Virus record (IMG/VR): IMGVR_UViG_3300035698_023389
Location: 1 to 49,533 of that record
Length of the DNA stretch: 49,533 nt
Direction: 5' to 3' (one strand)
Origin: a virus
Shown: positions 1 to 49,533 of the stretch, in pieces
Numbering within the stretch: the stretch's first letter is position 1
How the letters are laid out: the number at the start of each line of letters is the position of its first letter
Notes under the pieces: generated by a model
Told to the model about the DNA's origin: nothing
The model's database searches: none
The model's input: the letters and a program-made list of their open reading frames with translations, nothing else
Program-made: the position numbers and the translations under genes

Positions 1-2
1 AT

Positions 3-113
3 TTACATAAACTTGTAAGATACTTTACACATAACTCTTTAAGAACTAAAAAATGGTCATTAATGAAATCAGAAATAAAAAAACAAATAAGAGAAGAAGT
101 TGAAAAAGAGTAA
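3..113 (+). CDS. C-terminal end of a small protein cut by the window edge
   Basis: An open frame runs from the first bases of the window to a TAA at 111-113 and encodes about 36 residues, ending in a charged helix (MKSEIKKQIREEVEKE). The stop is followed by the same TAACTTTTA string that follows the genes ending at 274 and 664, which supports a real gene end. An internal ATG at 63 could give only 16 residues. Nothing identifies its function. Confidence 0.35.
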   Translation, partial: LHKLVRYFTHNSLRTKKWSLMKSEIKKQIREEVEKE

Positions 114-130
114 CTTTTACGAAGGATGTG

Positions 131-274
131 ATGAATATAGTTGAACATACAGATAGAAAATTCATAACATGGATGCACAGAAGAGGACGAAGTTTGGAAA
201 CTGAATTTATGGAAGAAAATTCAGAAAGGTTTGTTTGTTGGTGTGCCGATAAATATGATAATAAGGAAGAGTAA
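131..274 (+). CDS. Small hypothetical protein (47 aa)
   Basis: ATG at 131 follows GAAGGATGTG, a string found again before the start at 401, so both starts appear to share a ribosome binding site design. The product is 47 residues, basic in the middle (HRRGR) and acidic at the end, with two Cys in a CWC pair. It is too short for a family assignment. The stop overlaps the repeated GAAGAGTAACTTTTATGATG string. Confidence 0.5.
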   Translation: MNIVEHTDRKFITWMHRRGRSLETEFMEENSERFVCWCADKYDNKEE

Positions 275-277
275 CTT

Positions 278-372
278 TTATGATGTATTATGCGAATGTG
301 TACGGAGAGTCTAATGATACTCTCGCTGGATATCGGGCTACCATGAAACTTGGTACGAACCACGCAAGATAG
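278..372 (+). ncRNA. Possible structured RNA element A
   Basis: No convincing reading frame occupies this stretch. It contains two strong hairpins: GAGAGT pairing with ACTCTC across an 8-base loop (about 314-333) and TACCA pairing with TGGTA across a 7-base loop (about 339-355). A TGCG/CGCA pair (near 290 and 361) could close the whole element. Its first 34 bases match 29 of 34 aligned bases in the element at 840-996. It may be a degenerate tRNA-like RNA or a leader of the gene at 401. Confidence 0.25.
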
Positions 373-400
373 TATAATCATAAGAAATACGAAGGATGTG

Positions 401-664
401 ATGAATATGAAATTTAGAAAAAAACCATTAGTAATTGAAGTAGAACAGTTCTTACCGTTTGAAGATGATATGGGAAAACCACAAAGCAATATTCCTTGTG
501 TTCGTATGGATATAAAAAAGAGTAAAACTAATTGGAGTTTAAAAACTTTAGAAGGTAGATATGATGTTAATCCGAATGACTGGATTATAATAGGTATTAA
601 AGGAGAAGTTTATCCTTGCAAACCTGATATAGTTGAACAAACATATGATAAGGTAGAAGAGTAA
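401..664 (+). CDS. Phage PGDYG-like small protein
   Basis: 87 residues. The start FRKKPLVIEVEQF and the end NDWIIIGIKGEVYPCKPDIV match the pattern of a widespread phage protein family (FRKKPVVIEA at the N-terminus, GDWIIxGxKGExYPCKPDIF at the C-terminus, often labelled PGDYG). The usual Gly-Asp is Asn-Asp here. The function of the family is unknown. I chose the ATG at 401, after GAAGGATGTG, rather than upstream ATG 350, which lies in the structured element; ATG 407 is also possible. Confidence 0.7.
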   Translation: MNMKFRKKPLVIEVEQFLPFEDDMGKPQSNIPCVRMDIKKSKTNWSLKTLEGRYDVNPNDWIIIGIKGEVYPCKPDIVEQTYDKVEE

Positions 665-679
665 CTTTTATGATGAAAA

Positions 680-844
680 ATGGTATTAACAAAAGAACAA
701 GCAATCGAACACTATCATAAATTATATGATGATGAACCGTCTAAATTTAATATTTGGTGGTATCAGTATGAGATTTGGAAAGGTTGTTCATTCATAACTA
801 TATGTTATATTTTGTTAATTATAATTAATGAATTATTTTTATGA
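680..844 (+). CDS. Small tail-anchored membrane protein candidate (54 aa)
   Basis: The product has a soluble acidic/aromatic N-terminal half (two Trp in tandem near residue 26) and ends in a hydrophobic stretch of about 17 residues (FITICYILLIIINELFL), which would make it C-terminally membrane anchored. It lies between the repeated TAACTTTTATGATG string and the RNA element at 853. The start is uncertain because no strong ribosome site precedes it. No family recognised. Confidence 0.4.
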   Translation: MVLTKEQAIEHYHKLYDDEPSKFNIWWYQYEIWKGCSFITICYILLIIINELFL

Positions 845-852
845 TGTTATAT

Positions 853-996
853 GGGAATGAGGACGGAGAGGAAAGCCGCGAGTGTCGTCCAATGATGTAT
901 CATTAAATGCGTTCGGTTGCAGATACAAATGCTAAGGACTTACCCTGCACATTTGGAAGGACGCTTCCGTTGCGGGTTCGAATCCGGTCATTTCCA
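853..996 (+). ncRNA. tRNA-like structured RNA or tRNA-derived attachment sequence
   Basis: The 3' end (about 971-996) has GGGTTCGAATCC, a canonical T-arm core, followed by an acceptor-like strand ending TCATTTCCA. A GGAAG-GACG-CTTCC hairpin (955-968) sits where a class II tRNA variable arm would be, and CAAATG/CATTTG (926-931 with 949-954) could form an anticodon-type stem around an 18-base loop. GGAATGA at 854-860 could pair with the 3' strand with one bulge. The D-arm is not convincing, the T-stem has a mismatch, and the whole is too long for a normal tRNA. Alternatives: a tRNA with insertions, a tRNA-mimic, or the core of an integration site copied from a host tRNA gene. Confidence 0.4.
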
Positions 997-1007
997 TTTT
1001 TAGTTAG

Positions 1008-1025
1008 TTTTATATATTATTATAT
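1008..1025 (+). promoter_or_regulatory. Putative archaeal TATA-box promoter
   Basis: TTTTATATATTATTATAT lies about 45-50 bases upstream of the start at 1062, right after the tRNA-like element. TTTATATA at 1009-1016 would place RNA start near 1040. The leader holds AAAAAGGTGATAGG, a ribosome binding site also used at 11150-11166. Confidence 0.4.
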
Positions 1026-1061
1026 ATTTGTAAAAATTATTAAATAAAAAGGTGATAGGAT

Positions 1062-1274
1062 ATGATAGGTAGTAAGATTATCTCTGCTTTTAATATTGGT
1101 GACTTCGTCAAAGTAGTGGTCGAAGACACTAATGATAAGGGTGCAAACAAAGTTTTTTTTGGTACTATAACTGATCTCGATGTAGAAGCAGTAGTTCTAG
1201 AGTTAAATAATAAAAAACCTTGTGTCGCACATACAAAGTACCTTATCAGTATTGTAAAAGCAGAGAAAAAATGA
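1062..1274 (+). CDS. Small beta-rich hypothetical protein
   Basis: 70 residues starting after AAAGGTGATAGGAT, a strong ribosome site. The sequence alternates hydrophobic and charged residues (DFVKVVVED, FFGTITDLDVEAVVLELN), suggesting a small SH3/Sm-like barrel; that is an inference from pattern only. The stop overlaps the ATG of the MCM gene (ATGA at 1271-1274), so the two are probably translationally coupled and it may assist replication. Confidence 0.6.
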   Translation: MIGSKIISAFNIGDFVKVVVEDTNDKGANKVFFGTITDLDVEAVVLELNNKKPCVAHTKYLISIVKAEKK

Positions 1275-3550
1275 GTAAGAAAATCGATAAAGGTAATTAC
1301 TATTATAAGAAATTAGTAAAGTATCTTAAACGGACAAAGAATAATCCCTCAGGTAAATTCGTTTATATTACTAGTGCTTTGATTATGAAATTGTTTTTAG
1401 TTGAGAAAAATGACGATCCTATTCTTCTTAGTTCTCTTAATTTAACTGATAGAGAAAAAGAGATTTTTAGTAAGTTTAATAACAAAAGAATTTTTGAGAA
1501 CACTGAAGGCTTAACATACATTGACAGAGAAATATCTTCTGGAGTTATGGATTGGTGTAATAAGTATATACAGAGTGTTTCTAATACGATTATTCAGGAT
1601 AGCCGAAGCGTTAATTATAAGAACGCTAAAGAAATGGATGATAATCTATTGGTACCTAATGAGAACCACAGTTATGATGATGTGTTACTAAACTTATTTT
1701 ATAACTGTGATATAGAGTATGCATTCGTTGATAATGAAGTTGATCAACTCGTGTTCAACGGTACCTTACAAACTTGTGCTTTTAACGTTGGTAACACTGG
1801 GCATTTCAAAATAATTCCTACTAAGTATAAAACCGTTTGCACTTGTCAGACACAGTTTGGAGAGTGTGGTAACAGTGTTAATTATTGTAGAGTGCATAAG
1901 CATTGGAAATTAACATGTAATGATTCACATAATAATGTTGAGAGTGGTCATACTATTAAGGACCCATTCAGTAAACCTGCTATTGAGAACCGTAAGCTGT
2001 TCCATTATTTGTTAACCGATAAGAATGATGATAGTAACAAAGAGATAACTGCGTATTCTTTAACGGAGATAACAAGTAATGTCATTAAGTGCAATTGTGT
2101 GTTCGTTAACAATGATATAGAACCGTTCGTCTTAATATTAGGAGTCGATGTTACCGATGAAGATGATTCATTCGAAGGAGATTTTTTGTTGAAGAACCCA
2201 AAGAATTTTACTATGATCAATGATGTGTATGAGAGCATTAGAAAGTATTATAAGAAGCATCATAATGTTCTGATCGATAATAAGAATAAAGTTATTTGGC
2301 AGATCGTGATTTTACAGATGTTGTGCAAGAAGTTTTTTAATAACAGAGTGCACAGTATTATATTAGGTAAGAGTGGAACCGGTAAAACTTTCCCAGTTGA
2401 TGCTATTCTTCCATTGTTCACCTTCAATGAGAAGAGAGTAGTTGGCAGCAGTATTACTAGGAACAAGTTCTTAGGTGGGCCACAGAACAAGAACGTTTCC
2501 ACGTTTGTACCAGGTTATGCTTCGAGTCAGGAGGCGGTGTTTCTTGATGAAGTTAGTAGTAGTATACAGAGTTTCAGTAAAGCACCTGATCAACACGCTA
2601 ACCCTATTGCGATGATAAAAGATGCATCTAAATCTTTTTACACGGTAGCTATTCAAGGTGGTGACAAAGTTGCTGGCAATGCTACGTTTATATTAGCAGG
2701 TAATTTAGAGAATATGAACGAACATGTGTTAGAGTATAAGAAAAAAGTGCGTAATAATTATAAGACTTACAGTAATGTTAGAAGTAATTTTAATGGTCCT
2801 TTGTTCAAGAGCATAGAGTATTATAGCGTTGACAAAGGTAACACATTCATGGCCAAAGCACATGCGTATGCTAGGAAGAATTTTAACAGAGATTACTTAA
2901 CTGGTTTGGAACCAGCGGCGATTGGGCGTTTCAGTTTTGTAGTGTTATTGGAAGATGATAATGATGTTTTGGAACGCTTACCAAAAGGATGTAATTACCA
3001 TACCAAGAGTCTTAAAATGTTTGACACTATTAGTGGTAAGAAACTGCACCGTAACAATTTCATTGATGAATTGAATGGAGTGTTTGGTTTGGATGAAGAT
3101 AATAAGTTGTGTAGTATACCACAAGTTTTCAGTGATAAAGTACACGAGTTCTTCTATGAAGAGTTCTTGGCCAATAGAAATAATTTCAGTAAGTTTAAGA
3201 ATGAAAGTGTGAACACTCATTTCCAAAAGAGTCTTATTAATATTATCACACAATTATTGTACATGGACAAGGTTTATTGGGGTAAGCCACTAGAAATAGG
3301 TGAAGATGATCTGTTAATAGTTAATGATATTATGTTGTATAATTTTAATAGCTTGAGCATTGATGAAGCTAAGAAGGTTAAGAAACCTTATTATAATGAT
3401 TACGATGTGTTCAAAGCCGATGACTTGTTCACGGCTTTTGAAGAGAAGAATGATGAGAGAATTAAAAAAGAGTTAGAAGAGAAGAAGATGATAGAAAATA
3501 TTACAAAGAAGACAGATCCTTTCGATGAAGTGCAAGATGATGGTGAATAA
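1271..3550 (+). CDS. MCM-like AAA+ replicative helicase
   Basis: 759 residues. An N-terminal region has a Cys/His cluster typical of an MCM zinc-binding domain (CTCQ...CG...YCRVHKHWKLTC, about residues 188-216). The AAA+ core shows Walker A GKSGTGKT (about 366-373), Walker B AVFLDEVSS (about 422-430), sensor 1 FILAGN (about 473-478) and an arginine-finger motif IGRFSFVVLLEDD (about 550-562), in MCM order. The role is unwinding DNA at the viral fork as a hexamer. I chose the ATG at 1271 that overlaps the previous stop, not the upstream ATG at 1220 inside that gene. The primase is close downstream. Sequence divergence leaves some room for another AAA+ helicase, but the motif set fits MCM best. 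Confidence 0.85.
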   Translation: MSKKIDKGNYYYKKLVKYLKRTKNNPSGKFVYITSALIMKLFLVEKNDDPILLSSLNLTDREKEIFSKFNNKRIFENTEGLTYIDREISSGVMDWCNKYIQSVSNTIIQDSRSVNYKNAKEMDDNLLVPNENHSYDDVLLNLFYNCDIEYAFVDNEVDQLVFNGTLQTCAFNVGNTGHFKIIPTKYKTVCTCQTQFGECGNSVNYCRVHKHWKLTCNDSHNNVESGHTIKDPFSKPAIENRKLFHYLLTDKNDDSNKEITAYSLTEITSNVIKCNCVFVNNDIEPFVLILGVDVTDEDDSFEGDFLLKNPKNFTMINDVYESIRKYYKKHHNVLIDNKNKVIWQIVILQMLCKKFFNNRVHSIILGKSGTGKTFPVDAILPLFTFNEKRVVGSSITRNKFLGGPQNKNVSTFVPGYASSQEAVFLDEVSSSIQSFSKAPDQHANPIAMIKDASKSFYTVAIQGGDKVAGNATFILAGNLENMNEHVLEYKKKVRNNYKTYSNVRSNFNGPLFKSIEYYSVDKGNTFMAKAHAYARKNFNRDYLTGLEPAAIGRFSFVVLLEDDNDVLERLPKGCNYHTKSLKMFDTISGKKLHRNNFIDELNGVFGLDEDNKLCSIPQVFSDKVHEFFYEEFLANRNNFSKFKNESVNTHFQKSLINIITQLLYMDKVYWGKPLEIGEDDLLIVNDIMLYNFNSLSIDEAKKVKKPYYNDYDVFKADDLFTAFEEKNDERIKKELEEKKMIENITKKTDPFDEVQDDGE

Positions 3551-3749
3551 GTATTTTGTTATAAGAATAGAAAAACTAGTAAAAGAAAAGTGTATGTTAG
3601 AAAATGAAGTTTTCATTACCGAACAAAAACTTTGTAGCGGTCAATGTACTGGGGCTTTTTATATTAGAAAAATATGTAGAATTAAAAGGAGACTAGAAAT
3701 AGTTAATAAAGATATCAAGTATTTTAAAAAGAAATTAATATTTAAATAG
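3537..3749 (+). CDS. Small basic coiled-coil protein
   Basis: About 70 residues, rich in Lys and Arg, with a helical heptad-like pattern (RIEKLVKEKCMLENEVFITEQKL) and a basic C-terminus. It overlaps the 3' end of the MCM gene in another frame; ATG 3525, 3537 and 3540 are all possible starts. A role in helicase or primase assembly is only suggested by position. Confidence 0.45.
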   Translation: MMVNKYFVIRIEKLVKEKCMLENEVFITEQKLCSGQCTGAFYIRKICRIKRRLEIVNKDIKYFKKKLIFK

Positions 3750-3762
3750 GAGGATAGATAAG

Positions 3763-4005
3763 ATGAAAATTAATGTAGATATTTTAGAAAAGGTTGAGAA
3801 AATCGAAAAGAAAAAAGAAAATGAGATGGCCATAAGAAAAGCAGAGAATAAATACATTAAAAGATGTGTTGAAGCAAATGTATGTCCTGCTTGTGGTAAT
3901 ATAAATAATGTTGTTAATGATGATTCAGAGGAAATACATCCAAGTTCTCCATTTTATAGAAGGAAATGTGGCGAATGCAAAAAGAAGTTCCAATATGTAT
4001 ACTAA
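3763..4005 (+). CDS. Small zinc-ribbon protein
   Basis: 80 residues beginning after AGGAGGATAGATAAG. The N-terminal half is a charged helix. The C-terminal half has CPACG (about residues 46-50) and CGEC (about 71-74), a zinc ribbon of the C-x2-C...C-x2-C type. Its stop overlaps the chosen primase start by 11 bases. It may bind nucleic acid or accompany the primase. Confidence 0.65.
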   Translation: MKINVDILEKVEKIEKKKENEMAIRKAENKYIKRCVEANVCPACGNINNVVNDDSEEIHPSSPFYRRKCGECKKKFQYVY

Positions 4006-5068
4006 GAAAATGAAGAAAATTAGTGATGAACAAACAGTGAAAAGTTTTTGGTTTCTTTTAACAAGTGAGCTTAAGAGAACTGATTTCATCGAAGTACGAG
4101 CCGTTAGTATTATTGACAAAGAAGTTTATGATAGGATAAGAACTTTTAGTGAGGATTATGGTGTGGTTTGTAATAATAACTGCCAGTTGTTCTTTGGTAT
4201 AAAAGATTTTCATCTGTTCAAAATATTTATGATAGACACGTTCATTCTAAATCATTGTAAGTTGTGTTATGGTTTATCACCTCGTCAAAAAGGAAAAGAT
4301 GGTAAGTTCAGTGGAGGGTATGCTAACACCGGATATGCTAGTTTCATTTTCTTTGACATAGAGAAGACCACACATAGTGATACTAGTGATGCCGAGAAGA
4401 AGATGTTACTCGCTTACACTATTCAGATAGCATGGTTCTTGGAACGAGTCGGGTTAGAACATTATAATATAGTGGACAGTGGAGCTGGGTACCATTTACT
4501 GTACCGTATTCCTCGGACCAAGTTGAGCCCTGGTAAAAAGAGGTGGTTCAAGTTTTTCATTGAGACAATGGACGAAAAGCTGAAGAATGAGTATTTCCAT
4601 TTTGATCTGTTAAAAGATTTCACTAGGATCTTCGGTTTACCTGGTAGTTTCAATGTTAAGCGTGGTAGAAAGGTAGAACTAATAACTTTTGACCCTAGTA
4701 TAAATACTGACTTCAAATTTGGTAGTAAACGAGAGAAAAAGGTTGAGATCTCAGGTGAGAAACACATGATAAAAGGTAAGATGTGTGATGAGCCCTTGGT
4801 CAAGTTCATGATGTCATTTAAACATAAGAAGTTACAACACGGTGGGAGTTTGAGTAGGAACAGTTATTTAGAATTATCACTAGCTTGTTTGTTCAGAGAT
4901 AATGGGTTAAATGTAACGGATGTTAAAGATATTATACATAACATTAATATAAACATGAACAAGGTCATTCAAGTTAACCCTAAGTATGTACCTAAAGATT
5001 ACAATTTTAGTAAAACTGTGGTTAATAAATGGTCTATGGTCGAATGTGGAGTGAAAATATATGATTAA
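3995..5068 (+). CDS. Archaeo-eukaryotic primase (AEP, PriS-like)
   Basis: 357 residues. The three AEP motifs appear in order: metal-binding FFDIEKT (motif I), SGAGYH (motif II, S-x-G-x-H) and GLPGSFNVKRGRKVEL (motif III, with the usual Pro-Gly-Ser, Asn and Lys). This predicts synthesis of primers for the viral PolB. It sits directly after the MCM module, giving a helicase-primase block. I chose ATG 3995; ATG 4010 is equally plausible, and the longer frame from 3908 is inside the preceding gene. No C-terminal large-subunit domain (PriL) is apparent. Confidence 0.8.
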   Translation: MYTKKMKKISDEQTVKSFWFLLTSELKRTDFIEVRAVSIIDKEVYDRIRTFSEDYGVVCNNNCQLFFGIKDFHLFKIFMIDTFILNHCKLCYGLSPRQKGKDGKFSGGYANTGYASFIFFDIEKTTHSDTSDAEKKMLLAYTIQIAWFLERVGLEHYNIVDSGAGYHLLYRIPRTKLSPGKKRWFKFFIETMDEKLKNEYFHFDLLKDFTRIFGLPGSFNVKRGRKVELITFDPSINTDFKFGSKREKKVEISGEKHMIKGKMCDEPLVKFMMSFKHKKLQHGGSLSRNSYLELSLACLFRDNGLNVTDVKDIIHNININMNKVIQVNPKYVPKDYNFSKTVVNKWSMVECGVKIYD

Positions 5069-5081
5069 CTAATAATTTACT

Positions 5082-5115
5082 GTTATTTACTAACAAATTA
5101 TTATTAGTAAATAAC
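5082..5115. repeat. 12-bp perfect inverted repeat upstream of promoter
   Basis: GTTATTTACTAA (5082-5093) and its exact complement TTAGTAAATAAC (5104-5115) are separated by 10 bases. The right arm is the first part of the promoter cassette at 5106-5207. It could be a terminator-like hairpin after the primase gene, a regulator binding site, or part of an origin. Confidence 0.6.
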
Positions 5116-5207
5116 CTATATACTTAAAAATATAAATGTTTATATACTAGCATGATATATATATTATATCAAAGAGTTAACCCAACTAAAAGGGTGGAGA
5201 TACAAAA
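5106..5207 (+). promoter_or_regulatory. Promoter-leader cassette, copy 1
   Basis: A 102-base segment ending at the ATG of the DUF932 gene. It contains AAAATATAAA-TG-TTTATATACT at 5127-5148, a near-palindrome holding a TTTATATA box (5139-5146) that would place RNA start near 5168. The leader has ACCC and GGGT that can pair, with the ribosome site GGGTGGAGAT next to or inside the stem. The same 102 bases recur at 22956-23057 with 88 of 102 bases identical and no gaps. Confidence 0.7.
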
Positions 5208-6122
5208 ATGGAAACATATAATATACAAACAACTAATGATTTAATAGAATTTGGTGGTAAGTTAGACACCGCTATTGAGAAACCTGTTTTTTATGGTAAT
5301 GATATGGTACAGACTCCTAAGTACATGGCAGTTTTCAACGAATCGAAAGATCAACTAGCTCAAATAACTAGTGATAAATATACTATTATCCAACACCGTG
5401 ACATCGTTCATTCTTTGATCAATAGTTTTAAGAGTAAAGGAATAGAAGTTTTTGGTAGGATGGATGACAACGGTAACCAAGTCAGAGCCGATCTAGTATT
5501 TGGTAATGGTAAGAATCCCATTAAAGATGGTACTAACAAAGGAATACAAATTGGTATTCGCGTTCTTAACTCTTACAATAGGAGTAGTTCTTTTAGGATG
5601 GAAATGTTTGGTTTCCGTATGTTATGCCAGAATGGTATGAGTTTAGGAAAAGTAATGAATGATATTAAAGAAGTTACTTTCCACACTGGAGCAGAAAAGA
5701 ATTTGGAACAGATACAACTTATTGTTGATAGCTTTATTGACAGAGTTGTTAGTAGCAGTGATTTGTTACAAGTATATGTTAGTAAGTGCATGGTCGATTC
5801 GATTGCATGGGATGAAGTTACAAAGATCTTAGAAAAGTACATGCCACATCAGAAGCATAGAGATAAAATATGTGAGAAACTAGGTATAAGTATGATTACT
5901 AAAAGAAATGAAAAAACCAAAGAAAAATATTATGAATACGTACTAGAAAAAGATGGTAAGAAAAATGTTAATCGATGGGACATGTATAATGCGTTAACGA
6001 ATTATGCTACCCATAACAAGCTTTCATTTGGTACAGAGAACTTCGTACAAGAAATTGCACAGAAAGTTATGAAAAATAGTTTTAACAGTTTAAAAGTTAT
6101 AGAACCAGAGGTGATGGCATAA
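5208..6122 (+). CDS. DUF932 phage/plasmid-like protein
   Basis: 304 residues. The layout matches the DUF932 family found in phages and plasmids: an N-terminal strand-rich part (MAVFNESKDQLAQITSDKYTIIQHRDIV), a central RADLVFG and IQIGIRVLNSYNRSSSFRMEMFGFRMLCQNGM block, then helices. The biochemical role of the family is not established. It is the first gene after a strong TATA promoter cassette, so it is likely highly expressed, perhaps early. The next gene starts on its stop codon (TAATG). Confidence 0.7.
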   Translation: METYNIQTTNDLIEFGGKLDTAIEKPVFYGNDMVQTPKYMAVFNESKDQLAQITSDKYTIIQHRDIVHSLINSFKSKGIEVFGRMDDNGNQVRADLVFGNGKNPIKDGTNKGIQIGIRVLNSYNRSSSFRMEMFGFRMLCQNGMSLGKVMNDIKEVTFHTGAEKNLEQIQLIVDSFIDRVVSSSDLLQVYVSKCMVDSIAWDEVTKILEKYMPHQKHRDKICEKLGISMITKRNEKTKEKYYEYVLEKDGKKNVNRWDMYNALTNYATHNKLSFGTENFVQEIAQKVMKNSFNSLKVIEPEVMA

Positions 6123-6334
6123 TGGAATCTAAAGATATCGAAGTAACAAATGCTGGTTTAGATAAACTAGAACTGAAATTTGATGGAGCTATACCCGAAA
6201 TAAAGAATTACCCACCTATTGCCGAAATGTTTGTTGTTAATTTTTCTGCTTTGGTTACAAAAGAACAGTTACATAAATTGTTAGTGGGGATGAAGCAACA
6301 TAAAATGGTAGTAGAACCTGAAATGGGTAGGTGA
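6122..6334 (+). CDS. Small hypothetical protein (70 aa)
   Basis: Its ATG shares a base with the stop of the DUF932 gene, so translation is probably coupled. The product is acidic at the start and ends with a helix (ALVTKEQLHKLLVGMKQHKMVV). No Cys, no signal peptide, no recognised family. Confidence 0.6.
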   Translation: MESKDIEVTNAGLDKLELKFDGAIPEIKNYPPIAEMFVVNFSALVTKEQLHKLLVGMKQHKMVVEPEMGR

Positions 6335-6340
6335 TGAAGA

Positions 6341-6391
6341 ATGAGTTTATTTTTAACTAAACAACAACTAAAAAATATTAAGGTGGAATGA
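6341..6391 (+). CDS. 16-residue micro-ORF
   Basis: ATG at 6341 follows AGGTGATGAAGA, a strong ribosome site, and the frame ends in a TGA that overlaps the ATG of the next gene (ATGA at 6388-6391). The peptide is MSLFLTKQQLKNIKVE. It may serve mainly to couple translation to the next gene, or be a remnant of a longer gene. Confidence 0.3.
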   Translation: MSLFLTKQQLKNIKVE

Positions 6392-6633
6392 AAATGAAAC
6401 GAATTAATCCGAAATTCAAGAAAACAGATTATGATGGTAATGTTATAATAATTAAAGGTCAAGAATATTTCCTATGTGCTTGTGTTAATTGTGGAGATGT
6501 TCATGCATGCATTAGTGATAAAAGTTTAGTAACAGTTGATACAACTATTGAATGTTGTAATAACCCAGATAATTGGTGTTTGCCGAATGGTGCTGAAAAA
6601 ATTATTGATAAATTCATAAAGAAATGGGAGTGA
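6388..6633 (+). CDS. Cys-rich small protein, probable zinc binder
   Basis: 81 residues starting after AAGGTGGAATGAAA. Cysteines are arranged CACVNCG (about residues 31-37), then C at 43, and CCNNPDNWC (about 57-65), suggesting one or two metal sites. Function unknown. It lies immediately upstream of the DHH phosphoesterase gene. Confidence 0.6.
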   Translation: MKMKRINPKFKKTDYDGNVIIIKGQEYFLCACVNCGDVHACISDKSLVTVDTTIECCNNPDNWCLPNGAEKIIDKFIKKWE

Positions 6634-6639
6634 AATAAA

Positions 6640-7509
6640 ATGGTAGAAGAAATTATTAACCCTAAAACAGTAAAACCTGGTGATGTGACATGCTATTATC
6701 ATACCGATATGGATGGAATAGCTAGTGCTAGCATTGTTAAAAAGGTTTATCCTAATGCTAAGTTCATTAAAGTCGATTATGGGTATGTTCCAATACAAAA
6801 GGATATTGAAGATAAATTAGTTATTATTGTTGATTTTAGTTTTGACCCTAACATAATGTCATATATTAAAACTAATTCTAGTCTTCTATGTTGGATTGAC
6901 CATCACCAATCGGCAATGGATAAGAATCTTAAGATGTGGAATTCACTAGACATTGATGGTATAAGAAACATAGAGAAAGCTGGTTGTCAGTTAACTTGGG
7001 ATTGGTTCTTTCCACATGAAAAAACCCCAATGAGTATACAGTTAATAGCTGATAGAGATACTTGGCAGTTTAAATTACATGGGGCTAAAGCATTTCATGA
7101 GTACGTACAAATATATTTTAATAAACCTGATATAACCTTGTTAAAATTGGACGTCGTTAAATGCCTTACAACTGGTGAAATATTGATTGATAAAAAACTT
7201 AAACAAGTTATACAATCGTTTAATGAGGGTAGTGATGGGTTATTTGAAGGGTATAAAACTAGAATAATTAATTCTAATCTTAACATTAGTGATATTGGAG
7301 AGTACTGTTATAAAGATAAAGGTTATCCTATAGCAATGATATGGAGTATTAGAGGTGCCGAAGTTATTGTTAGTTTAAGAAGTAACACAGTGGATGTTGA
7401 AGAAATAGCCACCAAAATTATTTATAGAGGTGGTGGTCATAAGTTTGCTAGTGGGTTTAAATCAACTTTTGAATTTATTACTATGTTGTATCAAGCAAAA
7501 AGAAAATAG
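6640..7509 (+). CDS. DHH/DHHA1 phosphoesterase (RecJ/nanoRNase type)
   Basis: 289 residues. N-terminal DHH motifs: YYHTDMDGIASA (about residues 26-37), IIVDFSF (about 62-68) and the signature IDHHQS (about 87-92). A further Asp-containing IADRDTWQF follows. The C-terminal DHHA1 motif is RGGGHKFASGF (about 267-277). Expected activity is Mn-dependent cleavage of single-stranded DNA from the 5' end, short oligonucleotides or cyclic dinucleotides. In archaea, RecJ-like proteins such as GAN work with MCM, so a replication or repair role fits the neighbourhood. A role in degrading cyclic nucleotide signals is an alternative. Confidence 0.8.
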   Translation: MVEEIINPKTVKPGDVTCYYHTDMDGIASASIVKKVYPNAKFIKVDYGYVPIQKDIEDKLVIIVDFSFDPNIMSYIKTNSSLLCWIDHHQSAMDKNLKMWNSLDIDGIRNIEKAGCQLTWDWFFPHEKTPMSIQLIADRDTWQFKLHGAKAFHEYVQIYFNKPDITLLKLDVVKCLTTGEILIDKKLKQVIQSFNEGSDGLFEGYKTRIINSNLNISDIGEYCYKDKGYPIAMIWSIRGAEVIVSLRSNTVDVEEIATKIIYRGGGHKFASGFKSTFEFITMLYQAKRK

Positions 7510-7520
7510 AGGTATAGACA

Positions 7521-7703
7521 ATGGCAGTTAAAGATATGAAAGGGTTTAGGAAACGTTGTAAGAACAAACAAGCAGGTGAGAAAACTGGCAGAGATGAAAC
7601 GATTATTAGCCGGTTGTTATCCGTCGAGTATGATATTAAGATGAATGCAAAGATCACAGGTATTAGACAAAAATTTTATGATGATAACAAACATCTATTA
7701 TAA
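7521..7703 (+). CDS. Small basic protein (60 aa)
   Basis: Starts after an AGAGGTATAGACA ribosome site. The first 25 residues are very basic (KGFRKRCKNKQAGEKTGRDE), suggesting nucleic acid binding. No family recognised. Confidence 0.55.
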   Translation: MAVKDMKGFRKRCKNKQAGEKTGRDETIISRLLSVEYDIKMNAKITGIRQKFYDDNKHLL

Positions 7704-7723
7704 ATAATATTGGGGGGTGTATT

Positions 7724-7813
7724 ATGAATGAATGGGATGAGTGGGAAAGTATCTGGGGAAAGCCAGAATATGAAGAGTTTAGTGAAAGATTTAATTCGGA
7801 TCAAGGATATTAA
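7724..7813 (+). CDS. Micro-protein, acidic and Trp-rich (29 aa)
   Basis: ATG at 7724 follows GGGGGGTGTATT. The peptide is strongly acidic with three Trp near the start (NEWDEWESIW). A good ribosome site and tight fit between neighbours support it as a gene. Small acidic proteins are often inhibitors or DNA mimics; that is only a suggestion. Confidence 0.45.
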   Translation: MNEWDEWESIWGKPEYEEFSERFNSDQGY

Positions 7814-7828
7814 GAGAGGATTGAAAAA

Positions 7829-8197
7829 ATGAAGGGTATATATAAAGAAGTAATATTTGTATTTGTATTAATACTAAGTCTTTTTGGGTTGATAATGTTA
7901 ATACAACCAGTACAAGCAACTGATGATGGGCTTATTAAAAGTCACAGAGTATCAACAGTACATAAAGAAGTTATTGAGTTAGTAACTCAAGCGGATATTG
8001 ATCGTTGGGCCGAATTAAGGAATAGAAAGCAAATTTATGAAATTCTAAGTAATGGACTAATATTACATGAAGATGGTTGGGTTTACAATATACATGGGTA
8101 CAGAATAATACATAATACCACTATTAAATCATGGGCTTTAAGTTCTAATAGAGGGCTAATTGATATGAGCAGAGCATGGCAAGATGCCTGGGTATAG
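7829..8197 (+). CDS. Secreted or membrane-anchored hypothetical protein
   Basis: 122 residues starting after AAGAGAGGATTGAAAA. Residues 8-26 are a hydrophobic segment (VIFVFVLILSLFGLIMLI) followed by PVQA-TDDG, which looks like a signal peptide with a cleavable site near residue 30. The mature part has several Trp and Tyr (HEDGWVYNIHGYRII). It would act at the host membrane or outside the cell; lysis, exclusion or envelope change are possible. No family recognised. Confidence 0.6.
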   Translation: MKGIYKEVIFVFVLILSLFGLIMLIQPVQATDDGLIKSHRVSTVHKEVIELVTQADIDRWAELRNRKQIYEILSNGLILHEDGWVYNIHGYRIIHNTTIKSWALSSNRGLIDMSRAWQDAWV

Positions 8198-8202
8198 AAA
8201 AA

Positions 8203-8424
8203 ATGGTAATTCATTATGGAAAGAACGATGAGTATGATGAGCAATCATGTTGCCCAGTTTGTAATTCAAATAATGATATAAGTAATGAAGACATGATTAA
8301 TTATCAAGTATGTGAATGTAAAACTAAATGTACTAAATGTTACCATGAAAATTATTGGGCTTATGGGCATTTTGTTGAACCATATACTACAGTAGTAAAA
8401 CCCGAGGTAAAAGAAAATGACTAG
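8203..8424 (+). CDS. Zinc-ribbon-like small protein
   Basis: 73 residues from ATG 8203; ATG 8176, inside the preceding gene, would add nine residues. Cysteines lie as CCPVC near the start and CECKTKCTKC further on, a treble-clef or zinc-ribbon pattern. The end overlaps the next start by 8 bases. Function unknown. Confidence 0.55.
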   Translation: MVIHYGKNDEYDEQSCCPVCNSNNDISNEDMINYQVCECKTKCTKCYHENYWAYGHFVEPYTTVVKPEVKEND

Positions 8425-8659
8425 TTTAACAGAAGAAGTGATGAAAGCAACGATGAGCAGAGAAACAGATAAGAATGTTAAATATTGCTTGGATAATATT
8501 ATTGACACACGTAAAACTAGTTTTATGTATGGTCAAATAGATTGTATTAACCCAGCTTATTGTCCTTTGAAACATGAAGGTGGGTACTGTTTAGTAGATG
8601 AGTACCATGACGAAGTGTATAGAGCTGAGCGTAACCATCTTGAGGTAAAAGTAAAATGA
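8417..8659 (+). CDS. Cys-containing small protein (80 aa)
   Basis: Starts inside the end of the previous gene and its stop overlaps the ATG of the QueC-like gene by four bases, so it belongs to the same operon. Cysteines at about residues 24, 43, 49 and 58 (including YCPLKHEGGYC) could bind a metal or Fe-S cluster. No family recognised. Confidence 0.55.
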   Translation: MTSLTEEVMKATMSRETDKNVKYCLDNIIDTRKTSFMYGQIDCINPAYCPLKHEGGYCLVDEYHDEVYRAERNHLEVKVK

Positions 8660-9273
8660 CTGGAAGAGAAATAGTTATTTGGAGTGGTGGATGTGATAGT
8701 ACTTTGGTATTAGCAGAAAGGGCAGTTAAATCTAGTAAAGAAAATCCTGTTCATACTTTAAGTTTTAATGTTCCATGGATAGATAAAAGACAAATGAGAT
8801 GTGAGTTCTTAGCTCGAAAGAAAATTCTTAAGGAATTGAAGAAGAGAGGGTTACATATTATTAACCATGAAGTTACATTAACTGAGAATCAAGAATTAGA
8901 TTTTGAGTATGGATTACCTCAACAACATTTTTGGTTTTTAATGAGTGTTTTTTATACTAAGAAAAATGATAAGGTTTATTTTGGTTATATTAGAGAGGAT
9001 GATTGGTGGCATATAGAAAAACATTATACTAATGCTCATTATTATTTAAAATTATGTAGGGATAGAGATGCAAAATTTGTTTACCCTTTAGAATGGATAA
9101 GTAAAGAAGAAGTAGTTAGGAATTTGAAGAAGGAAGATTTGTTGGATTTATGTTGGGTTTGTGACAGTCCAAAGAAAATTGGAGTTCCTTGTGGTAAATG
9201 TAAGAAATGTTTGGAACTCAAAGATGCTATTAATAAATTAGATGAAGAAGAAGTCGAGAGGCCGAAAAGATGA
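8656..9273 (+). CDS. QueC-like ATP-pyrophosphatase
   Basis: 205 residues. The PP-loop SGGCDST is at residues 10-16. A Cys cluster near the C-terminus, with Cys at 166, 169, 179, 182 and 185 (CWVC and CGKCKKC), matches the zinc site of QueC, 7-cyano-7-deazaguanine synthase. QueC makes preQ0, precursor of archaeosine, queuosine and the 7-deazaguanine bases found in some viral DNAs. No other preQ0 genes (FolE, QueD, QueE) or DNA/tRNA transglycosylase are seen in the window. It could draw on host precursors or catalyse a different adenylation. The family call is firm; exact substrate is inferred. Confidence 0.65.
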   Translation: MTGREIVIWSGGCDSTLVLAERAVKSSKENPVHTLSFNVPWIDKRQMRCEFLARKKILKELKKRGLHIINHEVTLTENQELDFEYGLPQQHFWFLMSVFYTKKNDKVYFGYIREDDWWHIEKHYTNAHYYLKLCRDRDAKFVYPLEWISKEEVVRNLKKEDLLDLCWVCDSPKKIGVPCGKCKKCLELKDAINKLDEEEVERPKR

Positions 9274-9590
9274 AAGAAGGACATACTAATAGAGGATTCA
9301 AAGTAATAGAATTTTTAGACAGATATGATGTTAAATGTTCAATACAAAAGAGTTCTATAGCTACAGAAGATTGTATCTGGTTCGGTGTTAATAATTGTAA
9401 ACCCAAAATTTTAGCAACAGAAGCACATCAATTTGGAATAATAACAAAAGAAACTACTGGTTGGGTTGGTTATCCTATTCCTCCAGAAGTTTTGTTAACT
9501 AAAAGAATGCATTTGAATGTTGAGCAGGTTAAGAAATTAATTCCTATTTTACAAAAATTTGTTGAGACAGGAGAGGTGAGTTTAAAATGA
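9270..9590 (+). CDS. Conserved phage protein of unknown function
   Basis: 106 residues. HTNRGFKVIEFLDRYDVKCS and QKSSIATEDCIWFG, followed by a C-terminal MHLNVEQVKKLIPILQKFVETG, match a recurrent small phage protein with pattern RGF-x-IEF-x-DRY-x3-CS-x-QxSSxAT. The function is not known. Its start overlaps the QueC-like stop (ATGA) and its stop overlaps the next start. Confidence 0.7.
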   Translation: MKEGHTNRGFKVIEFLDRYDVKCSIQKSSIATEDCIWFGVNNCKPKILATEAHQFGIITKETTGWVGYPIPPEVLLTKRMHLNVEQVKKLIPILQKFVETGEVSLK

Positions 9591-9700
9591 TTACACAAGA
9601 AGATTTTGCTAATGGTAATGAAAACTGTAGTGTTTGGTTAAATAATGCAGGTAAAAATGTCTGTGAATGTTGGGAATGTGAACATGAATGGGAGGAATAA
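9587..9700 (+). CDS. Micro-protein with CxC/CxxC cysteines (37 aa)
   Basis: ATG at 9587 overlaps the previous stop. The C-terminal half carries VCECWECEHEWEE, a Cys-rich acidic tail that could bind zinc. The upstream GGAGAGGTGAG ribosome site supports translation. Function unknown. Confidence 0.45.
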   Translation: MITQEDFANGNENCSVWLNNAGKNVCECWECEHEWEE

Positions 9701-9701
9701 A

Positions 9702-9839
9702 ATGAGTGCTTGGCTTAAAAATTTCAAAATAGTTTGTAATAAATGTAATAGTAACAGTTTGCAGGTTAAAGGTGTTGGTTTTGGTGTTGTTCAGATCAAA
9801 TGTTTAATGTGTGGTAATAGTGAGGATTTAGGAAAATGA
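9702..9839 (+). CDS. Zinc-ribbon micro-protein (45 aa)
   Basis: I chose ATG 9702, after ATGGGAGGAATAAA, over upstream ATG 9645, which lies in the previous gene. Two knuckles, CNKC (about residues 12-15) and CLMC (about 34-37), are separated by a beta-rich linker, a classic zinc ribbon. Small transcription-factor-like ribbons of this kind are common in archaeal viruses. Confidence 0.55.
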   Translation: MSAWLKNFKIVCNKCNSNSLQVKGVGFGVVQIKCLMCGNSEDLGK

Positions 9840-10051
9840 CGTTTGAAGAAGAGTTTCCAAGTTTAGATAATAAATTTATAGATGCAGAGTTCAAATTGGA
9901 TGGTTTCAAAGATGAAATAATTATTCACAAAAAGAATATGTCAAAATATTGTTTGGATAAAAAGAAAGTTGAAAAAGAATTAGACGAATTAATAGGAACA
10001 CAAATAACTGATGATGATATTAATAATATAAATTTAAGATTAGGATTATAA
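9836..10051 (+). CDS. Small acidic protein (71 aa)
   Basis: Its ATG overlaps the previous stop (ATGA). The product is charged and helical with an acidic N-terminus (TFEEEFPSLDNKFIDAEF). No motifs recognised. Confidence 0.5.
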   Translation: MTFEEEFPSLDNKFIDAEFKLDGFKDEIIIHKKNMSKYCLDKKKVEKELDELIGTQITDDDINNINLRLGL

Positions 10052-10066
10052 AGGAGGTTAATAAAA

Positions 10067-10156
10067 ATGAAATATTTAGAAACAAAATATCCGTTACATT
10101 GTAGTAAGTGTGGTGGAAAAATGGATATTAAAAAAAATATTTTGAAAAGGAGTTGA
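10067..10156 (+). CDS. Truncated zinc-knuckle micro-protein (29 aa)
   Basis: ATG at 10067 follows AAGGAGGTTAATAAAA, one of the best ribosome sites in the window. The product has only one knuckle (HCSKCGGK) and then a basic tail, as if a zinc ribbon had lost its second half. It may be a remnant or may dimerise. Confidence 0.45.
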   Translation: MKYLETKYPLHCSKCGGKMDIKKNILKRS

Positions 10157-10163
10157 ATATAAA

Positions 10164-10280
10164 ATGAACAAAATGATATGTGTTTATTGTAACAAAGATT
10201 TTATTCTTAAAGTTTTATTTGATAGCGAGTACTCTTCAATTCATACTTGTCCTCACTGTGGTGGAGAAAACGTACCATAA
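10164..10280 (+). CDS. Zinc-ribbon micro-protein (38 aa)
   Basis: CVYC near the N-terminus and CPHCG near the C-terminus form a complete zinc ribbon. ATG at 10164 follows AAGGAGTTGAATATAAA. It is the last gene before the promoter at 10290. Confidence 0.5.
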   Translation: MNKMICVYCNKDFILKVLFDSEYSSIHTCPHCGGENVP

Positions 10281-10287
10281 AATAAAC

Positions 10288-10319
10288 TATATACTCAAGT
10301 ATATAAATGTTTATATATA
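10288..10319 (+). promoter_or_regulatory. Palindromic TATA promoter element, site 2
   Basis: TATACT-CA-AGTATA is followed by AAATG and TTTATATATAC, so the AGTATATAAA/TTTATATA arms seen at the other sites are present with small changes. TTTATATA at about 10310-10317 would place RNA start near 10338, about 54 bases before the ATG at 10392. It separates the preceding operon from the gene at 10392. Confidence 0.6.
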
Positions 10320-10391
10320 CATTGTATTTACTATATTTGTGCAAGAATAAATCGTTTTTGTACATATACAATAACACACGAGGAAAAATAA

Positions 10392-11129
10392 ATGGAAACC
10401 GAAAAAATAAACGAACAAGTAAGTGAAGAAAAACCTAATGTTTTTGACAAGATTAAGAAAGAAAATGATTCTAAACCTGTCGAAACAGTAGAACAACCAA
10501 CTAATTCTGAAGCAGAACCTGAAAAAAGTAAACCTGAAATTATTACCAAGAAATTCTCTGTTGATGATGCTAATAAGACTAGTAGAACCGAAGTTGAAGA
10601 ACAGATGAGAACTAATGGTGTTAAGAAAATATTGTGTGACGAAGAATACAAAGAAGGAGTATATGAATGTGTTGCTTGTGAATTCGGACCACTGTACTTT
10701 AATGATTTTAAAACAGGTCAACCAACACCACCAACAAAATCTAGGACTAGTGATACTGAGTATAGAACACTTAGGTTAATTGTTAAATCGAAACTCGTTG
10801 GTGCAGGCGAAGATGTAGAGATTCTTAAAGAAAGTTATCCTAACGTTTTCGTGTTCTTTAACAAAGATAATGGCGAATGGGATAAATTAAGTATTAGAGA
10901 CTATAATACTAAAGATATTAAAGCTTTAGAAACTGATACTTTTACTTCTACCGTTGGGTTAATAAAAGCTAAATGTTGTTTAGCTCTCGGAAAAGAACCT
11001 AAAGATGTACCTGATTTTGATTTCTTAAAAATGATGGTGGGTATGAAGTATAAACTGGTTAAGAATGAAGGGCCTATTAGTAGTCCATGGACAAGACCAC
11101 GAAACGACATATTACAATTCGTTAAATAA
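10392..11129 (+). CDS. Acidic-tailed protein, candidate ssDNA-binding or replication factor
   Basis: 245 residues. The first 60 are low-complexity, rich in Glu, Lys and Pro. The rest is a compact domain with beta-type segments (CDEEYKEGVYECVACEFGPLYF, RTLRLIVKSKLVGAGEDVEIL) and an aromatic core. It has its own promoter and is followed by a T-run terminator, so it is probably expressed alone and at high level, as a single-stranded DNA-binding protein would be. I recognise no family signature; the SSB suggestion rests on context. Confidence 0.6.
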   Translation: METEKINEQVSEEKPNVFDKIKKENDSKPVETVEQPTNSEAEPEKSKPEIITKKFSVDDANKTSRTEVEEQMRTNGVKKILCDEEYKEGVYECVACEFGPLYFNDFKTGQPTPPTKSRTSDTEYRTLRLIVKSKLVGAGEDVEILKESYPNVFVFFNKDNGEWDKLSIRDYNTKDIKALETDTFTSTVGLIKAKCCLALGKEPKDVPDFDFLKMMVGMKYKLVKNEGPISSPWTRPRNDILQFVK

Positions 11130-11149
11130 ATTTTTTTTATTTTTTTCAT
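11127..11149 (+). terminator. Oligo-T transcription terminator
   Basis: Just after the stop of the acidic-tailed gene, AAATTTTTTTTATTTTTTTCA has two long T runs, the form of intrinsic terminator used by archaeal RNA polymerase. No strong hairpin is present. Confidence 0.5.
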
Positions 11150-11169
11150 TAAATAAAAAGGTGATAGGT

Positions 11170-11379
11170 ATGAATAGGTATAAAAATATAATAATAGAAT
11201 GTTTACTAGGTCTTAAGAATGCCAATCTTATTTCTCAATCTGATGTAAAGGAATTAACACAGAGTATTTCTAAAAGAATAGAGATTCATGGTACTATAGA
11301 CATAGCGCCAACTTCTATTGTGGACAATAATGTAAAAGTAATTAAGACAAATTTCCATGATGTGGTAAATGAGGATTAA
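11170..11379 (+). CDS. Small hypothetical protein (69 aa)
   Basis: I chose ATG 11170 after AAAAAGGTGATAGGT, the same ribosome site string as before the gene at 1062; the frame is open further upstream but crosses the terminator. The product has an N-terminal helix (YKNIIIECLLGLKNANLISQSD) and no recognisable motif. Confidence 0.5.
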   Translation: MNRYKNIIIECLLGLKNANLISQSDVKELTQSISKRIEIHGTIDIAPTSIVDNNVKVIKTNFHDVVNED

Positions 11380-11383
11380 TAAA

Positions 11384-13750
11384 ATGACAGAACGATTAGT
11401 GTTTAATGCTAGCCCATCAAGTATGGGTTCATATGAGGATTCACAGTTACAGTTTTATTGTGGGTACATTGCCAAAAGAAAACCTGATACCAATGTAGTT
11501 AAAAGCTATGGGTGTGCGGGGCAGGTTGTGCATTATGTTCTGGAAGAATATGCCAAAAATAAGAACACAGATTACAAAAAATTATTACCAGAAAAATGGG
11601 GTAATTGGTCTTCTTATGGTAACCCTCCAATTAATTTGTACACTGCATACAGTCTCAGTAAAGGTGGAGCACCATTGAACATTGTTGATTATGAGTTCGC
11701 TGTTACGAATGGAGTTAGTAAATTAAAAAATTATTCTAATTTTAAAACTGAAGAACAAATAGTGTTCCCGTTAATAGATAATGAAAAAGCTTTGGTAAAT
11801 ATTAAAGGTTACATAGACCTTCAGATAATACATGATGATGGTAGTATAACTATTGTGGACTGGAAAACTAGTAGTTCAGTGGGTAAAGGAGATAATTTTA
11901 AGAACCAATTGTTTCATTATGCTCTAAGTGTTTGGAAGAAACATGGAATTATACCTAAAGAACTAGTATTGGAATATATTAAGATAGATAGGACCAAGAG
12001 GATGATGTTGGTAGAAGATAAACATAACCACAAATATGATAGTACTGTAGAAGTTTTCACTAAAGAAGACCTCCTTAATTACGAGAAACATCTTATTAGT
12101 ACAGTTAATGAAATAATAGATAAAGGGTTTGATATTAACAAGTATTCACCTGGTAAATGGGATAATATTTTTAATGCGCACAAAAAGTTTTGTGTTGAAG
12201 AAGTTTCTAGGAGATTACAGAATAAACCAGTTGAACAGGACTCCACACAAATTTTTACTATTGTTAAGTATGGTCATAAACATATTTTGAAAGGGCCTAT
12301 CACTTCTCTTTTATTACAGGGGTTATGTGGAGAGATGAGTTACAAGGAAGAGAATGAATATGTTGTATCTAGTGCTAACCGTAAAAATAATGGTGATTGG
12401 GATGGATGGTACAGGTTATACAATGGGCTGGATAATAGTTTTCCTCCTGGGTTACTGTATATTGTTAAAGGTGTGTTGAATGATTATGCCAAGCACAAAA
12501 AAATATATATTAAGATAAGGTATGATGATAAACGGAAACAGAAAACTGTTATTAAAGTTCCTAATGCGTTAATGACCATAAAAGAATTACGACCAAAACA
12601 GAAAACCTCAGCGGATCTAGCTGATGTGAATGAAAGTGGTATTTTTTCTATTGCAACAGGAGTGGGAAAAACTGTTCTAGCTTGTGAGATTATTAGACGT
12701 CATGGTATGAAAACATTGTTCATTGTTCATAGAACCAAATTGAGTAAGCAAGCCACTAAGACAATTGAACGTGAGTTGGACGTGCACTGTGGTAAATTGT
12801 TTGATGGTCACAAAGATGTGTGTGATGTTAATGTTGCTAATTGGCAGACAATAATCAAATCTTTGGATGGAGATAATAGTATGATGAAGTTTGCAATGGA
12901 AAACTTTCTTAAGAGCATAGACCTAGTTATTTATGATGAATGTCACATGGCTGCATGTGATAGCATGGTAAAAATTAATAAGTTTCTGATTAATTGTAAG
13001 AAAAGGTTCGGGTTAAGTGGTACACCTAGAAGAACCGATGGTCATACCATGAAATTACATGCTATTTGTGGAGATATATTAATGAAGTACCAGTACGCGG
13101 CATTCGAAGATGGTACATTAATGAAACCAACCATTAATTTTGTTAGGTTTAAACATAATATTAAACCCAAAGAAACCTTGTCTCCTGAAGAAGTACAGCG
13201 GCGAAGGCGGATGAGCAAACAGAACAAGCAATTAGAAGATTACCGTTTCGATTATGAGGATTACATTATTAACAGTGATGAACGAAACAAACTAGTTGTA
13301 GAGTATGCTAGCAAAATTTTTAAGGGTAATAAAATATTGGTGTTGGCAACTAGAGTAATGCATGTTAAGTTATTAGCTGAGATGTTGAAATGTAATTGTA
13401 TCACTAATGAAACTCCTAGAAATGAACGGGACAGTATTGAAAAGGAATTTGAAGATTGTACTGAAGGGGTGTTGGTTAGTACCAGTGCAATTTATGGTAC
13501 TGGTCTGGACATACCAGATATTGATAGAGTTATTAATATTAGTGCTAACAAAAGTGAGAACGATACGATACAGAAATTAGGTAGAGGAGTAAGAAGAGCT
13601 GCTGACAAAGGTAAAACAGATTTTATTTTCATTGATATATTGGATGAAGGTATACGAAGCTTAGAGAATGCTGCTAACTGTAGAATAGATGAGTTCAGAG
13701 ATTATGGGCACAAAGTAAGTATAATCGAGAGAGACGAGGTTGGAAAATGA
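11384..13750 (+). CDS. RecB-type nuclease fused to SF2 helicase
   Basis: 788 residues from ATG 11384. The N-terminal part is a PD-(D/E)xK nuclease of the RecB/Cas4 type: GYIDLQII (about residue 142), IVDWKTSS (about 156) and QLFHYAL. The C-terminal part is an SF2 DNA translocase of the XPB/UvsW type: motif I ATGVGKT (about 423-429), motif II DECH (about 518), motif III SGTPRR (about 545) and motif VI QKLGRGVRR (about 729-737). The middle region (about 250-400) is unassigned. Likely role: end processing and branch migration in viral recombination or repair. No Fe-S cysteine set of the Cas4 type is evident. Confidence 0.8.
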   Translation: MTERLVFNASPSSMGSYEDSQLQFYCGYIAKRKPDTNVVKSYGCAGQVVHYVLEEYAKNKNTDYKKLLPEKWGNWSSYGNPPINLYTAYSLSKGGAPLNIVDYEFAVTNGVSKLKNYSNFKTEEQIVFPLIDNEKALVNIKGYIDLQIIHDDGSITIVDWKTSSSVGKGDNFKNQLFHYALSVWKKHGIIPKELVLEYIKIDRTKRMMLVEDKHNHKYDSTVEVFTKEDLLNYEKHLISTVNEIIDKGFDINKYSPGKWDNIFNAHKKFCVEEVSRRLQNKPVEQDSTQIFTIVKYGHKHILKGPITSLLLQGLCGEMSYKEENEYVVSSANRKNNGDWDGWYRLYNGLDNSFPPGLLYIVKGVLNDYAKHKKIYIKIRYDDKRKQKTVIKVPNALMTIKELRPKQKTSADLADVNESGIFSIATGVGKTVLACEIIRRHGMKTLFIVHRTKLSKQATKTIERELDVHCGKLFDGHKDVCDVNVANWQTIIKSLDGDNSMMKFAMENFLKSIDLVIYDECHMAACDSMVKINKFLINCKKRFGLSGTPRRTDGHTMKLHAICGDILMKYQYAAFEDGTLMKPTINFVRFKHNIKPKETLSPEEVQRRRRMSKQNKQLEDYRFDYEDYIINSDERNKLVVEYASKIFKGNKILVLATRVMHVKLLAEMLKCNCITNETPRNERDSIEKEFEDCTEGVLVSTSAIYGTGLDIPDIDRVINISANKSENDTIQKLGRGVRRAADKGKTDFIFIDILDEGIRSLENAANCRIDEFRDYGHKVSIIERDEVGK

Positions 13751-13994
13751 GTGAAGAAGTTAAAATAACACCAACTAAACCGGGTGTGGTCAAAAGATAA
13801 GAAATGAACTTAGTTTAGGAGCTTTAGAAAGATATGATAAAACAGGGACAAGCGAAGAATCTGATACTCGAATTAAGGAATTATTTATGAAAGTTAATGA
13901 TTTAATTAAGGAAATATTAATAGCTGATTTGTTAGAAAACGCAGCTAAAAATATAGTTGAGAAAATGCACAAAAATATATTAGATAAACTGTGA
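13747..13994 (+). pseudogene. Small gene interrupted by a frameshift
   Basis: ATG 13747 overlaps the helicase stop and opens a 17-codon frame (MSEEVKITPTKPGVVKR) ending at 13800. Shifting to the -1 frame at the AAAA run (13792-13795) opens 65 more codons ending at 13994 (...IRNELSLGALERYDKTG... to KNILDKL). Joined, the product would be about 81 residues, helical and charged. One missing A would explain it. It may be a sequencing error, a real mutation or recoding. Confidence 0.45.
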
Positions 13995-14006
13995 GGTGAA
14001 TGAAGA

Positions 14007-15353
14007 ATGAAACATATAATTACTACACTAAGTTTAATAGAACAAAGTAAAGGTTCTAATGACAAGAAATTAATACTTAAGAACCACATGTCAGATGAAT
14101 TACATGATTTTTTTAATTTGTTTTACAAAAATGTGAATTACAATATTAGTACCCGTAGCTTTGAGAAAATTATTGAGTACAACAAAGAAGAACACGGTAG
14201 TTATTCCGATGTTGGCGAATTAATGAGGTTTAATGGGGTACCTTCAACAATCAATGCTAATTATCATTTGAACCATATTAAAGATTTTTTGGAACACTTA
14301 GAAATAGTTAGAGGAGATACGGCATTAACTTTAATAAAAGAATATTACGCTACATTAAATTCTTATTATCAAAAATGGGTATCAAGAATTATTGTTAAAG
14401 ATCTTAAGATCGGTATAAGTCTTAAAGTAATAAACAAGGTGTTCGTTGAATGTGGTTTTGAACCAATAGAAAAATTTATGGTTCAATTATGTGGTAAGAT
14501 TAAGAATATTAAAGAGTATAACAAAGGTTTCCCTATAGGAGTTGGGTGTAAGTATGATGGTATGAGAAGTGTAGTTGAAAAATCTGGTTGTAATGTTAAG
14601 ATGACTTCTAGACAAGGTGAAGACATTAAGTTCGTGCCCGAATTAATAGAATATTTCAAGAAATTTAACACAGATTTTATTATAGATGGTGAGATACTAT
14701 GTGATAGTTTCAGTGATATGCAGAAGAGAATTGGTAGGAAAGCAGAGAACATAGAACCTATTCCTAGTTTACATTTTAGAGCGTATGATATACTAGAATT
14801 AGACGGTCAATCATTAGTGAATTGTAGACAAATAGTTAGAAGCCACCAATTGAGAGCGCATTTTGATGAAGATGATATGTTGAAACTAGAAGAGTATTAT
14901 ACAGTAGAAACACAAGAAGAACTAGAAAAAATTTATATGACTATGTGTGACCGAGAAGAAGAAGGGATTGTTATTAAGTTATTGGACAAACCTTATGAGT
15001 TAGATGGTAGGAAAAATTGGTGGAAAGTAAAACCTGTATACCCATGTACTGCAAAAGTTATAGGTCATTCTTATGGTACAGGCAAGAACAAAGATAAGAT
15101 CAGTGTATTATATTGTGAATGTAAATTAAATGACTCTGAAGTGATAAGAAGTAATGTGGGTAGTGGTCTGAAAGATATAGATAGAGATTATTGTACTGAG
15201 CATAAGGATGAATTGATAGGTAAGTTCTGTGATATTTCGTTTTATGAAGTTACAAAGAATAGTAAGGGAGAATTTTCATTTAGGTTCCCTAGTTTCACAA
15301 AATTTAGAGAGGATAAGAATGACACTGATAATATTGAATGGGATTTTAAATAA
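14007..15353 (+). CDS. ATP-dependent DNA ligase
   Basis: 448 residues after a GAGGTGAATGAAGA ribosome site. Nucleotidyltransferase motif I is KYDGMR (adenylated Lys about 182), motif III FIIDGEIL (about 224-231), motif IV EGIVIKL (about 319-325) and motif V WWKVKP (about 338-343); an OB-fold domain follows. The N-terminal 170 residues resemble the helical DNA-binding domain of archaeal/eukaryotic ligase I, somewhat shortened. It seals nicks during viral replication and repair. Confidence 0.88.
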   Translation: MKHIITTLSLIEQSKGSNDKKLILKNHMSDELHDFFNLFYKNVNYNISTRSFEKIIEYNKEEHGSYSDVGELMRFNGVPSTINANYHLNHIKDFLEHLEIVRGDTALTLIKEYYATLNSYYQKWVSRIIVKDLKIGISLKVINKVFVECGFEPIEKFMVQLCGKIKNIKEYNKGFPIGVGCKYDGMRSVVEKSGCNVKMTSRQGEDIKFVPELIEYFKKFNTDFIIDGEILCDSFSDMQKRIGRKAENIEPIPSLHFRAYDILELDGQSLVNCRQIVRSHQLRAHFDEDDMLKLEEYYTVETQEELEKIYMTMCDREEEGIVIKLLDKPYELDGRKNWWKVKPVYPCTAKVIGHSYGTGKNKDKISVLYCECKLNDSEVIRSNVGSGLKDIDRDYCTEHKDELIGKFCDISFYEVTKNSKGEFSFRFPSFTKFREDKNDTDNIEWDFK

Positions 15354-15358
15354 ATATA

Positions 15359-15388
15359 TATACTTTAGTATATAAATGTTTATATACT
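15359..15388 (+). promoter_or_regulatory. Palindromic TATA promoter element, site 3
   Basis: AGTATATAAA and its exact complement TTTATATACT, separated by TG, lie at 15367-15388, preceded by TATACT at 15359-15364. TTTATATA (15379-15386) would place RNA start near 15408-15412, so the downstream gene should start at 15420 rather than 15390. Confidence 0.65.
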
Positions 15389-15419
15389 AATGAGTATATG
15401 TTATATATGTGATAAAAAG

Positions 15420-16001
15420 ATGGTAATAATAAATAAAAACGAATTGATAAAACAACGACAAGATTTATTACGTGAAATAGATTCATGTAGAGATATTGAA
15501 CAGATTAAAATTCTTAATGAGAATTTAATCAACGTTGATTCTCAAATTTTACTGGACACTCAAGCGAGTGTTAAGGATATAGAAGAAAAAATAGAGAAGG
15601 TGGTATGCATGCCAGAACAAAAAACAATTAAGGAAATGAAAAAAGAATTGAATGTAGAATATGCTAAAGTACGAGAAGAATACGCTATGTTACAAGAAAA
15701 ACTTAAGAAAAATGTGGAACAAAAGAAAATTATGAGAGAAGAGATCAAAACTTTTGATGACTTAAGAAAAGAAGAACCTTTATCAGAAGTTAGTAAAACA
15801 AAGATGGAACATATTTGGTCTAGATTCTGTGAAGAAAAACCAGATGACGGAAGTGAAGCCGTTGAAGAACCAATGTGTGCACCTGAAGCTCCTTTAGAAG
15901 AAGCTAAAGAAGTTGAAGGGACAATAACACCGGAACCATCAGAAAAAGTTGGCCCAGAACCAACAGAAGAAGCAGCTCCTGCCGTGGAAAAAGAAGAATA
16001 G
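15420..16001 (+). CDS. Coiled-coil protein with acidic, Pro/Glu-rich tail
   Basis: 193 residues from ATG 15420; the ATG at 15390 directly abuts the TATA element and would lie upstream of the predicted RNA start. Residues 5-120 are almost all heptad-like helix (KELNVEYAKVREEYAMLQEKLKKNVEQKK). The last 50 residues are low-complexity Glu/Pro/Ala. It is first in an operon with PolB, so it may be a polymerase accessory or a scaffold protein. No family recognised. Confidence 0.55.
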   Translation: MVIINKNELIKQRQDLLREIDSCRDIEQIKILNENLINVDSQILLDTQASVKDIEEKIEKVVCMPEQKTIKEMKKELNVEYAKVREEYAMLQEKLKKNVEQKKIMREEIKTFDDLRKEEPLSEVSKTKMEHIWSRFCEEKPDDGSEAVEEPMCAPEAPLEEAKEVEGTITPEPSEKVGPEPTEEAAPAVEKEE

Positions 16002-16015
16002 TTGAGGATATAAAA

Positions 16016-18247
16016 ATGGAAAGGATAATTGTCAATATAAAAGAAACCAAAGATGGACTGTTTTGTAAGTTAAGAGAAGATGGTAAACTAATATACAGGC
16101 AGATACCTTTCCATAACTATTTTTTTATTAGAGAAGAAGATTATGATTCTGTTAAAAATGTGTGCAATCAATATTGTATTAACATTGAAACCATTCACAA
16201 TAATGATGGTACTTTCATGAAACTAGTACTAAAAAATAATTTTTGGAGATACAAGTTTAAGAATGTATTGGAAGAAGATATGGAAATACAAGTTTTTTGT
16301 GGAGATGTTAATACCAAAAAGAATTTCTTAATAGAAAACCAACACATACTTCTAAATCAAGATAAGATTAATGTATTATATCTGGACATTGAAACCGATG
16401 ATCGTAAACCAATGGACAAAGATTTCAGTGGTACCACATTACCAACTAGTTGTATAACGGCTATTGCTTTTAAAGATCTCAAAGAAATAGTTAAAACATA
16501 TTATAATACGGCTAGAGATACTGAAGAAGGAAAGCACATGAAATGCTTATATGAAAAATTGATAATGTATAAGAAACAAGAAGTTAACCCTAAAAATCTT
16601 AAATTAATAAAAGACGCTAGACAAAAAATTGATGAGCATGCAATAATATTTGACCCTATTCTTTTAGAACATGAAAAATATTTGTTACAAAATATTATTA
16701 AGTACATGAAAGATTCTGACATGGCATTAGCTTGGAATGGATGGAGATTTGATTTCCCTATTCTTAAAGGTAGATGTGAATTGCATAACCTTAATTACTC
16801 AGAGAATTTGGTAATGGACATAGATTATATGGAAGTGTATAAGAAAAATAGTTATTCTAATTTAGATTCTTATTCGTTGAACAACGTTGCAAAACACGAA
16901 TTTGAGGAAGAAGTTAATAATACCAATAGTAAGTTCAAAAACCTGGATGAAGTACAGAAAATAGATTGGAAAGAATTAACTGGTCTAACAAAGTTCTTTG
17001 AATTCTACTTATTAGAACCTAAACTATTCGAAGAATATAATATACAGGACGTGAACTTAATGTATTTATTGGAGGACAAACTTAAGTTCCTTAAGATACA
17101 GTTTGTTCTTAGTAAATTATGTCACTGTTTATTAGATGAATCCTTACATAATAGTAAGTCATTTGATTATGCAATGTTAAATGAGTACAGTATAGATAAG
17201 TTAACTGCACCTAGTAAACCTTCTAAAGAAACAAAAGAATCATGGATGCATCCTATCGAGGGTATTTTCCCACCTGGTGCTTTCACTTATATATTTAAGA
17301 AAGGATTAACATTGAACAGTGAGTGCTACGACTTCAAATCACAGTACCCTACTAATGGTGTAACATATAATATTTCTCCCGATACACTAGTAGAATCAAG
17401 ATTACCTGATCTAAGCTTGGTATTTAATGAAAAAGAAATAGAGTACATTAAATACTGTGAAGGCATTGCAAAAAAATATTTGGATTCTAAGGGTAAGCTA
17501 AGAAAGAAAAAGTATGAAACTAACATAGAAGTTAAAAGAACTGAGTTAGATGTTAGAAATATGACCGAATTAATGTGGCGTTTTGTTGAGTTCTATGAAC
17601 CATCAGAAAAAACACAATTGGAATTAAAAGAAAGAAATTTGGTAATGACACCAACTGATCTGAACTACTCTACTAGAGGATGGAAGGTACACCCTCACCA
17701 TTTGTTCACTCATAAGAAAGGTGTGTTTCCTAGGTTATGTGAATATTTCCTAACTGAAAGAGATAAGGTAAAATACACCATGAAAAAAATGGAACCAAAA
17801 AGTTTTGAGTACCAAGAAGCCGATTCATACCAAGGAGCTTTAAAAACTGCAGGTAACAGTGGGTATGGTTACTTCGCTTTTAAGAGTAGTAGGTTCTTCT
17901 GTATGGAAATACCTGAAGCTATTACTACATCAAGTAGATTTGCCACTAAAAAAAGTATTATATTTGCTAAGCACAAAGGGTATGAAAGTAGTCATGGAGA
18001 TACGGATTCAGCATATTTATATAATGTAACCAATGAATTTTCATTAGAGGATATGAACGAGATGTTCTACGATTACTTTGATGAAATGGTAAGACCTTAT
18101 AATACTAATTGTGAGATAACATTGTACAATCCTAAAACTAAAGAAGCCAAAATAAAGAACCACTTCATTGTTTTTGAACATGAGAAAACATTGGATGCAT
18201 GTATCGTTGTTAAGAAGAAAAGGTATTATTATAAGAGGAAAAAATGA
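16016..18247 (+). CDS. Family B DNA polymerase, exonuclease and palm part
   Basis: 743 residues. Proofreading motifs: Exo I DIET (124-127), Exo II NGWRFD (241-246), Exo III YNIQD (341-345). Polymerase motifs: A DFKSQYP (439-445), B KTAGNSGYG (610-618), C HGDTDS (660-665), and KKKRY (733-737). The ORF stops six residues after KKRY, so the thumb domain is missing here and is encoded by the separate ORF at 18423. Together the two would form a complete PolB of about 950 residues. All catalytic residues are intact, so it is probably active as a two-subunit enzyme. Starts after TTGAGGATATAAAA. Confidence 0.88.
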   Translation: MERIIVNIKETKDGLFCKLREDGKLIYRQIPFHNYFFIREEDYDSVKNVCNQYCINIETIHNNDGTFMKLVLKNNFWRYKFKNVLEEDMEIQVFCGDVNTKKNFLIENQHILLNQDKINVLYLDIETDDRKPMDKDFSGTTLPTSCITAIAFKDLKEIVKTYYNTARDTEEGKHMKCLYEKLIMYKKQEVNPKNLKLIKDARQKIDEHAIIFDPILLEHEKYLLQNIIKYMKDSDMALAWNGWRFDFPILKGRCELHNLNYSENLVMDIDYMEVYKKNSYSNLDSYSLNNVAKHEFEEEVNNTNSKFKNLDEVQKIDWKELTGLTKFFEFYLLEPKLFEEYNIQDVNLMYLLEDKLKFLKIQFVLSKLCHCLLDESLHNSKSFDYAMLNEYSIDKLTAPSKPSKETKESWMHPIEGIFPPGAFTYIFKKGLTLNSECYDFKSQYPTNGVTYNISPDTLVESRLPDLSLVFNEKEIEYIKYCEGIAKKYLDSKGKLRKKKYETNIEVKRTELDVRNMTELMWRFVEFYEPSEKTQLELKERNLVMTPTDLNYSTRGWKVHPHHLFTHKKGVFPRLCEYFLTERDKVKYTMKKMEPKSFEYQEADSYQGALKTAGNSGYGYFAFKSSRFFCMEIPEAITTSSRFATKKSIIFAKHKGYESSHGDTDSAYLYNVTNEFSLEDMNEMFYDYFDEMVRPYNTNCEITLYNPKTKEAKIKNHFIVFEHEKTLDACIVVKKKRYYYKRKK

Positions 18248-18422
18248 ATAAATGTTTTTATTGAATATCATCCAATGAATGGTAGGTATGATAAAAATTT
18301 AAACAGAAAAAGTTATTATTTAAAACGTAGAAAGATTTTAAATAAAAACAACTATAAAAATTATAAATTGATTCATTTAATATCTTTAAAAGAATTAAAT
18401 AGAATTGGTAAGGTGTTAAAAC
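18248..18422 (+). other. Spacer splitting the PolB gene
   Basis: 175 bases between the two PolB ORFs. In the PolB frame, after its TGA, 60 codons stay open to a TGA at 18428-18430 and encode a Lys/Arg/Asn-rich peptide containing RKSYYLKRRKIL, which slightly echoes RYYYKRKK at the end of the polymerase ORF. No ribosome site precedes the internal ATG at 18275. The end holds the ribosome site GGTAAGGTG of the thumb ORF. I see no intein or homing-endonuclease motifs. Confidence 0.45.
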
Positions 18423-19058
18423 ATGGATGAATACGAAAAAGATGGGTATATATATGGGTGTACGGGTGGTGCTTGGGGTAAGAAAGATACAATGCCGCTC
18501 AGTGCAAATCTTCAAAAGGAACTTGTAGAAAATATATTAGACCAAAAATATGACAGAGATGTTTGGAAAAATAGGATAATGGAATTAAAAGAAAAAACTT
18601 TTAATTATGAACTAGAAACAGAACATCTTAGAATGGTGAAAGGTATAACAAAGAAATTTTCTGATTATGGTAAACCAGTTATTGATGGTAAAACAGGTGC
18701 ACATAAAACTAGAAAGAGTGATGGTGGTAAAATGTTTGCTCCCATCCCCGGGCACGTGAAACTAGGTATGAGATTAGAGAAAGAAGGTTTTGAAATAGTT
18801 ATTGGTGATAGAATAGAATATATTGTTTTAACATCCGGTCCTATTGAAGCCATCAGTTTAAAAGAATTTGAAGCTAATAAGAAGTATGATGCCAAATATT
18901 ATTGGGAAAGAATAATTACGCCACTAATAGAGATCTTAAATGTTTGTGATACAGAAAATATTTATTCTCATTATATAGATTGTTGGAATTTTACTGAAAG
19001 AAAAATTAAGAATCTTTTAACAAAGATTGAAGAGGAGGAAGATCAAGATGGAGAATGA
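18423..19058 (+). CDS. Family B DNA polymerase, thumb part
   Basis: 211 residues with its own ribosome site (GGTAAGGTGTTAAAAC). KKDTMPLSANLQKELVENIL corresponds to the RRD-x-P...K...Q segment that opens the PolB thumb, and GDRIEYIVLTSG with YDAKYYWERIITPLIEIL matches the later part of the domain (GDRVxYV, D-x-xYY, P-x-xRIL). This is the missing C-terminus of the polymerase at 16016. It should bind primer-template duplex and pair with the larger subunit. The end overlaps the dUTPase start by 11 bases. Confidence 0.75.
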   Translation: MDEYEKDGYIYGCTGGAWGKKDTMPLSANLQKELVENILDQKYDRDVWKNRIMELKEKTFNYELETEHLRMVKGITKKFSDYGKPVIDGKTGAHKTRKSDGGKMFAPIPGHVKLGMRLEKEGFEIVIGDRIEYIVLTSGPIEAISLKEFEANKKYDAKYYWERIITPLIEILNVCDTENIYSHYIDCWNFTERKIKNLLTKIEEEEDQDGE

Positions 19059-19554
19059 TGATAAGAAACCGGAAATAACTAATGACGGAGTGTGTGAAGC
19101 TTTTCATGCACAACCATTAGGTACATTACATGTGAAAGTAAAGAAATTAAGTAATTATATTAATGGGCCTAATGAACCTGCTAAAGAAGGTGATGCTGGC
19201 AGTGATTGTTTTGCTACTAGAAGTGTACGTTTAGATGGTGGTGAAAGATTTAATATGGCATTGGGCGTAGCACTAGAATTTCCTAGTTCTCATGTTTGTT
19301 TAGTACAAGGTAAGAGTGGTTTGGCTAATGAAAAAGGAATCGATACTATTGGTAATGTCATAGATAGTGGTTATAGAGGAGAGATACACGCCCAGATAGT
19401 TAACACTTCTAATGATGATACAGTTGTTATTCATAAAGGTGATAAGATTTGTCAACTATTATTCATACCAATAGCTAAACCTTGGTTTAACCATGTAGAA
19501 GAACTTAGTGATAGTGATCGTGGAGACAAAGGTTTTGGGAGCACCGGAAAATGA
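19048..19554 (+). CDS. dUTPase (trimeric, all-beta)
   Basis: 168 residues from ATG 19048, after AGAGGAGGAAGATCAAG; upstream ATG 19027 would add seven residues. All five motifs are present: AGSDCFA (I), QGKSGLA (II), GNVIDSGYRGEI (III), KGDKICQLLF (IV) and DRGDKGFGSTGK (V, C-terminal). It hydrolyses dUTP to dUMP and pyrophosphate, keeping uracil out of DNA and feeding the pyrimidine pool. Related dCTP deaminases lack the motif V tail. First gene of the nucleotide/modification cluster. Confidence 0.88.
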   Translation: MENDDKKPEITNDGVCEAFHAQPLGTLHVKVKKLSNYINGPNEPAKEGDAGSDCFATRSVRLDGGERFNMALGVALEFPSSHVCLVQGKSGLANEKGIDTIGNVIDSGYRGEIHAQIVNTSNDDTVVIHKGDKICQLLFIPIAKPWFNHVEELSDSDRGDKGFGSTGK

Positions 19555-20057
19555 AAATAGTACTGGATATTGATGAAGTATTAAGAGATACTATGAGAGG
19601 TATTCTTAAAGTTTACAATAGAGATTACAATAATAGTGAACTAGTACAGTATGAAGATGTTAATGGTTGGAATTTAAAAAATTCGTTACCTGACATGCCC
19701 AATAATGAATTGTTTTTCAGAAAACATGCTGAAGAAATATTTTTGGAAAGTGAACCACATCGGTATAACAATTTATTTAATTCTGTTTTGGAACATGATG
19801 TGTATATTGCTTCAACACAGTTTAAAGGACTGGAACATTTAACTGATGCATGGCTAGCCAAATATAAAATTACTAGTGATGAGTTAGTTTATACATCTGA
19901 TAAATCTAAAATGGGAGATATTCTATTGGATGATGGAGTACATAACCTAAAAGATTTTGAAGGAATATCTGTTTGTATGGATAGACCTTGGAACAAAGAA
20001 TGGAATGGTGACAGAGTTAAAACAATAAAAGAATTTTATGAAAAATACGTTAGGTGA
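19551..20057 (+). CDS. HAD-family 5'(3')-deoxyribonucleotidase-like
   Basis: 168 residues, start overlapping the dUTPase stop. The N-terminal LDIDEVLRDT is the HAD motif I (D-x-D-x-V/T), IASTQFK fits motif II (S/T), and the KSKMGDILLDDGVHNL stretch fits motifs III and IV (Lys and the DD pair). Size and layout match small deoxyribonucleotidases that remove phosphate from dNMPs. Next to a dCMP hydroxymethylase-like gene it may remove unmodified dCMP or balance dUMP; that is inference. The second Asp of motif I and the final Asp pair support activity. Confidence 0.7.
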   Translation: MKIVLDIDEVLRDTMRGILKVYNRDYNNSELVQYEDVNGWNLKNSLPDMPNNELFFRKHAEEIFLESEPHRYNNLFNSVLEHDVYIASTQFKGLEHLTDAWLAKYKITSDELVYTSDKSKMGDILLDDGVHNLKDFEGISVCMDRPWNKEWNGDRVKTIKEFYEKYVR

Positions 20058-20063
20058 TAAGAT

Positions 20064-20648
20064 ATGACTGAAATAAATAAACTAGTATTAAGAAGTGTTA
20101 AAGAAATATTGCACGAAAAACAAATAATTCTAATATTGGATTCTGTGGATATGTGCGGAAAAACTGAAGTTGCTAATAAATTAAATGATTTGTTAGGATT
20201 ACCGGTGTATAAAAATTCTAAAGAACAGAGTATGTGGCAAGATAAATTAATATCTTTAATTTATGGACAAGAGGAGTTGACACAGTTCTTAGAGAAAACT
20301 GGCTACTCAGTTATTTTTGACAGATTTCATGCTAGCGAGTATGTTTATTCTAAAGTGTTCAAAAGAATTTCACATGATGGAGTTGTAATGGATATTGATA
20401 AAAGATTAGCAACATTGAATTGCTTGATAATTTATCCTTGGAAAAATAGTAATAAGTACTTAGCAGATGATCAGGGTATAGTAAAAATAGAACAGTATGA
20501 TTCATTAAAGAAACATTACGAGGAGTTTTTTAATAAAACTAAATGTGATGTAATAAGATACAACGCTGATGACGAAGACTTAGGTAAACAGATGAACATA
20601 ATTTTACAAGCAATTTTTGGTATGTTTAATGAGGTGAAAATAGAATGA
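20064..20648 (+). CDS. Deoxynucleoside monophosphate kinase (TMK-like)
   Basis: 194 residues after TTAGGTGATAAGAT. The P-loop is SVDMCGKTEVA (about residues 27-37), close to the G-x-D-x-x-GKT of thymidylate kinases with Ser in place of the first Gly. FDRFHASEYVY (about 89-99) corresponds to the DR(Y/F) substrate motif. It probably phosphorylates a dNMP. In T4, gp1 kinase performs this step for hydroxymethyl-dCMP, and the position between nucleotidase and hydroxymethylase genes suggests an equivalent task. Substrate not decidable from sequence. Confidence 0.7.
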   Translation: MTEINKLVLRSVKEILHEKQIILILDSVDMCGKTEVANKLNDLLGLPVYKNSKEQSMWQDKLISLIYGQEELTQFLEKTGYSVIFDRFHASEYVYSKVFKRISHDGVVMDIDKRLATLNCLIIYPWKNSNKYLADDQGIVKIEQYDSLKKHYEEFFNKTKCDVIRYNADDEDLGKQMNIILQAIFGMFNEVKIE

Positions 20649-21601
20649 AAATCGGGTTCTATAAACCTCATTGGCCAATAAAATTTTTGAATGACAACGA
20701 TGATATGGATGCGATTAGTTATGAAGTTGTTAATGTAATGAAAATTTTTGCTGAACGAGGTCATGATTGTAGAATATTAAGTGAAAATGATTTAGATGCC
20801 AATGGGGCAGTACTTTATAGTGGGCAATTAATACACCCTGGTTCTATGAAAGAAAAGTATGATAGAATATTTTTATTTGGTGGTCCATTCCACTTAGAAC
20901 CTAATAGAAATTTAATACCTGATCTAAAAAAACTTACCCCTATACTAGATTTTATTTTAACTGATACTAGGTGTATGCCACCTTACGAAAGTGATTTGGA
21001 TTATTTTGATACCTTTTATAGCCAATGCACAGAAGATACTTATTTGGGTATGCCTAATGTTTATGGTGGTGTAGCAGAATTTAGGTGTTATAATATGGAA
21101 TTAGTAGAACCAACTGAAGAACTAATACGTAATAAAGGTGTTAATCTTTATTTTGGTGGTACTACTAGAAACAGATTGAAAAAATATGAACGATATATAT
21201 GGGAGCATAGAGATAGTTGGGCAATAACTGGAGAAAGTAAACCACTTAGTTTTAATAACCGAGTTAGCAGAGATCTCTATTTGGAATTGTTAAAACAAAC
21301 CAAGTTTAGCTTAGTGTTCTGTGATGTTGATTATGAAAAAAATAATTTTATTACTCCCCGACACTACGAATACATAGAAGCCAATATCGTTAGTTTCTGT
21401 GATATTGATTGGGACAAAGGAGAACATATTATGAAAATTGATGACTGGCAAAGAGTAGATAATTATTATGCTATGCAAAGAAAAATTAATCATTTGTTAC
21501 AAAACCCATTAATGCATTTAGAAATATTGAAGAAACAAAAAAATTCTATACCAAAAAGTTACATAAATGGGGATTACGTTTATAGGAGGTTAAAAAAATG
21601 A
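20645..21601 (+). CDS. T4 beta-glucosyltransferase-like DNA glycosyltransferase
   Basis: 318 residues (T4 BGT has 351). GT-B layout. Motifs align with T4 BGT from memory: KYDRIFLFGG (71-80) with its YDRLIVV segment; LTDTR (105-109) with TDIR, whose Asp100 is the catalytic base; FGGTTRNR (170-177) with GGSFRSGQR, which contacts UDP; NNFITPRHYE (233-242) with NDNFITLRVWE, giving Arg239 and Glu242 at the UDP-ribose positions. Predicted reaction: transfer of a sugar from a UDP-sugar to hydroxymethylcytosine in DNA. It sits against the hydroxymethylase gene, with a GAGGTGAAAATAGA ribosome site. Sugar and linkage are unknown. Confidence 0.75.
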   Translation: MKIGFYKPHWPIKFLNDNDDMDAISYEVVNVMKIFAERGHDCRILSENDLDANGAVLYSGQLIHPGSMKEKYDRIFLFGGPFHLEPNRNLIPDLKKLTPILDFILTDTRCMPPYESDLDYFDTFYSQCTEDTYLGMPNVYGGVAEFRCYNMELVEPTEELIRNKGVNLYFGGTTRNRLKKYERYIWEHRDSWAITGESKPLSFNNRVSRDLYLELLKQTKFSLVFCDVDYEKNNFITPRHYEYIEANIVSFCDIDWDKGEHIMKIDDWQRVDNYYAMQRKINHLLQNPLMHLEILKKQKNSIPKSYINGDYVYRRLKK

Positions 21602-22308
21602 CGAATGAAGAAATATTATTAGAAAAAGTTTATATTAAATTATCAGAAGATTTAAAAGGCGACAACTTTGTTGTTGATAGAACTGGTGTTAAAACCGTTG
21701 AAACAATTAATTGTTGTGTTGACGGTTTAGATCCGTTACAGAAAACTCTCAATTTTAATGGTAGAAAAACTCCTGCTAAATATGTTAGAAAAGAAAGTGA
21801 TTGGTATAATAGTATGGATAGAAACATTAAAGGATGGGTAGATGATATTAAGATTTGGAGAGATGTATCTGATAAAGATGGACTGGTTAATTCTAATTAT
21901 GGATGGTGTATTTTTTCTAAAGAGAATTTCTCACAGTATGATAATTGTATAGGAGAATTAATTAATGACCCTAATAGTAGGAGAGCTGTCATGATATATA
22001 ACAGACCTTCAATGCATGAAGACTTCAATAAAAATGGTATGAATGATTTTATTTGTACACAGAACACGCAACATCTTATTAGAGATGATAAACTAGTGTA
22101 CTTAGTTTTTCAGAGATCTCAAGATATGATATTCGGATTGTTCAATGATTTAGCATGGCACCACGAAGTGTATGAAAAAATGTATGATGACTTAACATGC
22201 GCTGGTGTTGAACTTGATGGTGGGTATATTAATTTAAACATTGGTTCTGCTCATGTTTATGAGAGACATTTTGATATGTTGGAACAAATTGTGAGCACCA
22301 AAAAATGA
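21598..22308 (+). CDS. dCMP hydroxymethylase (thymidylate synthase family)
   Basis: 236 residues after TAGGAGGTTAAAAAA. Strong resemblance to T4 gp42: FVVDRTGVKT (24-33), VNSNYGW (97-103), SRRAVMIYNRPSM (127-139), NDFICTQ with the nucleophile Cys153 (T4 Cys148) and FGLFNDLAW (179-187) with Asp184 (T4 Asp179). Thymidylate synthases and dUMP hydroxymethylases have Asn at that last position, so Asp predicts dCMP as substrate. Reaction: dCMP plus methylene-tetrahydrofolate and water gives 5-hydroxymethyl-dCMP. The stop overlaps the next start. Confidence 0.85.
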   Translation: MTNEEILLEKVYIKLSEDLKGDNFVVDRTGVKTVETINCCVDGLDPLQKTLNFNGRKTPAKYVRKESDWYNSMDRNIKGWVDDIKIWRDVSDKDGLVNSNYGWCIFSKENFSQYDNCIGELINDPNSRRAVMIYNRPSMHEDFNKNGMNDFICTQNTQHLIRDDKLVYLVFQRSQDMIFGLFNDLAWHHEVYEKMYDDLTCAGVELDGGYINLNIGSAHVYERHFDMLEQIVSTKK

Positions 22309-22772
22309 GTTGGACAGGTGGGCCATTAACCGTAGAACCTTATGTTGGTTTTGTGTATTTAGTAACAGAAAAAAGTACTGGGATGAAATACATTGGTAGT
22401 AAGAGATACTGGGCCATTGATAAAAAGAAACCTGGTAAGTTTAAGATGGTGGGTAAAGGTGAATTCTTACATGGAAAAGATGGTAAACGAGTACTAGAAA
22501 CCAGGACGGTTAACAGAAATACTAGAGTGGAAACTGATTGGAAGACGTACAACACCAGTAATAAAATAATGCATGAGAACCTGAAAAATACCCCAGATAA
22601 TTATACTAAAGAGATAATTAGATCATGTACATCATTAAGTGAAATGAAAGGGTACGAAGCATATTTACAGTTGGATTGGTATTTTAACAAGGATTGGTCA
22701 AAATTATATAATAAGATGGTTAATGTTAGGATGAAGATGAAAACCCCTAGTTCTGATGGTACAAAATCATGA
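22305..22772 (+). CDS. GIY-YIG endonuclease-like protein
   Basis: 155 residues, start overlapping the hydroxymethylase stop. GFVYLVTEKSTGMKYIGSKRYW (about residues 15-36) carries the GIY...YIG pair in the form GFVY/KYIG, followed by a conserved Lys-Arg. WKTYNTSNK (about 79-87) and a Glu in GYEAYLQLDW resemble the Seg-type phage endonucleases. It may be a free-standing homing endonuclease or a nuclease targeting competing DNA. Insertion directly after the hydroxymethylase gene is typical of mobile phage endonucleases. Confidence 0.65.
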   Translation: MSWTGGPLTVEPYVGFVYLVTEKSTGMKYIGSKRYWAIDKKKPGKFKMVGKGEFLHGKDGKRVLETRTVNRNTRVETDWKTYNTSNKIMHENLKNTPDNYTKEIIRSCTSLSEMKGYEAYLQLDWYFNKDWSKLYNKMVNVRMKMKTPSSDGTKS

Positions 22773-22948
22773 GGCGAGGTCATAACCCTGGGTTTCTAAT
22801 AGGTGGTATAAAATCAATATTCAAAAGGAATTGGGGTATTGATATAGATAGCCATGAAATTGACCTTAAGTTAACGTATGGTGAAAATTTTGGTATATTA
22901 ATGGATAAATATGTACATTTAAACGTACCTCTTGATGACCTCCTATGA
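22769..22948 (+). CDS. Small hypothetical protein (59 aa)
   Basis: ATG 22769 overlaps the GIY-YIG stop (ATGA). The N-terminus is basic (RRGHNPGFLIGGIKSIFKRNW), the rest acidic (GIDIDSHEIDLKLTYGE). It is the last gene before the second promoter cassette. No family recognised. Confidence 0.5.
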   Translation: MRRGHNPGFLIGGIKSIFKRNWGIDIDSHEIDLKLTYGENFGILMDKYVHLNVPLDDLL

Positions 22949-22955
22949 TTTCTAC

Positions 22956-23057
22956 AGTAAATAACGTGTATACTCAAGTATATAAATATTTATATACTTG
23001 TGTGATATACATATTATATCAAAAAGTTAGCCCAACTACAAGGGTGGAGATATAAAA
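22956..23057 (+). promoter_or_regulatory. Promoter-leader cassette, copy 2
   Basis: Same 102-base unit as 5106-5207, 88 identical bases without gaps. Here the core is a perfect 22-bp palindrome: AGTATATAAAT followed by its complement ATTTATATACT (22977-22998), preceded by TATACT at 22969-22974. TTTATATA at 22989-22996 would start RNA near 23019. The leader stem is GCCC/GGGT instead of ACCC/GGGT. It drives the micro-gene operon. Confidence 0.7.
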
Positions 23058-23240
23058 ATGGAAAAAGACAAAATAATAAAATTTAGAGATAAATTTGGAA
23101 AAATCAAACCCGGGTCATATATTGGACTTTGGACACATGCTCATTCTAAAAAAGGAGATATCGAAGTATTAGTAAAACATACTGAAACTTTATCATTCAT
23201 CACAATAATAAACAAAAGTCAAATATTACCAGGTGAATGA
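23058..23240 (+). CDS. Small hypothetical protein, first of the micro-gene operon (60 aa)
   Basis: Follows the GGGTGGAGATATAAAA ribosome site of the cassette. Sequence is basic with beta-like stretches (KPGSYIGLWTHAH, IEVLVKHTETLSFITIIN), perhaps a small barrel fold. As the first gene behind a strong promoter it should be well expressed early. Confidence 0.6.
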   Translation: MEKDKIIKFRDKFGKIKPGSYIGLWTHAHSKKGDIEVLVKHTETLSFITIINKSQILPGE

Positions 23241-23243
23241 ACA

Positions 23244-23357
23244 ATGAATCCAACAATACGAAATAATAAACGAGTATCTTACAATACTATCAAATTATGT
23301 AGTCTTCAAACTGCAATAACCTTCAACGAAGCTAACAAATGGAATAGGTGGTCATGA
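23244..23357 (+). CDS. Micro-protein (37 aa)
   Basis: ATG 23244 follows AGGTGAATGAACA. Basic N-terminus and one Cys; ends in a Trp-rich NKWNRWS. The stop overlaps the next ATG. No function can be assigned. Confidence 0.4.
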   Translation: MNPTIRNNKRVSYNTIKLCSLQTAITFNEANKWNRWS

Positions 23358-23506
23358 TGAGTATTAAACTAAGAAAACAAAGACTTAAAGCAATACAAGA
23401 GGCAACTGAATACATTCTTGGAACAAGTCAACAAAATGTATGTAATTTTTTAAACAATGGAAAATTAGATACAAATAAAGATTATTTATGGGAGCATGAA
23501 AAATGA
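23354..23506 (+). CDS. Micro-protein, basic helix (50 aa)
   Basis: Starts at ATG 23354 or 23357 after ATAGGTGGTC. Basic helical N-terminus (KLRKQRLKAIQEATEYIL), then NVCNFLNNGKLDTNKDYLW, which resembles a short helix-turn-helix/XRE-like fragment. Its stop overlaps the next start. Confidence 0.45.
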   Translation: MMSIKLRKQRLKAIQEATEYILGTSQQNVCNFLNNGKLDTNKDYLWEHEK

Positions 23507-23640
23507 AGTCATATAACAATACTCTAATAGAATTAATGCAAGATTTAGATAATTGGGATTCTAAAACTAAGGCATTAAAAGAAGCTTTTGATACAGGAAT
23601 TGATTACCAAAAGAAGGTTCATAAAGAGGCACAAGAATGA
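23503..23640 (+). CDS. Micro-protein, helical (45 aa)
   Basis: Translationally coupled to both neighbours by ATGA overlaps. Charged helical sequence (TLIELMQDLDNWDSKTKALKEAF). No motif recognised. Confidence 0.45.
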   Translation: MKSYNNTLIELMQDLDNWDSKTKALKEAFDTGIDYQKKVHKEAQE

Positions 23641-23813
23641 ATAACTCTATACAAATCGGAAACCAAGAGTATGAGTTCATTACACAAACCCATAGGGATA
23701 ATATTATGAAGTCACTCGTAAGTAAAGGAATGACAGTTGGTAAGGCTTTACAATGGGTTCAAAACCGTTTTATAGTCGGAGACTATGAAAAATATATTGG
23801 TAGGTGTGAATAA
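23637..23813 (+). CDS. Small hypothetical protein (58 aa)
   Basis: ATGA overlap with the preceding gene; ends at TAA 23811-23813, directly abutting the next ATG. Mixed sequence with a helical centre (NIMKSLVSKGMTVGKALQWV). No family recognised. Confidence 0.5.
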   Translation: MNNSIQIGNQEYEFITQTHRDNIMKSLVSKGMTVGKALQWVQNRFIVGDYEKYIGRCE

Positions 23814-24032
23814 ATGCAAGCAGAAAAAGTTGAATTTAAAGGAAACGTGGTAAGTGGAGATACAAAGAAAGATCTAATTATGAATGCGCATTTGAAAGAA
23901 CAAGAATTTTTATTATATTTTAACCATGACAAGAATAAATATGAAGTGTTAGATAATAATACTTTACAAGAGATCGTACATGAAGAATTAATATTTGGGG
24001 ATAATATTGAAGCGGAGGCTTGGGAACAATGA
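23814..24032 (+). CDS. Small acidic protein (72 aa)
   Basis: Begins immediately after the preceding stop, with AGGTGTGAATAA as ribosome site. The C-terminal half is very acidic (EIVHEELIFGDNIEAEAWEQ). Its stop overlaps the next ATG. Function unknown; acidic small viral proteins are candidates for DNA mimicry. Confidence 0.5.
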   Translation: MQAEKVEFKGNVVSGDTKKDLIMNAHLKEQEFLLYFNHDKNKYEVLDNNTLQEIVHEELIFGDNIEAEAWEQ

Positions 24033-24178
24033 TTAGTGGATTTGAATTGAAAAATAATCTTGAAGAAGCAGAGGTTCATCACATAAGTTCAGCATTTCAT
24101 AATTTATCTACTGATAATTTAATCAAATTGAAAACATTATTAAAACTAGAATTGGATGAACGGAGGTTAAAAGAATGA
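24029..24178 (+). CDS. Micro-protein, helical (49 aa)
   Basis: ATGA overlaps at both ends. The C-terminal half is a strong amphipathic helix (NLIKLKTLLKLELDERRLKE). Preceded by GCGGAGGCTTGGGAAC, a good ribosome site. Confidence 0.45.
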   Translation: MISGFELKNNLEEAEVHHISSAFHNLSTDNLIKLKTLLKLELDERRLKE

Positions 24179-24414
24179 ACATCAACAAATTAACAAAGGG
24201 AAGCGTTTTATTTAATCCAAAAACAACAATGTATATACATATTAAAGAAATAACACGAGATACTGAAAAACATTCAGCTCAATATTTTGTTTGTAGTAAA
24301 GAATGTAAATACTTTTCCGATTCACAAACAACAATCTCGAGAATGGTTTTAAACCGATCTGAAATGGGTGACTATTTTTATTTGGCCCCGATCGGTTATG
24401 GGGTAGAAGAATGA
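24175..24414 (+). CDS. Small hypothetical protein (79 aa)
   Basis: Start after CGGAGGTTAAAAGA. Beta-rich sequence with a KGSVLFNPKTTMYIHIKEI opening and a CSKECKYF pair of cysteines. Looks like a small compact domain; no family recognised. Confidence 0.55.
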   Translation: MNINKLTKGSVLFNPKTTMYIHIKEITRDTEKHSAQYFVCSKECKYFSDSQTTISRMVLNRSEMGDYFYLAPIGYGVEE

Positions 24415-24533
24415 AACATAATATGATTGCTGAATCTAGAATAGAACCTCAAATTATTAAAATACTGGGTGTTTTGACACCAAGAGAAAAGAAAGTAATG
24501 CAGGTTACAATAAGACTAATGCAGGTGAATTAA
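24411..24533 (+). CDS. Micro-protein (40 aa)
   Basis: ATGA overlap with the previous gene. LGVLTPREKKVMQVTIRLMQ looks like a short helical segment of the kind seen in sigma-4-like or LuxR-like helix-turn-helix proteins (LTPREKxVM), but only one helix pair could fit. Confidence 0.4.
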   Translation: MKHNMIAESRIEPQIIKILGVLTPREKKVMQVTIRLMQVN

Positions 24534-24534
24534 A

Positions 24535-24774
24535 ATGAAAAAAGAGTGGTTCGATAAAATACTGGAAACTGGTAATAAAATAACTATAAATATAACATTA
24601 CAAGATATGTATGATGAACTTTATGAAATTTGTGACGCGTGTCATTCTAGTTGTGATAGTGAATGTCCCGTTTATGATAAGTGTTTAACCGATGGAGAAT
24701 TTAATCCAGATAAATGTAATAAATGCCCATACTTTAAGAATGGTAAGAAAATGTTCGAGAGGTTAAGAAAATGA
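24535..24774 (+). CDS. Cys-rich small protein (79 aa)
   Basis: About eight Cys in CDACHSSCDSECPVYDKC and CNKCPYF, enough for two metal sites or disulfides. Ribosome site GCAGGTGAATTAAA. The stop overlaps the next start. Function unknown. Confidence 0.5.
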   Translation: MKKEWFDKILETGNKITINITLQDMYDELYEICDACHSSCDSECPVYDKCLTDGEFNPDKCNKCPYFKNGKKMFERLRK

Positions 24775-24950
24775 AACAATATACAGGATGTATGATGTGT
24801 AATTTAGTTGAGTATGATGGTATGTTAGTCAATGAAGAAATATTTTATCAATTAGCTGGTAACGATGTAGGGATAAGCCATGGTATTTGTAAAAACGATT
24901 TATGTGGGTTAGAGTATCAAAATAATATTAGGGGAAGGACATGGGGATAG
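24771..24950 (+). CDS. Cys-containing small protein, shorter paralogue
   Basis: 59 residues. The first 47 closely match the protein at 25459 (YTGCMMCNLVEYDGMLV, GISHGICKNDLCGLE), and the first 57 or more bases are identical. After GLE the frame departs into YQNNIRGRTWG and stops, so the C-terminus has been replaced by sequence at a recombination joint. It may still fold, since both CxxC-type pairs are kept. Confidence 0.5.
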   Translation: MKQYTGCMMCNLVEYDGMLVNEEIFYQLAGNDVGISHGICKNDLCGLEYQNNIRGRTWG

Positions 24951-25111
24951 TTATACAAGTTCCTTTGGAACATTAACAGCTGACCTCAATGATCAAGTTA
25001 AAAATATGACTTTAGGAGAATAATGCTAAAGAATTAGCGACACAAGCTGAAATTAAAGATGGTGAAATTGAATTAGTTAGAGTTGAATTCAGATTCACTA
25101 AGAGGAAATAA
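24913..25111 (+). pseudogene. Remnant of an unidentified gene in two frames
   Basis: Frame one is open from 24913 and reads ...GHGDSYTSSFGTLTADLN...TLGE to TAA at 25021. Frame two continues from 25022 as NAKELATQAEIKDGEIELV...TKRK to TAA at 25109. Removing the single T at 25021 joins them into one protein-like end of about 65 residues. No start codon with a ribosome site is seen, so it appears to be the 3' part of a gene brought in or left by the duplication around it. Confidence 0.4.
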
Positions 25112-25129
25112 AATGGTTGAGGAAATAAA

Positions 25130-25462
25130 ATGGTTGACGAAATAAAAAGAGTGTTGAAATGTAGAAAATGTTCTCATTGTAAAGGAATAATGATTCAATC
25201 AATGTGCATTGAATACAATGAATTAGTATGTGTTCCTTGTCAGATCGGAGTTCCGGTATTTAATGATAATGAAGAGATTTTTGTGAGTCATAAAGAACAT
25301 GATGCTTTATATGAATTATATACTAAAGATATTAATAAAATGGCTTTCGAAATGGGAGGTGCTTCCTGCACTGGATGTGGTAATTATGGTGGTAATAATT
25401 GTGACAAATGTAACATAGATTATGATTATGAATTCAAGGTGAAGGAGGAGAAAGAAGAATGA
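25130..25462 (+). CDS. Zinc-finger small protein (110 aa)
   Basis: Two Cys clusters: CRKCSHCKG with CVPC (about residues 11-37) and CTGCGNYGGNNCDKC (about 79-93), so two metal sites are likely. The sequence just before the start holds a short tandem copy (ATGGTTGAGGAAATAAA then ATGGTTGACGAAATAAA); the first copy ends early. The stop overlaps the next ATG. Confidence 0.6.
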   Translation: MVDEIKRVLKCRKCSHCKGIMIQSMCIEYNELVCVPCQIGVPVFNDNEEIFVSHKEHDALYELYTKDINKMAFEMGGASCTGCGNYGGNNCDKCNIDYDYEFKVKEEKEE

Positions 25463-25704
25463 AACAATATACAGGATGTATGATGTGTAATTTAGTTGAG
25501 TATGATGGTATGTTAGTTGATGAAGAGAACTTCCATCAGTTAGCTGGTAACAATGCAGGAATAAGTCACGGTATTTGCAAGAATGATTTGTGTGGTTTAG
25601 AAATGGCACTTAAAGGAATCGGAGCAATGAATACTGATGAGGAATTACCTGTCGAAAATATTTATATGTTTGATGATTTATTAAGAATATATGACAAAAA
25701 CTGA
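25459..25704 (+). CDS. Cys-containing small protein, full-length paralogue
   Basis: 81 residues, start overlapping the previous stop with GGTGAAGGAGGAGAAAGA as ribosome site. Shares YTGCMMCNLVEYDGMLV and GISHGICKNDLCGLE with the gene at 24771, then continues into MALKGIGAMN and an acidic C-terminus. Two C-x2-4-C pairs could bind zinc. Function unknown. Confidence 0.6.
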   Translation: MKQYTGCMMCNLVEYDGMLVDEENFHQLAGNNAGISHGICKNDLCGLEMALKGIGAMNTDEELPVENIYMFDDLLRIYDKN

Positions 25705-25723
25705 AAAATTAGAGGTGGTTTAA

Positions 25724-25891
25724 ATGGATTTAAAACACGATGTTATGAACGCTTGTGTTGGATATAAATATGATGTTATAATTAAAACGTTAGAACAATT
25801 AAAACATCATTATGAAAGTTGTAAAAACGTAAGTGAAACAAATGGTAAAGAACCGGATGGTAAAAGAAAATGGTTGAAGATAAAGAAGTAG
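25724..25891 (+). CDS. Small hypothetical protein (55 aa)
   Basis: ATG after AGAGGTGGTTTAA. Helical N-terminus (VIIKTLEQLKHHYESC) and a basic C-terminal tail. Its last 22 bases overlap the next gene in another frame. Confidence 0.45.
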   Translation: MDLKHDVMNACVGYKYDVIIKTLEQLKHHYESCKNVSETNGKEPDGKRKWLKIKK

Positions 25892-26064
25892 ATGAAATTA
25901 TTATGGCCTTATTAGGTACTAATACTTTATATAGATTATTACGAGAATCTGTAAGGACAAATATTGAATTAAGAGAGATGTTACAAAAATATAGAATCAA
26001 CAAACCAGAAGTTAAGATGGACAAAACTGAGCTCAACAGAGCGTATGGTATTTTATCAAAATGA
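25870..26064 (+). CDS. Small helical protein (64 aa)
   Basis: Overlaps the previous gene by 22 bases, which is unusual in this operon, but GGTAAAAGAAA precedes the ATG and the sequence is protein-like: an acidic start, a helix (LLRESVRTNIELREMLQKY) and a short tail. Stop overlaps the next start. Confidence 0.5.
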   Translation: MVEDKEVDEIIMALLGTNTLYRLLRESVRTNIELREMLQKYRINKPEVKMDKTELNRAYGILSK

Positions 26065-26270
26065 TAGACTACGAACACTTAAAACTAATGTTTCATAGAT
26101 TAGATGTAGCAGAACATTATTTGAAATTAAAAGAAGAAATTATTGACTTTCCTGATGAGCAAGCTATTAATAGTCATAAAGGTGAAGTCAATTTGTTAAT
26201 AACAACCAAAGCTGTAATTGAAGAACTGATCAAACATTATTTGAAACAACATACTAAGAGGAAAAAATGA
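26061..26270 (+). CDS. Small helical protein (69 aa)
   Basis: ATGA overlaps on both sides. Two helices (HLKLMFHRLDVAEHYLKLKEE and LLITTKAVIEELIKHYLKQ) with a basic end. No family recognised. Confidence 0.55.
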   Translation: MIDYEHLKLMFHRLDVAEHYLKLKEEIIDFPDEQAINSHKGEVNLLITTKAVIEELIKHYLKQHTKRKK

Positions 26271-26461
26271 AAATATCAAAATCTATTTATATTTTTTATA
26301 AAACTGCAACAGGGTATGACTTCCAATTTGGAAATCTTTGTATTTCTTTTTGCACCATAATCGGTGGAAATTGGAAATGGTGGTCATTAAAAACCAGAGG
26401 GCGGTATAGTTTAAATCAATGTAGATTACATATTAGATGGGTAGGTAAACAAAATGAATGA
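26267..26461 (+). CDS. Small aromatic-rich protein (64 aa)
   Basis: Start overlaps the preceding stop. Rich in Tyr, Phe and Trp (YIFYKTATGYDFQFG, GGNWKWWSLKTRGRY) with three Cys. Probably a small beta sheet domain. Overlaps the next gene by eight bases. Confidence 0.45.
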   Translation: MKISKSIYIFYKTATGYDFQFGNLCISFCTIIGGNWKWWSLKTRGRYSLNQCRLHIRWVGKQNE

Positions 26462-26795
26462 TGAAGAACCAATGGAACAGAATACTATATTGAATGAATT
26501 TGTGCATAAATACAACGAAATTAGAGATGAATTATCACAGTTAGAAGATAAGAAAAAAACCATACATACAATTATAAAAACTATGTTAAAAGAATCGGAG
26601 TTAACATACTACAAAGATTTGGATGGTAATGTTGTAACATATAAACCTCAGACAAGAATTACTCTGGATAAGAAAAAGGTAGAAGAATTATTGGGTGAAG
26701 TTACTTTTAAAGAAGTTATTAAGCCCAGTGAGTTCAATACTCTTAGAGTAACTACTCCTAGTATGCGAGAGAAAATACCTAAGAAAAATGCCTGA
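26454..26795 (+). CDS. Coiled-coil hypothetical protein (113 aa)
   Basis: Residues 10-55 form a heptad-like helix (YNEIRDELSQLEDKKKTIHTIIKTML), followed by a beta hairpin-like YYKDLDGNVVTYKPQTRITLDKKKVEELL. The pattern resembles small phage proteins annotated only as hypothetical. The last bases overlap the next gene. Confidence 0.55.
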   Translation: MNDEEPMEQNTILNEFVHKYNEIRDELSQLEDKKKTIHTIIKTMLKESELTYYKDLDGNVVTYKPQTRITLDKKKVEELLGEVTFKEVIKPSEFNTLRVTTPSMREKIPKKNA

Positions 26796-26940
26796 GTACA
26801 AAGTTAAATGTATTAAATGTAAACGCTTCATGTTAAACAACACTATGCGTTATAATAGTTTTTGTAGAGGTTATATTTGTAGGGACAAAGAAAAATGTGG
26901 TGAATTCGAAATGAAAAACCCCAGAGGAAAACAAAAATGA
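26788..26940 (+). CDS. Zinc-finger micro-protein (50 aa)
   Basis: CIKC (residues 8-11) and a second group CRGYIC...KC near residues 26-37 suggest one zinc site. Basic overall (KRFMLNN, NPRGKQK). ATG 26788 overlaps the previous gene by eight bases and the stop overlaps the lipoprotein start. Confidence 0.45.
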   Translation: MPEYKVKCIKCKRFMLNNTMRYNSFCRGYICRDKEKCGEFEMKNPRGKQK

Positions 26941-27038
26941 AAAAAATAATTAATGTAATTTTATTATTGGTCATAATGATGTCATTAGTAGGATGTGGTA
27001 AAATATTAACATACGAGCCAGGCTCGGGAGAAAAATAA
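26937..27038 (+). CDS. Micro-lipoprotein (33 aa)
   Basis: MKKIINVILLLVIMMSLVGCGK is a lipoprotein signal peptide with lipobox LVGC, Cys at residue 20. The mature peptide would be only 14 residues. ATG overlaps the previous stop. It is followed two bases later by a second lipoprotein gene. It would be anchored on the outer face of the host membrane. Confidence 0.5.
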   Translation: MKKIINVILLLVIMMSLVGCGKILTYEPGSGEK

Positions 27039-27039
27039 A

Positions 27040-27393
27040 ATGAAGAAAGTAATTATTAGTTTGTTGTTAATATCATTAATGATAATGACAACTGGATGTG
27101 GTCTTAAGACCCACACAACAGAAGATTTATTGAATTGTAATGAAGGTAAATACGGTTTATCTAGTGAAGTAAAGGATAAAGCTGTGTTAATGGATGTTGA
27201 TATTGATTATTTCGTTATCATTGATAATCTAGATAACACCTGTTCATTAAATATGAAATTGAAAAAATCAACGATGATTATGGGGACCGAAGTTAGTACT
27301 ATACCTATGGTAACTTGTCGTTCGAATCTTGTTGAACAGTTTCGAAATAAAAACATGACAGATTATGATATATATTTAAGGTTGTGTAATTAA
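27040..27393 (+). CDS. Lipoprotein of unknown function (117 aa)
   Basis: KKVIISLLLISLMIMTTGCG is a signal peptide ending in a TTGC lipobox, Cys about residue 20. The mature part has Cys pairs (LLNC, NTCSLN, VTCRS, RLCN) that could form disulfides and a VDIDYFVIIDNLDNTC beta region. Surface lipoproteins made by viruses often block superinfection; here that is only a suggestion. Last + strand gene before the convergent terminator. Confidence 0.65.
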   Translation: MKKVIISLLLISLMIMTTGCGLKTHTTEDLLNCNEGKYGLSSEVKDKAVLMDVDIDYFVIIDNLDNTCSLNMKLKKSTMIMGTEVSTIPMVTCRSNLVEQFRNKNMTDYDIYLRLCN

Positions 27394-27421
27394 AAAGAAA
27401 GAAAAAAAATTATTTTTGTTT
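27394..27421. terminator. Bidirectional T-rich terminator between convergent operons
   Basis: 28 bases between the + strand lipoprotein stop and the - strand fibre stop. The + strand reads AAAATTATTTTTGTTTTTATT across and just past the junction, and the complement reads a long TTTTTTTTCTTTCTTTTT run. Each gives a T-run terminator for transcripts arriving from its own side. Confidence 0.5.
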
Positions 27422-27946
27422 TTATTCTAATATTTCTATTCTACTAAGACTAAATCCATTTCCACCACCACCAGAACCACTTGCTGTTATTGATAATGTA
27501 GTTCCTACTATATCTGTATCTTCTGCTAATGAAACTTTACTTATATAACCAACAGTTAATGATTCTGAAGGAACAACTCTTTTAATGTTTATTGTGTTTG
27601 GAGCAGTAAATTCTATTAAGACTGTACCACCATGACCACTTGGTCTAGTAGTTGCGTCTACACCTGTAGCACATGATAAAACTGTTGTAGCATTTACTAA
27701 CAATGATGCACTACCACCAACAACATGATTTCCATTAGTACCTCCACCCCAACTCACCAAAAATTTACTTCCTAATGTTAATAAATCTATTTTAGTTACT
27801 ACTGATTTTGTTGCTGTACTGTAAGTACCTTCAAGACCATAATTAAGTTCATTAACTGTACCAACAACAGTCCATTTATCTGTGTCTATTGTACCATCTA
27901 ATAAATTATCATAATATTTAGTTCCTTTACCTTGCAATACTGTCAT
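27422..27946 (-). CDS. Distal tail fibre or appendage protein (174 aa)
   Basis: Last gene of the - strand virion block. Sequence is rich in Gly, Thr, Ser and Val with beta-type segments (KYYDNLLDGTIDTDKWTVVGTVNELNYGLEG, a jelly-roll or LamG-like opening) and a GSGGGGNGFSLSRIEIL end. The DxDKW pattern is common in carbohydrate-binding sandwich domains. Likely a receptor- or surface-binding part. Confidence 0.55.
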   Translation of the reverse strand: MTVLQGKGTKYYDNLLDGTIDTDKWTVVGTVNELNYGLEGTYSTATKSVVTKIDLLTLGSKFLVSWGGGTNGNHVVGGSASLLVNATTVLSCATGVDATTRPSGHGGTVLIEFTAPNTINIKRVVPSESLTVGYISKVSLAEDTDIVGTTLSITASGSGGGGNGFSLSRIEILE

Positions 27947-27959
27947 TTTCTATTACCTC

Positions 27960-29336
27960 TTAATTAGTTTGATAAATCAAATCAAGATTTATCATCCTAA
28001 AATTACTACCATTAGTATCTGTATTTTGTCTCCATAATTCCATAGTTGTTATTTTACTTGTATCTAAATAATCAGATGGGATTTTAATTGTTGAAAATTT
28101 ATGTATATCAAACACATTTACTGTTGTTGGAACAGTTAGTGTTTCAGTAAAGCTTGTTTCAACTGTTGAAGTTGCTGTATCACCATCTGCAAATTGACTA
28201 ACATCTAATTGCATCACTACAGTTCCACTTGTTGTATCACTCATAAGATATTGTATTTCTAATTCCATATCTTCAGTACAATCTTGATTATGTTGTGGCA
28301 TAAATCCAAACACAATTCCACTCGTGGTTTCAGCTGCAAAATCTGTAGTTGGGATTGGTCCTATTTGTCCAGAATCTGGAGCATAATCTGTATCTGATAA
28401 AACACTTTGTAATTGATATCTTTCAGAAGTTTTTATTGAACCGAAAGCACCACCACATAATATTAATGTTCCAGAAGTTTGTGAACTAAATGTAGTAGTA
28501 ATCGTATTATCACTAATATGATCCACACTAATAATACTATTATCAACAACTCCAACATTATTGACAAATTGAACCAATGGTTTAACAGCAAATGAATGTG
28601 TATAAGTATCTGTGGTTGCATTTGTGATTGTCACCTCATCACGAGCTTGTGTTACATTAAGATTATTAAAAACCCCACCTTGAACGGATATTCTTACGTC
28701 ACTTGTAGTATCAAATTCAACAAATAAAGTGTTATCATCTACATACTGAACACTAGCCGGAATAACAATTTCAATTGAACTAGTATTGTAAGTCCAAACT
28801 TCAACATCAGGAATTGAGTCGTTCAAATTATGTATAACTGTTGTTGATGTTGAATCGGTTACTGTAACATTATAACTTCCAATTCCACCACCACTTCCAG
28901 AAACACTTCCTATTGCTCTTAAATCTTTAATATTAGCTTCCTCAATAGTACTAGTGTTATTCTCAACTGTTATTCTAGCTACAACTAAATATGTTTCAGC
29001 ATCAAAAACTGGAGGAACAGGACCATAACCATCACTTTCACTTTTAGCTGTTCCACTTAATAAACTGACAGTTCCGGAATCGTTAATTACAACAATATCA
29101 TAACGATTAAATGTTGGATGAGCTGCTGGTACAGTTAAATTAACTGTTGCATTAATACCAACTAATTGGTCAGCAAAATATATTGTTCCGTTTCCAACTT
29201 GAACTGTCATATCAGGAACTGTTTGTTCTTCAACTTTACAACCTGAACTTACTTTTCTTCTTCCACTCTGAGCAATTGATGTTAAACCATCATGATAAAC
29301 TCTTTCTTGATCTATATAATATTGTCCGTCTGTCAT
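27960..29336 (-). CDS. Tail fibre / receptor-binding protein
   Basis: 458 residues. The N-terminal 150 residues (YYIDQERVYHDG, TVQVGNGTIYFADQLVGIN, FNRYDIVVINDSGTVSLL, YLVVARITVENN) match the baseplate-attachment domain seen in many phage fibre proteins. Later come two repeats of about 75 residues (PDVEVWTYNTSSIEIVIP / KPLVQFVNNVGVVDNSIIS) and a C-terminal beta sandwich. It lies at the end of the baseplate operon, where fibres usually are. Confidence 0.65.
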   Translation of the reverse strand: MTDGQYYIDQERVYHDGLTSIAQSGRRKVSSGCKVEEQTVPDMTVQVGNGTIYFADQLVGINATVNLTVPAAHPTFNRYDIVVINDSGTVSLLSGTAKSESDGYGPVPPVFDAETYLVVARITVENNTSTIEEANIKDLRAIGSVSGSGGGIGSYNVTVTDSTSTTVIHNLNDSIPDVEVWTYNTSSIEIVIPASVQYVDDNTLFVEFDTTSDVRISVQGGVFNNLNVTQARDEVTITNATTDTYTHSFAVKPLVQFVNNVGVVDNSIISVDHISDNTITTTFSSQTSGTLILCGGAFGSIKTSERYQLQSVLSDTDYAPDSGQIGPIPTTDFAAETTSGIVFGFMPQHNQDCTEDMELEIQYLMSDTTSGTVVMQLDVSQFADGDTATSTVETSFTETLTVPTTVNVFDIHKFSTIKIPSDYLDTSKITTMELWRQNTDTNGSNFRMINLDLIYQTN

Positions 29337-29354
29337 TTTATTTTAACCTCATAA

Positions 29355-30404
29355 TTAGTATTCGTTTTCTGCTCCAATTAAATATTTTTTGAAATCAACT
29401 TTCTTACCACCATTTGTTTCAACAGTGATTTTCAATTTAGCATCAACTCCTGATGTCATTGTTGTTAAAGCACCTGGTATAACTTCAAAAAAATCAGCTT
29501 CACTAGTTGAATCTTGTAAATTAAGTTCATATGTTAATGAATCATAATCTGAAGCAGTGAATCCTGTTGAATCATAAGCTGCTACTGTAGTTTTTACAGC
29601 TGAAGTATCTAATGTTTGTGGTTCAAATAATAATATTCCAGTTCTGGAAGTATTACCTGCTCCTTCAACATAAGCTCCACACATATCAGTAAAAACTGTA
29701 TCTGAACCATCTGAATCATAATCTTCAAGACTCATATACCATCTTTCTCCTAATTCAAAAGTTGCTGAACCTGTTACTCCACCACCTACTATTGAGTCGT
29801 AAGATAATGTGACAGCTCCAGTTGTTTTATTCATTGTTATAACAGCATTTGTAATTACAACTGATGGATTATATGTTGCTCCAACTTTATTACCTGTTTC
29901 ATCTCTTACCCAGAAACCTGGTGTTCTTGCTGATGAACTTCCTGCATGATTACAATTAACAAGTGCTATCTTAAGATAGAATATATTATCTGTTGAATAA
30001 TCTTTTAAATCTAAGTCCCAATTCTGAGTTACTGTTCCAACTCCAGTTTGAGTATTTCTAACATTAGCTCTATAATTATTCTTTGTAACTACTAAAGAAC
30101 CTGTTCCGCTCCAATTAGATGCATCATAAATATCATCATAACAGGCACCACCAGCTACAAAAAACTCAGTGACTGAAGCATCAGTAATATGATTAACCAT
30201 TCCATCAGTGCTCCAAAGAGTATCTATATCAGATGATGATTCAATTAAATTATCAACCCAATTATCATAAACACTTACTCCCATAGAGACCCAAATAGTC
30301 CCATTATAATATTTGAATTTATTAGTAGTTTCATCATAATAAATTTTACCTGTGATTGGGTTAGGTTCTTCCATTGGTTCAAATTTCATAGTTTGTGCTT
30401 TCAT
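29355..30404 (-). CDS. Tail fibre protein with short peptide-tag N-terminus
   Basis: 349 residues. The N-terminus TGKIYYDETTNKFKYYNGTIW is the motif found at the end of many phage fibre attachment domains (GKIYYNxxxxxxxYYDGTxW). A large beta-sandwich follows (DNWVDNLIESSSDIDTLWSTDGMV...). A very short paralogue of its N-terminus is encoded directly upstream. Probable role in host surface binding. Confidence 0.6.
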   Translation of the reverse strand: MKAQTMKFEPMEEPNPITGKIYYDETTNKFKYYNGTIWVSMGVSVYDNWVDNLIESSSDIDTLWSTDGMVNHITDASVTEFFVAGGACYDDIYDASNWSGTGSLVVTKNNYRANVRNTQTGVGTVTQNWDLDLKDYSTDNIFYLKIALVNCNHAGSSSARTPGFWVRDETGNKVGATYNPSVVITNAVITMNKTTGAVTLSYDSIVGGGVTGSATFELGERWYMSLEDYDSDGSDTVFTDMCGAYVEGAGNTSRTGILLFEPQTLDTSAVKTTVAAYDSTGFTASDYDSLTYELNLQDSTSEADFFEVIPGALTTMTSGVDAKLKITVETNGGKKVDFKKYLIGAENEY

Positions 30405-30405
30405 T

Positions 30406-30531
30406 TTACATTACGCTCCATGACGTTCCGTCATAGTATCTTATTCTGTTTTCAGTTGAATTGTAATATATTTTACCAACTGCTGATGTTGGTGTTTCAA
30501 TAGGTTCCATTGTTAATGTTTTTATTTTCAT
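30406..30531 (-). CDS. Fibre N-terminal stub (41 aa)
   Basis: ATG at 30531 overlaps the stop of the upstream gpI-like gene (ATGA). The product contains VGKIYYNSTENRIRYYDGTSW, the same tag as the N-terminus of the next fibre. It looks like a duplicated fibre start that kept only the tag, or an attachment adaptor. Confidence 0.55.
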   Translation of the reverse strand: MKIKTLTMEPIETPTSAVGKIYYNSTENRIRYYDGTSWSVM

Positions 30532-31088
30532 ACTACATCCCTCATTCCAACACTTGAAACTCCTGCTGTGAATATTCCTGTTATTACATAACTAGGTTCT
30601 AAATCAACACTAATGTAAGTTCCAGCTGCTTTCGTTATATTAGCTGTATCGATTGCTGTTTGAAACAAATCCCAATCATCAGGATTTGTAACAGTTACTT
30701 TAACACCTATTTTTAAATCACTTTCAGTAACATCAACAGCACTAGTTGAAACTCCCATAACATTACTAATTGCGGTTCGTATTGCTTCAACGGTTCCACC
30801 ACCTATATTACTTTGCCAATGTGATTTTATTCGAGCTCTAAATTCTACGTCTGTTTCATTGCTCTGTCTTATCAATCTAAACAGCGCACCCAAACCATCC
30901 AAATTAGACCCCGTCGAAGTATCAATCTGTATTTCACTAACCAAATTGGTTTGTTGTGTTTCCTGATCATCCAACTCGTTACCTATACTATTGAATATTT
31001 TATAATTAGTACTTTCACTATGCTTAGCATAAAATGTCGGTAAATTTTCAAGTATTCTTAACGTATTATTTTTTTCTATCATTTTCAT
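30528..31088 (-). CDS. Baseplate wedge protein, gpI-like
   Basis: 186 residues from ATG 31088; GTG 31091 and ATG 31082 are also possible. LENLPTFYAKHSES and a central ESNLDGLGALFRLIRQSNETDVEFRARI segment are typical of gpI/YmfQ-like tail proteins that follow baseplate J. The phrase IDTSTGSNLDGLGALF closely echoes IDTSTGTDLEQLGKLV in the J protein next to it. Confidence 0.65.
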   Translation of the reverse strand: MKMIEKNNTLRILENLPTFYAKHSESTNYKIFNSIGNELDDQETQQTNLVSEIQIDTSTGSNLDGLGALFRLIRQSNETDVEFRARIKSHWQSNIGGGTVEAIRTAISNVMGVSTSAVDVTESDLKIGVKVTVTNPDDWDLFQTAIDTANITKAAGTYISVDLEPSYVITGIFTAGVSSVGMRDVV

Positions 31089-31107
31089 CACTTGTTATGG
31101 AAACATT

Positions 31108-33222
31108 TTATATTTCTGTTATTGTTGTTACATCAGGTTTAGCAATTTCGTCATTTGCTATTGTTATATCAGCAGCAGGTAATGAAACATTAGTATTTTC
31201 AACTCCGACTACTCCCATTATGACATCTATTATTTTTGATATGAAAACATCATTACCGGCTGACAGTGAGTTCAAAAAATTAAAAACAGCTGTTTCTACT
31301 CTAGTTGAAACTTCAGAAAATGTGTATGTTGATAAAACAGATATTTCAGCTGTAACATCAACATCTACATTGGTAGGTGTAGAAATAGCTACTTCTACCC
31401 CTGCGGCTTTAGTATCTTCTACAGCTTCTTCTACATCGATCAAAACTGAGGTAGGTAAAGGATTTTCTACCCCTGTTACAAAAACATTGACATGACCTAA
31501 CCAATTAGATTGGTAATCAACATAGAATGTTGTAGTATCATCAGGCATTGTTCCTGTTACTTGCCATTGTAGTTCAGTAGTTGGAACTCCAAATGTATCG
31601 GTTACTCTAATATAATCTGTACCATACAAAAATGTGTGACCAGCGGATGATGACACAGTGCCAATAACTTCAACGTTAGTTGGACTAGTAACATTATCTA
31701 GATATAATACTTCAAAATCCATCTTGTATTTACTCACTGATGTATCAAAGATGTGTGGTTCACTTGTTCTAGATATTAATGGTGTATCATCAACAGTAGC
31801 GGCGGCTATCCCATTAACTCCAAGGACTGCTTGGCGTATACTCTCTGCAGTACCCTTACCAACTAATTCACTAGCAAATAATATTCTTTCTCTAAGTTCA
31901 ACATCTGTTTCTAAATCACTACCACCACTCATAATTTCAAAATTATTAAGTGTGGTTATATTAGTTATGTTAGTTATTTTATATGTTATTTTCTGTCTAT
32001 TAACATTATATTCATCACCAACTGCTGTTGCTTGGCAATTAATATCTTTGCTTAAAGGTTTATATGTTACAAAATAATCTGTTGCATGATCAGGCAATGA
32101 AGGACCTTGTGGGTCAAACTGTAAAATATCTCCAATATAAAAATCGGTTTCAGAAAAATTTAAAAAATCTATTAGTAAATCCCCTGATGTCAAAACTTGA
32201 GAAGCACTATTAGTGGTCAATACTACTCTCAAATAATTAAGATTTGAAATAGATGGGTTACCATTCTTAGTAGCCGAATTAATATCGAACGCATTATAGT
32301 ACCATTCATCGGTTACATCGACTTCTGTTAAGCCAGTAACGTCAATACTATAAAGATAACTTTGCGACGTAGTACTATTATCACTTAAATAAAAATCTAT
32401 TTTACTTAGCCTATCATAACTAGTACTGTTTAATCTTATAAAAGGAACAAAATCTTTACTTGACCCGGATAATCTACTAGGAAAATTAACTTCATAATAA
32501 ACATTATCGCTAGTACTAATGGTTTTACCTAAAGCAATACTGGATGAAGATTCAACATAAATAGGTGAAGTAGCTATAGTGGTTGCTCCAACACCAGAAG
32601 TCCAACCAACCAAATCATCACAATCATCTACCATAGTAACACTATCAACATCGATTATATTACCTGTCCATGATGTTTGAACTACGAAAGATGTTATTGG
32701 ACTAGTAACTCCAGATATTAAACCACTAATAGCAATATTACTAGTGTCACCCAAAGTTCTTTCTACCATTCTGTAATTTGTAACACCATCATAAAATTCA
32801 TGAGATTCATCAACATTCTCAGCGCTAAAAGTAGTATTGGCTATAGTTGTAAAACGAAGTTGATCCTCCCCAGTTATGGGTTGAGTGGCAACAGCGCTAT
32901 TAGCGGAAATAGTAAAATCAGCACTAGCAACAGTATTCCTAATAAATGTTACTAGTCCTTCTGCTTGAGTACCTGTTTTACGAGTGATACCTACCAATTT
33001 ACCTAACTGTTCTAAATCAGTACCAGTAGATGTATCTATTCTGGTACCAGCGTAAATTTCATCTAAAGAATCATATAAATTTTTTATTTCTAATGATACT
33101 GATTCAACATAATTTCTAAGAACACTACCAATATTAGCGTCATTAACAGTAGAAACATTATCTAAAATGCTAAGTAAAATATCATTAGTGATATCGTCTT
33201 GTGATTTTGTGGTGTATGTCAT
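31108..33222 (-). CDS. Baseplate J-like protein
   Basis: 704 residues. The N-terminus has RIDTSTGTDLEQLGKLVGITRKTGTQAEG and the GxVTFxR pattern of baseplate J. The C-terminal half has SGGSDLETDVELRERILFASELVGKGTAESIRQAVLGVNGIAAATV, the classic J signature. At 704 residues it is longer than typical J proteins (300-500); an inserted beta domain at about residues 200-370 accounts for the excess. Forms the baseplate wedge with gp25 and gpI neighbours. Confidence 0.85.
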   Translation of the reverse strand: MTYTTKSQDDITNDILLSILDNVSTVNDANIGSVLRNYVESVSLEIKNLYDSLDEIYAGTRIDTSTGTDLEQLGKLVGITRKTGTQAEGLVTFIRNTVASADFTISANSAVATQPITGEDQLRFTTIANTTFSAENVDESHEFYDGVTNYRMVERTLGDTSNIAISGLISGVTSPITSFVVQTSWTGNIIDVDSVTMVDDCDDLVGWTSGVGATTIATSPIYVESSSSIALGKTISTSDNVYYEVNFPSRLSGSSKDFVPFIRLNSTSYDRLSKIDFYLSDNSTTSQSYLYSIDVTGLTEVDVTDEWYYNAFDINSATKNGNPSISNLNYLRVVLTTNSASQVLTSGDLLIDFLNFSETDFYIGDILQFDPQGPSLPDHATDYFVTYKPLSKDINCQATAVGDEYNVNRQKITYKITNITNITTLNNFEIMSGGSDLETDVELRERILFASELVGKGTAESIRQAVLGVNGIAAATVDDTPLISRTSEPHIFDTSVSKYKMDFEVLYLDNVTSPTNVEVIGTVSSSAGHTFLYGTDYIRVTDTFGVPTTELQWQVTGTMPDDTTTFYVDYQSNWLGHVNVFVTGVENPLPTSVLIDVEEAVEDTKAAGVEVAISTPTNVDVDVTAEISVLSTYTFSEVSTRVETAVFNFLNSLSAGNDVFISKIIDVIMGVVGVENTNVSLPAADITIANDEIAKPDVTTITEI

Positions 33223-33235
33223 ATTATATTCCTCT

Positions 33236-33643
33236 TTACGCCAAAAATATTGGGTATATTAAATTTAGTTCTGTTTGTGTTCCAATTGGAACCACGGTAA
33301 TTGATACTTCTATTTTTGTTCTATCATTAATATCAGGATAAAATGTATTAATATTTTTTATTCCATTCTCTTTTATTCTAGGTTCTTGTAACAACGTTTT
33401 TCTAACTGATTGTCTAATAGTTGCTAATGTTACTGCAGTGCTTTTTGCACCAATGTTATTACTGAGTTCACTGCCGTAATTAGTGTACAAAACCATTTCT
33501 CCTAAAACAGTATCTAATCTATTAGATATTGCTTGTCTTAAATTATCTGTGCTTTCAATTATTTTAAATTCATCTTGTGGTGTTAACTTAATATCGCCAT
33601 CACCATTCAAAAATATGTCCGCTCCATATAAAGTATCTGTCAT
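33236..33643 (-). CDS. gp25-like baseplate wedge protein
   Basis: 135 residues. GADIFLNGDGDIKLTPQDEFKIIESTDNLRQAISNRLDTVLGEMVLYTNYGSEL matches the gpW/gp25 family (DUF2634), including the lysozyme-like fold opening and the conserved YG. Located between spike and J genes, as in other contractile-tail operons. Confidence 0.8.
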   Translation of the reverse strand: MTDTLYGADIFLNGDGDIKLTPQDEFKIIESTDNLRQAISNRLDTVLGEMVLYTNYGSELSNNIGAKSTAVTLATIRQSVRKTLLQEPRIKENGIKNINTFYPDINDRTKIEVSITVVPIGTQTELNLIYPIFLA

Positions 33644-34203
33644 TCTGAAGTCACCTTATCACTACCACTAGTTATTGTACCAGCGTACGTGCCAGTTGAA
33701 CTACCAGCGGTAACATTTACTGATACTGTATCTCCGACTCTGGCAATAGCAGCACCATCTTTACCAGCTAGTTTAATACTATCACTTTGTATTAAAATAT
33801 TACCATCAATATCCATAAAAATATAACTTCCTTTTGTATTACCAATTATTAATGTTTCTCCTTCTTTTATTCGGGGTATTAAATCTGTTTCAATTAATCT
33901 TCCATTATTAGGAGTAAATAAACTAGATAAAATGATTGGTTGTTTAGGACTTATATACCCAACTAATACCATATCATTAACTTTTGGCAATTTTATTATA
34001 CCATTTAAATTACCTAATCCAATACCTGAAATTTGAACATTATCATATTGTAATCTTCCAAACCAATAATTTCTAATATTAGCAGTAAATGTTTCTGGAA
34101 AAACTTCTGTAACAATAAAAATATCTAAGACTTTTCTCTTATCTAATTCCTGTGTAATTATTTTTTTAATCACACTACCAATATTTTTTATTCCACTTAT
34201 CAT
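33640..34203 (-). CDS. Baseplate spike protein, gpV-like
   Basis: 187 residues. The middle has an OB-fold stretch (LGNLNGIIKLPKVNDMVLVGYISPKQPIILSSLF) typical of gpV/gp5 N-domains. The C-terminal part (GSYIFMDIDGNILIQSDSIKLAG) begins the beta-helix spike, and AAIARVGDTV looks like the PAAR-type tip motif. It punctures the host envelope. Stop overlaps the gp25 start. Confidence 0.75.
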   Translation of the reverse strand: MISGIKNIGSVIKKIITQELDKRKVLDIFIVTEVFPETFTANIRNYWFGRLQYDNVQISGIGLGNLNGIIKLPKVNDMVLVGYISPKQPIILSSLFTPNNGRLIETDLIPRIKEGETLIIGNTKGSYIFMDIDGNILIQSDSIKLAGKDGAAIARVGDTVSVNVTAGSSTGTYAGTITSGSDKVTSE

Positions 34204-34205
34204 TT

Positions 34206-35450
34206 TTATGTCGTGCTAAAACTATTCCAATTAGCAATATCTGTTACTTTATCTCTAATTTCTAAAATATCTAAATCTGTTATACCAGTTTTACTAACTA
34301 TTAATGCTTCAGGTTGCGTAGCCAAAACACTTCTCCAAGCAGTTATTGTCATGTGAGTAGCACCTTTACTTATATCAAATGTAAAACTTTTAATCTGCAT
34401 AGCTTGATCCGAATAAATTTCACCATCTTGTACTGTTATAAAATCACCAACATTTATCTCAGGTTTAAAAATAGTCTGAAATGTTATTACATTATTACGC
34501 ATCAATTCTAATAAAACATTTTTAGCTTCTAGTTCTAATTCATCTAAACTAGTTATATTAAGACGAAAAATCGTGATTTTATTATATATATGTTCATCAT
34601 CAGTACTAATATCTAATGTACCACCTTTAAGTGCTATTCCGGTTGGGTCAATAGCATACCCAATATCCCCATACCCAACACATTCTACCATACTAACATC
34701 ACCAGTTATGTCACCATAATCTATATTGAACATATTATATCCTAACACAAATTCCCACGCTGGTACTTGGTCAATAGTAAAATAGTATAATGGATCAAAA
34801 ATATTAACTATTCCATTACCTTGTTGGTGTATTCTTACACCAAAATCATCTTTAACAGATGCATAAATTTCTTTTAAATCATTTGAATTGGCCCATCTAA
34901 CAATTAACTTACCTGCTTCTTCACTGAGGTTTCTTTCAACTTTCGTTAAATCAATAAAATTGGCAGTACCACTTTGTTGAATAGTAAAATCAAAATATTC
35001 TGTTCCAGGTACCCCACTCAATTCTTTACCAAAAATAGGCTTAAACTCATTAGCTACAAAAGACAGCGTACCAATACAATTTATACTATAATTATAATCG
35101 GTTTTTGCTCTTGAAGGAATAGCTGTTTCAACAACACCTTCAAAAACTTGTACTAATTTACCTTCGTTATACAAATCAATGGCCGAATCTTCATTAGTAT
35201 CAAAAGTTTGTGCGAACAACCTTATAAACGTCCACTTCTTAATAATAGATTTAAACTGTATTTCGATAGAACCTTCATTAAATTCTTCATTACGTTTATC
35301 TATGTAAGGTAATGTAAAACTTAATGTCCCAGATAAATCATCCATATCAAAACTGCCACTAATATTATCTGCTCTATCAGTAACAATCTCAGTTTGACTA
35401 GCTACATAATTACTATTCCCAATAACGATAACCTGTTTTATAGTTGTCAT
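34206..35450 (-). CDS. Baseplate hub protein, gpD/gp44-like
   Basis: 414 residues between spike and a small tail protein, as the hub usually is. DDLSGTLSFTLPYIDKR and GVVETAIPSRAKTDYNYSINCIG fit the first barrel of gp27/gpD hubs; DISTDDEHIYNKITIFRLN and INVGDFITVQDGEIYSDQAMQIKSFTFDISKGATHMTITAW fit the later barrels. It links tail tube to spike. Confidence 0.7.
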   Translation of the reverse strand: MTTIKQVIVIGNSNYVASQTEIVTDRADNISGSFDMDDLSGTLSFTLPYIDKRNEEFNEGSIEIQFKSIIKKWTFIRLFAQTFDTNEDSAIDLYNEGKLVQVFEGVVETAIPSRAKTDYNYSINCIGTLSFVANEFKPIFGKELSGVPGTEYFDFTIQQSGTANFIDLTKVERNLSEEAGKLIVRWANSNDLKEIYASVKDDFGVRIHQQGNGIVNIFDPLYYFTIDQVPAWEFVLGYNMFNIDYGDITGDVSMVECVGYGDIGYAIDPTGIALKGGTLDISTDDEHIYNKITIFRLNITSLDELELEAKNVLLELMRNNVITFQTIFKPEINVGDFITVQDGEIYSDQAMQIKSFTFDISKGATHMTITAWRSVLATQPEALIVSKTGITDLDILEIRDKVTDIANWNSFSTT

Positions 35451-35957
35451 TTATGAAGCACCAATATTCTTTCTTAAAACAGCTGCTTCTATAGAAGCTC
35501 TAACAGCTTCAGAACCGACCAAGTTAATTGAATTTCTTTTAATATTTACTTGTCTATGTTCCTGAAAAGTCATTGTAAAACCTACATATTTCCTTTGTCC
35601 TTCAGCTTTAGTCCAAAGAAATTCAGTAACAATATATTCACCAGTTTTATTGGTAGGCAAACTGCCTTCAACTACTACTGGGTAACCAAAATCTTTTACA
35701 TCCTGCAATTCACTAGCTCTATTATTAACATCATCCTGTACTGTTTCTATTGATGCAGGGAACTTAAATTTACTTAATATCTTTCCACCAACAGACAACG
35801 ATTCATTTAACCTGCCAGTGTTTATTATGATACCACCATTACTACCAGGACTTTCATACACAACAGTAGCTAATGAACCACCACCTGATAATGATTGTGG
35901 TATATGAATTTCGATTTTATCGGAAAAGAACCGACTAGTTAAAAAATACTTTCCCAT
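35451..35957 (-). CDS. Tail protein between tape measure and hub
   Basis: 168 residues. Position after the tape measure corresponds to LysM-containing or gp48/gp53-type proteins that cap the tube at the baseplate. The end (EYIVTEFLWTKAEGQRKYVGFTMTFQEHRQVNI) resembles tube-initiator folds. No LysM domain is seen. Confidence 0.6.
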   Translation of the reverse strand: MGKYFLTSRFFSDKIEIHIPQSLSGGGSLATVVYESPGSNGGIIINTGRLNESLSVGGKILSKFKFPASIETVQDDVNNRASELQDVKDFGYPVVVEGSLPTNKTGEYIVTEFLWTKAEGQRKYVGFTMTFQEHRQVNIKRNSINLVGSEAVRASIEAAVLRKNIGAS

Positions 35958-35958
35958 T

Positions 35959-37083
35959 TTATAGACCTATTTTACTATTTTGTGCAATTTTACCGCTTAT
36001 CATATCTGAAATGGTATTGGCATTTGTACCATCTAAACTTTGGGTATTAATTGTGGTTGAAGTATTATTAGTTACACTATTACTATTACCCCCACCAGAT
36101 GATGCTGGAGTTGGTATAGCACCAGCCTCAGGGTTTCTAATATGGAGAGCCTTAGCTATTACCGGGTGTTCCTCAGCTTTTTTATTAATAAAATCAAAAG
36201 CCTGAATAATCTTTTCTATTATAGCATTAATAACTTTAAATATGGTATTTAAAACAACAAAAATTCCTTTGAATATGGTTCCTATTGCTTTGAATAATCC
36301 CATCTTATTCAATAATTTAATTATGGCTCCAGTCAATTTAAAAATTAAACTTATAAAACTGAAAATATTTTTTATTAAACTAGCTATTCCAGCAGCTGCT
36401 TCTCCTTTTGTACCGAAACCTTCACCAATACTTTTCATTGCATCCTGTACAATAACAAATAATTGCATAAAAGAATCTACAACCCCACCAATAATATTCT
36501 TAAAACCTTCAGTTCCACCTAAAGCCATACCAATAGCATCAACAAATGCCATCATATTATCAACACCTTTAATTATAAATTTTACAAAAAAATCCGTTAA
36601 GGGTTTTAGAACTGGATCTAAAGCTCGTACCAAATTAAAAAACTTTTTCATCATTTGACTAAATGATTGAGTTATTTTACCCATTACCTGAAAAAATCCT
36701 GTTTTTAATCCACCAATATTAAAGTCAAACGCCTTTTTACCAATAGCAGATATAGCAGTTAACGCTGTTAGAATTATACCTATACCAGCACCTTTTAACG
36801 CTAGACCAAAAGACTTAGCACCTTTTACTAAAACTGGCCACGGGTTATTTACTTTAGATAATAATATTTGTGCATTCATTTTTTTCTGAGTTAACCAAAT
36901 ACTAGCACTCCCACTGCCCTGTTTTTTTAACGTATCAATCAATTTATCATTAGCTTTAATTGCCTTTTCAACAGCTACAGTGTGGGTATTTCTAGAACTA
37001 GTTAATTTATCGAGCCATCTTGGAGCGGCGATCAATTTATCGAAACCTTTAACATCCAAATTTATTTTAAAATTATCTACCAT
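35959..37083 (-). CDS. Tape measure protein (short)
   Basis: 374 residues: a helical N-terminus, several hydrophobic segments (ALKGAGIGIILTALTAISAIG, IASLIKNIFSFISLIFKLTGAIIKLL, IGTIFKGIFVVLNTIFKVINAII) and a Ser/Asn/Gly-rich C-terminus. Placement directly after the tail-assembly chaperone fits. At about 1.5 angstrom per residue the tail would be near 55 nm, short for a myovirus. Confidence 0.75.
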   Translation of the reverse strand: MVDNFKINLDVKGFDKLIAAPRWLDKLTSSRNTHTVAVEKAIKANDKLIDTLKKQGSGSASIWLTQKKMNAQILLSKVNNPWPVLVKGAKSFGLALKGAGIGIILTALTAISAIGKKAFDFNIGGLKTGFFQVMGKITQSFSQMMKKFFNLVRALDPVLKPLTDFFVKFIIKGVDNMMAFVDAIGMALGGTEGFKNIIGGVVDSFMQLFVIVQDAMKSIGEGFGTKGEAAAGIASLIKNIFSFISLIFKLTGAIIKLLNKMGLFKAIGTIFKGIFVVLNTIFKVINAIIEKIIQAFDFINKKAEEHPVIAKALHIRNPEAGAIPTPASSGGGNSNSVTNNTSTTINTQSLDGTNANTISDMISGKIAQNSKIGL

Positions 37084-37084
37084 T

Positions 37085-37569
37085 TTATGTTTTATTTTCC
37101 GCTGATTCTTTTACAATATCAAGATAAACTTTAATAGCACAATACTGATCTGTTAACTTACTTATTTTCCACTTTCTAATTTCATGGAGAGGCAGTTTTA
37201 ATTCGTAACTAACACAAGCACACATAAGTTCATGCCCGTTAGTATTTAATCGTTCTCTCCATTCTGAAAAAGTTCTTCTATATCTTCAACACCATACAAT
37301 ATTTGTATACCTTGCATTAATTTCGTTGTTGAAGAACCTTTAAACTTACCAACATTAGCTTCTCCAATTTTCTTTGGTTCTCCATCAATAGCAACAATAC
37401 TTAAAGCAAGAATCCCGTGTGTTTCTTGTCCTTTACAACGTTTTTTCATTGCAGATAAATCATCTAATGTAGCATCTTCAAGTTCGAATGAACCATCTTT
37501 TGTAAAAATTTTTACATTACCATTATTTAATTCCTCAATGTATGAAGGAATATTAGTTTTTTCTGTCAT
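37085..37569 (-). CDS. Tail-assembly chaperone, -1 frameshift fusion
   Basis: The chaperone frame from 37569 ends at 37246, but a -1 shift on CTTTTTC (37272 to 37266) carries translation into a second open frame of about 60 codons ending at 37085-37087 (SEWRERLNTNGHELMCACVSYELKLPLHEIRKWKISKL...). The joined protein is 161 residues. The second frame has no good start of its own. This is the arrangement of lambda G/GT and related chaperones, and it lies in the expected place between tube and tape measure. Confidence 0.7.
37246..37569 (-). CDS. Tail-assembly chaperone, short form
   Basis: 107 residues. NVKIFTKDGSFELEDATLDDLSAMKKRC and LMQGIQILYGVEDIEELF fit the helical N-terminal domain of tail-assembly chaperones. 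It would bind the tape measure and recruit tube subunits. The start overlaps the previous gene's stop (ATGA). See the longer frameshift product at 37085-37569. Confidence 0.7.
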   Translation of the reverse strand: MTEKTNIPSYIEELNNGNVKIFTKDGSFELEDATLDDLSAMKKRCKGQETHGILALSIVAIDGEPKKIGEANVGKFKGSSTTKLMQGIQILYGVEDIEELFQNGEND

Positions 37570-37772
37570 TCTATTACCTCTCGTTTTTTGACATTAATTT
37601 TAGTTGTATCAATAATAGTCAACAACTCAGTTCTAGCAGTATACTTTATATCAAGGTTATTACTACTAGGTACATACTTTAACCAATCTCCTTTAATAAA
37701 CTCAGTCATACCTATTTTAGCAATGAACTTAGTTTTATCTTTGGAAATTACGATATTTGTTTCTATTTTCAT
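37566..37772 (-). CDS. Small tail-region protein (68 aa)
   Basis: Lies between tube and chaperone genes. Beta-type sequence (KIETNIVISKDKTKFIAKIGMTEFIKGDWLKYV), no recognised motif. Its stop overlaps the chaperone start. It may be a tube cofactor. Confidence 0.55.
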   Translation of the reverse strand: MKIETNIVISKDKTKFIAKIGMTEFIKGDWLKYVPSSNNLDIKYTARTELLTIIDTTKINVKKREVIE

Positions 37773-37797
37773 TTTTAATTGCCACTTATTGGCCCAA

Positions 37798-38205
37798 TCA
37801 TTTAAAACTCAATCCTGTAGCTTTCCAAGGTAATGGATTTTTTGAATGACCATCTGTGGTTAACTCACTAATTTCAAACCCATCAAATTTTAACCCAGTG
37901 ACAGTGATGTTTCGTATAGGAGTTTTTTTAGTTTGAACTGCTGTCATAGTAAATTCAGGCCATAAGCCATCACCATCCATTGGACATATATCTTTTAATA
38001 TATCAACATCTAAAAAAGCTTTAGTAACGGTTCCACTAATATGTTTTTTACCATCAGTTATTTCAACCGCAAAATAATTGTCTGCCTCAAAAGCTTCTTC
38101 ATTATCTGCAGTGACAATAAATGTGCCTTCTTCGGCTCCACCTATTCTATTAGCACCCAAATAGAATGCCATATCTTTAATACTAATTCTTTGTGAAATA
38201 GCCAT
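37798..38205 (-). CDS. Tail tube protein
   Basis: 135 residues directly downstream of the sheath gene. MAFYLGANRIGGAEEGTFIVTADNEEAFEADNYFAVEITDGKKHISGTV and the later TPIRNITVTGLKFDGFEISELTTDGHS are consistent with the single beta-barrel fold of tail tube subunits. Polymerises inside the sheath to form the DNA channel. Confidence 0.7.
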   Translation of the reverse strand: MAISQRISIKDMAFYLGANRIGGAEEGTFIVTADNEEAFEADNYFAVEITDGKKHISGTVTKAFLDVDILKDICPMDGDGLWPEFTMTAVQTKKTPIRNITVTGLKFDGFEISELTTDGHSKNPLPWKATGLSFK

Positions 38206-38245
38206 TTTTATTTATACCTCGTTATCATTAATAAAAAATAAAAAA

Positions 38246-39667
38246 TTAAGAGTTTTCAAGAGTCAACGTGACTTCAATGAAATTAATTGCAAACGTTGGC
38301 AATATACTCATAGTAACAGTTATTGTATCAGGACTAGTTGCAACTTCAACCTCAGTTGCTTGGTAACTAGCGATTATTTCTTCTCGCTTATCACCTTCCA
38401 ATATACCATCAATGTTCTTAGCAATAACCGTTCGTACTCTCTCAAGATTAGGTTGCCCAATGTACCCATTCAAAAGGGTAATAACCTGAGCTTGTACATA
38501 ATCAACTATTGATACAATATTCTCTTCATAATAAACAGATGTTACATCCGCATGTCGAGTAACGGCTCTAGATGCCATTAAACTACCACCAATTTTTGTA
38601 ATAGGAACAATCCTACTATTCAATAATTGGTTCTGTTCACTGTTATTATAGAACTCTGTACCAGCAGATTCCAATATACTAAGACCAACAACAGAAATTA
38701 CCTTGTGAGTAGCAGATATTTCAGGCCAATTCTTGGCAATAATACCACCGTATGCACACGCCAAATATGACCCATCCAGAATCTGTTCACTACCAGTTAT
38801 TCTATGAGTAGTTTTAACATTAGGTGAAACAATACTTAATCGCATACCACTAGCGGTTCTAGCTTGAGCCGTAGCAATAGTTTCATCTTTAGCAATACCA
38901 CTTACAAACTGTGAAAATTTATCTTCACTAGAAGCTCTAGTATTCAACTTACCGACAACAGTTGTATGAAACGAATCCTCAGAATTACCTGGAATACACA
39001 GGAGATCAAAATCTTCGTTATTTAACTGGTTATCAATAGCTGTAGTCCAATCACTAGCAACCAAAGTATTCTCTCCATTATCACCACCAGTTAAATTGGT
39101 TTGTGATAATGTATCTACTAAATAAGTATTTTCATCCAAGTTAGCAGCAACTAAATTAGACTGTGCATTTAATGCAGTAACAATATCTGTATTGGATGTG
39201 TACCCAACACCACTATTACTGTATGTTTCAATGTTAACACCATCAGATACTTCTAAATCTATTCTAGCAGCATTAACGGAATTAGCGGTTATTGTAACTG
39301 CAACATTATCTCCATAAGTACCGGAATATTTACCTAATACAGTAATAACATCTGTTGAACCTGCTTGTAATACTAATGTTGAACTAGTTGCATCTCCATC
39401 ATGTATTCTAACACATTTTATTTCTGATGCCCCATTACTAAATGCTAAATCCAAACCTTTTATCATTGTTAATGAACTATCTGACCCTTCATTTATATCA
39501 TCTTTAAAATTACCAATTCCTTGACTCAAATTATCCACACTAGTAACTGTGTTCATAGGTCCCCATTGAGCAGTTCCTATCATAGCTATGATACCAGGAC
39601 CTGAAGGAGCTGTGAGATTTAATGCGGATTGAACTTCAATATTTACTTTTGGCCGTAACGCTGCCAT
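38246..39667 (-). CDS. Contractile tail sheath protein
   Basis: 473 residues. The N-terminus ALRPKVNIEVQSALNLTAPSGPGIIAMIGTAQWGPMNT is a classic sheath opening, and the C-terminal domain has GSLMASRAVTRHADVTSVYYEENIVSIVDYVQAQV and NIDGILEGDKREEIIASY. This identifies the virus as having a contractile tail. SD-like GGTGATTAACA lies just before the start. Confidence 0.85.
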   Translation of the reverse strand: MAALRPKVNIEVQSALNLTAPSGPGIIAMIGTAQWGPMNTVTSVDNLSQGIGNFKDDINEGSDSSLTMIKGLDLAFSNGASEIKCVRIHDGDATSSTLVLQAGSTDVITVLGKYSGTYGDNVAVTITANSVNAARIDLEVSDGVNIETYSNSGVGYTSNTDIVTALNAQSNLVAANLDENTYLVDTLSQTNLTGGDNGENTLVASDWTTAIDNQLNNEDFDLLCIPGNSEDSFHTTVVGKLNTRASSEDKFSQFVSGIAKDETIATAQARTASGMRLSIVSPNVKTTHRITGSEQILDGSYLACAYGGIIAKNWPEISATHKVISVVGLSILESAGTEFYNNSEQNQLLNSRIVPITKIGGSLMASRAVTRHADVTSVYYEENIVSIVDYVQAQVITLLNGYIGQPNLERVRTVIAKNIDGILEGDKREEIIASYQATEVEVATSPDTITVTMSILPTFAINFIEVTLTLENS

Positions 39668-39669
39668 TG

Positions 39670-39807
39670 TTAATCACCTCGATATACACTATTTTTAATT
39701 TTTTCATATTCGTTTTTTGTAACTAATTGACTATCCCAATAAAGAAATAAATGTATATCTATCCCTTCCTGTTTAGCCCATTCAGTTGCTTTCATCTTAT
39801 TAGTCAT
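39670..39807 (-). CDS. Small hypothetical protein in tail operon (45 aa)
   Basis: ATG at 39807 follows AAGGTGAAATTAAT. Contains TEWAKQEGIDIHLFLYWDSQLVTKNEYEKI, a compact helix-turn-helix-like piece. It sits between the terminator-like protein and the sheath gene. No family recognised. Confidence 0.55.
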   Translation of the reverse strand: MTNKMKATEWAKQEGIDIHLFLYWDSQLVTKNEYEKIKNSVYRGD

Positions 39808-39819
39808 ATTAATTTCACC

Positions 39820-40446
39820 TTATACTAATTCAACTTCTTTAATCAAATCATAATTTAATATTAAATTTCCTTTAGCGTATGATATTTTCCAAAGAGCTTG
39901 TGTACTTACATTAAATGAAATACCCATTGCCCAAAAAAAATCCCCATCTTCATAAGAACCACCTGATGTAATATTACCATCAATAAAAAACCCCTCAGAA
40001 TTCAATTCATCTTCGTATTTCATGATAATCATGGGAATTAAACCAGCAAAAAAATCTGCTTGTTTCTTATTTTTTACTGGGTGGTTAGTAGAATCACTAG
40101 GGTACATAACAGTATGTTTTTGATCCTTTTTAATAAAAACACTTAATGTCACAGGTATTTTCTCTATTTGACCATATAATTCTGCTGTGACAAAATTACC
40201 ATCCACTTCAGTATCAACATAATTATCTGCCCCAACACTCACAAATTCACTATCACCAAAATCTATTACCCCTCTAGGGAAATTATCATCTGGTACTTCT
40301 GGGGCTTCAGGAAACCACCATTGTCTAGTCTTAATATTTGCAGAATTAACTCTATCATCATTTATATCCTTTAAATACGCGTTAAGAATTCTATTAAAAA
40401 CTCCGTATAATTCTATTTTTCTAGGATTCAAATATGCTGATGTCAT
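39820..40446 (-). CDS. Tail completion/terminator candidate (209 aa)
   Basis: Located just before the sheath gene and after the gp10-like neck gene, where a tail terminator is expected. ATG 40446 is chosen over TTG 40452. Sequence has IEKIPVTLSVFIKKDQKHTVMYPSD and a C-terminal FFWAMGISFNVSTQALWKISY. A TATA-like box at 40478-40500 precedes it, so it may start its own transcript. Confidence 0.55.
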   Translation of the reverse strand: MTSAYLNPRKIELYGVFNRILNAYLKDINDDRVNSANIKTRQWWFPEAPEVPDDNFPRGVIDFGDSEFVSVGADNYVDTEVDGNFVTAELYGQIEKIPVTLSVFIKKDQKHTVMYPSDSTNHPVKNKKQADFFAGLIPMIIMKYEDELNSEGFFIDGNITSGGSYEDGDFFWAMGISFNVSTQALWKISYAKGNLILNYDLIKEVELV

Positions 40447-40477
40447 TATCAAACTCTGAAACTAAGTCTTTATAGTT

Positions 40478-40500
40478 TCTGTACATATATTTATAAACTA
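40478..40500 (-). promoter_or_regulatory. Putative - strand TATA promoter
   Basis: On the - strand this reads TAGTTTATAAATATATGTAC, related to the AGTATATAAAT arm of the + strand palindromes. It lies in a 73-base gap, one of the few in the virion block, and about 40 bases before the ATG at 40446. Confidence 0.4.
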
Positions 40501-40519
40501 AAATAGTATTTAAAAATAA

Positions 40520-40996
40520 TCATTCCATATTCTTAAAGTACTGTTTAAAAACATTATTCCAAACTTTCTGACTGCCAAGAACTTTCCTAATAAATTTTCT
40601 ACCTTCATACCCTGGATGCATTACCTTTCTGGTTAAGACAAAAATTTTTGCACCTTCTTTAACGTATGCTAATACCACTTGTTTCTGTCTATTAAAAAAA
40701 AATATTTTTCCATTTTTATTAAAAGCTTTATTATCAGCAGCATTTCTAAAAACTGGAGGGGTTTTAATTTCAAACCTCAGCATCTTACCATTTTTAGGTG
40801 TTATTTTATGGGGTTTAGTACCTTCATCAAGATATTTTGCAACTAACCCATGTGTATTAACTAAAAAAAATTCACCACTTTTCAATTCTATTTCCCATGC
40901 ATTAGCCACATTTCTACCTGATCCAGGTGTAGCATCCGACATTTCATCTACTAATACCATATCCAAAGCTTTAAACATCGCTAATTCCGGTTTCAT
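40520..40996 (-). CDS. HK97 gp10-like neck/tail completion protein
   Basis: 158 residues. YLDEGTKPHKITPKNGKMLRF followed by VMHPGYEGRKFIRKVL is the pattern of HK97 gp10-like proteins, which join head and tail (HPG-x-x-x-x-xF-x-xxAL). The start overlaps the end of the upstream neck gene. Confidence 0.75.
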   Translation of the reverse strand: MKPELAMFKALDMVLVDEMSDATPGSGRNVANAWEIELKSGEFFLVNTHGLVAKYLDEGTKPHKITPKNGKMLRFEIKTPPVFRNAADNKAFNKNGKIFFFNRQKQVVLAYVKEGAKIFVLTRKVMHPGYEGRKFIRKVLGSQKVWNNVFKQYFKNME

Positions 40997-41433
40997 ATTG
41001 AATAATTTGAACTAGTAGATATTTGTACCAAATCGAATTCTTGAAATACCACTTCAGTAAATGTTTGTGTTGGTAAACTATTCTTATTAGCTTTGTTTAA
41101 ATTCATTACTTTAAACTTAGTTCCATTGAATTCAAAAAAATCAGTTACCAATATATCTTCGGTATACAACGCATAAGCATGGTAAATACTACCTGCTACA
41201 GATAAACCGAATTTTGCTCTTTCAGCAAAATCACTACTAATACCCATGATATTCAATTGAGTTGGTATTCTATTAGGCACAGATACTTCATCATCAGCAC
41301 CATAATTACCTGCTTCGGTATTATCAGAACGTAATTTAATAATGGTCCTAGCATTAGTTTTAAACAAAAATTCATAATCACTTCTAGCTCTATCAATAGA
41401 AATATCTGGAAATGAACCGTTAGTTAAAGCCAT
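40993..41433 (-). CDS. Head-tail neck protein candidate (146 aa)
   Basis: Upstream neighbour of the gp10-like gene. Beta-rich sequence ending in FEFNGTKFKVMNLNKANKNSLPTQTFTEVVFQEFDLV, similar in style to head-closure proteins (gp16/SPP1 type), whose ends include a strand forming part of the neck ring. Family not certain. Confidence 0.5.
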   Translation of the reverse strand: MALTNGSFPDISIDRARSDYEFLFKTNARTIIKLRSDNTEAGNYGADDEVSVPNRIPTQLNIMGISSDFAERAKFGLSVAGSIYHAYALYTEDILVTDFFEFNGTKFKVMNLNKANKNSLPTQTFTEVVFQEFDLVQISTSSNYSI

Positions 41434-42353
41434 TATTTTTTCACCTTAAAATAATCCTCATAAAAATCTATTGTTCTTGAAAGACCTCTAATAATATCAA
41501 ATTTAGTTTCATGGTTAGTATATGATTTTAATTTCGTTATATCAGCACAGTATTGTAAAACTTCACCTTTGAATGCATTAGTAACAATTATTTTTGTATC
41601 ATTCTTAACCATTATACTACAGATAAATTCTGCAACATTCAATAACGATGTTTGTTTACCACTAGATATATTAATAGGAGAAATTAAATCTTCTATTTCA
41701 AACAAACCTATTAAACCACTAACTGCATCGTCGATATACGTAAAATCTAAACTTTTATCTCTACCATAAATCTCTATTGTTTCTCCATCAATAACCTTTT
41801 TTATCAATGTCGGTATTAAACGATCACTATCATCATACATTCCATAAACATTACTGAAACGAACACTAACAACTTTCATATCATAACAATTATTGTACGA
41901 ATTACCTAACGCCTCAAGATAAAATTTTGAAGCCGTATAAGGACTTTCACAACCATCAAGAAAAACATCTCCTTCAACCTTTTTAATTTTATTTTGGTTA
42001 CCATAGACTTCACGACTAGATGCTAAAAACACCTTTTTAATATTATTATTCCTACAATACTCTAAAACGTTAAATGTTGTTTGACAATTCTCAAAAGCAA
42101 TACCAGGGTTTTCAACGCTTTTTCTAACATACGGATTAGCAGCTAAATGAACACAAATATCGAAATCACCTTCCAATTTTGCTAATTTATCTTTATTCAA
42201 TAAATCAATTTTCTTAACAAAAGATACTTCTTTCTTTGGTTTAAAATTATTGTCAACTCTATCAATGCCAACCACTGAGTGTCCTTGATCAATAAGCTTT
42301 TCACAAAGTCTAGTTCCAATAGTTCCATTTGCACCCGTTATTAATATTTTCAT
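41433..42353 (-). CDS. NAD-dependent sugar-nucleotide epimerase/dehydratase (extended SDR)
   Basis: 306 residues from ATG 42353; the upstream start at 42368 would add five. KILITGANGTIGTRL holds the NAD-binding GxxGxxG, VHLAANPYV and SSREVYG are the usual core motifs, and SPYTASKFYLEAL has the catalytic YxxxK. SNVYGMYDDSDRLIPTLIKKVIDGE and DFTYIDDAV follow the UDP-glucose 4-epimerase/dTDP-glucose dehydratase pattern. It is embedded among neck and connector genes, so it may make a sugar for decorating virions or for the DNA glycosyltransferase. Confidence 0.85.
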   Translation of the reverse strand: MKILITGANGTIGTRLCEKLIDQGHSVVGIDRVDNNFKPKKEVSFVKKIDLLNKDKLAKLEGDFDICVHLAANPYVRKSVENPGIAFENCQTTFNVLEYCRNNNIKKVFLASSREVYGNQNKIKKVEGDVFLDGCESPYTASKFYLEALGNSYNNCYDMKVVSVRFSNVYGMYDDSDRLIPTLIKKVIDGETIEIYGRDKSLDFTYIDDAVSGLIGLFEIEDLISPINISSGKQTSLLNVAEFICSIMVKNDTKIIVTNAFKGEVLQYCADITKLKSYTNHETKFDIIRGLSRTIDFYEDYFKVKK

Positions 42354-42371
42354 TTTTATTAGCCTCACGCT

Positions 42372-42719
42372 CTATAATTCTTCTTGTATAAACAATCTTC
42401 CAACACTAACACTTCTTATTTCTGAACTTGAACTAACACTTACTTCAGTAAAATACACTCCACTACTAGCAAGATCAGCAGATTCAAAATCTAAAGTTGC
42501 AATACCAGAAGTACCAGCGGTAATAGACATTACATTATTGATTTTGGTAATAGTTTCATTTGTTAACCTAGCCTTAAACCTAGCTTCATCATAACCAGTC
42601 AAATCAAAAATCGTATCATCATCGTGTTTGAAAACAAAAGATAATGTCAAAATATCATTCTGTACTAATGTAGGCATAGTTTCCAATACAACAACATCTT
42701 TTATAACTTTTACATTCAT
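42372..42719 (-). CDS. BppU-like N-terminal domain protein (115 aa)
   Basis: LTLSFVFKHDDDTIFDLTGYDEARFKARL and SGVYFTEVSVSSSSEIRSV match the immunoglobulin-like domain of phage upper baseplate proteins and related virion adhesins (DUF2479 style: D-x-DLTG, F-x-xR). Small, single-domain. Probably a virion or decoration protein. Confidence 0.55.
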   Translation of the reverse strand: MNVKVIKDVVVLETMPTLVQNDILTLSFVFKHDDDTIFDLTGYDEARFKARLTNETITKINNVMSITAGTSGIATLDFESADLASSGVYFTEVSVSSSSEIRSVSVGRLFIQEEL

Positions 42720-42724
42720 TATAA

Positions 42725-43396
42725 TTACCTCACATTAAATGATCGTGGAGATCTCCTATCACTATAGAACATTGTGGTTTTACCGTGTCTACCAGGTTTA
42801 ACACCTAATCCTTGTTTAGGGCGTAATTGTTTCATCAAGCTTTTAATCTCAATTTTATTAGTATCATGCACATCTTTAGTAGCTGTACTATCAAATGAAA
42901 CTGATACTCCATTAATATTCCATGAAGAAACTCCTTGTTGAAGTTTCTCCATTGGGATTTTATTATAGAACCAATTAGCGGCTCTAATAACTTCTAATTC
43001 CTTCAATTCAATTAACATCTTATCAAATCTTTCTCTACCAGTTTTAAACTCAATAGTCATTTCTCTACCATTAGTGGGTACATTAATATCAAATTTAGTT
43101 TTTTGTTCTCTACTATTAACTTCTGTTAAGGAAGTATTTAGATCGTAATAATTATCATCTGAATCAAATTCGTAACAATCAACATCACCAGTATCAACAA
43201 CACCTGAACCATCAGTGTCCATAGGAAAAAAACCTAGTCTATGCTCAGAAGTAACTGCTGCAGTTTTCAATTCTTTACTAATAAAAATATGTCTAATAAT
43301 ATCTTTTTCAGAAAAATCCAAAGCTGTTTGCACTAAAGAAGCGGTAGTACTAATTCCTGTTTGTGTAGTAAATTCTTCAACTGTTAACCATGTCAT
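42725..43396 (-). CDS. Connector/virion protein with EF-hand-like loop
   Basis: 223 residues from ATG 43396, after TTGGAGTGATTTAAAA; a longer frame to 43465 runs into the previous gene. MTWLTVEEFTTQTGI is a typical start of head-tail connector proteins (gp6/gp15 style). DTDGSGVVDTGDVD (about residues 57-70) fits an EF-hand or dockerin calcium loop (D-x-D-x-S-G-x-V-D-x-x-D). Calcium binding is predicted. The C-terminus is basic (GRHGKTTMFYSDRRSPRSFNVR). Confidence 0.6.
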   Translation of the reverse strand: MTWLTVEEFTTQTGISTTASLVQTALDFSEKDIIRHIFISKELKTAAVTSEHRLGFFPMDTDGSGVVDTGDVDCYEFDSDDNYYDLNTSLTEVNSREQKTKFDINVPTNGREMTIEFKTGRERFDKMLIELKELEVIRAANWFYNKIPMEKLQQGVSSWNINGVSVSFDSTATKDVHDTNKIEIKSLMKQLRPKQGLGVKPGRHGKTTMFYSDRRSPRSFNVR

Positions 43397-43398
43397 TT

Positions 43399-43593
43399 TT
43401 AAATCACTCCAAACATTCCAAGTTTTATTCCAGTCACAATTGAAACCGCTGTTAGTGCCAGGCACATAGCAACTGTAGAACGAAGTCTGTTCATTTTAAC
43501 TTTACCATTAGTTGCTTGAACATGTGTTTTTAGTAATTGAATCTCATCATAAATCATTTTATTTGTGATTCGTACAAAAGTTTTATCAGTCAT
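43399..43593 (-). CDS. Small membrane protein, XhlA/holin-like candidate
   Basis: 64 residues. An N-terminal helix with EIQLLKTHVQATNGKVKMNR is followed by one transmembrane segment (STVAMCLALTAVSIVTGIKLGMFGVI). The form (coiled-coil then single hydrophobic end) resembles XhlA-type membrane proteins associated with holins. It could also be a virion membrane-interacting part. The start overlaps the upstream stop. Confidence 0.5.
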   Translation of the reverse strand: MTDKTFVRITNKMIYDEIQLLKTHVQATNGKVKMNRLRSTVAMCLALTAVSIVTGIKLGMFGVI

Positions 43594-45710
43594 TCTACAT
43601 TCACCTTTTTAATTATTGAGTGGTCACCTTTAATATCTGAATAAGCAATTTTGTCTCCTGCTTCAACAGAGAAAACTATATATGAATTAGTAGTTGTTGT
43701 TGTATCTGTAAACGGATTTGAACCAGACGATGTACTTACTAACACATCATCTAAATAAGCCGTGAACACACCAGCACTTGACCTTGTTACTCTTATTTTA
43801 TGGAAAGTTCCTACAGTTATTATAGTTCCATTGGAAGCAAACTTACTCGATAATGAACCGGCAACTGTTTCGGCCATATCATAACCTTCACTTGCATTTA
43901 AATGTATATAATAACCATTTTGAGATGCGTCATTATGAGCGGCAGCTACAGAAGCTAAAATTAATAATCGCATATTAGTAGTTTCAGCTTTACAAGCATA
44001 CCATTCCCAAGTACCATAGGCACTTTCTGTTTCTGTTTGGTGAAAATCACTTGTTGGTATCGATATTATTCCTGCTGTTACACATTCTATAACTTTAACA
44101 TCATTAACTACCTCATGAATTGAAACATCATCCCATTCAGTAAATCCAACACCATTTATAGTATATAATCTTAATCTTGAGTCAGAAGCCACAGATGTGA
44201 ATGTTACATCGAAATATTGCCAATCAGTTGAAATTGTTCCTGTCCAAAGTACAACACCATCATATACACGAGGATAAACACTACCATCTCCCCTAGCCCA
44301 TCCAGTAATTCTGTAAGTTTTACCAATAGGAATAACTGATTCATAAAAATAAGCAGTAGCAGTAGCAGAAGCTTTAGCAATTTGTGTCCCACTTCCACCA
44401 GTTCTTGTCCCAGATTCTTTAGTTAATGTAATTCCAGATACATTCCAATCAGTTACTCCAACTGCTTCCATATCACCATCTGTTAACTCTTCTTTTTCTT
44501 TAGGAATATTATTTATACTATCTGTACTTATTTTAAAACTCCCACTTTGAACTGTAAAAGGACTGTTTTCTAAATAACCACTTGTTACATTATCAACACT
44601 TTCATTCACTCCCCAATCTGTACGGAAAGTTTTAGGACTGTAAGATTTACCTAAATCTATAATTTGAATGTTGTTATAATCGCAAATATGTCCGATGGTA
44701 GTTCCTCCATATAAACCAAAAGTTCCTGTACCACTTACTGTGAAAGTAAAATCAAACCATTGCCAATCGGTTTCTCCCGCTGAACCTCCCCAAACCAAAG
44801 TTCCTGATGGTGAATATATCCTTGGAGTTGAAACTCCGTCTGCACTTTTAGCATATCCACTTGCCCTATAACTATTTCCACTTACAACTATTGCTTGTGA
44901 GGCAACAGCAGTTGCCCCAGTTCTTTCTACCCTCAAAAATTGTTTACTACCATTTGGATAATTGCCAGCAACCTTACTTAATGTTACTCCTGTAGCTGTC
45001 CAAGCTGTTACTCCACTAGCCTCCATATCACCATCTGTAAGTTCATCAGGTCTAAAATTTTTTTCTAAACTAGTTTTTTTAGTAGGAAAATTCATACTTT
45101 CTAACTCACCATAAAGTTGAGCGTGTTCCGAAGCCGTAAGTTTCCGATTAATTATAAGGATTGTTTTAGTAATTGAACCAAATGGGGCTGTACCAGCATG
45201 AAAATTACCAATAATAAGAGGAGCATCATCTGTTGTAATTGTAGATATGTCATTAAAACTTCCAGCGCTAATACCATTTAAGAACCCTTCACAAATCTCT
45301 CCACTCTTGAAATTCACACCTAAATACTTCTTACCGCTTACTGATGTATTTATTGACCTATCAGCACTTCCATCATAGAAAAGTATTGCTGGAGCAGAGT
45401 CTAATTTAAGTTCATAATTAGTTCCACCACCATCACGTTTAGAAATAATTCTTTTATCTGAACCGCTAGGGGTATCTTGTAAGTCACCAAAAACTATTAA
45501 ACTTCCTTCTGTTAATTGAGTTTCAGAACTATTATCTACAGTGATTAAACTTGTTGATGATGGAAAAATTATACCGTTATTAGTCCATTCAGTATTAGTC
45601 ATTACTCCATCATTATTATTTCCACTTTTATCAAGAACATTTCTACTTCTGTAATCATGATAGAGTTTAAGCACTCCTTCAGTTTTTAGTTTTTGAATTA
45701 TACTGCTCAT
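43590..45710 (-). CDS. Modular adhesin with carbohydrate-binding and LamG-like domains
   Basis: 706 residues. Begins with a LamG/concanavalin-like domain (YHDYRSRNVLDKSGNNNDGVM...). Two repeats of about 125 residues follow, each opening with LTDGDMEA-x-GVTxW and containing a YRxxGxA...P RxY...WQxFDxTFT core (approximate residues 225-355 and 405-530), as in CBM4/9-type jelly rolls. A C-terminal beta sandwich ends the protein. Likely surface polysaccharide or receptor binding on the virion. Confidence 0.7.
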   Translation of the reverse strand: MSSIIQKLKTEGVLKLYHDYRSRNVLDKSGNNNDGVMTNTEWTNNGIIFPSSTSLITVDNSSETQLTEGSLIVFGDLQDTPSGSDKRIISKRDGGGTNYELKLDSAPAILFYDGSADRSINTSVSGKKYLGVNFKSGEICEGFLNGISAGSFNDISTITTDDAPLIIGNFHAGTAPFGSITKTILIINRKLTASEHAQLYGELESMNFPTKKTSLEKNFRPDELTDGDMEASGVTAWTATGVTLSKVAGNYPNGSKQFLRVERTGATAVASQAIVVSGNSYRASGYAKSADGVSTPRIYSPSGTLVWGGSAGETDWQWFDFTFTVSGTGTFGLYGGTTIGHICDYNNIQIIDLGKSYSPKTFRTDWGVNESVDNVTSGYLENSPFTVQSGSFKISTDSINNIPKEKEELTDGDMEAVGVTDWNVSGITLTKESGTRTGGSGTQIAKASATATAYFYESVIPIGKTYRITGWARGDGSVYPRVYDGVVLWTGTISTDWQYFDVTFTSVASDSRLRLYTINGVGFTEWDDVSIHEVVNDVKVIECVTAGIISIPTSDFHQTETESAYGTWEWYACKAETTNMRLLILASVAAAHNDASQNGYYIHLNASEGYDMAETVAGSLSSKFASNGTIITVGTFHKIRVTRSSAGVFTAYLDDVLVSTSSGSNPFTDTTTTTNSYIVFSVEAGDKIAYSDIKGDHSIIKKVNVE

Positions 45711-47836
45711 ATATCATTCACCTGTTTAATCATTCGAAGGTGGAGGTCAGCTATTTGGAGAGGAGTAAGAGTGTCACTCCAGGTAGAAAAACCATAAATA
45801 TTTCCCTCTAAATACGGATTACCTCCACAAAGTATCAAATCAGCACCACTTAAATCAGCAGTTTCACTCGGTATATTTCCACTACCTCCATAACTCAATG
45901 TTATTTCCCTGCCATCCACATACGCTTTTAGTTTGTCACTATTTGTAGATCCATTTCCGTTATAAGTAATAACTAGAGAATGTATTGAACCAGATGAAAA
46001 ATAGTCAGAATAAGTAAATGTTCCAGTTTGTGTTCCTGCATTACCGATATAAATATAAAAGGATCCATTGGTGTAGGACCAAAGTAGTATTCTGTTACTG
46101 CCATCAATAACTTTTGACAGCCAAAATTCTGATTCTAAAATCTTCTTCTGAGATACCAACATACAAACAGAAAAAGAAGATGAATTGTTAAACGTTGCAA
46201 TATCACCCAGGTTGAAATAATCACCACCATCGCCGCTATAACCACGCTTTTGTAATTTAGTTGGATAAGTAGAAGCTGAACTTCCATCACCAAAAGTTCC
46301 ATGGTTCCCATTCCCAGACACATCTAAAGTTCTTGGTTTTAAAAGTTCTACACTAACATCATCAAACTCTACATACCCAGCTACAGATAGGTTCGATAAA
46401 AAGAACACAGATGTACCACCTGATTGTGTAAAAACAATATCAAAATATTGCCAATCTGTTGAAGCCGTACCTGTCCATCTTGTAGCACCATTATCTCCTA
46501 CTCTTGGTAGACCTGTCCCATCACTTCTTGTATAACCAGTAACCCTATATACTTTTCCTATAGTCATTATTGATTGTCTCACTCCAGGATTAGAAACTCC
46601 ATTATAAGTACATCTTAAAACTTGTGTTCCACCATGAGGATTTGTTGTTTCTTTTGTTAATGTAGCACTTGAAAAAACATTCCAATCAGTAACTCCTGTA
46701 GCTTCCATATTTCCATCTAACAACAATACTTCTTTAACTGAAATATCATCAAAACCAACATAACCTGCACTAGTAAAATTAGAACCAAATTGAATATTAG
46801 CTGTTGCCATAGTTCTTGTTTTATCAAAATATTGCCAATCAGTTGATGAAGTAGATGAAGCTATTGTAGCACCTCCTCCATCAGTTATAATAGCAGTTGT
46901 GGTTCCATCGCCTCTAAAATACCCTGTTATTCTATAAGTATCACCAATAGTAAATCCAGTTATTGCGGCTCTACCATACCCAGTATTATCTTCTGCTAAT
47001 TTAAGCCACTGAGTACCACTATAAGGATTGTCTGTTTCTTTTGTTGCCGTTGCTGTTCCACTAGTAACCCAAGCTGTTACTCCAACTGCTTCCATGTCAC
47101 CATCAACTAAAAGTTCAGTCCTATAAACTTCATCAGTAGCACTTGGGTCATGGTCTTTTGCTCTCATTTGTAGATCGAGAACAGTTTGATTTTGATAATT
47201 ATAAGTCGAATTGTTGTAAAAGTTTAATGCGTCTTGTGCTGTTAATAATGAATTAAAAATTTGAAGTTTGGTTATTTTTCCATCAAAGAATTTTGAAGCG
47301 GAAGTAGGAGCTCCAATATACAAAACTGTTCCTGAAACCGTTGTCCAAGCAGTAGAAGTATTAGATATTTCATTACCATTTAACCAAACTTTATTCGAAC
47401 CAGATACAGCGGAAACTACAATAGTGTTTCTAGCCCCAATATTCCAAAAAGGAGAATAAGTCGCAACTGACACATTGGATATAATTGTAATACCACAATA
47501 AACCAATAAACTATTTCCGTTGCCATTATTTAATTTGATAATTCGATATGCGTTACTAGGCGTGTCATACAATATTTCATTAGCATTATAAGTAGGTTCA
47601 AAATCTGGATAAAATTCACAAACAATGCTTATTTCATCTGAATTAAATTCATTTCCAGCTAGACCATATATAATATAACCATTTGTACCATCAAAATTAG
47701 CTCCAAAATTAATAGGTGGAGTACCTATTATAGTCCCGCCATTTTTAATTACTCTTTCATTATTAACAAAAGTTTCACTAAATACACAACCTATATTTCT
47801 CTCCGCTGGAGTTGAATTAGATGTTAACAAACTCAT
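45707..47836 (-). CDS. Modular adhesin with LamG and carbohydrate-binding modules
   Basis: 709 residues. N-terminal LamG-like domain (NFGANFDGTNGYIIYG...KITKLQIFNSLLTAQDALNFYN), then two CBM4/9-like repeats (opening LLVDGDMEAVGVTAW and LLDGNMEATGVTDW), then a second LamG domain (RTLDVSGNGNHGTF...YGFSTWSDTLTPLQIADLHL). It is a relative of the next gene downstream. The stop overlaps the start of that gene. Confidence 0.7.
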   Translation of the reverse strand: MSLLTSNSTPAERNIGCVFSETFVNNERVIKNGGTIIGTPPINFGANFDGTNGYIIYGLAGNEFNSDEISIVCEFYPDFEPTYNANEILYDTPSNAYRIIKLNNGNGNSLLVYCGITIISNVSVATYSPFWNIGARNTIVVSAVSGSNKVWLNGNEISNTSTAWTTVSGTVLYIGAPTSASKFFDGKITKLQIFNSLLTAQDALNFYNNSTYNYQNQTVLDLQMRAKDHDPSATDEVYRTELLVDGDMEAVGVTAWVTSGTATATKETDNPYSGTQWLKLAEDNTGYGRAAITGFTIGDTYRITGYFRGDGTTTAIITDGGGATIASSTSSTDWQYFDKTRTMATANIQFGSNFTSAGYVGFDDISVKEVLLLDGNMEATGVTDWNVFSSATLTKETTNPHGGTQVLRCTYNGVSNPGVRQSIMTIGKVYRVTGYTRSDGTGLPRVGDNGATRWTGTASTDWQYFDIVFTQSGGTSVFFLSNLSVAGYVEFDDVSVELLKPRTLDVSGNGNHGTFGDGSSASTYPTKLQKRGYSGDGGDYFNLGDIATFNNSSSFSVCMLVSQKKILESEFWLSKVIDGSNRILLWSYTNGSFYIYIGNAGTQTGTFTYSDYFSSGSIHSLVITYNGNGSTNSDKLKAYVDGREITLSYGGSGNIPSETADLSGADLILCGGNPYLEGNIYGFSTWSDTLTPLQIADLHLRMIKQVNDI

Positions 47837-48102
47837 TTCTTAACTACCTCAATTTCTTTAATATCTTCAATAGGTTTAACAATTGGTTTAACTGGTAAAG
47901 GGTACCATTCCAAATTAACTTCCTTAATCTGCTTAATTATTTCATCATTAGTTAAATTGTCAGTTTTCTGAACTTCCTTAATAATATCTTCATAACTCTT
48001 CTTACCTTTACCAACGAAAGCTGTTATTTTAGATTTAACGTCAGGAATTATTTTAACTTCCTTACTTGCTTCTTTATAATCTTTATGTATTAAATACGTC
48101 AT
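47833..48102 (-). CDS. Small charged virion-region protein (89 aa)
   Basis: Lys/Glu-rich, helical (SYEDIIKEVQKTDNLTNDEIIKQI) with a Pro-Val-Lys segment near the end (PLPVKPIVKPIEDI). Lies between the beta-helix spike and the first adhesin. The Pro-Val-Lys stretch may be a linker. Role unknown. Confidence 0.55.
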   Translation of the reverse strand: MTYLIHKDYKEASKEVKIIPDVKSKITAFVGKGKKSYEDIIKEVQKTDNLTNDEIIKQIKEVNLEWYPLPVKPIVKPIEDIKEIEVVKK

Positions 48103-48118
48103 TTTATTTTTACCTCAT

Positions 48119-49309
48119 TTATGCTAATTCTAAAAAACCATCATCCGTTATAGGTTCCCATTCACAAATAAAGTGAATTACTCCACCAGTATCACCACCA
48201 GTTACAACCCATCTAATATAAGTTGTATTATCTGGGTCAGCTAACAATACCGCTCCTTTCTTTTTAGGGTCAGCAACTTTCTCAACTTGTGGAGCGGAAG
48301 CTGTTAAAATTTCTAATCCTTTACCAGCAGCCTCATTCTTTAATATGATTGAGTGTATCGGTAACGTGCTTAAGTCTGTATCTGTTGTTTTACTAATATT
48401 ATCACTACCACCAGTACTATACAAATCATAATAAACATCAGTATTAACACCGACTAAAGTAGTTTCAACATGACCTGTTAAACTAATTATATTAACAGAA
48501 CCAGTTAATTTGAATAAATTATAAGCACCACTAGCATTTTGGGTTACAGTTGTATGAAGAATGTCGTCGAAAGTAAAACCACTAAACACATTAGTATCAT
48601 CAACATCTGTCCATTTACCATCTCCTGCTCCAGAAGAACAATCAACAATAGTCCAATCTTGAGAGCTAGTAGCTATATAATACCCTGAAGTTTGATGACC
48701 TACACTAGTACAATCACTTAATACTCCAGTATCAGAACCACTATTAATGTGATAGCCATAACTTGTAGTATCTCCAACAGTAGAACATTCATAATACCTT
48801 CCTTGACCGCCAGTAATATTAAACCCTGCATAAGTTGCTGAAGGAAAACCACCAGCACACCTATCCATCATAATACCAGTTCCTGAAATTTGATAACAAT
48901 CAGTTCCTGCATGAGTTGCACAAATACTTTTAACATCTTTTATTGTGCAATTAGCACCACTAACAACAAGTCCTGCTGCCGAAGTCGGAAATATTGATAC
49001 TTCTCCAAGAACTTTACAATAATTAGCTGAAATTATTAGTCCAGCATTTGATGCGGGTTCTATAATTGAACCAATCTCAAACCACATTTCGCAATTAGCA
49101 ACATTCAAGTCAATATCTACTTCTGTATAAGTTGATGCTTCAATATTTATCGCATCACCAATACTTAATTTAAGTATTGCAGCTCCAATAGTAGCTAAAG
49201 GTTGACTTGGAATTTTCCCAGTATTAGTATCACTACCACTAGTACCATTAACGTACCATATATTTCCACCGAATTGTGGAACATGTGTAATGTCAGTTAT
49301 TCCTTTCAT
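48119..49309 (-). CDS. Tail-spike-like beta-helix protein
   Basis: 396 residues. WYVNGTSGSDTNTGKIPSQPLATIGAAI is the hallmark opening of DUF1565/pectate-lyase-like right-handed beta helices. Repeated short strands with G-x-x-I and C-x-I phrases run to about residue 260, followed by a distinct C-terminal domain. No obvious catalytic Asp/Glu set can be picked out. Likely a surface-binding or depolymerising spike. Confidence 0.7.
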   Translation of the reverse strand: MKGITDITHVPQFGGNIWYVNGTSGSDTNTGKIPSQPLATIGAAILKLSIGDAINIEASTYTEVDIDLNVANCEMWFEIGSIIEPASNAGLIISANYCKVLGEVSIFPTSAAGLVVSGANCTIKDVKSICATHAGTDCYQISGTGIMMDRCAGGFPSATYAGFNITGGQGRYYECSTVGDTTSYGYHINSGSDTGVLSDCTSVGHQTSGYYIATSSQDWTIVDCSSGAGDGKWTDVDDTNVFSGFTFDDILHTTVTQNASGAYNLFKLTGSVNIISLTGHVETTLVGVNTDVYYDLYSTGGSDNISKTTDTDLSTLPIHSIILKNEAAGKGLEILTASAPQVEKVADPKKKGAVLLADPDNTTYIRWVVTGGDTGGVIHFICEWEPITDDGFLELA

Positions 49310-49533
49310 TATGCAACCACCACACTAGCGCCTGTATCTAAAGGAATATACCAAATCTCAACATAACCTAAAGCTCCACCAACTCCTGCATCCGCATCAC
49401 TCAGTAAATCAATAGTTCCTTCAGCAACTATGAAAGGTGAAACCATACTATTAGCTCCACCACCACTACCACCTGTTAAAGCAGTTGCTGGTTCTCCTGT
49501 TATCGAATAAATAGTTCCTGACTCATCACCATC
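49309..49533 (-). CDS. C-terminal end of a virion protein cut by the window edge
   Basis: Open frame on the - strand running in from the right edge; 74 residues and a TAA that overlaps the next ATG (TAATG). Gly/Ser-rich with beta strands (GGSGGGANSMVSPFIVAEGTIDLL, LGYVEIWYIPLD), as in fibre or decoration proteins. Confidence 0.55.
   Translation of the reverse strand, partial: DGDESGTIYSITGEPATALTGGSGGGANSMVSPFIVAEGTIDLLSDADAGVGGALGYVEIWYIPLDTGASVVVA

Follow-up and report, generated by a model that had tools for sequence, protein, structure and literature searches.

The window, as we call the whole stretch of DNA analysed, is a 49.5-kb metagenomic fragment of a tailed virus, and it likely encodes a pathway for T4-type hypermodification of cytosine; the virus has a contractile tail, and its host is probably archaeal. 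In phage T4, cytosine is replaced by sugar-tagged hydroxymethylcytosine, and the most likely product of the enzymes predicted here is glycosylated 5-hydroxymethylcytosine (5hmC) DNA.

A five-gene cassette

The enzyme families, their active-site residues and the gene arrangement can be read directly from the DNA. Five open reading frames (ORFs) at 19048-22308 lie contiguously on one strand. Three of their junctions are 4-bp start/stop overlaps, and the remaining one is a 6-bp gap. An earlier note on this DNA had named them as a dUTPase, a deoxyribonucleotidase, a dNMP kinase, a glycosyltransferase (GT) similar to the T4 β-glucosyltransferase (BGT), and a dCMP hydroxymethylase (HMase) similar to T4 gp42. 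The ORF positions and the matches in Pfam, phrog and PDB show that the genes are present, contiguous and correctly named.

19048..19554, + strand: dUTPase, trimeric type (Pfam PF00692, E 2.2e-24; phrog_135, E 4e-35)
19551..20057, + strand: HAD-type 5'(3')-deoxyribonucleotidase, NT5C (Pfam PF06941, E 4.9e-18)
20064..20648, + strand: P-loop dNMP kinase, candidate 5hm-dCMP kinase (phrog_761, E 5e-11; weak match to Pfam thymidylate kinase, 0.024)
20645..21601, + strand: DNA β-glucosyltransferase-like GT-B enzyme (phrog_7922 beta-glucosyltransferase, E 2e-9)
21598..22308, + strand: dCMP hydroxymethylase, T4 gp42 type (PDB T4 gp42, E 7e-55)

The combination of a gp42-like HMase and a BGT-like GT with a dUTPase, a nucleotidase and a kinase is well supported by the PDB matches, tree, profile, residues and fold described below.

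The hydroxymethylase and the glycosyltransferase

The protein encoded at 21598-22308 is, by sequence, a dCMP hydroxymethylase, and the formation of 5hm-dCMP is predicted. Its PDB match to T4 gp42 is 45 orders of magnitude ahead of that to any thymidylate synthase (TS), the best of which has an E-value of 2.6e-9. All of the catalytic and specificity residues of gp42 that were compared, the roles of which have been described (PMC6400193), are retained, including the equivalents of Cys148, Glu60, Asp145 and Asp179. Thus, E66, S99, Y101, R128, R129 and D150 correspond to T4 E60, S94, Y96, R123, R124 and D145, and C153, D176, D184, Y221 and R223 to T4 C148, D171, D179, Y218 and R220. The position of gp42 Asp179 is occupied by an Asn in the E. 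coli TS and in dUMP-type phage enzymes, but by an Asp (D184) in the window, which points to cytosine as the substrate base. The earlier note had named grouping with ordinary TS as the outcome that would speak against it; a quick tree gave the opposite result, placing the HMase inside the gp42 clade with a support of 99 and far from the E. coli TS. The score, the Asp residue and the tree position argue strongly against an ordinary TS, and this reading was rejected. Among annotated HMases, those closest to it come exclusively from bacterial phages.

The protein encoded at 20645-21601 is a remote homologue of T4 BGT, for which sugar transfer is predicted. A profile built from 79 BGTs, from which the window sequence was excluded, matched it with an E-value of 4e-17 and matched nothing else in the window, which disfavours a cell-wall glycosyltransferase. 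The overlay suggested in the earlier note places the predicted fold nearest to T4 BGT (Z 20.0 over 282 residues, VIA; next GT-B enzyme 17.1), and T4 BGT also provides the top Foldseek matches, among which is its D100A structure; as the AlphaFold model itself draws on BGT homologues, these results are not independent of the profile. In T4 BGT, Asp100 is the catalytic base and Glu22, Arg191, Arg195, Asp258, Arg269 and Glu272 bind UDP-glucose. The corresponding residues of the GT are E27, D107, R175 and R177 (T4 E22, D100, R191 and R195) and D227, Y230, R239 and E242 (T4 D258, Y261, R269 and E272). Together, the window-free profile, the fold and the conserved Asp100 and UDP-sugar residues bear out the BGT-like assignment. 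The identity to T4 BGT is only about 20-28%. On the acceptor side, where BGT binds DNA and flips the base, the GT has a shorter segment after the catalytic Asp107 than T4 BGT does, and model confidence is low at residues 114-142; the acceptor and the sugar may therefore differ.

Gene neighbourhood and relatives

The cassette is flanked by a DNA polymerase that is split into two ORFs and by a homing-type endonuclease gene, and a nucleotide-sugar enzyme is encoded elsewhere in the window.

16016..18247, + strand: family B DNA polymerase (PolB), N-terminal part (Pfam PF00136, E 6e-16)
18423..19058, + strand: PolB, C-terminal part in an ORF of its own (48% identity to the C-terminal part of the PolB of L022)
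22305..22772, + strand: GIY-YIG homing-type endonuclease, SegE-like (Pfam PF19835, E 5e-15), overlapping the HMase stop codon
41433..42368, - strand: nucleotide-sugar epimerase/dehydratase in the tail-gene block (phrog_540, E 5e-62)

The epimerase/dehydratase also matches the dTDP-glucose dehydratase model TIGR01181 (E 5e-38, far under the model cut-off), and it is possibly a sugar-donor enzyme for the cassette.

Similar to the window, T4 encodes an HMase and a BGT near a family B DNA polymerase; both enzymes are homologous to those of the window and share their active-site residues. It also carries a GIY-YIG gene, segA, beside b-gt, just as a GIY-YIG endonuclease adjoins the HMase-BGT pair here; a GIY-YIG-like ORF was recognised by eye after the HMase in another locus (L033). 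However, the gp56 dCTPase, the gp1-family kinase and the α-glucosyltransferase of T4 were not recognised in the window, where the operon instead contains a dUTPase, an NT5C nucleotidase and a P-loop kinase. The window also differs from T4 in its gene order, with the GT preceding the HMase, in the low identity of its GT to T4 BGT (about a quarter), and in its probable archaeal-type host. No gp56-like dCTP pyrophosphatase was recognised on the contig, a fragment with many unassigned small ORFs, which leaves the exclusion of dCTP unexplained. Hence, while the enzyme assignments of the earlier note stand, its description of the pairing as complete is too strong, given this gap, the shorter acceptor-side region of the GT and the fragmentary contig.

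The nearest relative by polymerase is L022 (JAIPJN010000016.1), which is found in a Patescibacteria bin. The PolB at 16016..18247 is 43% identical to that of L022 over 744 aa, and the PolB (43%), dUTPase (60%) and HMase (40%) that it shares with the window lie side by side in L022, whereas the polymerase of L022 is a single, unsplit protein of 919 aa. Another locus, L034, encodes an HMase that is 53% identical to that of the window. Where the window has the BGT homologue, both L022 and L034 have a homologue (33-36%) of the 5hmC carbamoyltransferase, a demonstrated enzyme that makes 5-carbamoyloxymethylcytosine (PMC8670742), suggesting that the tailoring enzyme is swappable.

The HMase-BGT pairing is in itself ordinary, and cassettes of this kind are widespread among bacterial viruses. 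A scan with an alignment led by the sequence from L046 yielded 70 viral BGT loci, 54 of which have an HMase within 5 kb; the scan with the GT alignment led by the window sequence gave no matches. At least two of the dNMP kinase, HMase and BGT genes are clustered in nattely (L012), in an uncultured 462-kb phage (L019) and in the viral contig L046. These have bacterial or unassigned hosts, and no polymerase or AAA protein related to those of the window was found in them. A dNMP kinase accompanies the clustered HMase in L019, L031 and L046, and kinase-HMase-BGT clusters occur in the unrelated phages L019 and L046. Single-sequence scans of viral contigs with the HMase, GT, AAA protein and PolB recovered one distant phage only (L002), and the PolB alignment scan recovered only remote PolBs (22-29%).

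Host signals

The earlier note had placed the cassette beside an MCM helicase, an archaeo-eukaryotic-type (AEP) primase and archaeal TATA promoters. The features concerned are as follows.

1220..3550, + strand: AAA+ protein, the MCM of the earlier note (Pfam AAA only, E 0.002)
3908..5068, + strand: putative archaeo-eukaryotic-type primase (AEP-like motifs, by eye alone)
15368..15387, no strand assigned: palindromic TATA-like repeat GTATATAAATRTTTATATAC, intergenic
22978..22997, no strand assigned: palindromic TATA-like repeat GTATATAAATATTTATATAC, intergenic

The MCM was not borne out, as the protein has the weak AAA match, no match to the MCM profile and an unusable single-sequence AlphaFold2 model (pLDDT 31.5). 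Nor was the primase, for which AEP-like motifs were seen by eye and no profile matched, PriS included. In contrast, the TATA-like elements are real and intergenic. All seven strand-hits of TTTAWATACT fall in intergenic DNA, where shuffles expect 0.2; since some of them come from both strands of a single palindrome, the seven hits represent five sites. Copies or half-copies of the repeat are located at about 5139, 10300, 15368 and 22978, all intergenic, and the TTTATATACT half of the repeat at 22978..22997 ends 59 nt upstream of the gene at 23058. The hexamers TATAAT and TTGACA are not enriched in the intergenic DNA of the window.

The ratio of GGTG to AGGA Shine-Dalgarno cores is 14:10 in the window, compared to 6:5 in psiM2 and 9:5 in Drs3, the two cultured methanogen viruses that are the only archaeal viruses in the calibration. 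Across 117 control virus loci, the ratio is 105:668, from which the window differs (Fisher p 9e-8). The translation and promoter signals thus look archaeal, which is supportive but not diagnostic of an archaeal host. Codon usage in AT-rich controls is similar to that of the window and does not discriminate between hosts. The Shine-Dalgarno usage and the intergenic TATA-like sites support the archaeal setting proposed earlier; the MCM and the primase that had been cited for it do not.

Restriction-site avoidance was discarded as an indicator of modification. In the window, no tetramer is more depleted than GATC (O/E 0.53), and CATG is also depleted, whereas hydroxymethylated coliphages seldom avoid sites (PMC6286503). 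However, GATC is as low in 24% of the control loci, mostly HMase- or BGT-bearing, and depletion within the control range is uninformative.

Proposed pathway and alternative explanations

In the proposed pathway, the HMase would convert dCMP and methylene-tetrahydrofolate to 5hm-dCMP, which the neighbouring P-loop kinase, together with a kinase of the host, would convert to 5hm-dCTP for incorporation by the viral family B polymerase. The BGT-like enzyme would then attach a sugar to the hydroxymethyl group in DNA, most likely glucose donated by UDP-glucose, while the dUTPase and the nucleotidase may shape the pyrimidine pool. The resulting viral DNA would be resistant to many restriction enzymes and some CRISPR nucleases. 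We infer the order of substrates, the sugar, the completeness of replacement and the protection.

The same chemistry could operate in a bacterial host, for example of a candidate phylum or syntrophic lineage, with the archaeal-looking signals being coincidental; the window would then simply add to the many bacteriophages that carry an HMase-BGT pair. We regard this as a serious but less probable explanation. It would fit with the location of L022 in a Patescibacteria bin and its bacterial-type Shine-Dalgarno cores (0 GGTG to 9 AGGA), with the 13 out of 13 HMase loci in bacterial MAGs in a genome collection scan that took in no archaeal genome, with the resemblance of the contractile-tail sheath, helicase and DHH proteins of the window to those of bacterial phages, and with the lack of matches to the MCM and PriS profiles. 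However, the Shine-Dalgarno usage of the window is like that of the methanogen viruses and unlike that of the control loci, and TATA-box-like sites, rather than sigma-70-type hexamers, are enriched in its intergenic DNA.

A different outcome, in which cytosine is modified but another sugar is used, or in which the substrate of the GT is a nucleotide or a different hydroxymethyl base, is likewise a serious but less probable explanation. The low identity to T4 BGT, the shorter acceptor-side region, the epimerase/dehydratase gene and the carbamoyltransferase in relatives are compatible with it, and arabinose is noted for the T4 relative RB69 (PMC6024577). Yet, the Asp100 base and the UDP-sugar-binding residues of T4 BGT are retained, and the Asp at position 179 of gp42 points to cytosine. 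Very improbable, and already contradicted, is that the pair represents an ordinary TS and a glycosyltransferase for the cell wall or structural proteins, unrelated to DNA modification. The HMase is indeed a TS superfamily member (Pfam PF00303, E 2e-17), with a match to an archaeal TS model that falls below the model cut-off (E 5e-13), and the GT-B fold is common to many cellular enzymes, but the far better gp42 match, the Asp in place of the TS Asn, the tree position, the BGT-specific profile and the recurrent HMase-BGT pairing all argue against it.

Novelty and significance

What could be novel is the host domain, rather than the HMase-BGT pairing. In the titles and abstracts screened, with subscription papers and preprints outside their scope, the pathway is not reported in an archaeal virus, and in the searchable papers the known DNA-base protection of archaeal tailed viruses is limited to methylation and 7-deazaguanines. 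We tentatively put forward, at somewhat short of an even chance, that an archaeal tailed virus glycosylates 5hmC with homologues of gp42 and BGT, which would be the first such case outside bacteriophages in the literature screened, and that a core of polymerase, HMase and dUTPase has been exchanged between archaeal and bacterial viruses while the tailoring enzyme (BGT or carbamoyltransferase) was swapped. If true, glycosyl-5hmC counter-defence would cross the divide between bacteria and archaea, and corresponding archaeal defences aimed at modified cytosine would be predicted. The relative in which a carbamoyltransferase replaces the BGT makes a fixed HMase core with exchangeable tailoring enzymes a testable idea.

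Virus-encoded preQ0/archaeosine DNA modification is described in haloarchaeal tailed viruses (PMC8651126). This is also a base modification in archaeal tailed viruses, but it targets guanine with other enzymes, whereas the predicted target of the cassette is cytosine. DpdA, QueD and QueE were not recognised in the window; a QueC-like gene is present.

Hydroxymethylase and glucosyltransferase-like enzyme in the cassette

The five consecutive genes in which the earlier note saw a pathway for hydroxymethylation and glycosylation of cytosine are present at 19048-22308, and profile or PDB searches matched them to the claimed enzyme families. The ORFs lie head to tail, overlapping by 4 bp at three of the four junctions and standing 6 bp apart at the remaining one, and are followed by a sixth gene.

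Genes of the cassette and its downstream neighbour
19048-19554, +, dUTPase (E 2e-24)
19551-20057, +, NT5C-type HAD nucleotidase (E 5e-18)
20064-20648, +, P-loop dNMP kinase (phrog_761, E 5e-11)
20645-21601, +, beta-glucosyltransferase-like protein (phrog_7922, E 2e-9)
21598-22308, +, gp42-like hydroxymethylase (PDB T4 dCMP hydroxymethylase, E 7e-55)
22305-22772, +, SegE-like GIY-YIG endonuclease, overlapping the hydroxymethylase stop

Among all PDB sequences, the top matches of the 21598-22308 protein are structures of T4 dCMP hydroxymethylase (gp42), and the best thymidylate synthase match has an E of 2.6e-9. Of the T4 residues given roles in catalysis or substrate choice in the 2019 ternary-complex paper (PMC6400193), all those compared are kept: Glu60, Ser94, Tyr96, Arg123, Arg124, Asp145, Cys148, Asp171, Asp179, Tyr218 and Arg220. 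Asp179 selects cytosine in gp42 (PMC6400193), and its position is occupied by Asn in E. coli ThyA and two Asn-type phage enzymes of the compared set. In a quick tree of 108 rows, the protein falls inside the gp42 clade (99% SH-aLRT), next to the viral contig L033 (91), and a long branch divides it from ThyA, in agreement with the assignment in the earlier note.

For the glycosyltransferase, plain tblastn found only T4 beta-glucosyltransferase (BGT) among phages (E 1e-3). A profile of 79 BGT homologues, with the window sequence left out, matched 20645-21601 as the sole ORF in the whole window (E 4e-17). Both Foldseek and VIA-align place T4 BGT nearest to an AlphaFold2 model built on 41 sequences (mean pLDDT 73; VIA-align Z 20.0, 3.4 Å over 282 residues, next GT-B enzyme 17.1). 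The model is not independent of the profile, because its alignment is made up of BGT homologues. E27, D107, R175 and R177 align with T4 BGT E22, D100, R191 and R195, the R175 and R177 matches coming from the profile-guided alignment and being absent from the first pairwise one, and D227, Y230, R239 and E242 align with D258, Y261, R269 and E272. The proposed BGT-like identity is thus supported. The segment past D107, shorter than its T4 counterpart, also has a poor prediction, and acceptor recognition may therefore differ.

At least 582 hydroxymethylase relatives were found in viral contigs in one alignment scan, 54 of the 70 BGT loci in a BGT scan of viral contigs have a hydroxymethylase inside their 5-kb flanks, and unrelated phages also carry kinase-hydroxymethylase-BGT clusters. 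As a module, the cassette is therefore of a kind already known and widespread among viruses. The analysis shows its enzyme families, active-site residues, operon-like arrangement and recurrent pairing. In the proposed pathway, the hydroxymethylase would form 5hm-dCMP, phosphorylation would follow by the linked kinase and one of the host, the family B DNA polymerase (PolB) would incorporate the modified nucleotide, and sugar transfer would take place in DNA, which would then be shielded from nucleases. No gp56-like dCTPase for dCTP exclusion was recognised in the window.

Methyltransferases and 7-deazaguanine pathways have been described in archaeal tailed viruses (PMC8651126), and none of the open-literature titles and abstracts screened for archaeal viruses with a hydroxymethylase, 5hmC or glucosyltransferase reported this pathway in one. 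The cassette belongs to a known kind and possibly extends it to a new host domain.

Host domain

We lean towards an archaeal host. Counts of the Shine-Dalgarno cores GGTG and AGGA are 14:10 for the window, 6:5 for psiM2 and 9:5 for Drs3, both cultured methanogen viruses, and 0:9 for L022, the nearest relative by polymerase. A set of 117 other virus loci has 105:668, from which the window differs with a Fisher p of 9e-8 (window entered as 16:11, counted at a lower gene-length limit). TTTAWATACT gives seven strand-hits, all intergenic (~9% of the window), against 0.2 expected in dinucleotide shuffles; three sense copies sit 58-59 nt upstream of a start codon, and TATAAT and TTGACA show no intergenic bias in the window. 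A palindrome (GTATATAAATRTTTATATAC or near it) lies at several of these positions, so some strand hits represent one site, and the element may be a repressor operator. These two signals, Shine-Dalgarno cores and promoters, point to archaea.

The MCM and AEP primase said to adjoin the cassette were not confirmed, and support for the archaeal setting comes from the ribosome-binding and TATA-like signals. The supposed MCM (1220-3550) had no MCM-profile match, weak AAA similarity and no usable structure model, and the supposed primase (3908-5068) had no PriS profile match. By eye, as leads, the former has an MCM-like order of cysteine-rich N-terminal half, Walker A GKSGTGKT, FLDE and GRFSFVVLLE, and the latter the AEP-like motifs FFDIE, GYHLLYR and GLPGSFN.

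The ~80-nt upstream regions 5127-5208 and 22976-23058 are nearly identical and precede two unrelated genes. Both contain a TATA palindrome, a TGATATA-ATATTATATCA dyad and a CCCAACTA-AAGGGTGGAGAT ribosome-binding stretch, and look like a common regulated promoter.

Nearest relative and genome layout

L022 (JAIPJN010000016.1) is a 15-kb contig from a Patescibacteria bin, in which PolB (43% identical to that of the window over 744 residues; 48% in the C-terminal part), dUTPase (60%) and hydroxymethylase (40%) adjoin one another. In place of a BGT it has a homologue (33%) of a carbamoyltransferase for which 5hmC carbamoylation was shown biochemically (PMC8670742), and another locus, L034, also has such a homologue (36%) and a hydroxymethylase 53% identical to that of the window. 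These homologues in the place of BGT suggest a stable core of polymerase, hydroxymethylase and dUTPase whose tailoring enzyme can be exchanged. The NodU/CmcH-type carbamoyltransferases (L022:4803-6554 and L034:6439-8136) adjoin gp42-like hydroxymethylases, and each locus also holds glycosyltransferase/uracil-glycosylase-like ORFs and a P-loop kinase.

While the L022 polymerase is one ORF of 919 residues across the junction, that of the window is two (16016-18247 and 18423-19058), ~175 nt apart and split directly past the KKRYY motif, possibly by an intron, an intein remnant or a homing-related split. In T4 the genes run polymerase 43, imm, 42, b-gt and segA; a polymerase, the hydroxymethylase-BGT pair and a GIY-YIG homing endonuclease are clustered in both T4 and the window, which may reflect ancestry, homing-driven transfer or chance.

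Up to ~27.4 kb, rightward genes encode replication and nucleotide functions, and leftward genes beyond it encode tail proteins (sheath, baseplate, tape-measure-like). The window is an entire IMG/VR virus record (49,533 bases); neither a capsid nor a portal or terminase gene was recognised in it, and the record therefore probably represents a fragment of the virus genome. A nucleotide-sugar epimerase/dehydratase gene (41433-42368) sits amid the tail genes, and 11369-13750 encodes a single 793-aa protein, a PD-(D/E)XK nuclease (Cas4/RecB-like) fused to a UvsW-like helicase. A QueC-like gene (8656-9273; phrog_1550 E 2e-27, NCBIfam QueC far under cut-off) stands alone, with no QueD, QueE or DpdA recognised in the window, and could either be part of a 7-deazaguanine pathway or encode a QueC put to another use. 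GATC is the most depleted tetramer over the whole window (O/E 0.53), and CTAG is over-represented (1.21), which is unusual among control virus loci (94th percentile).
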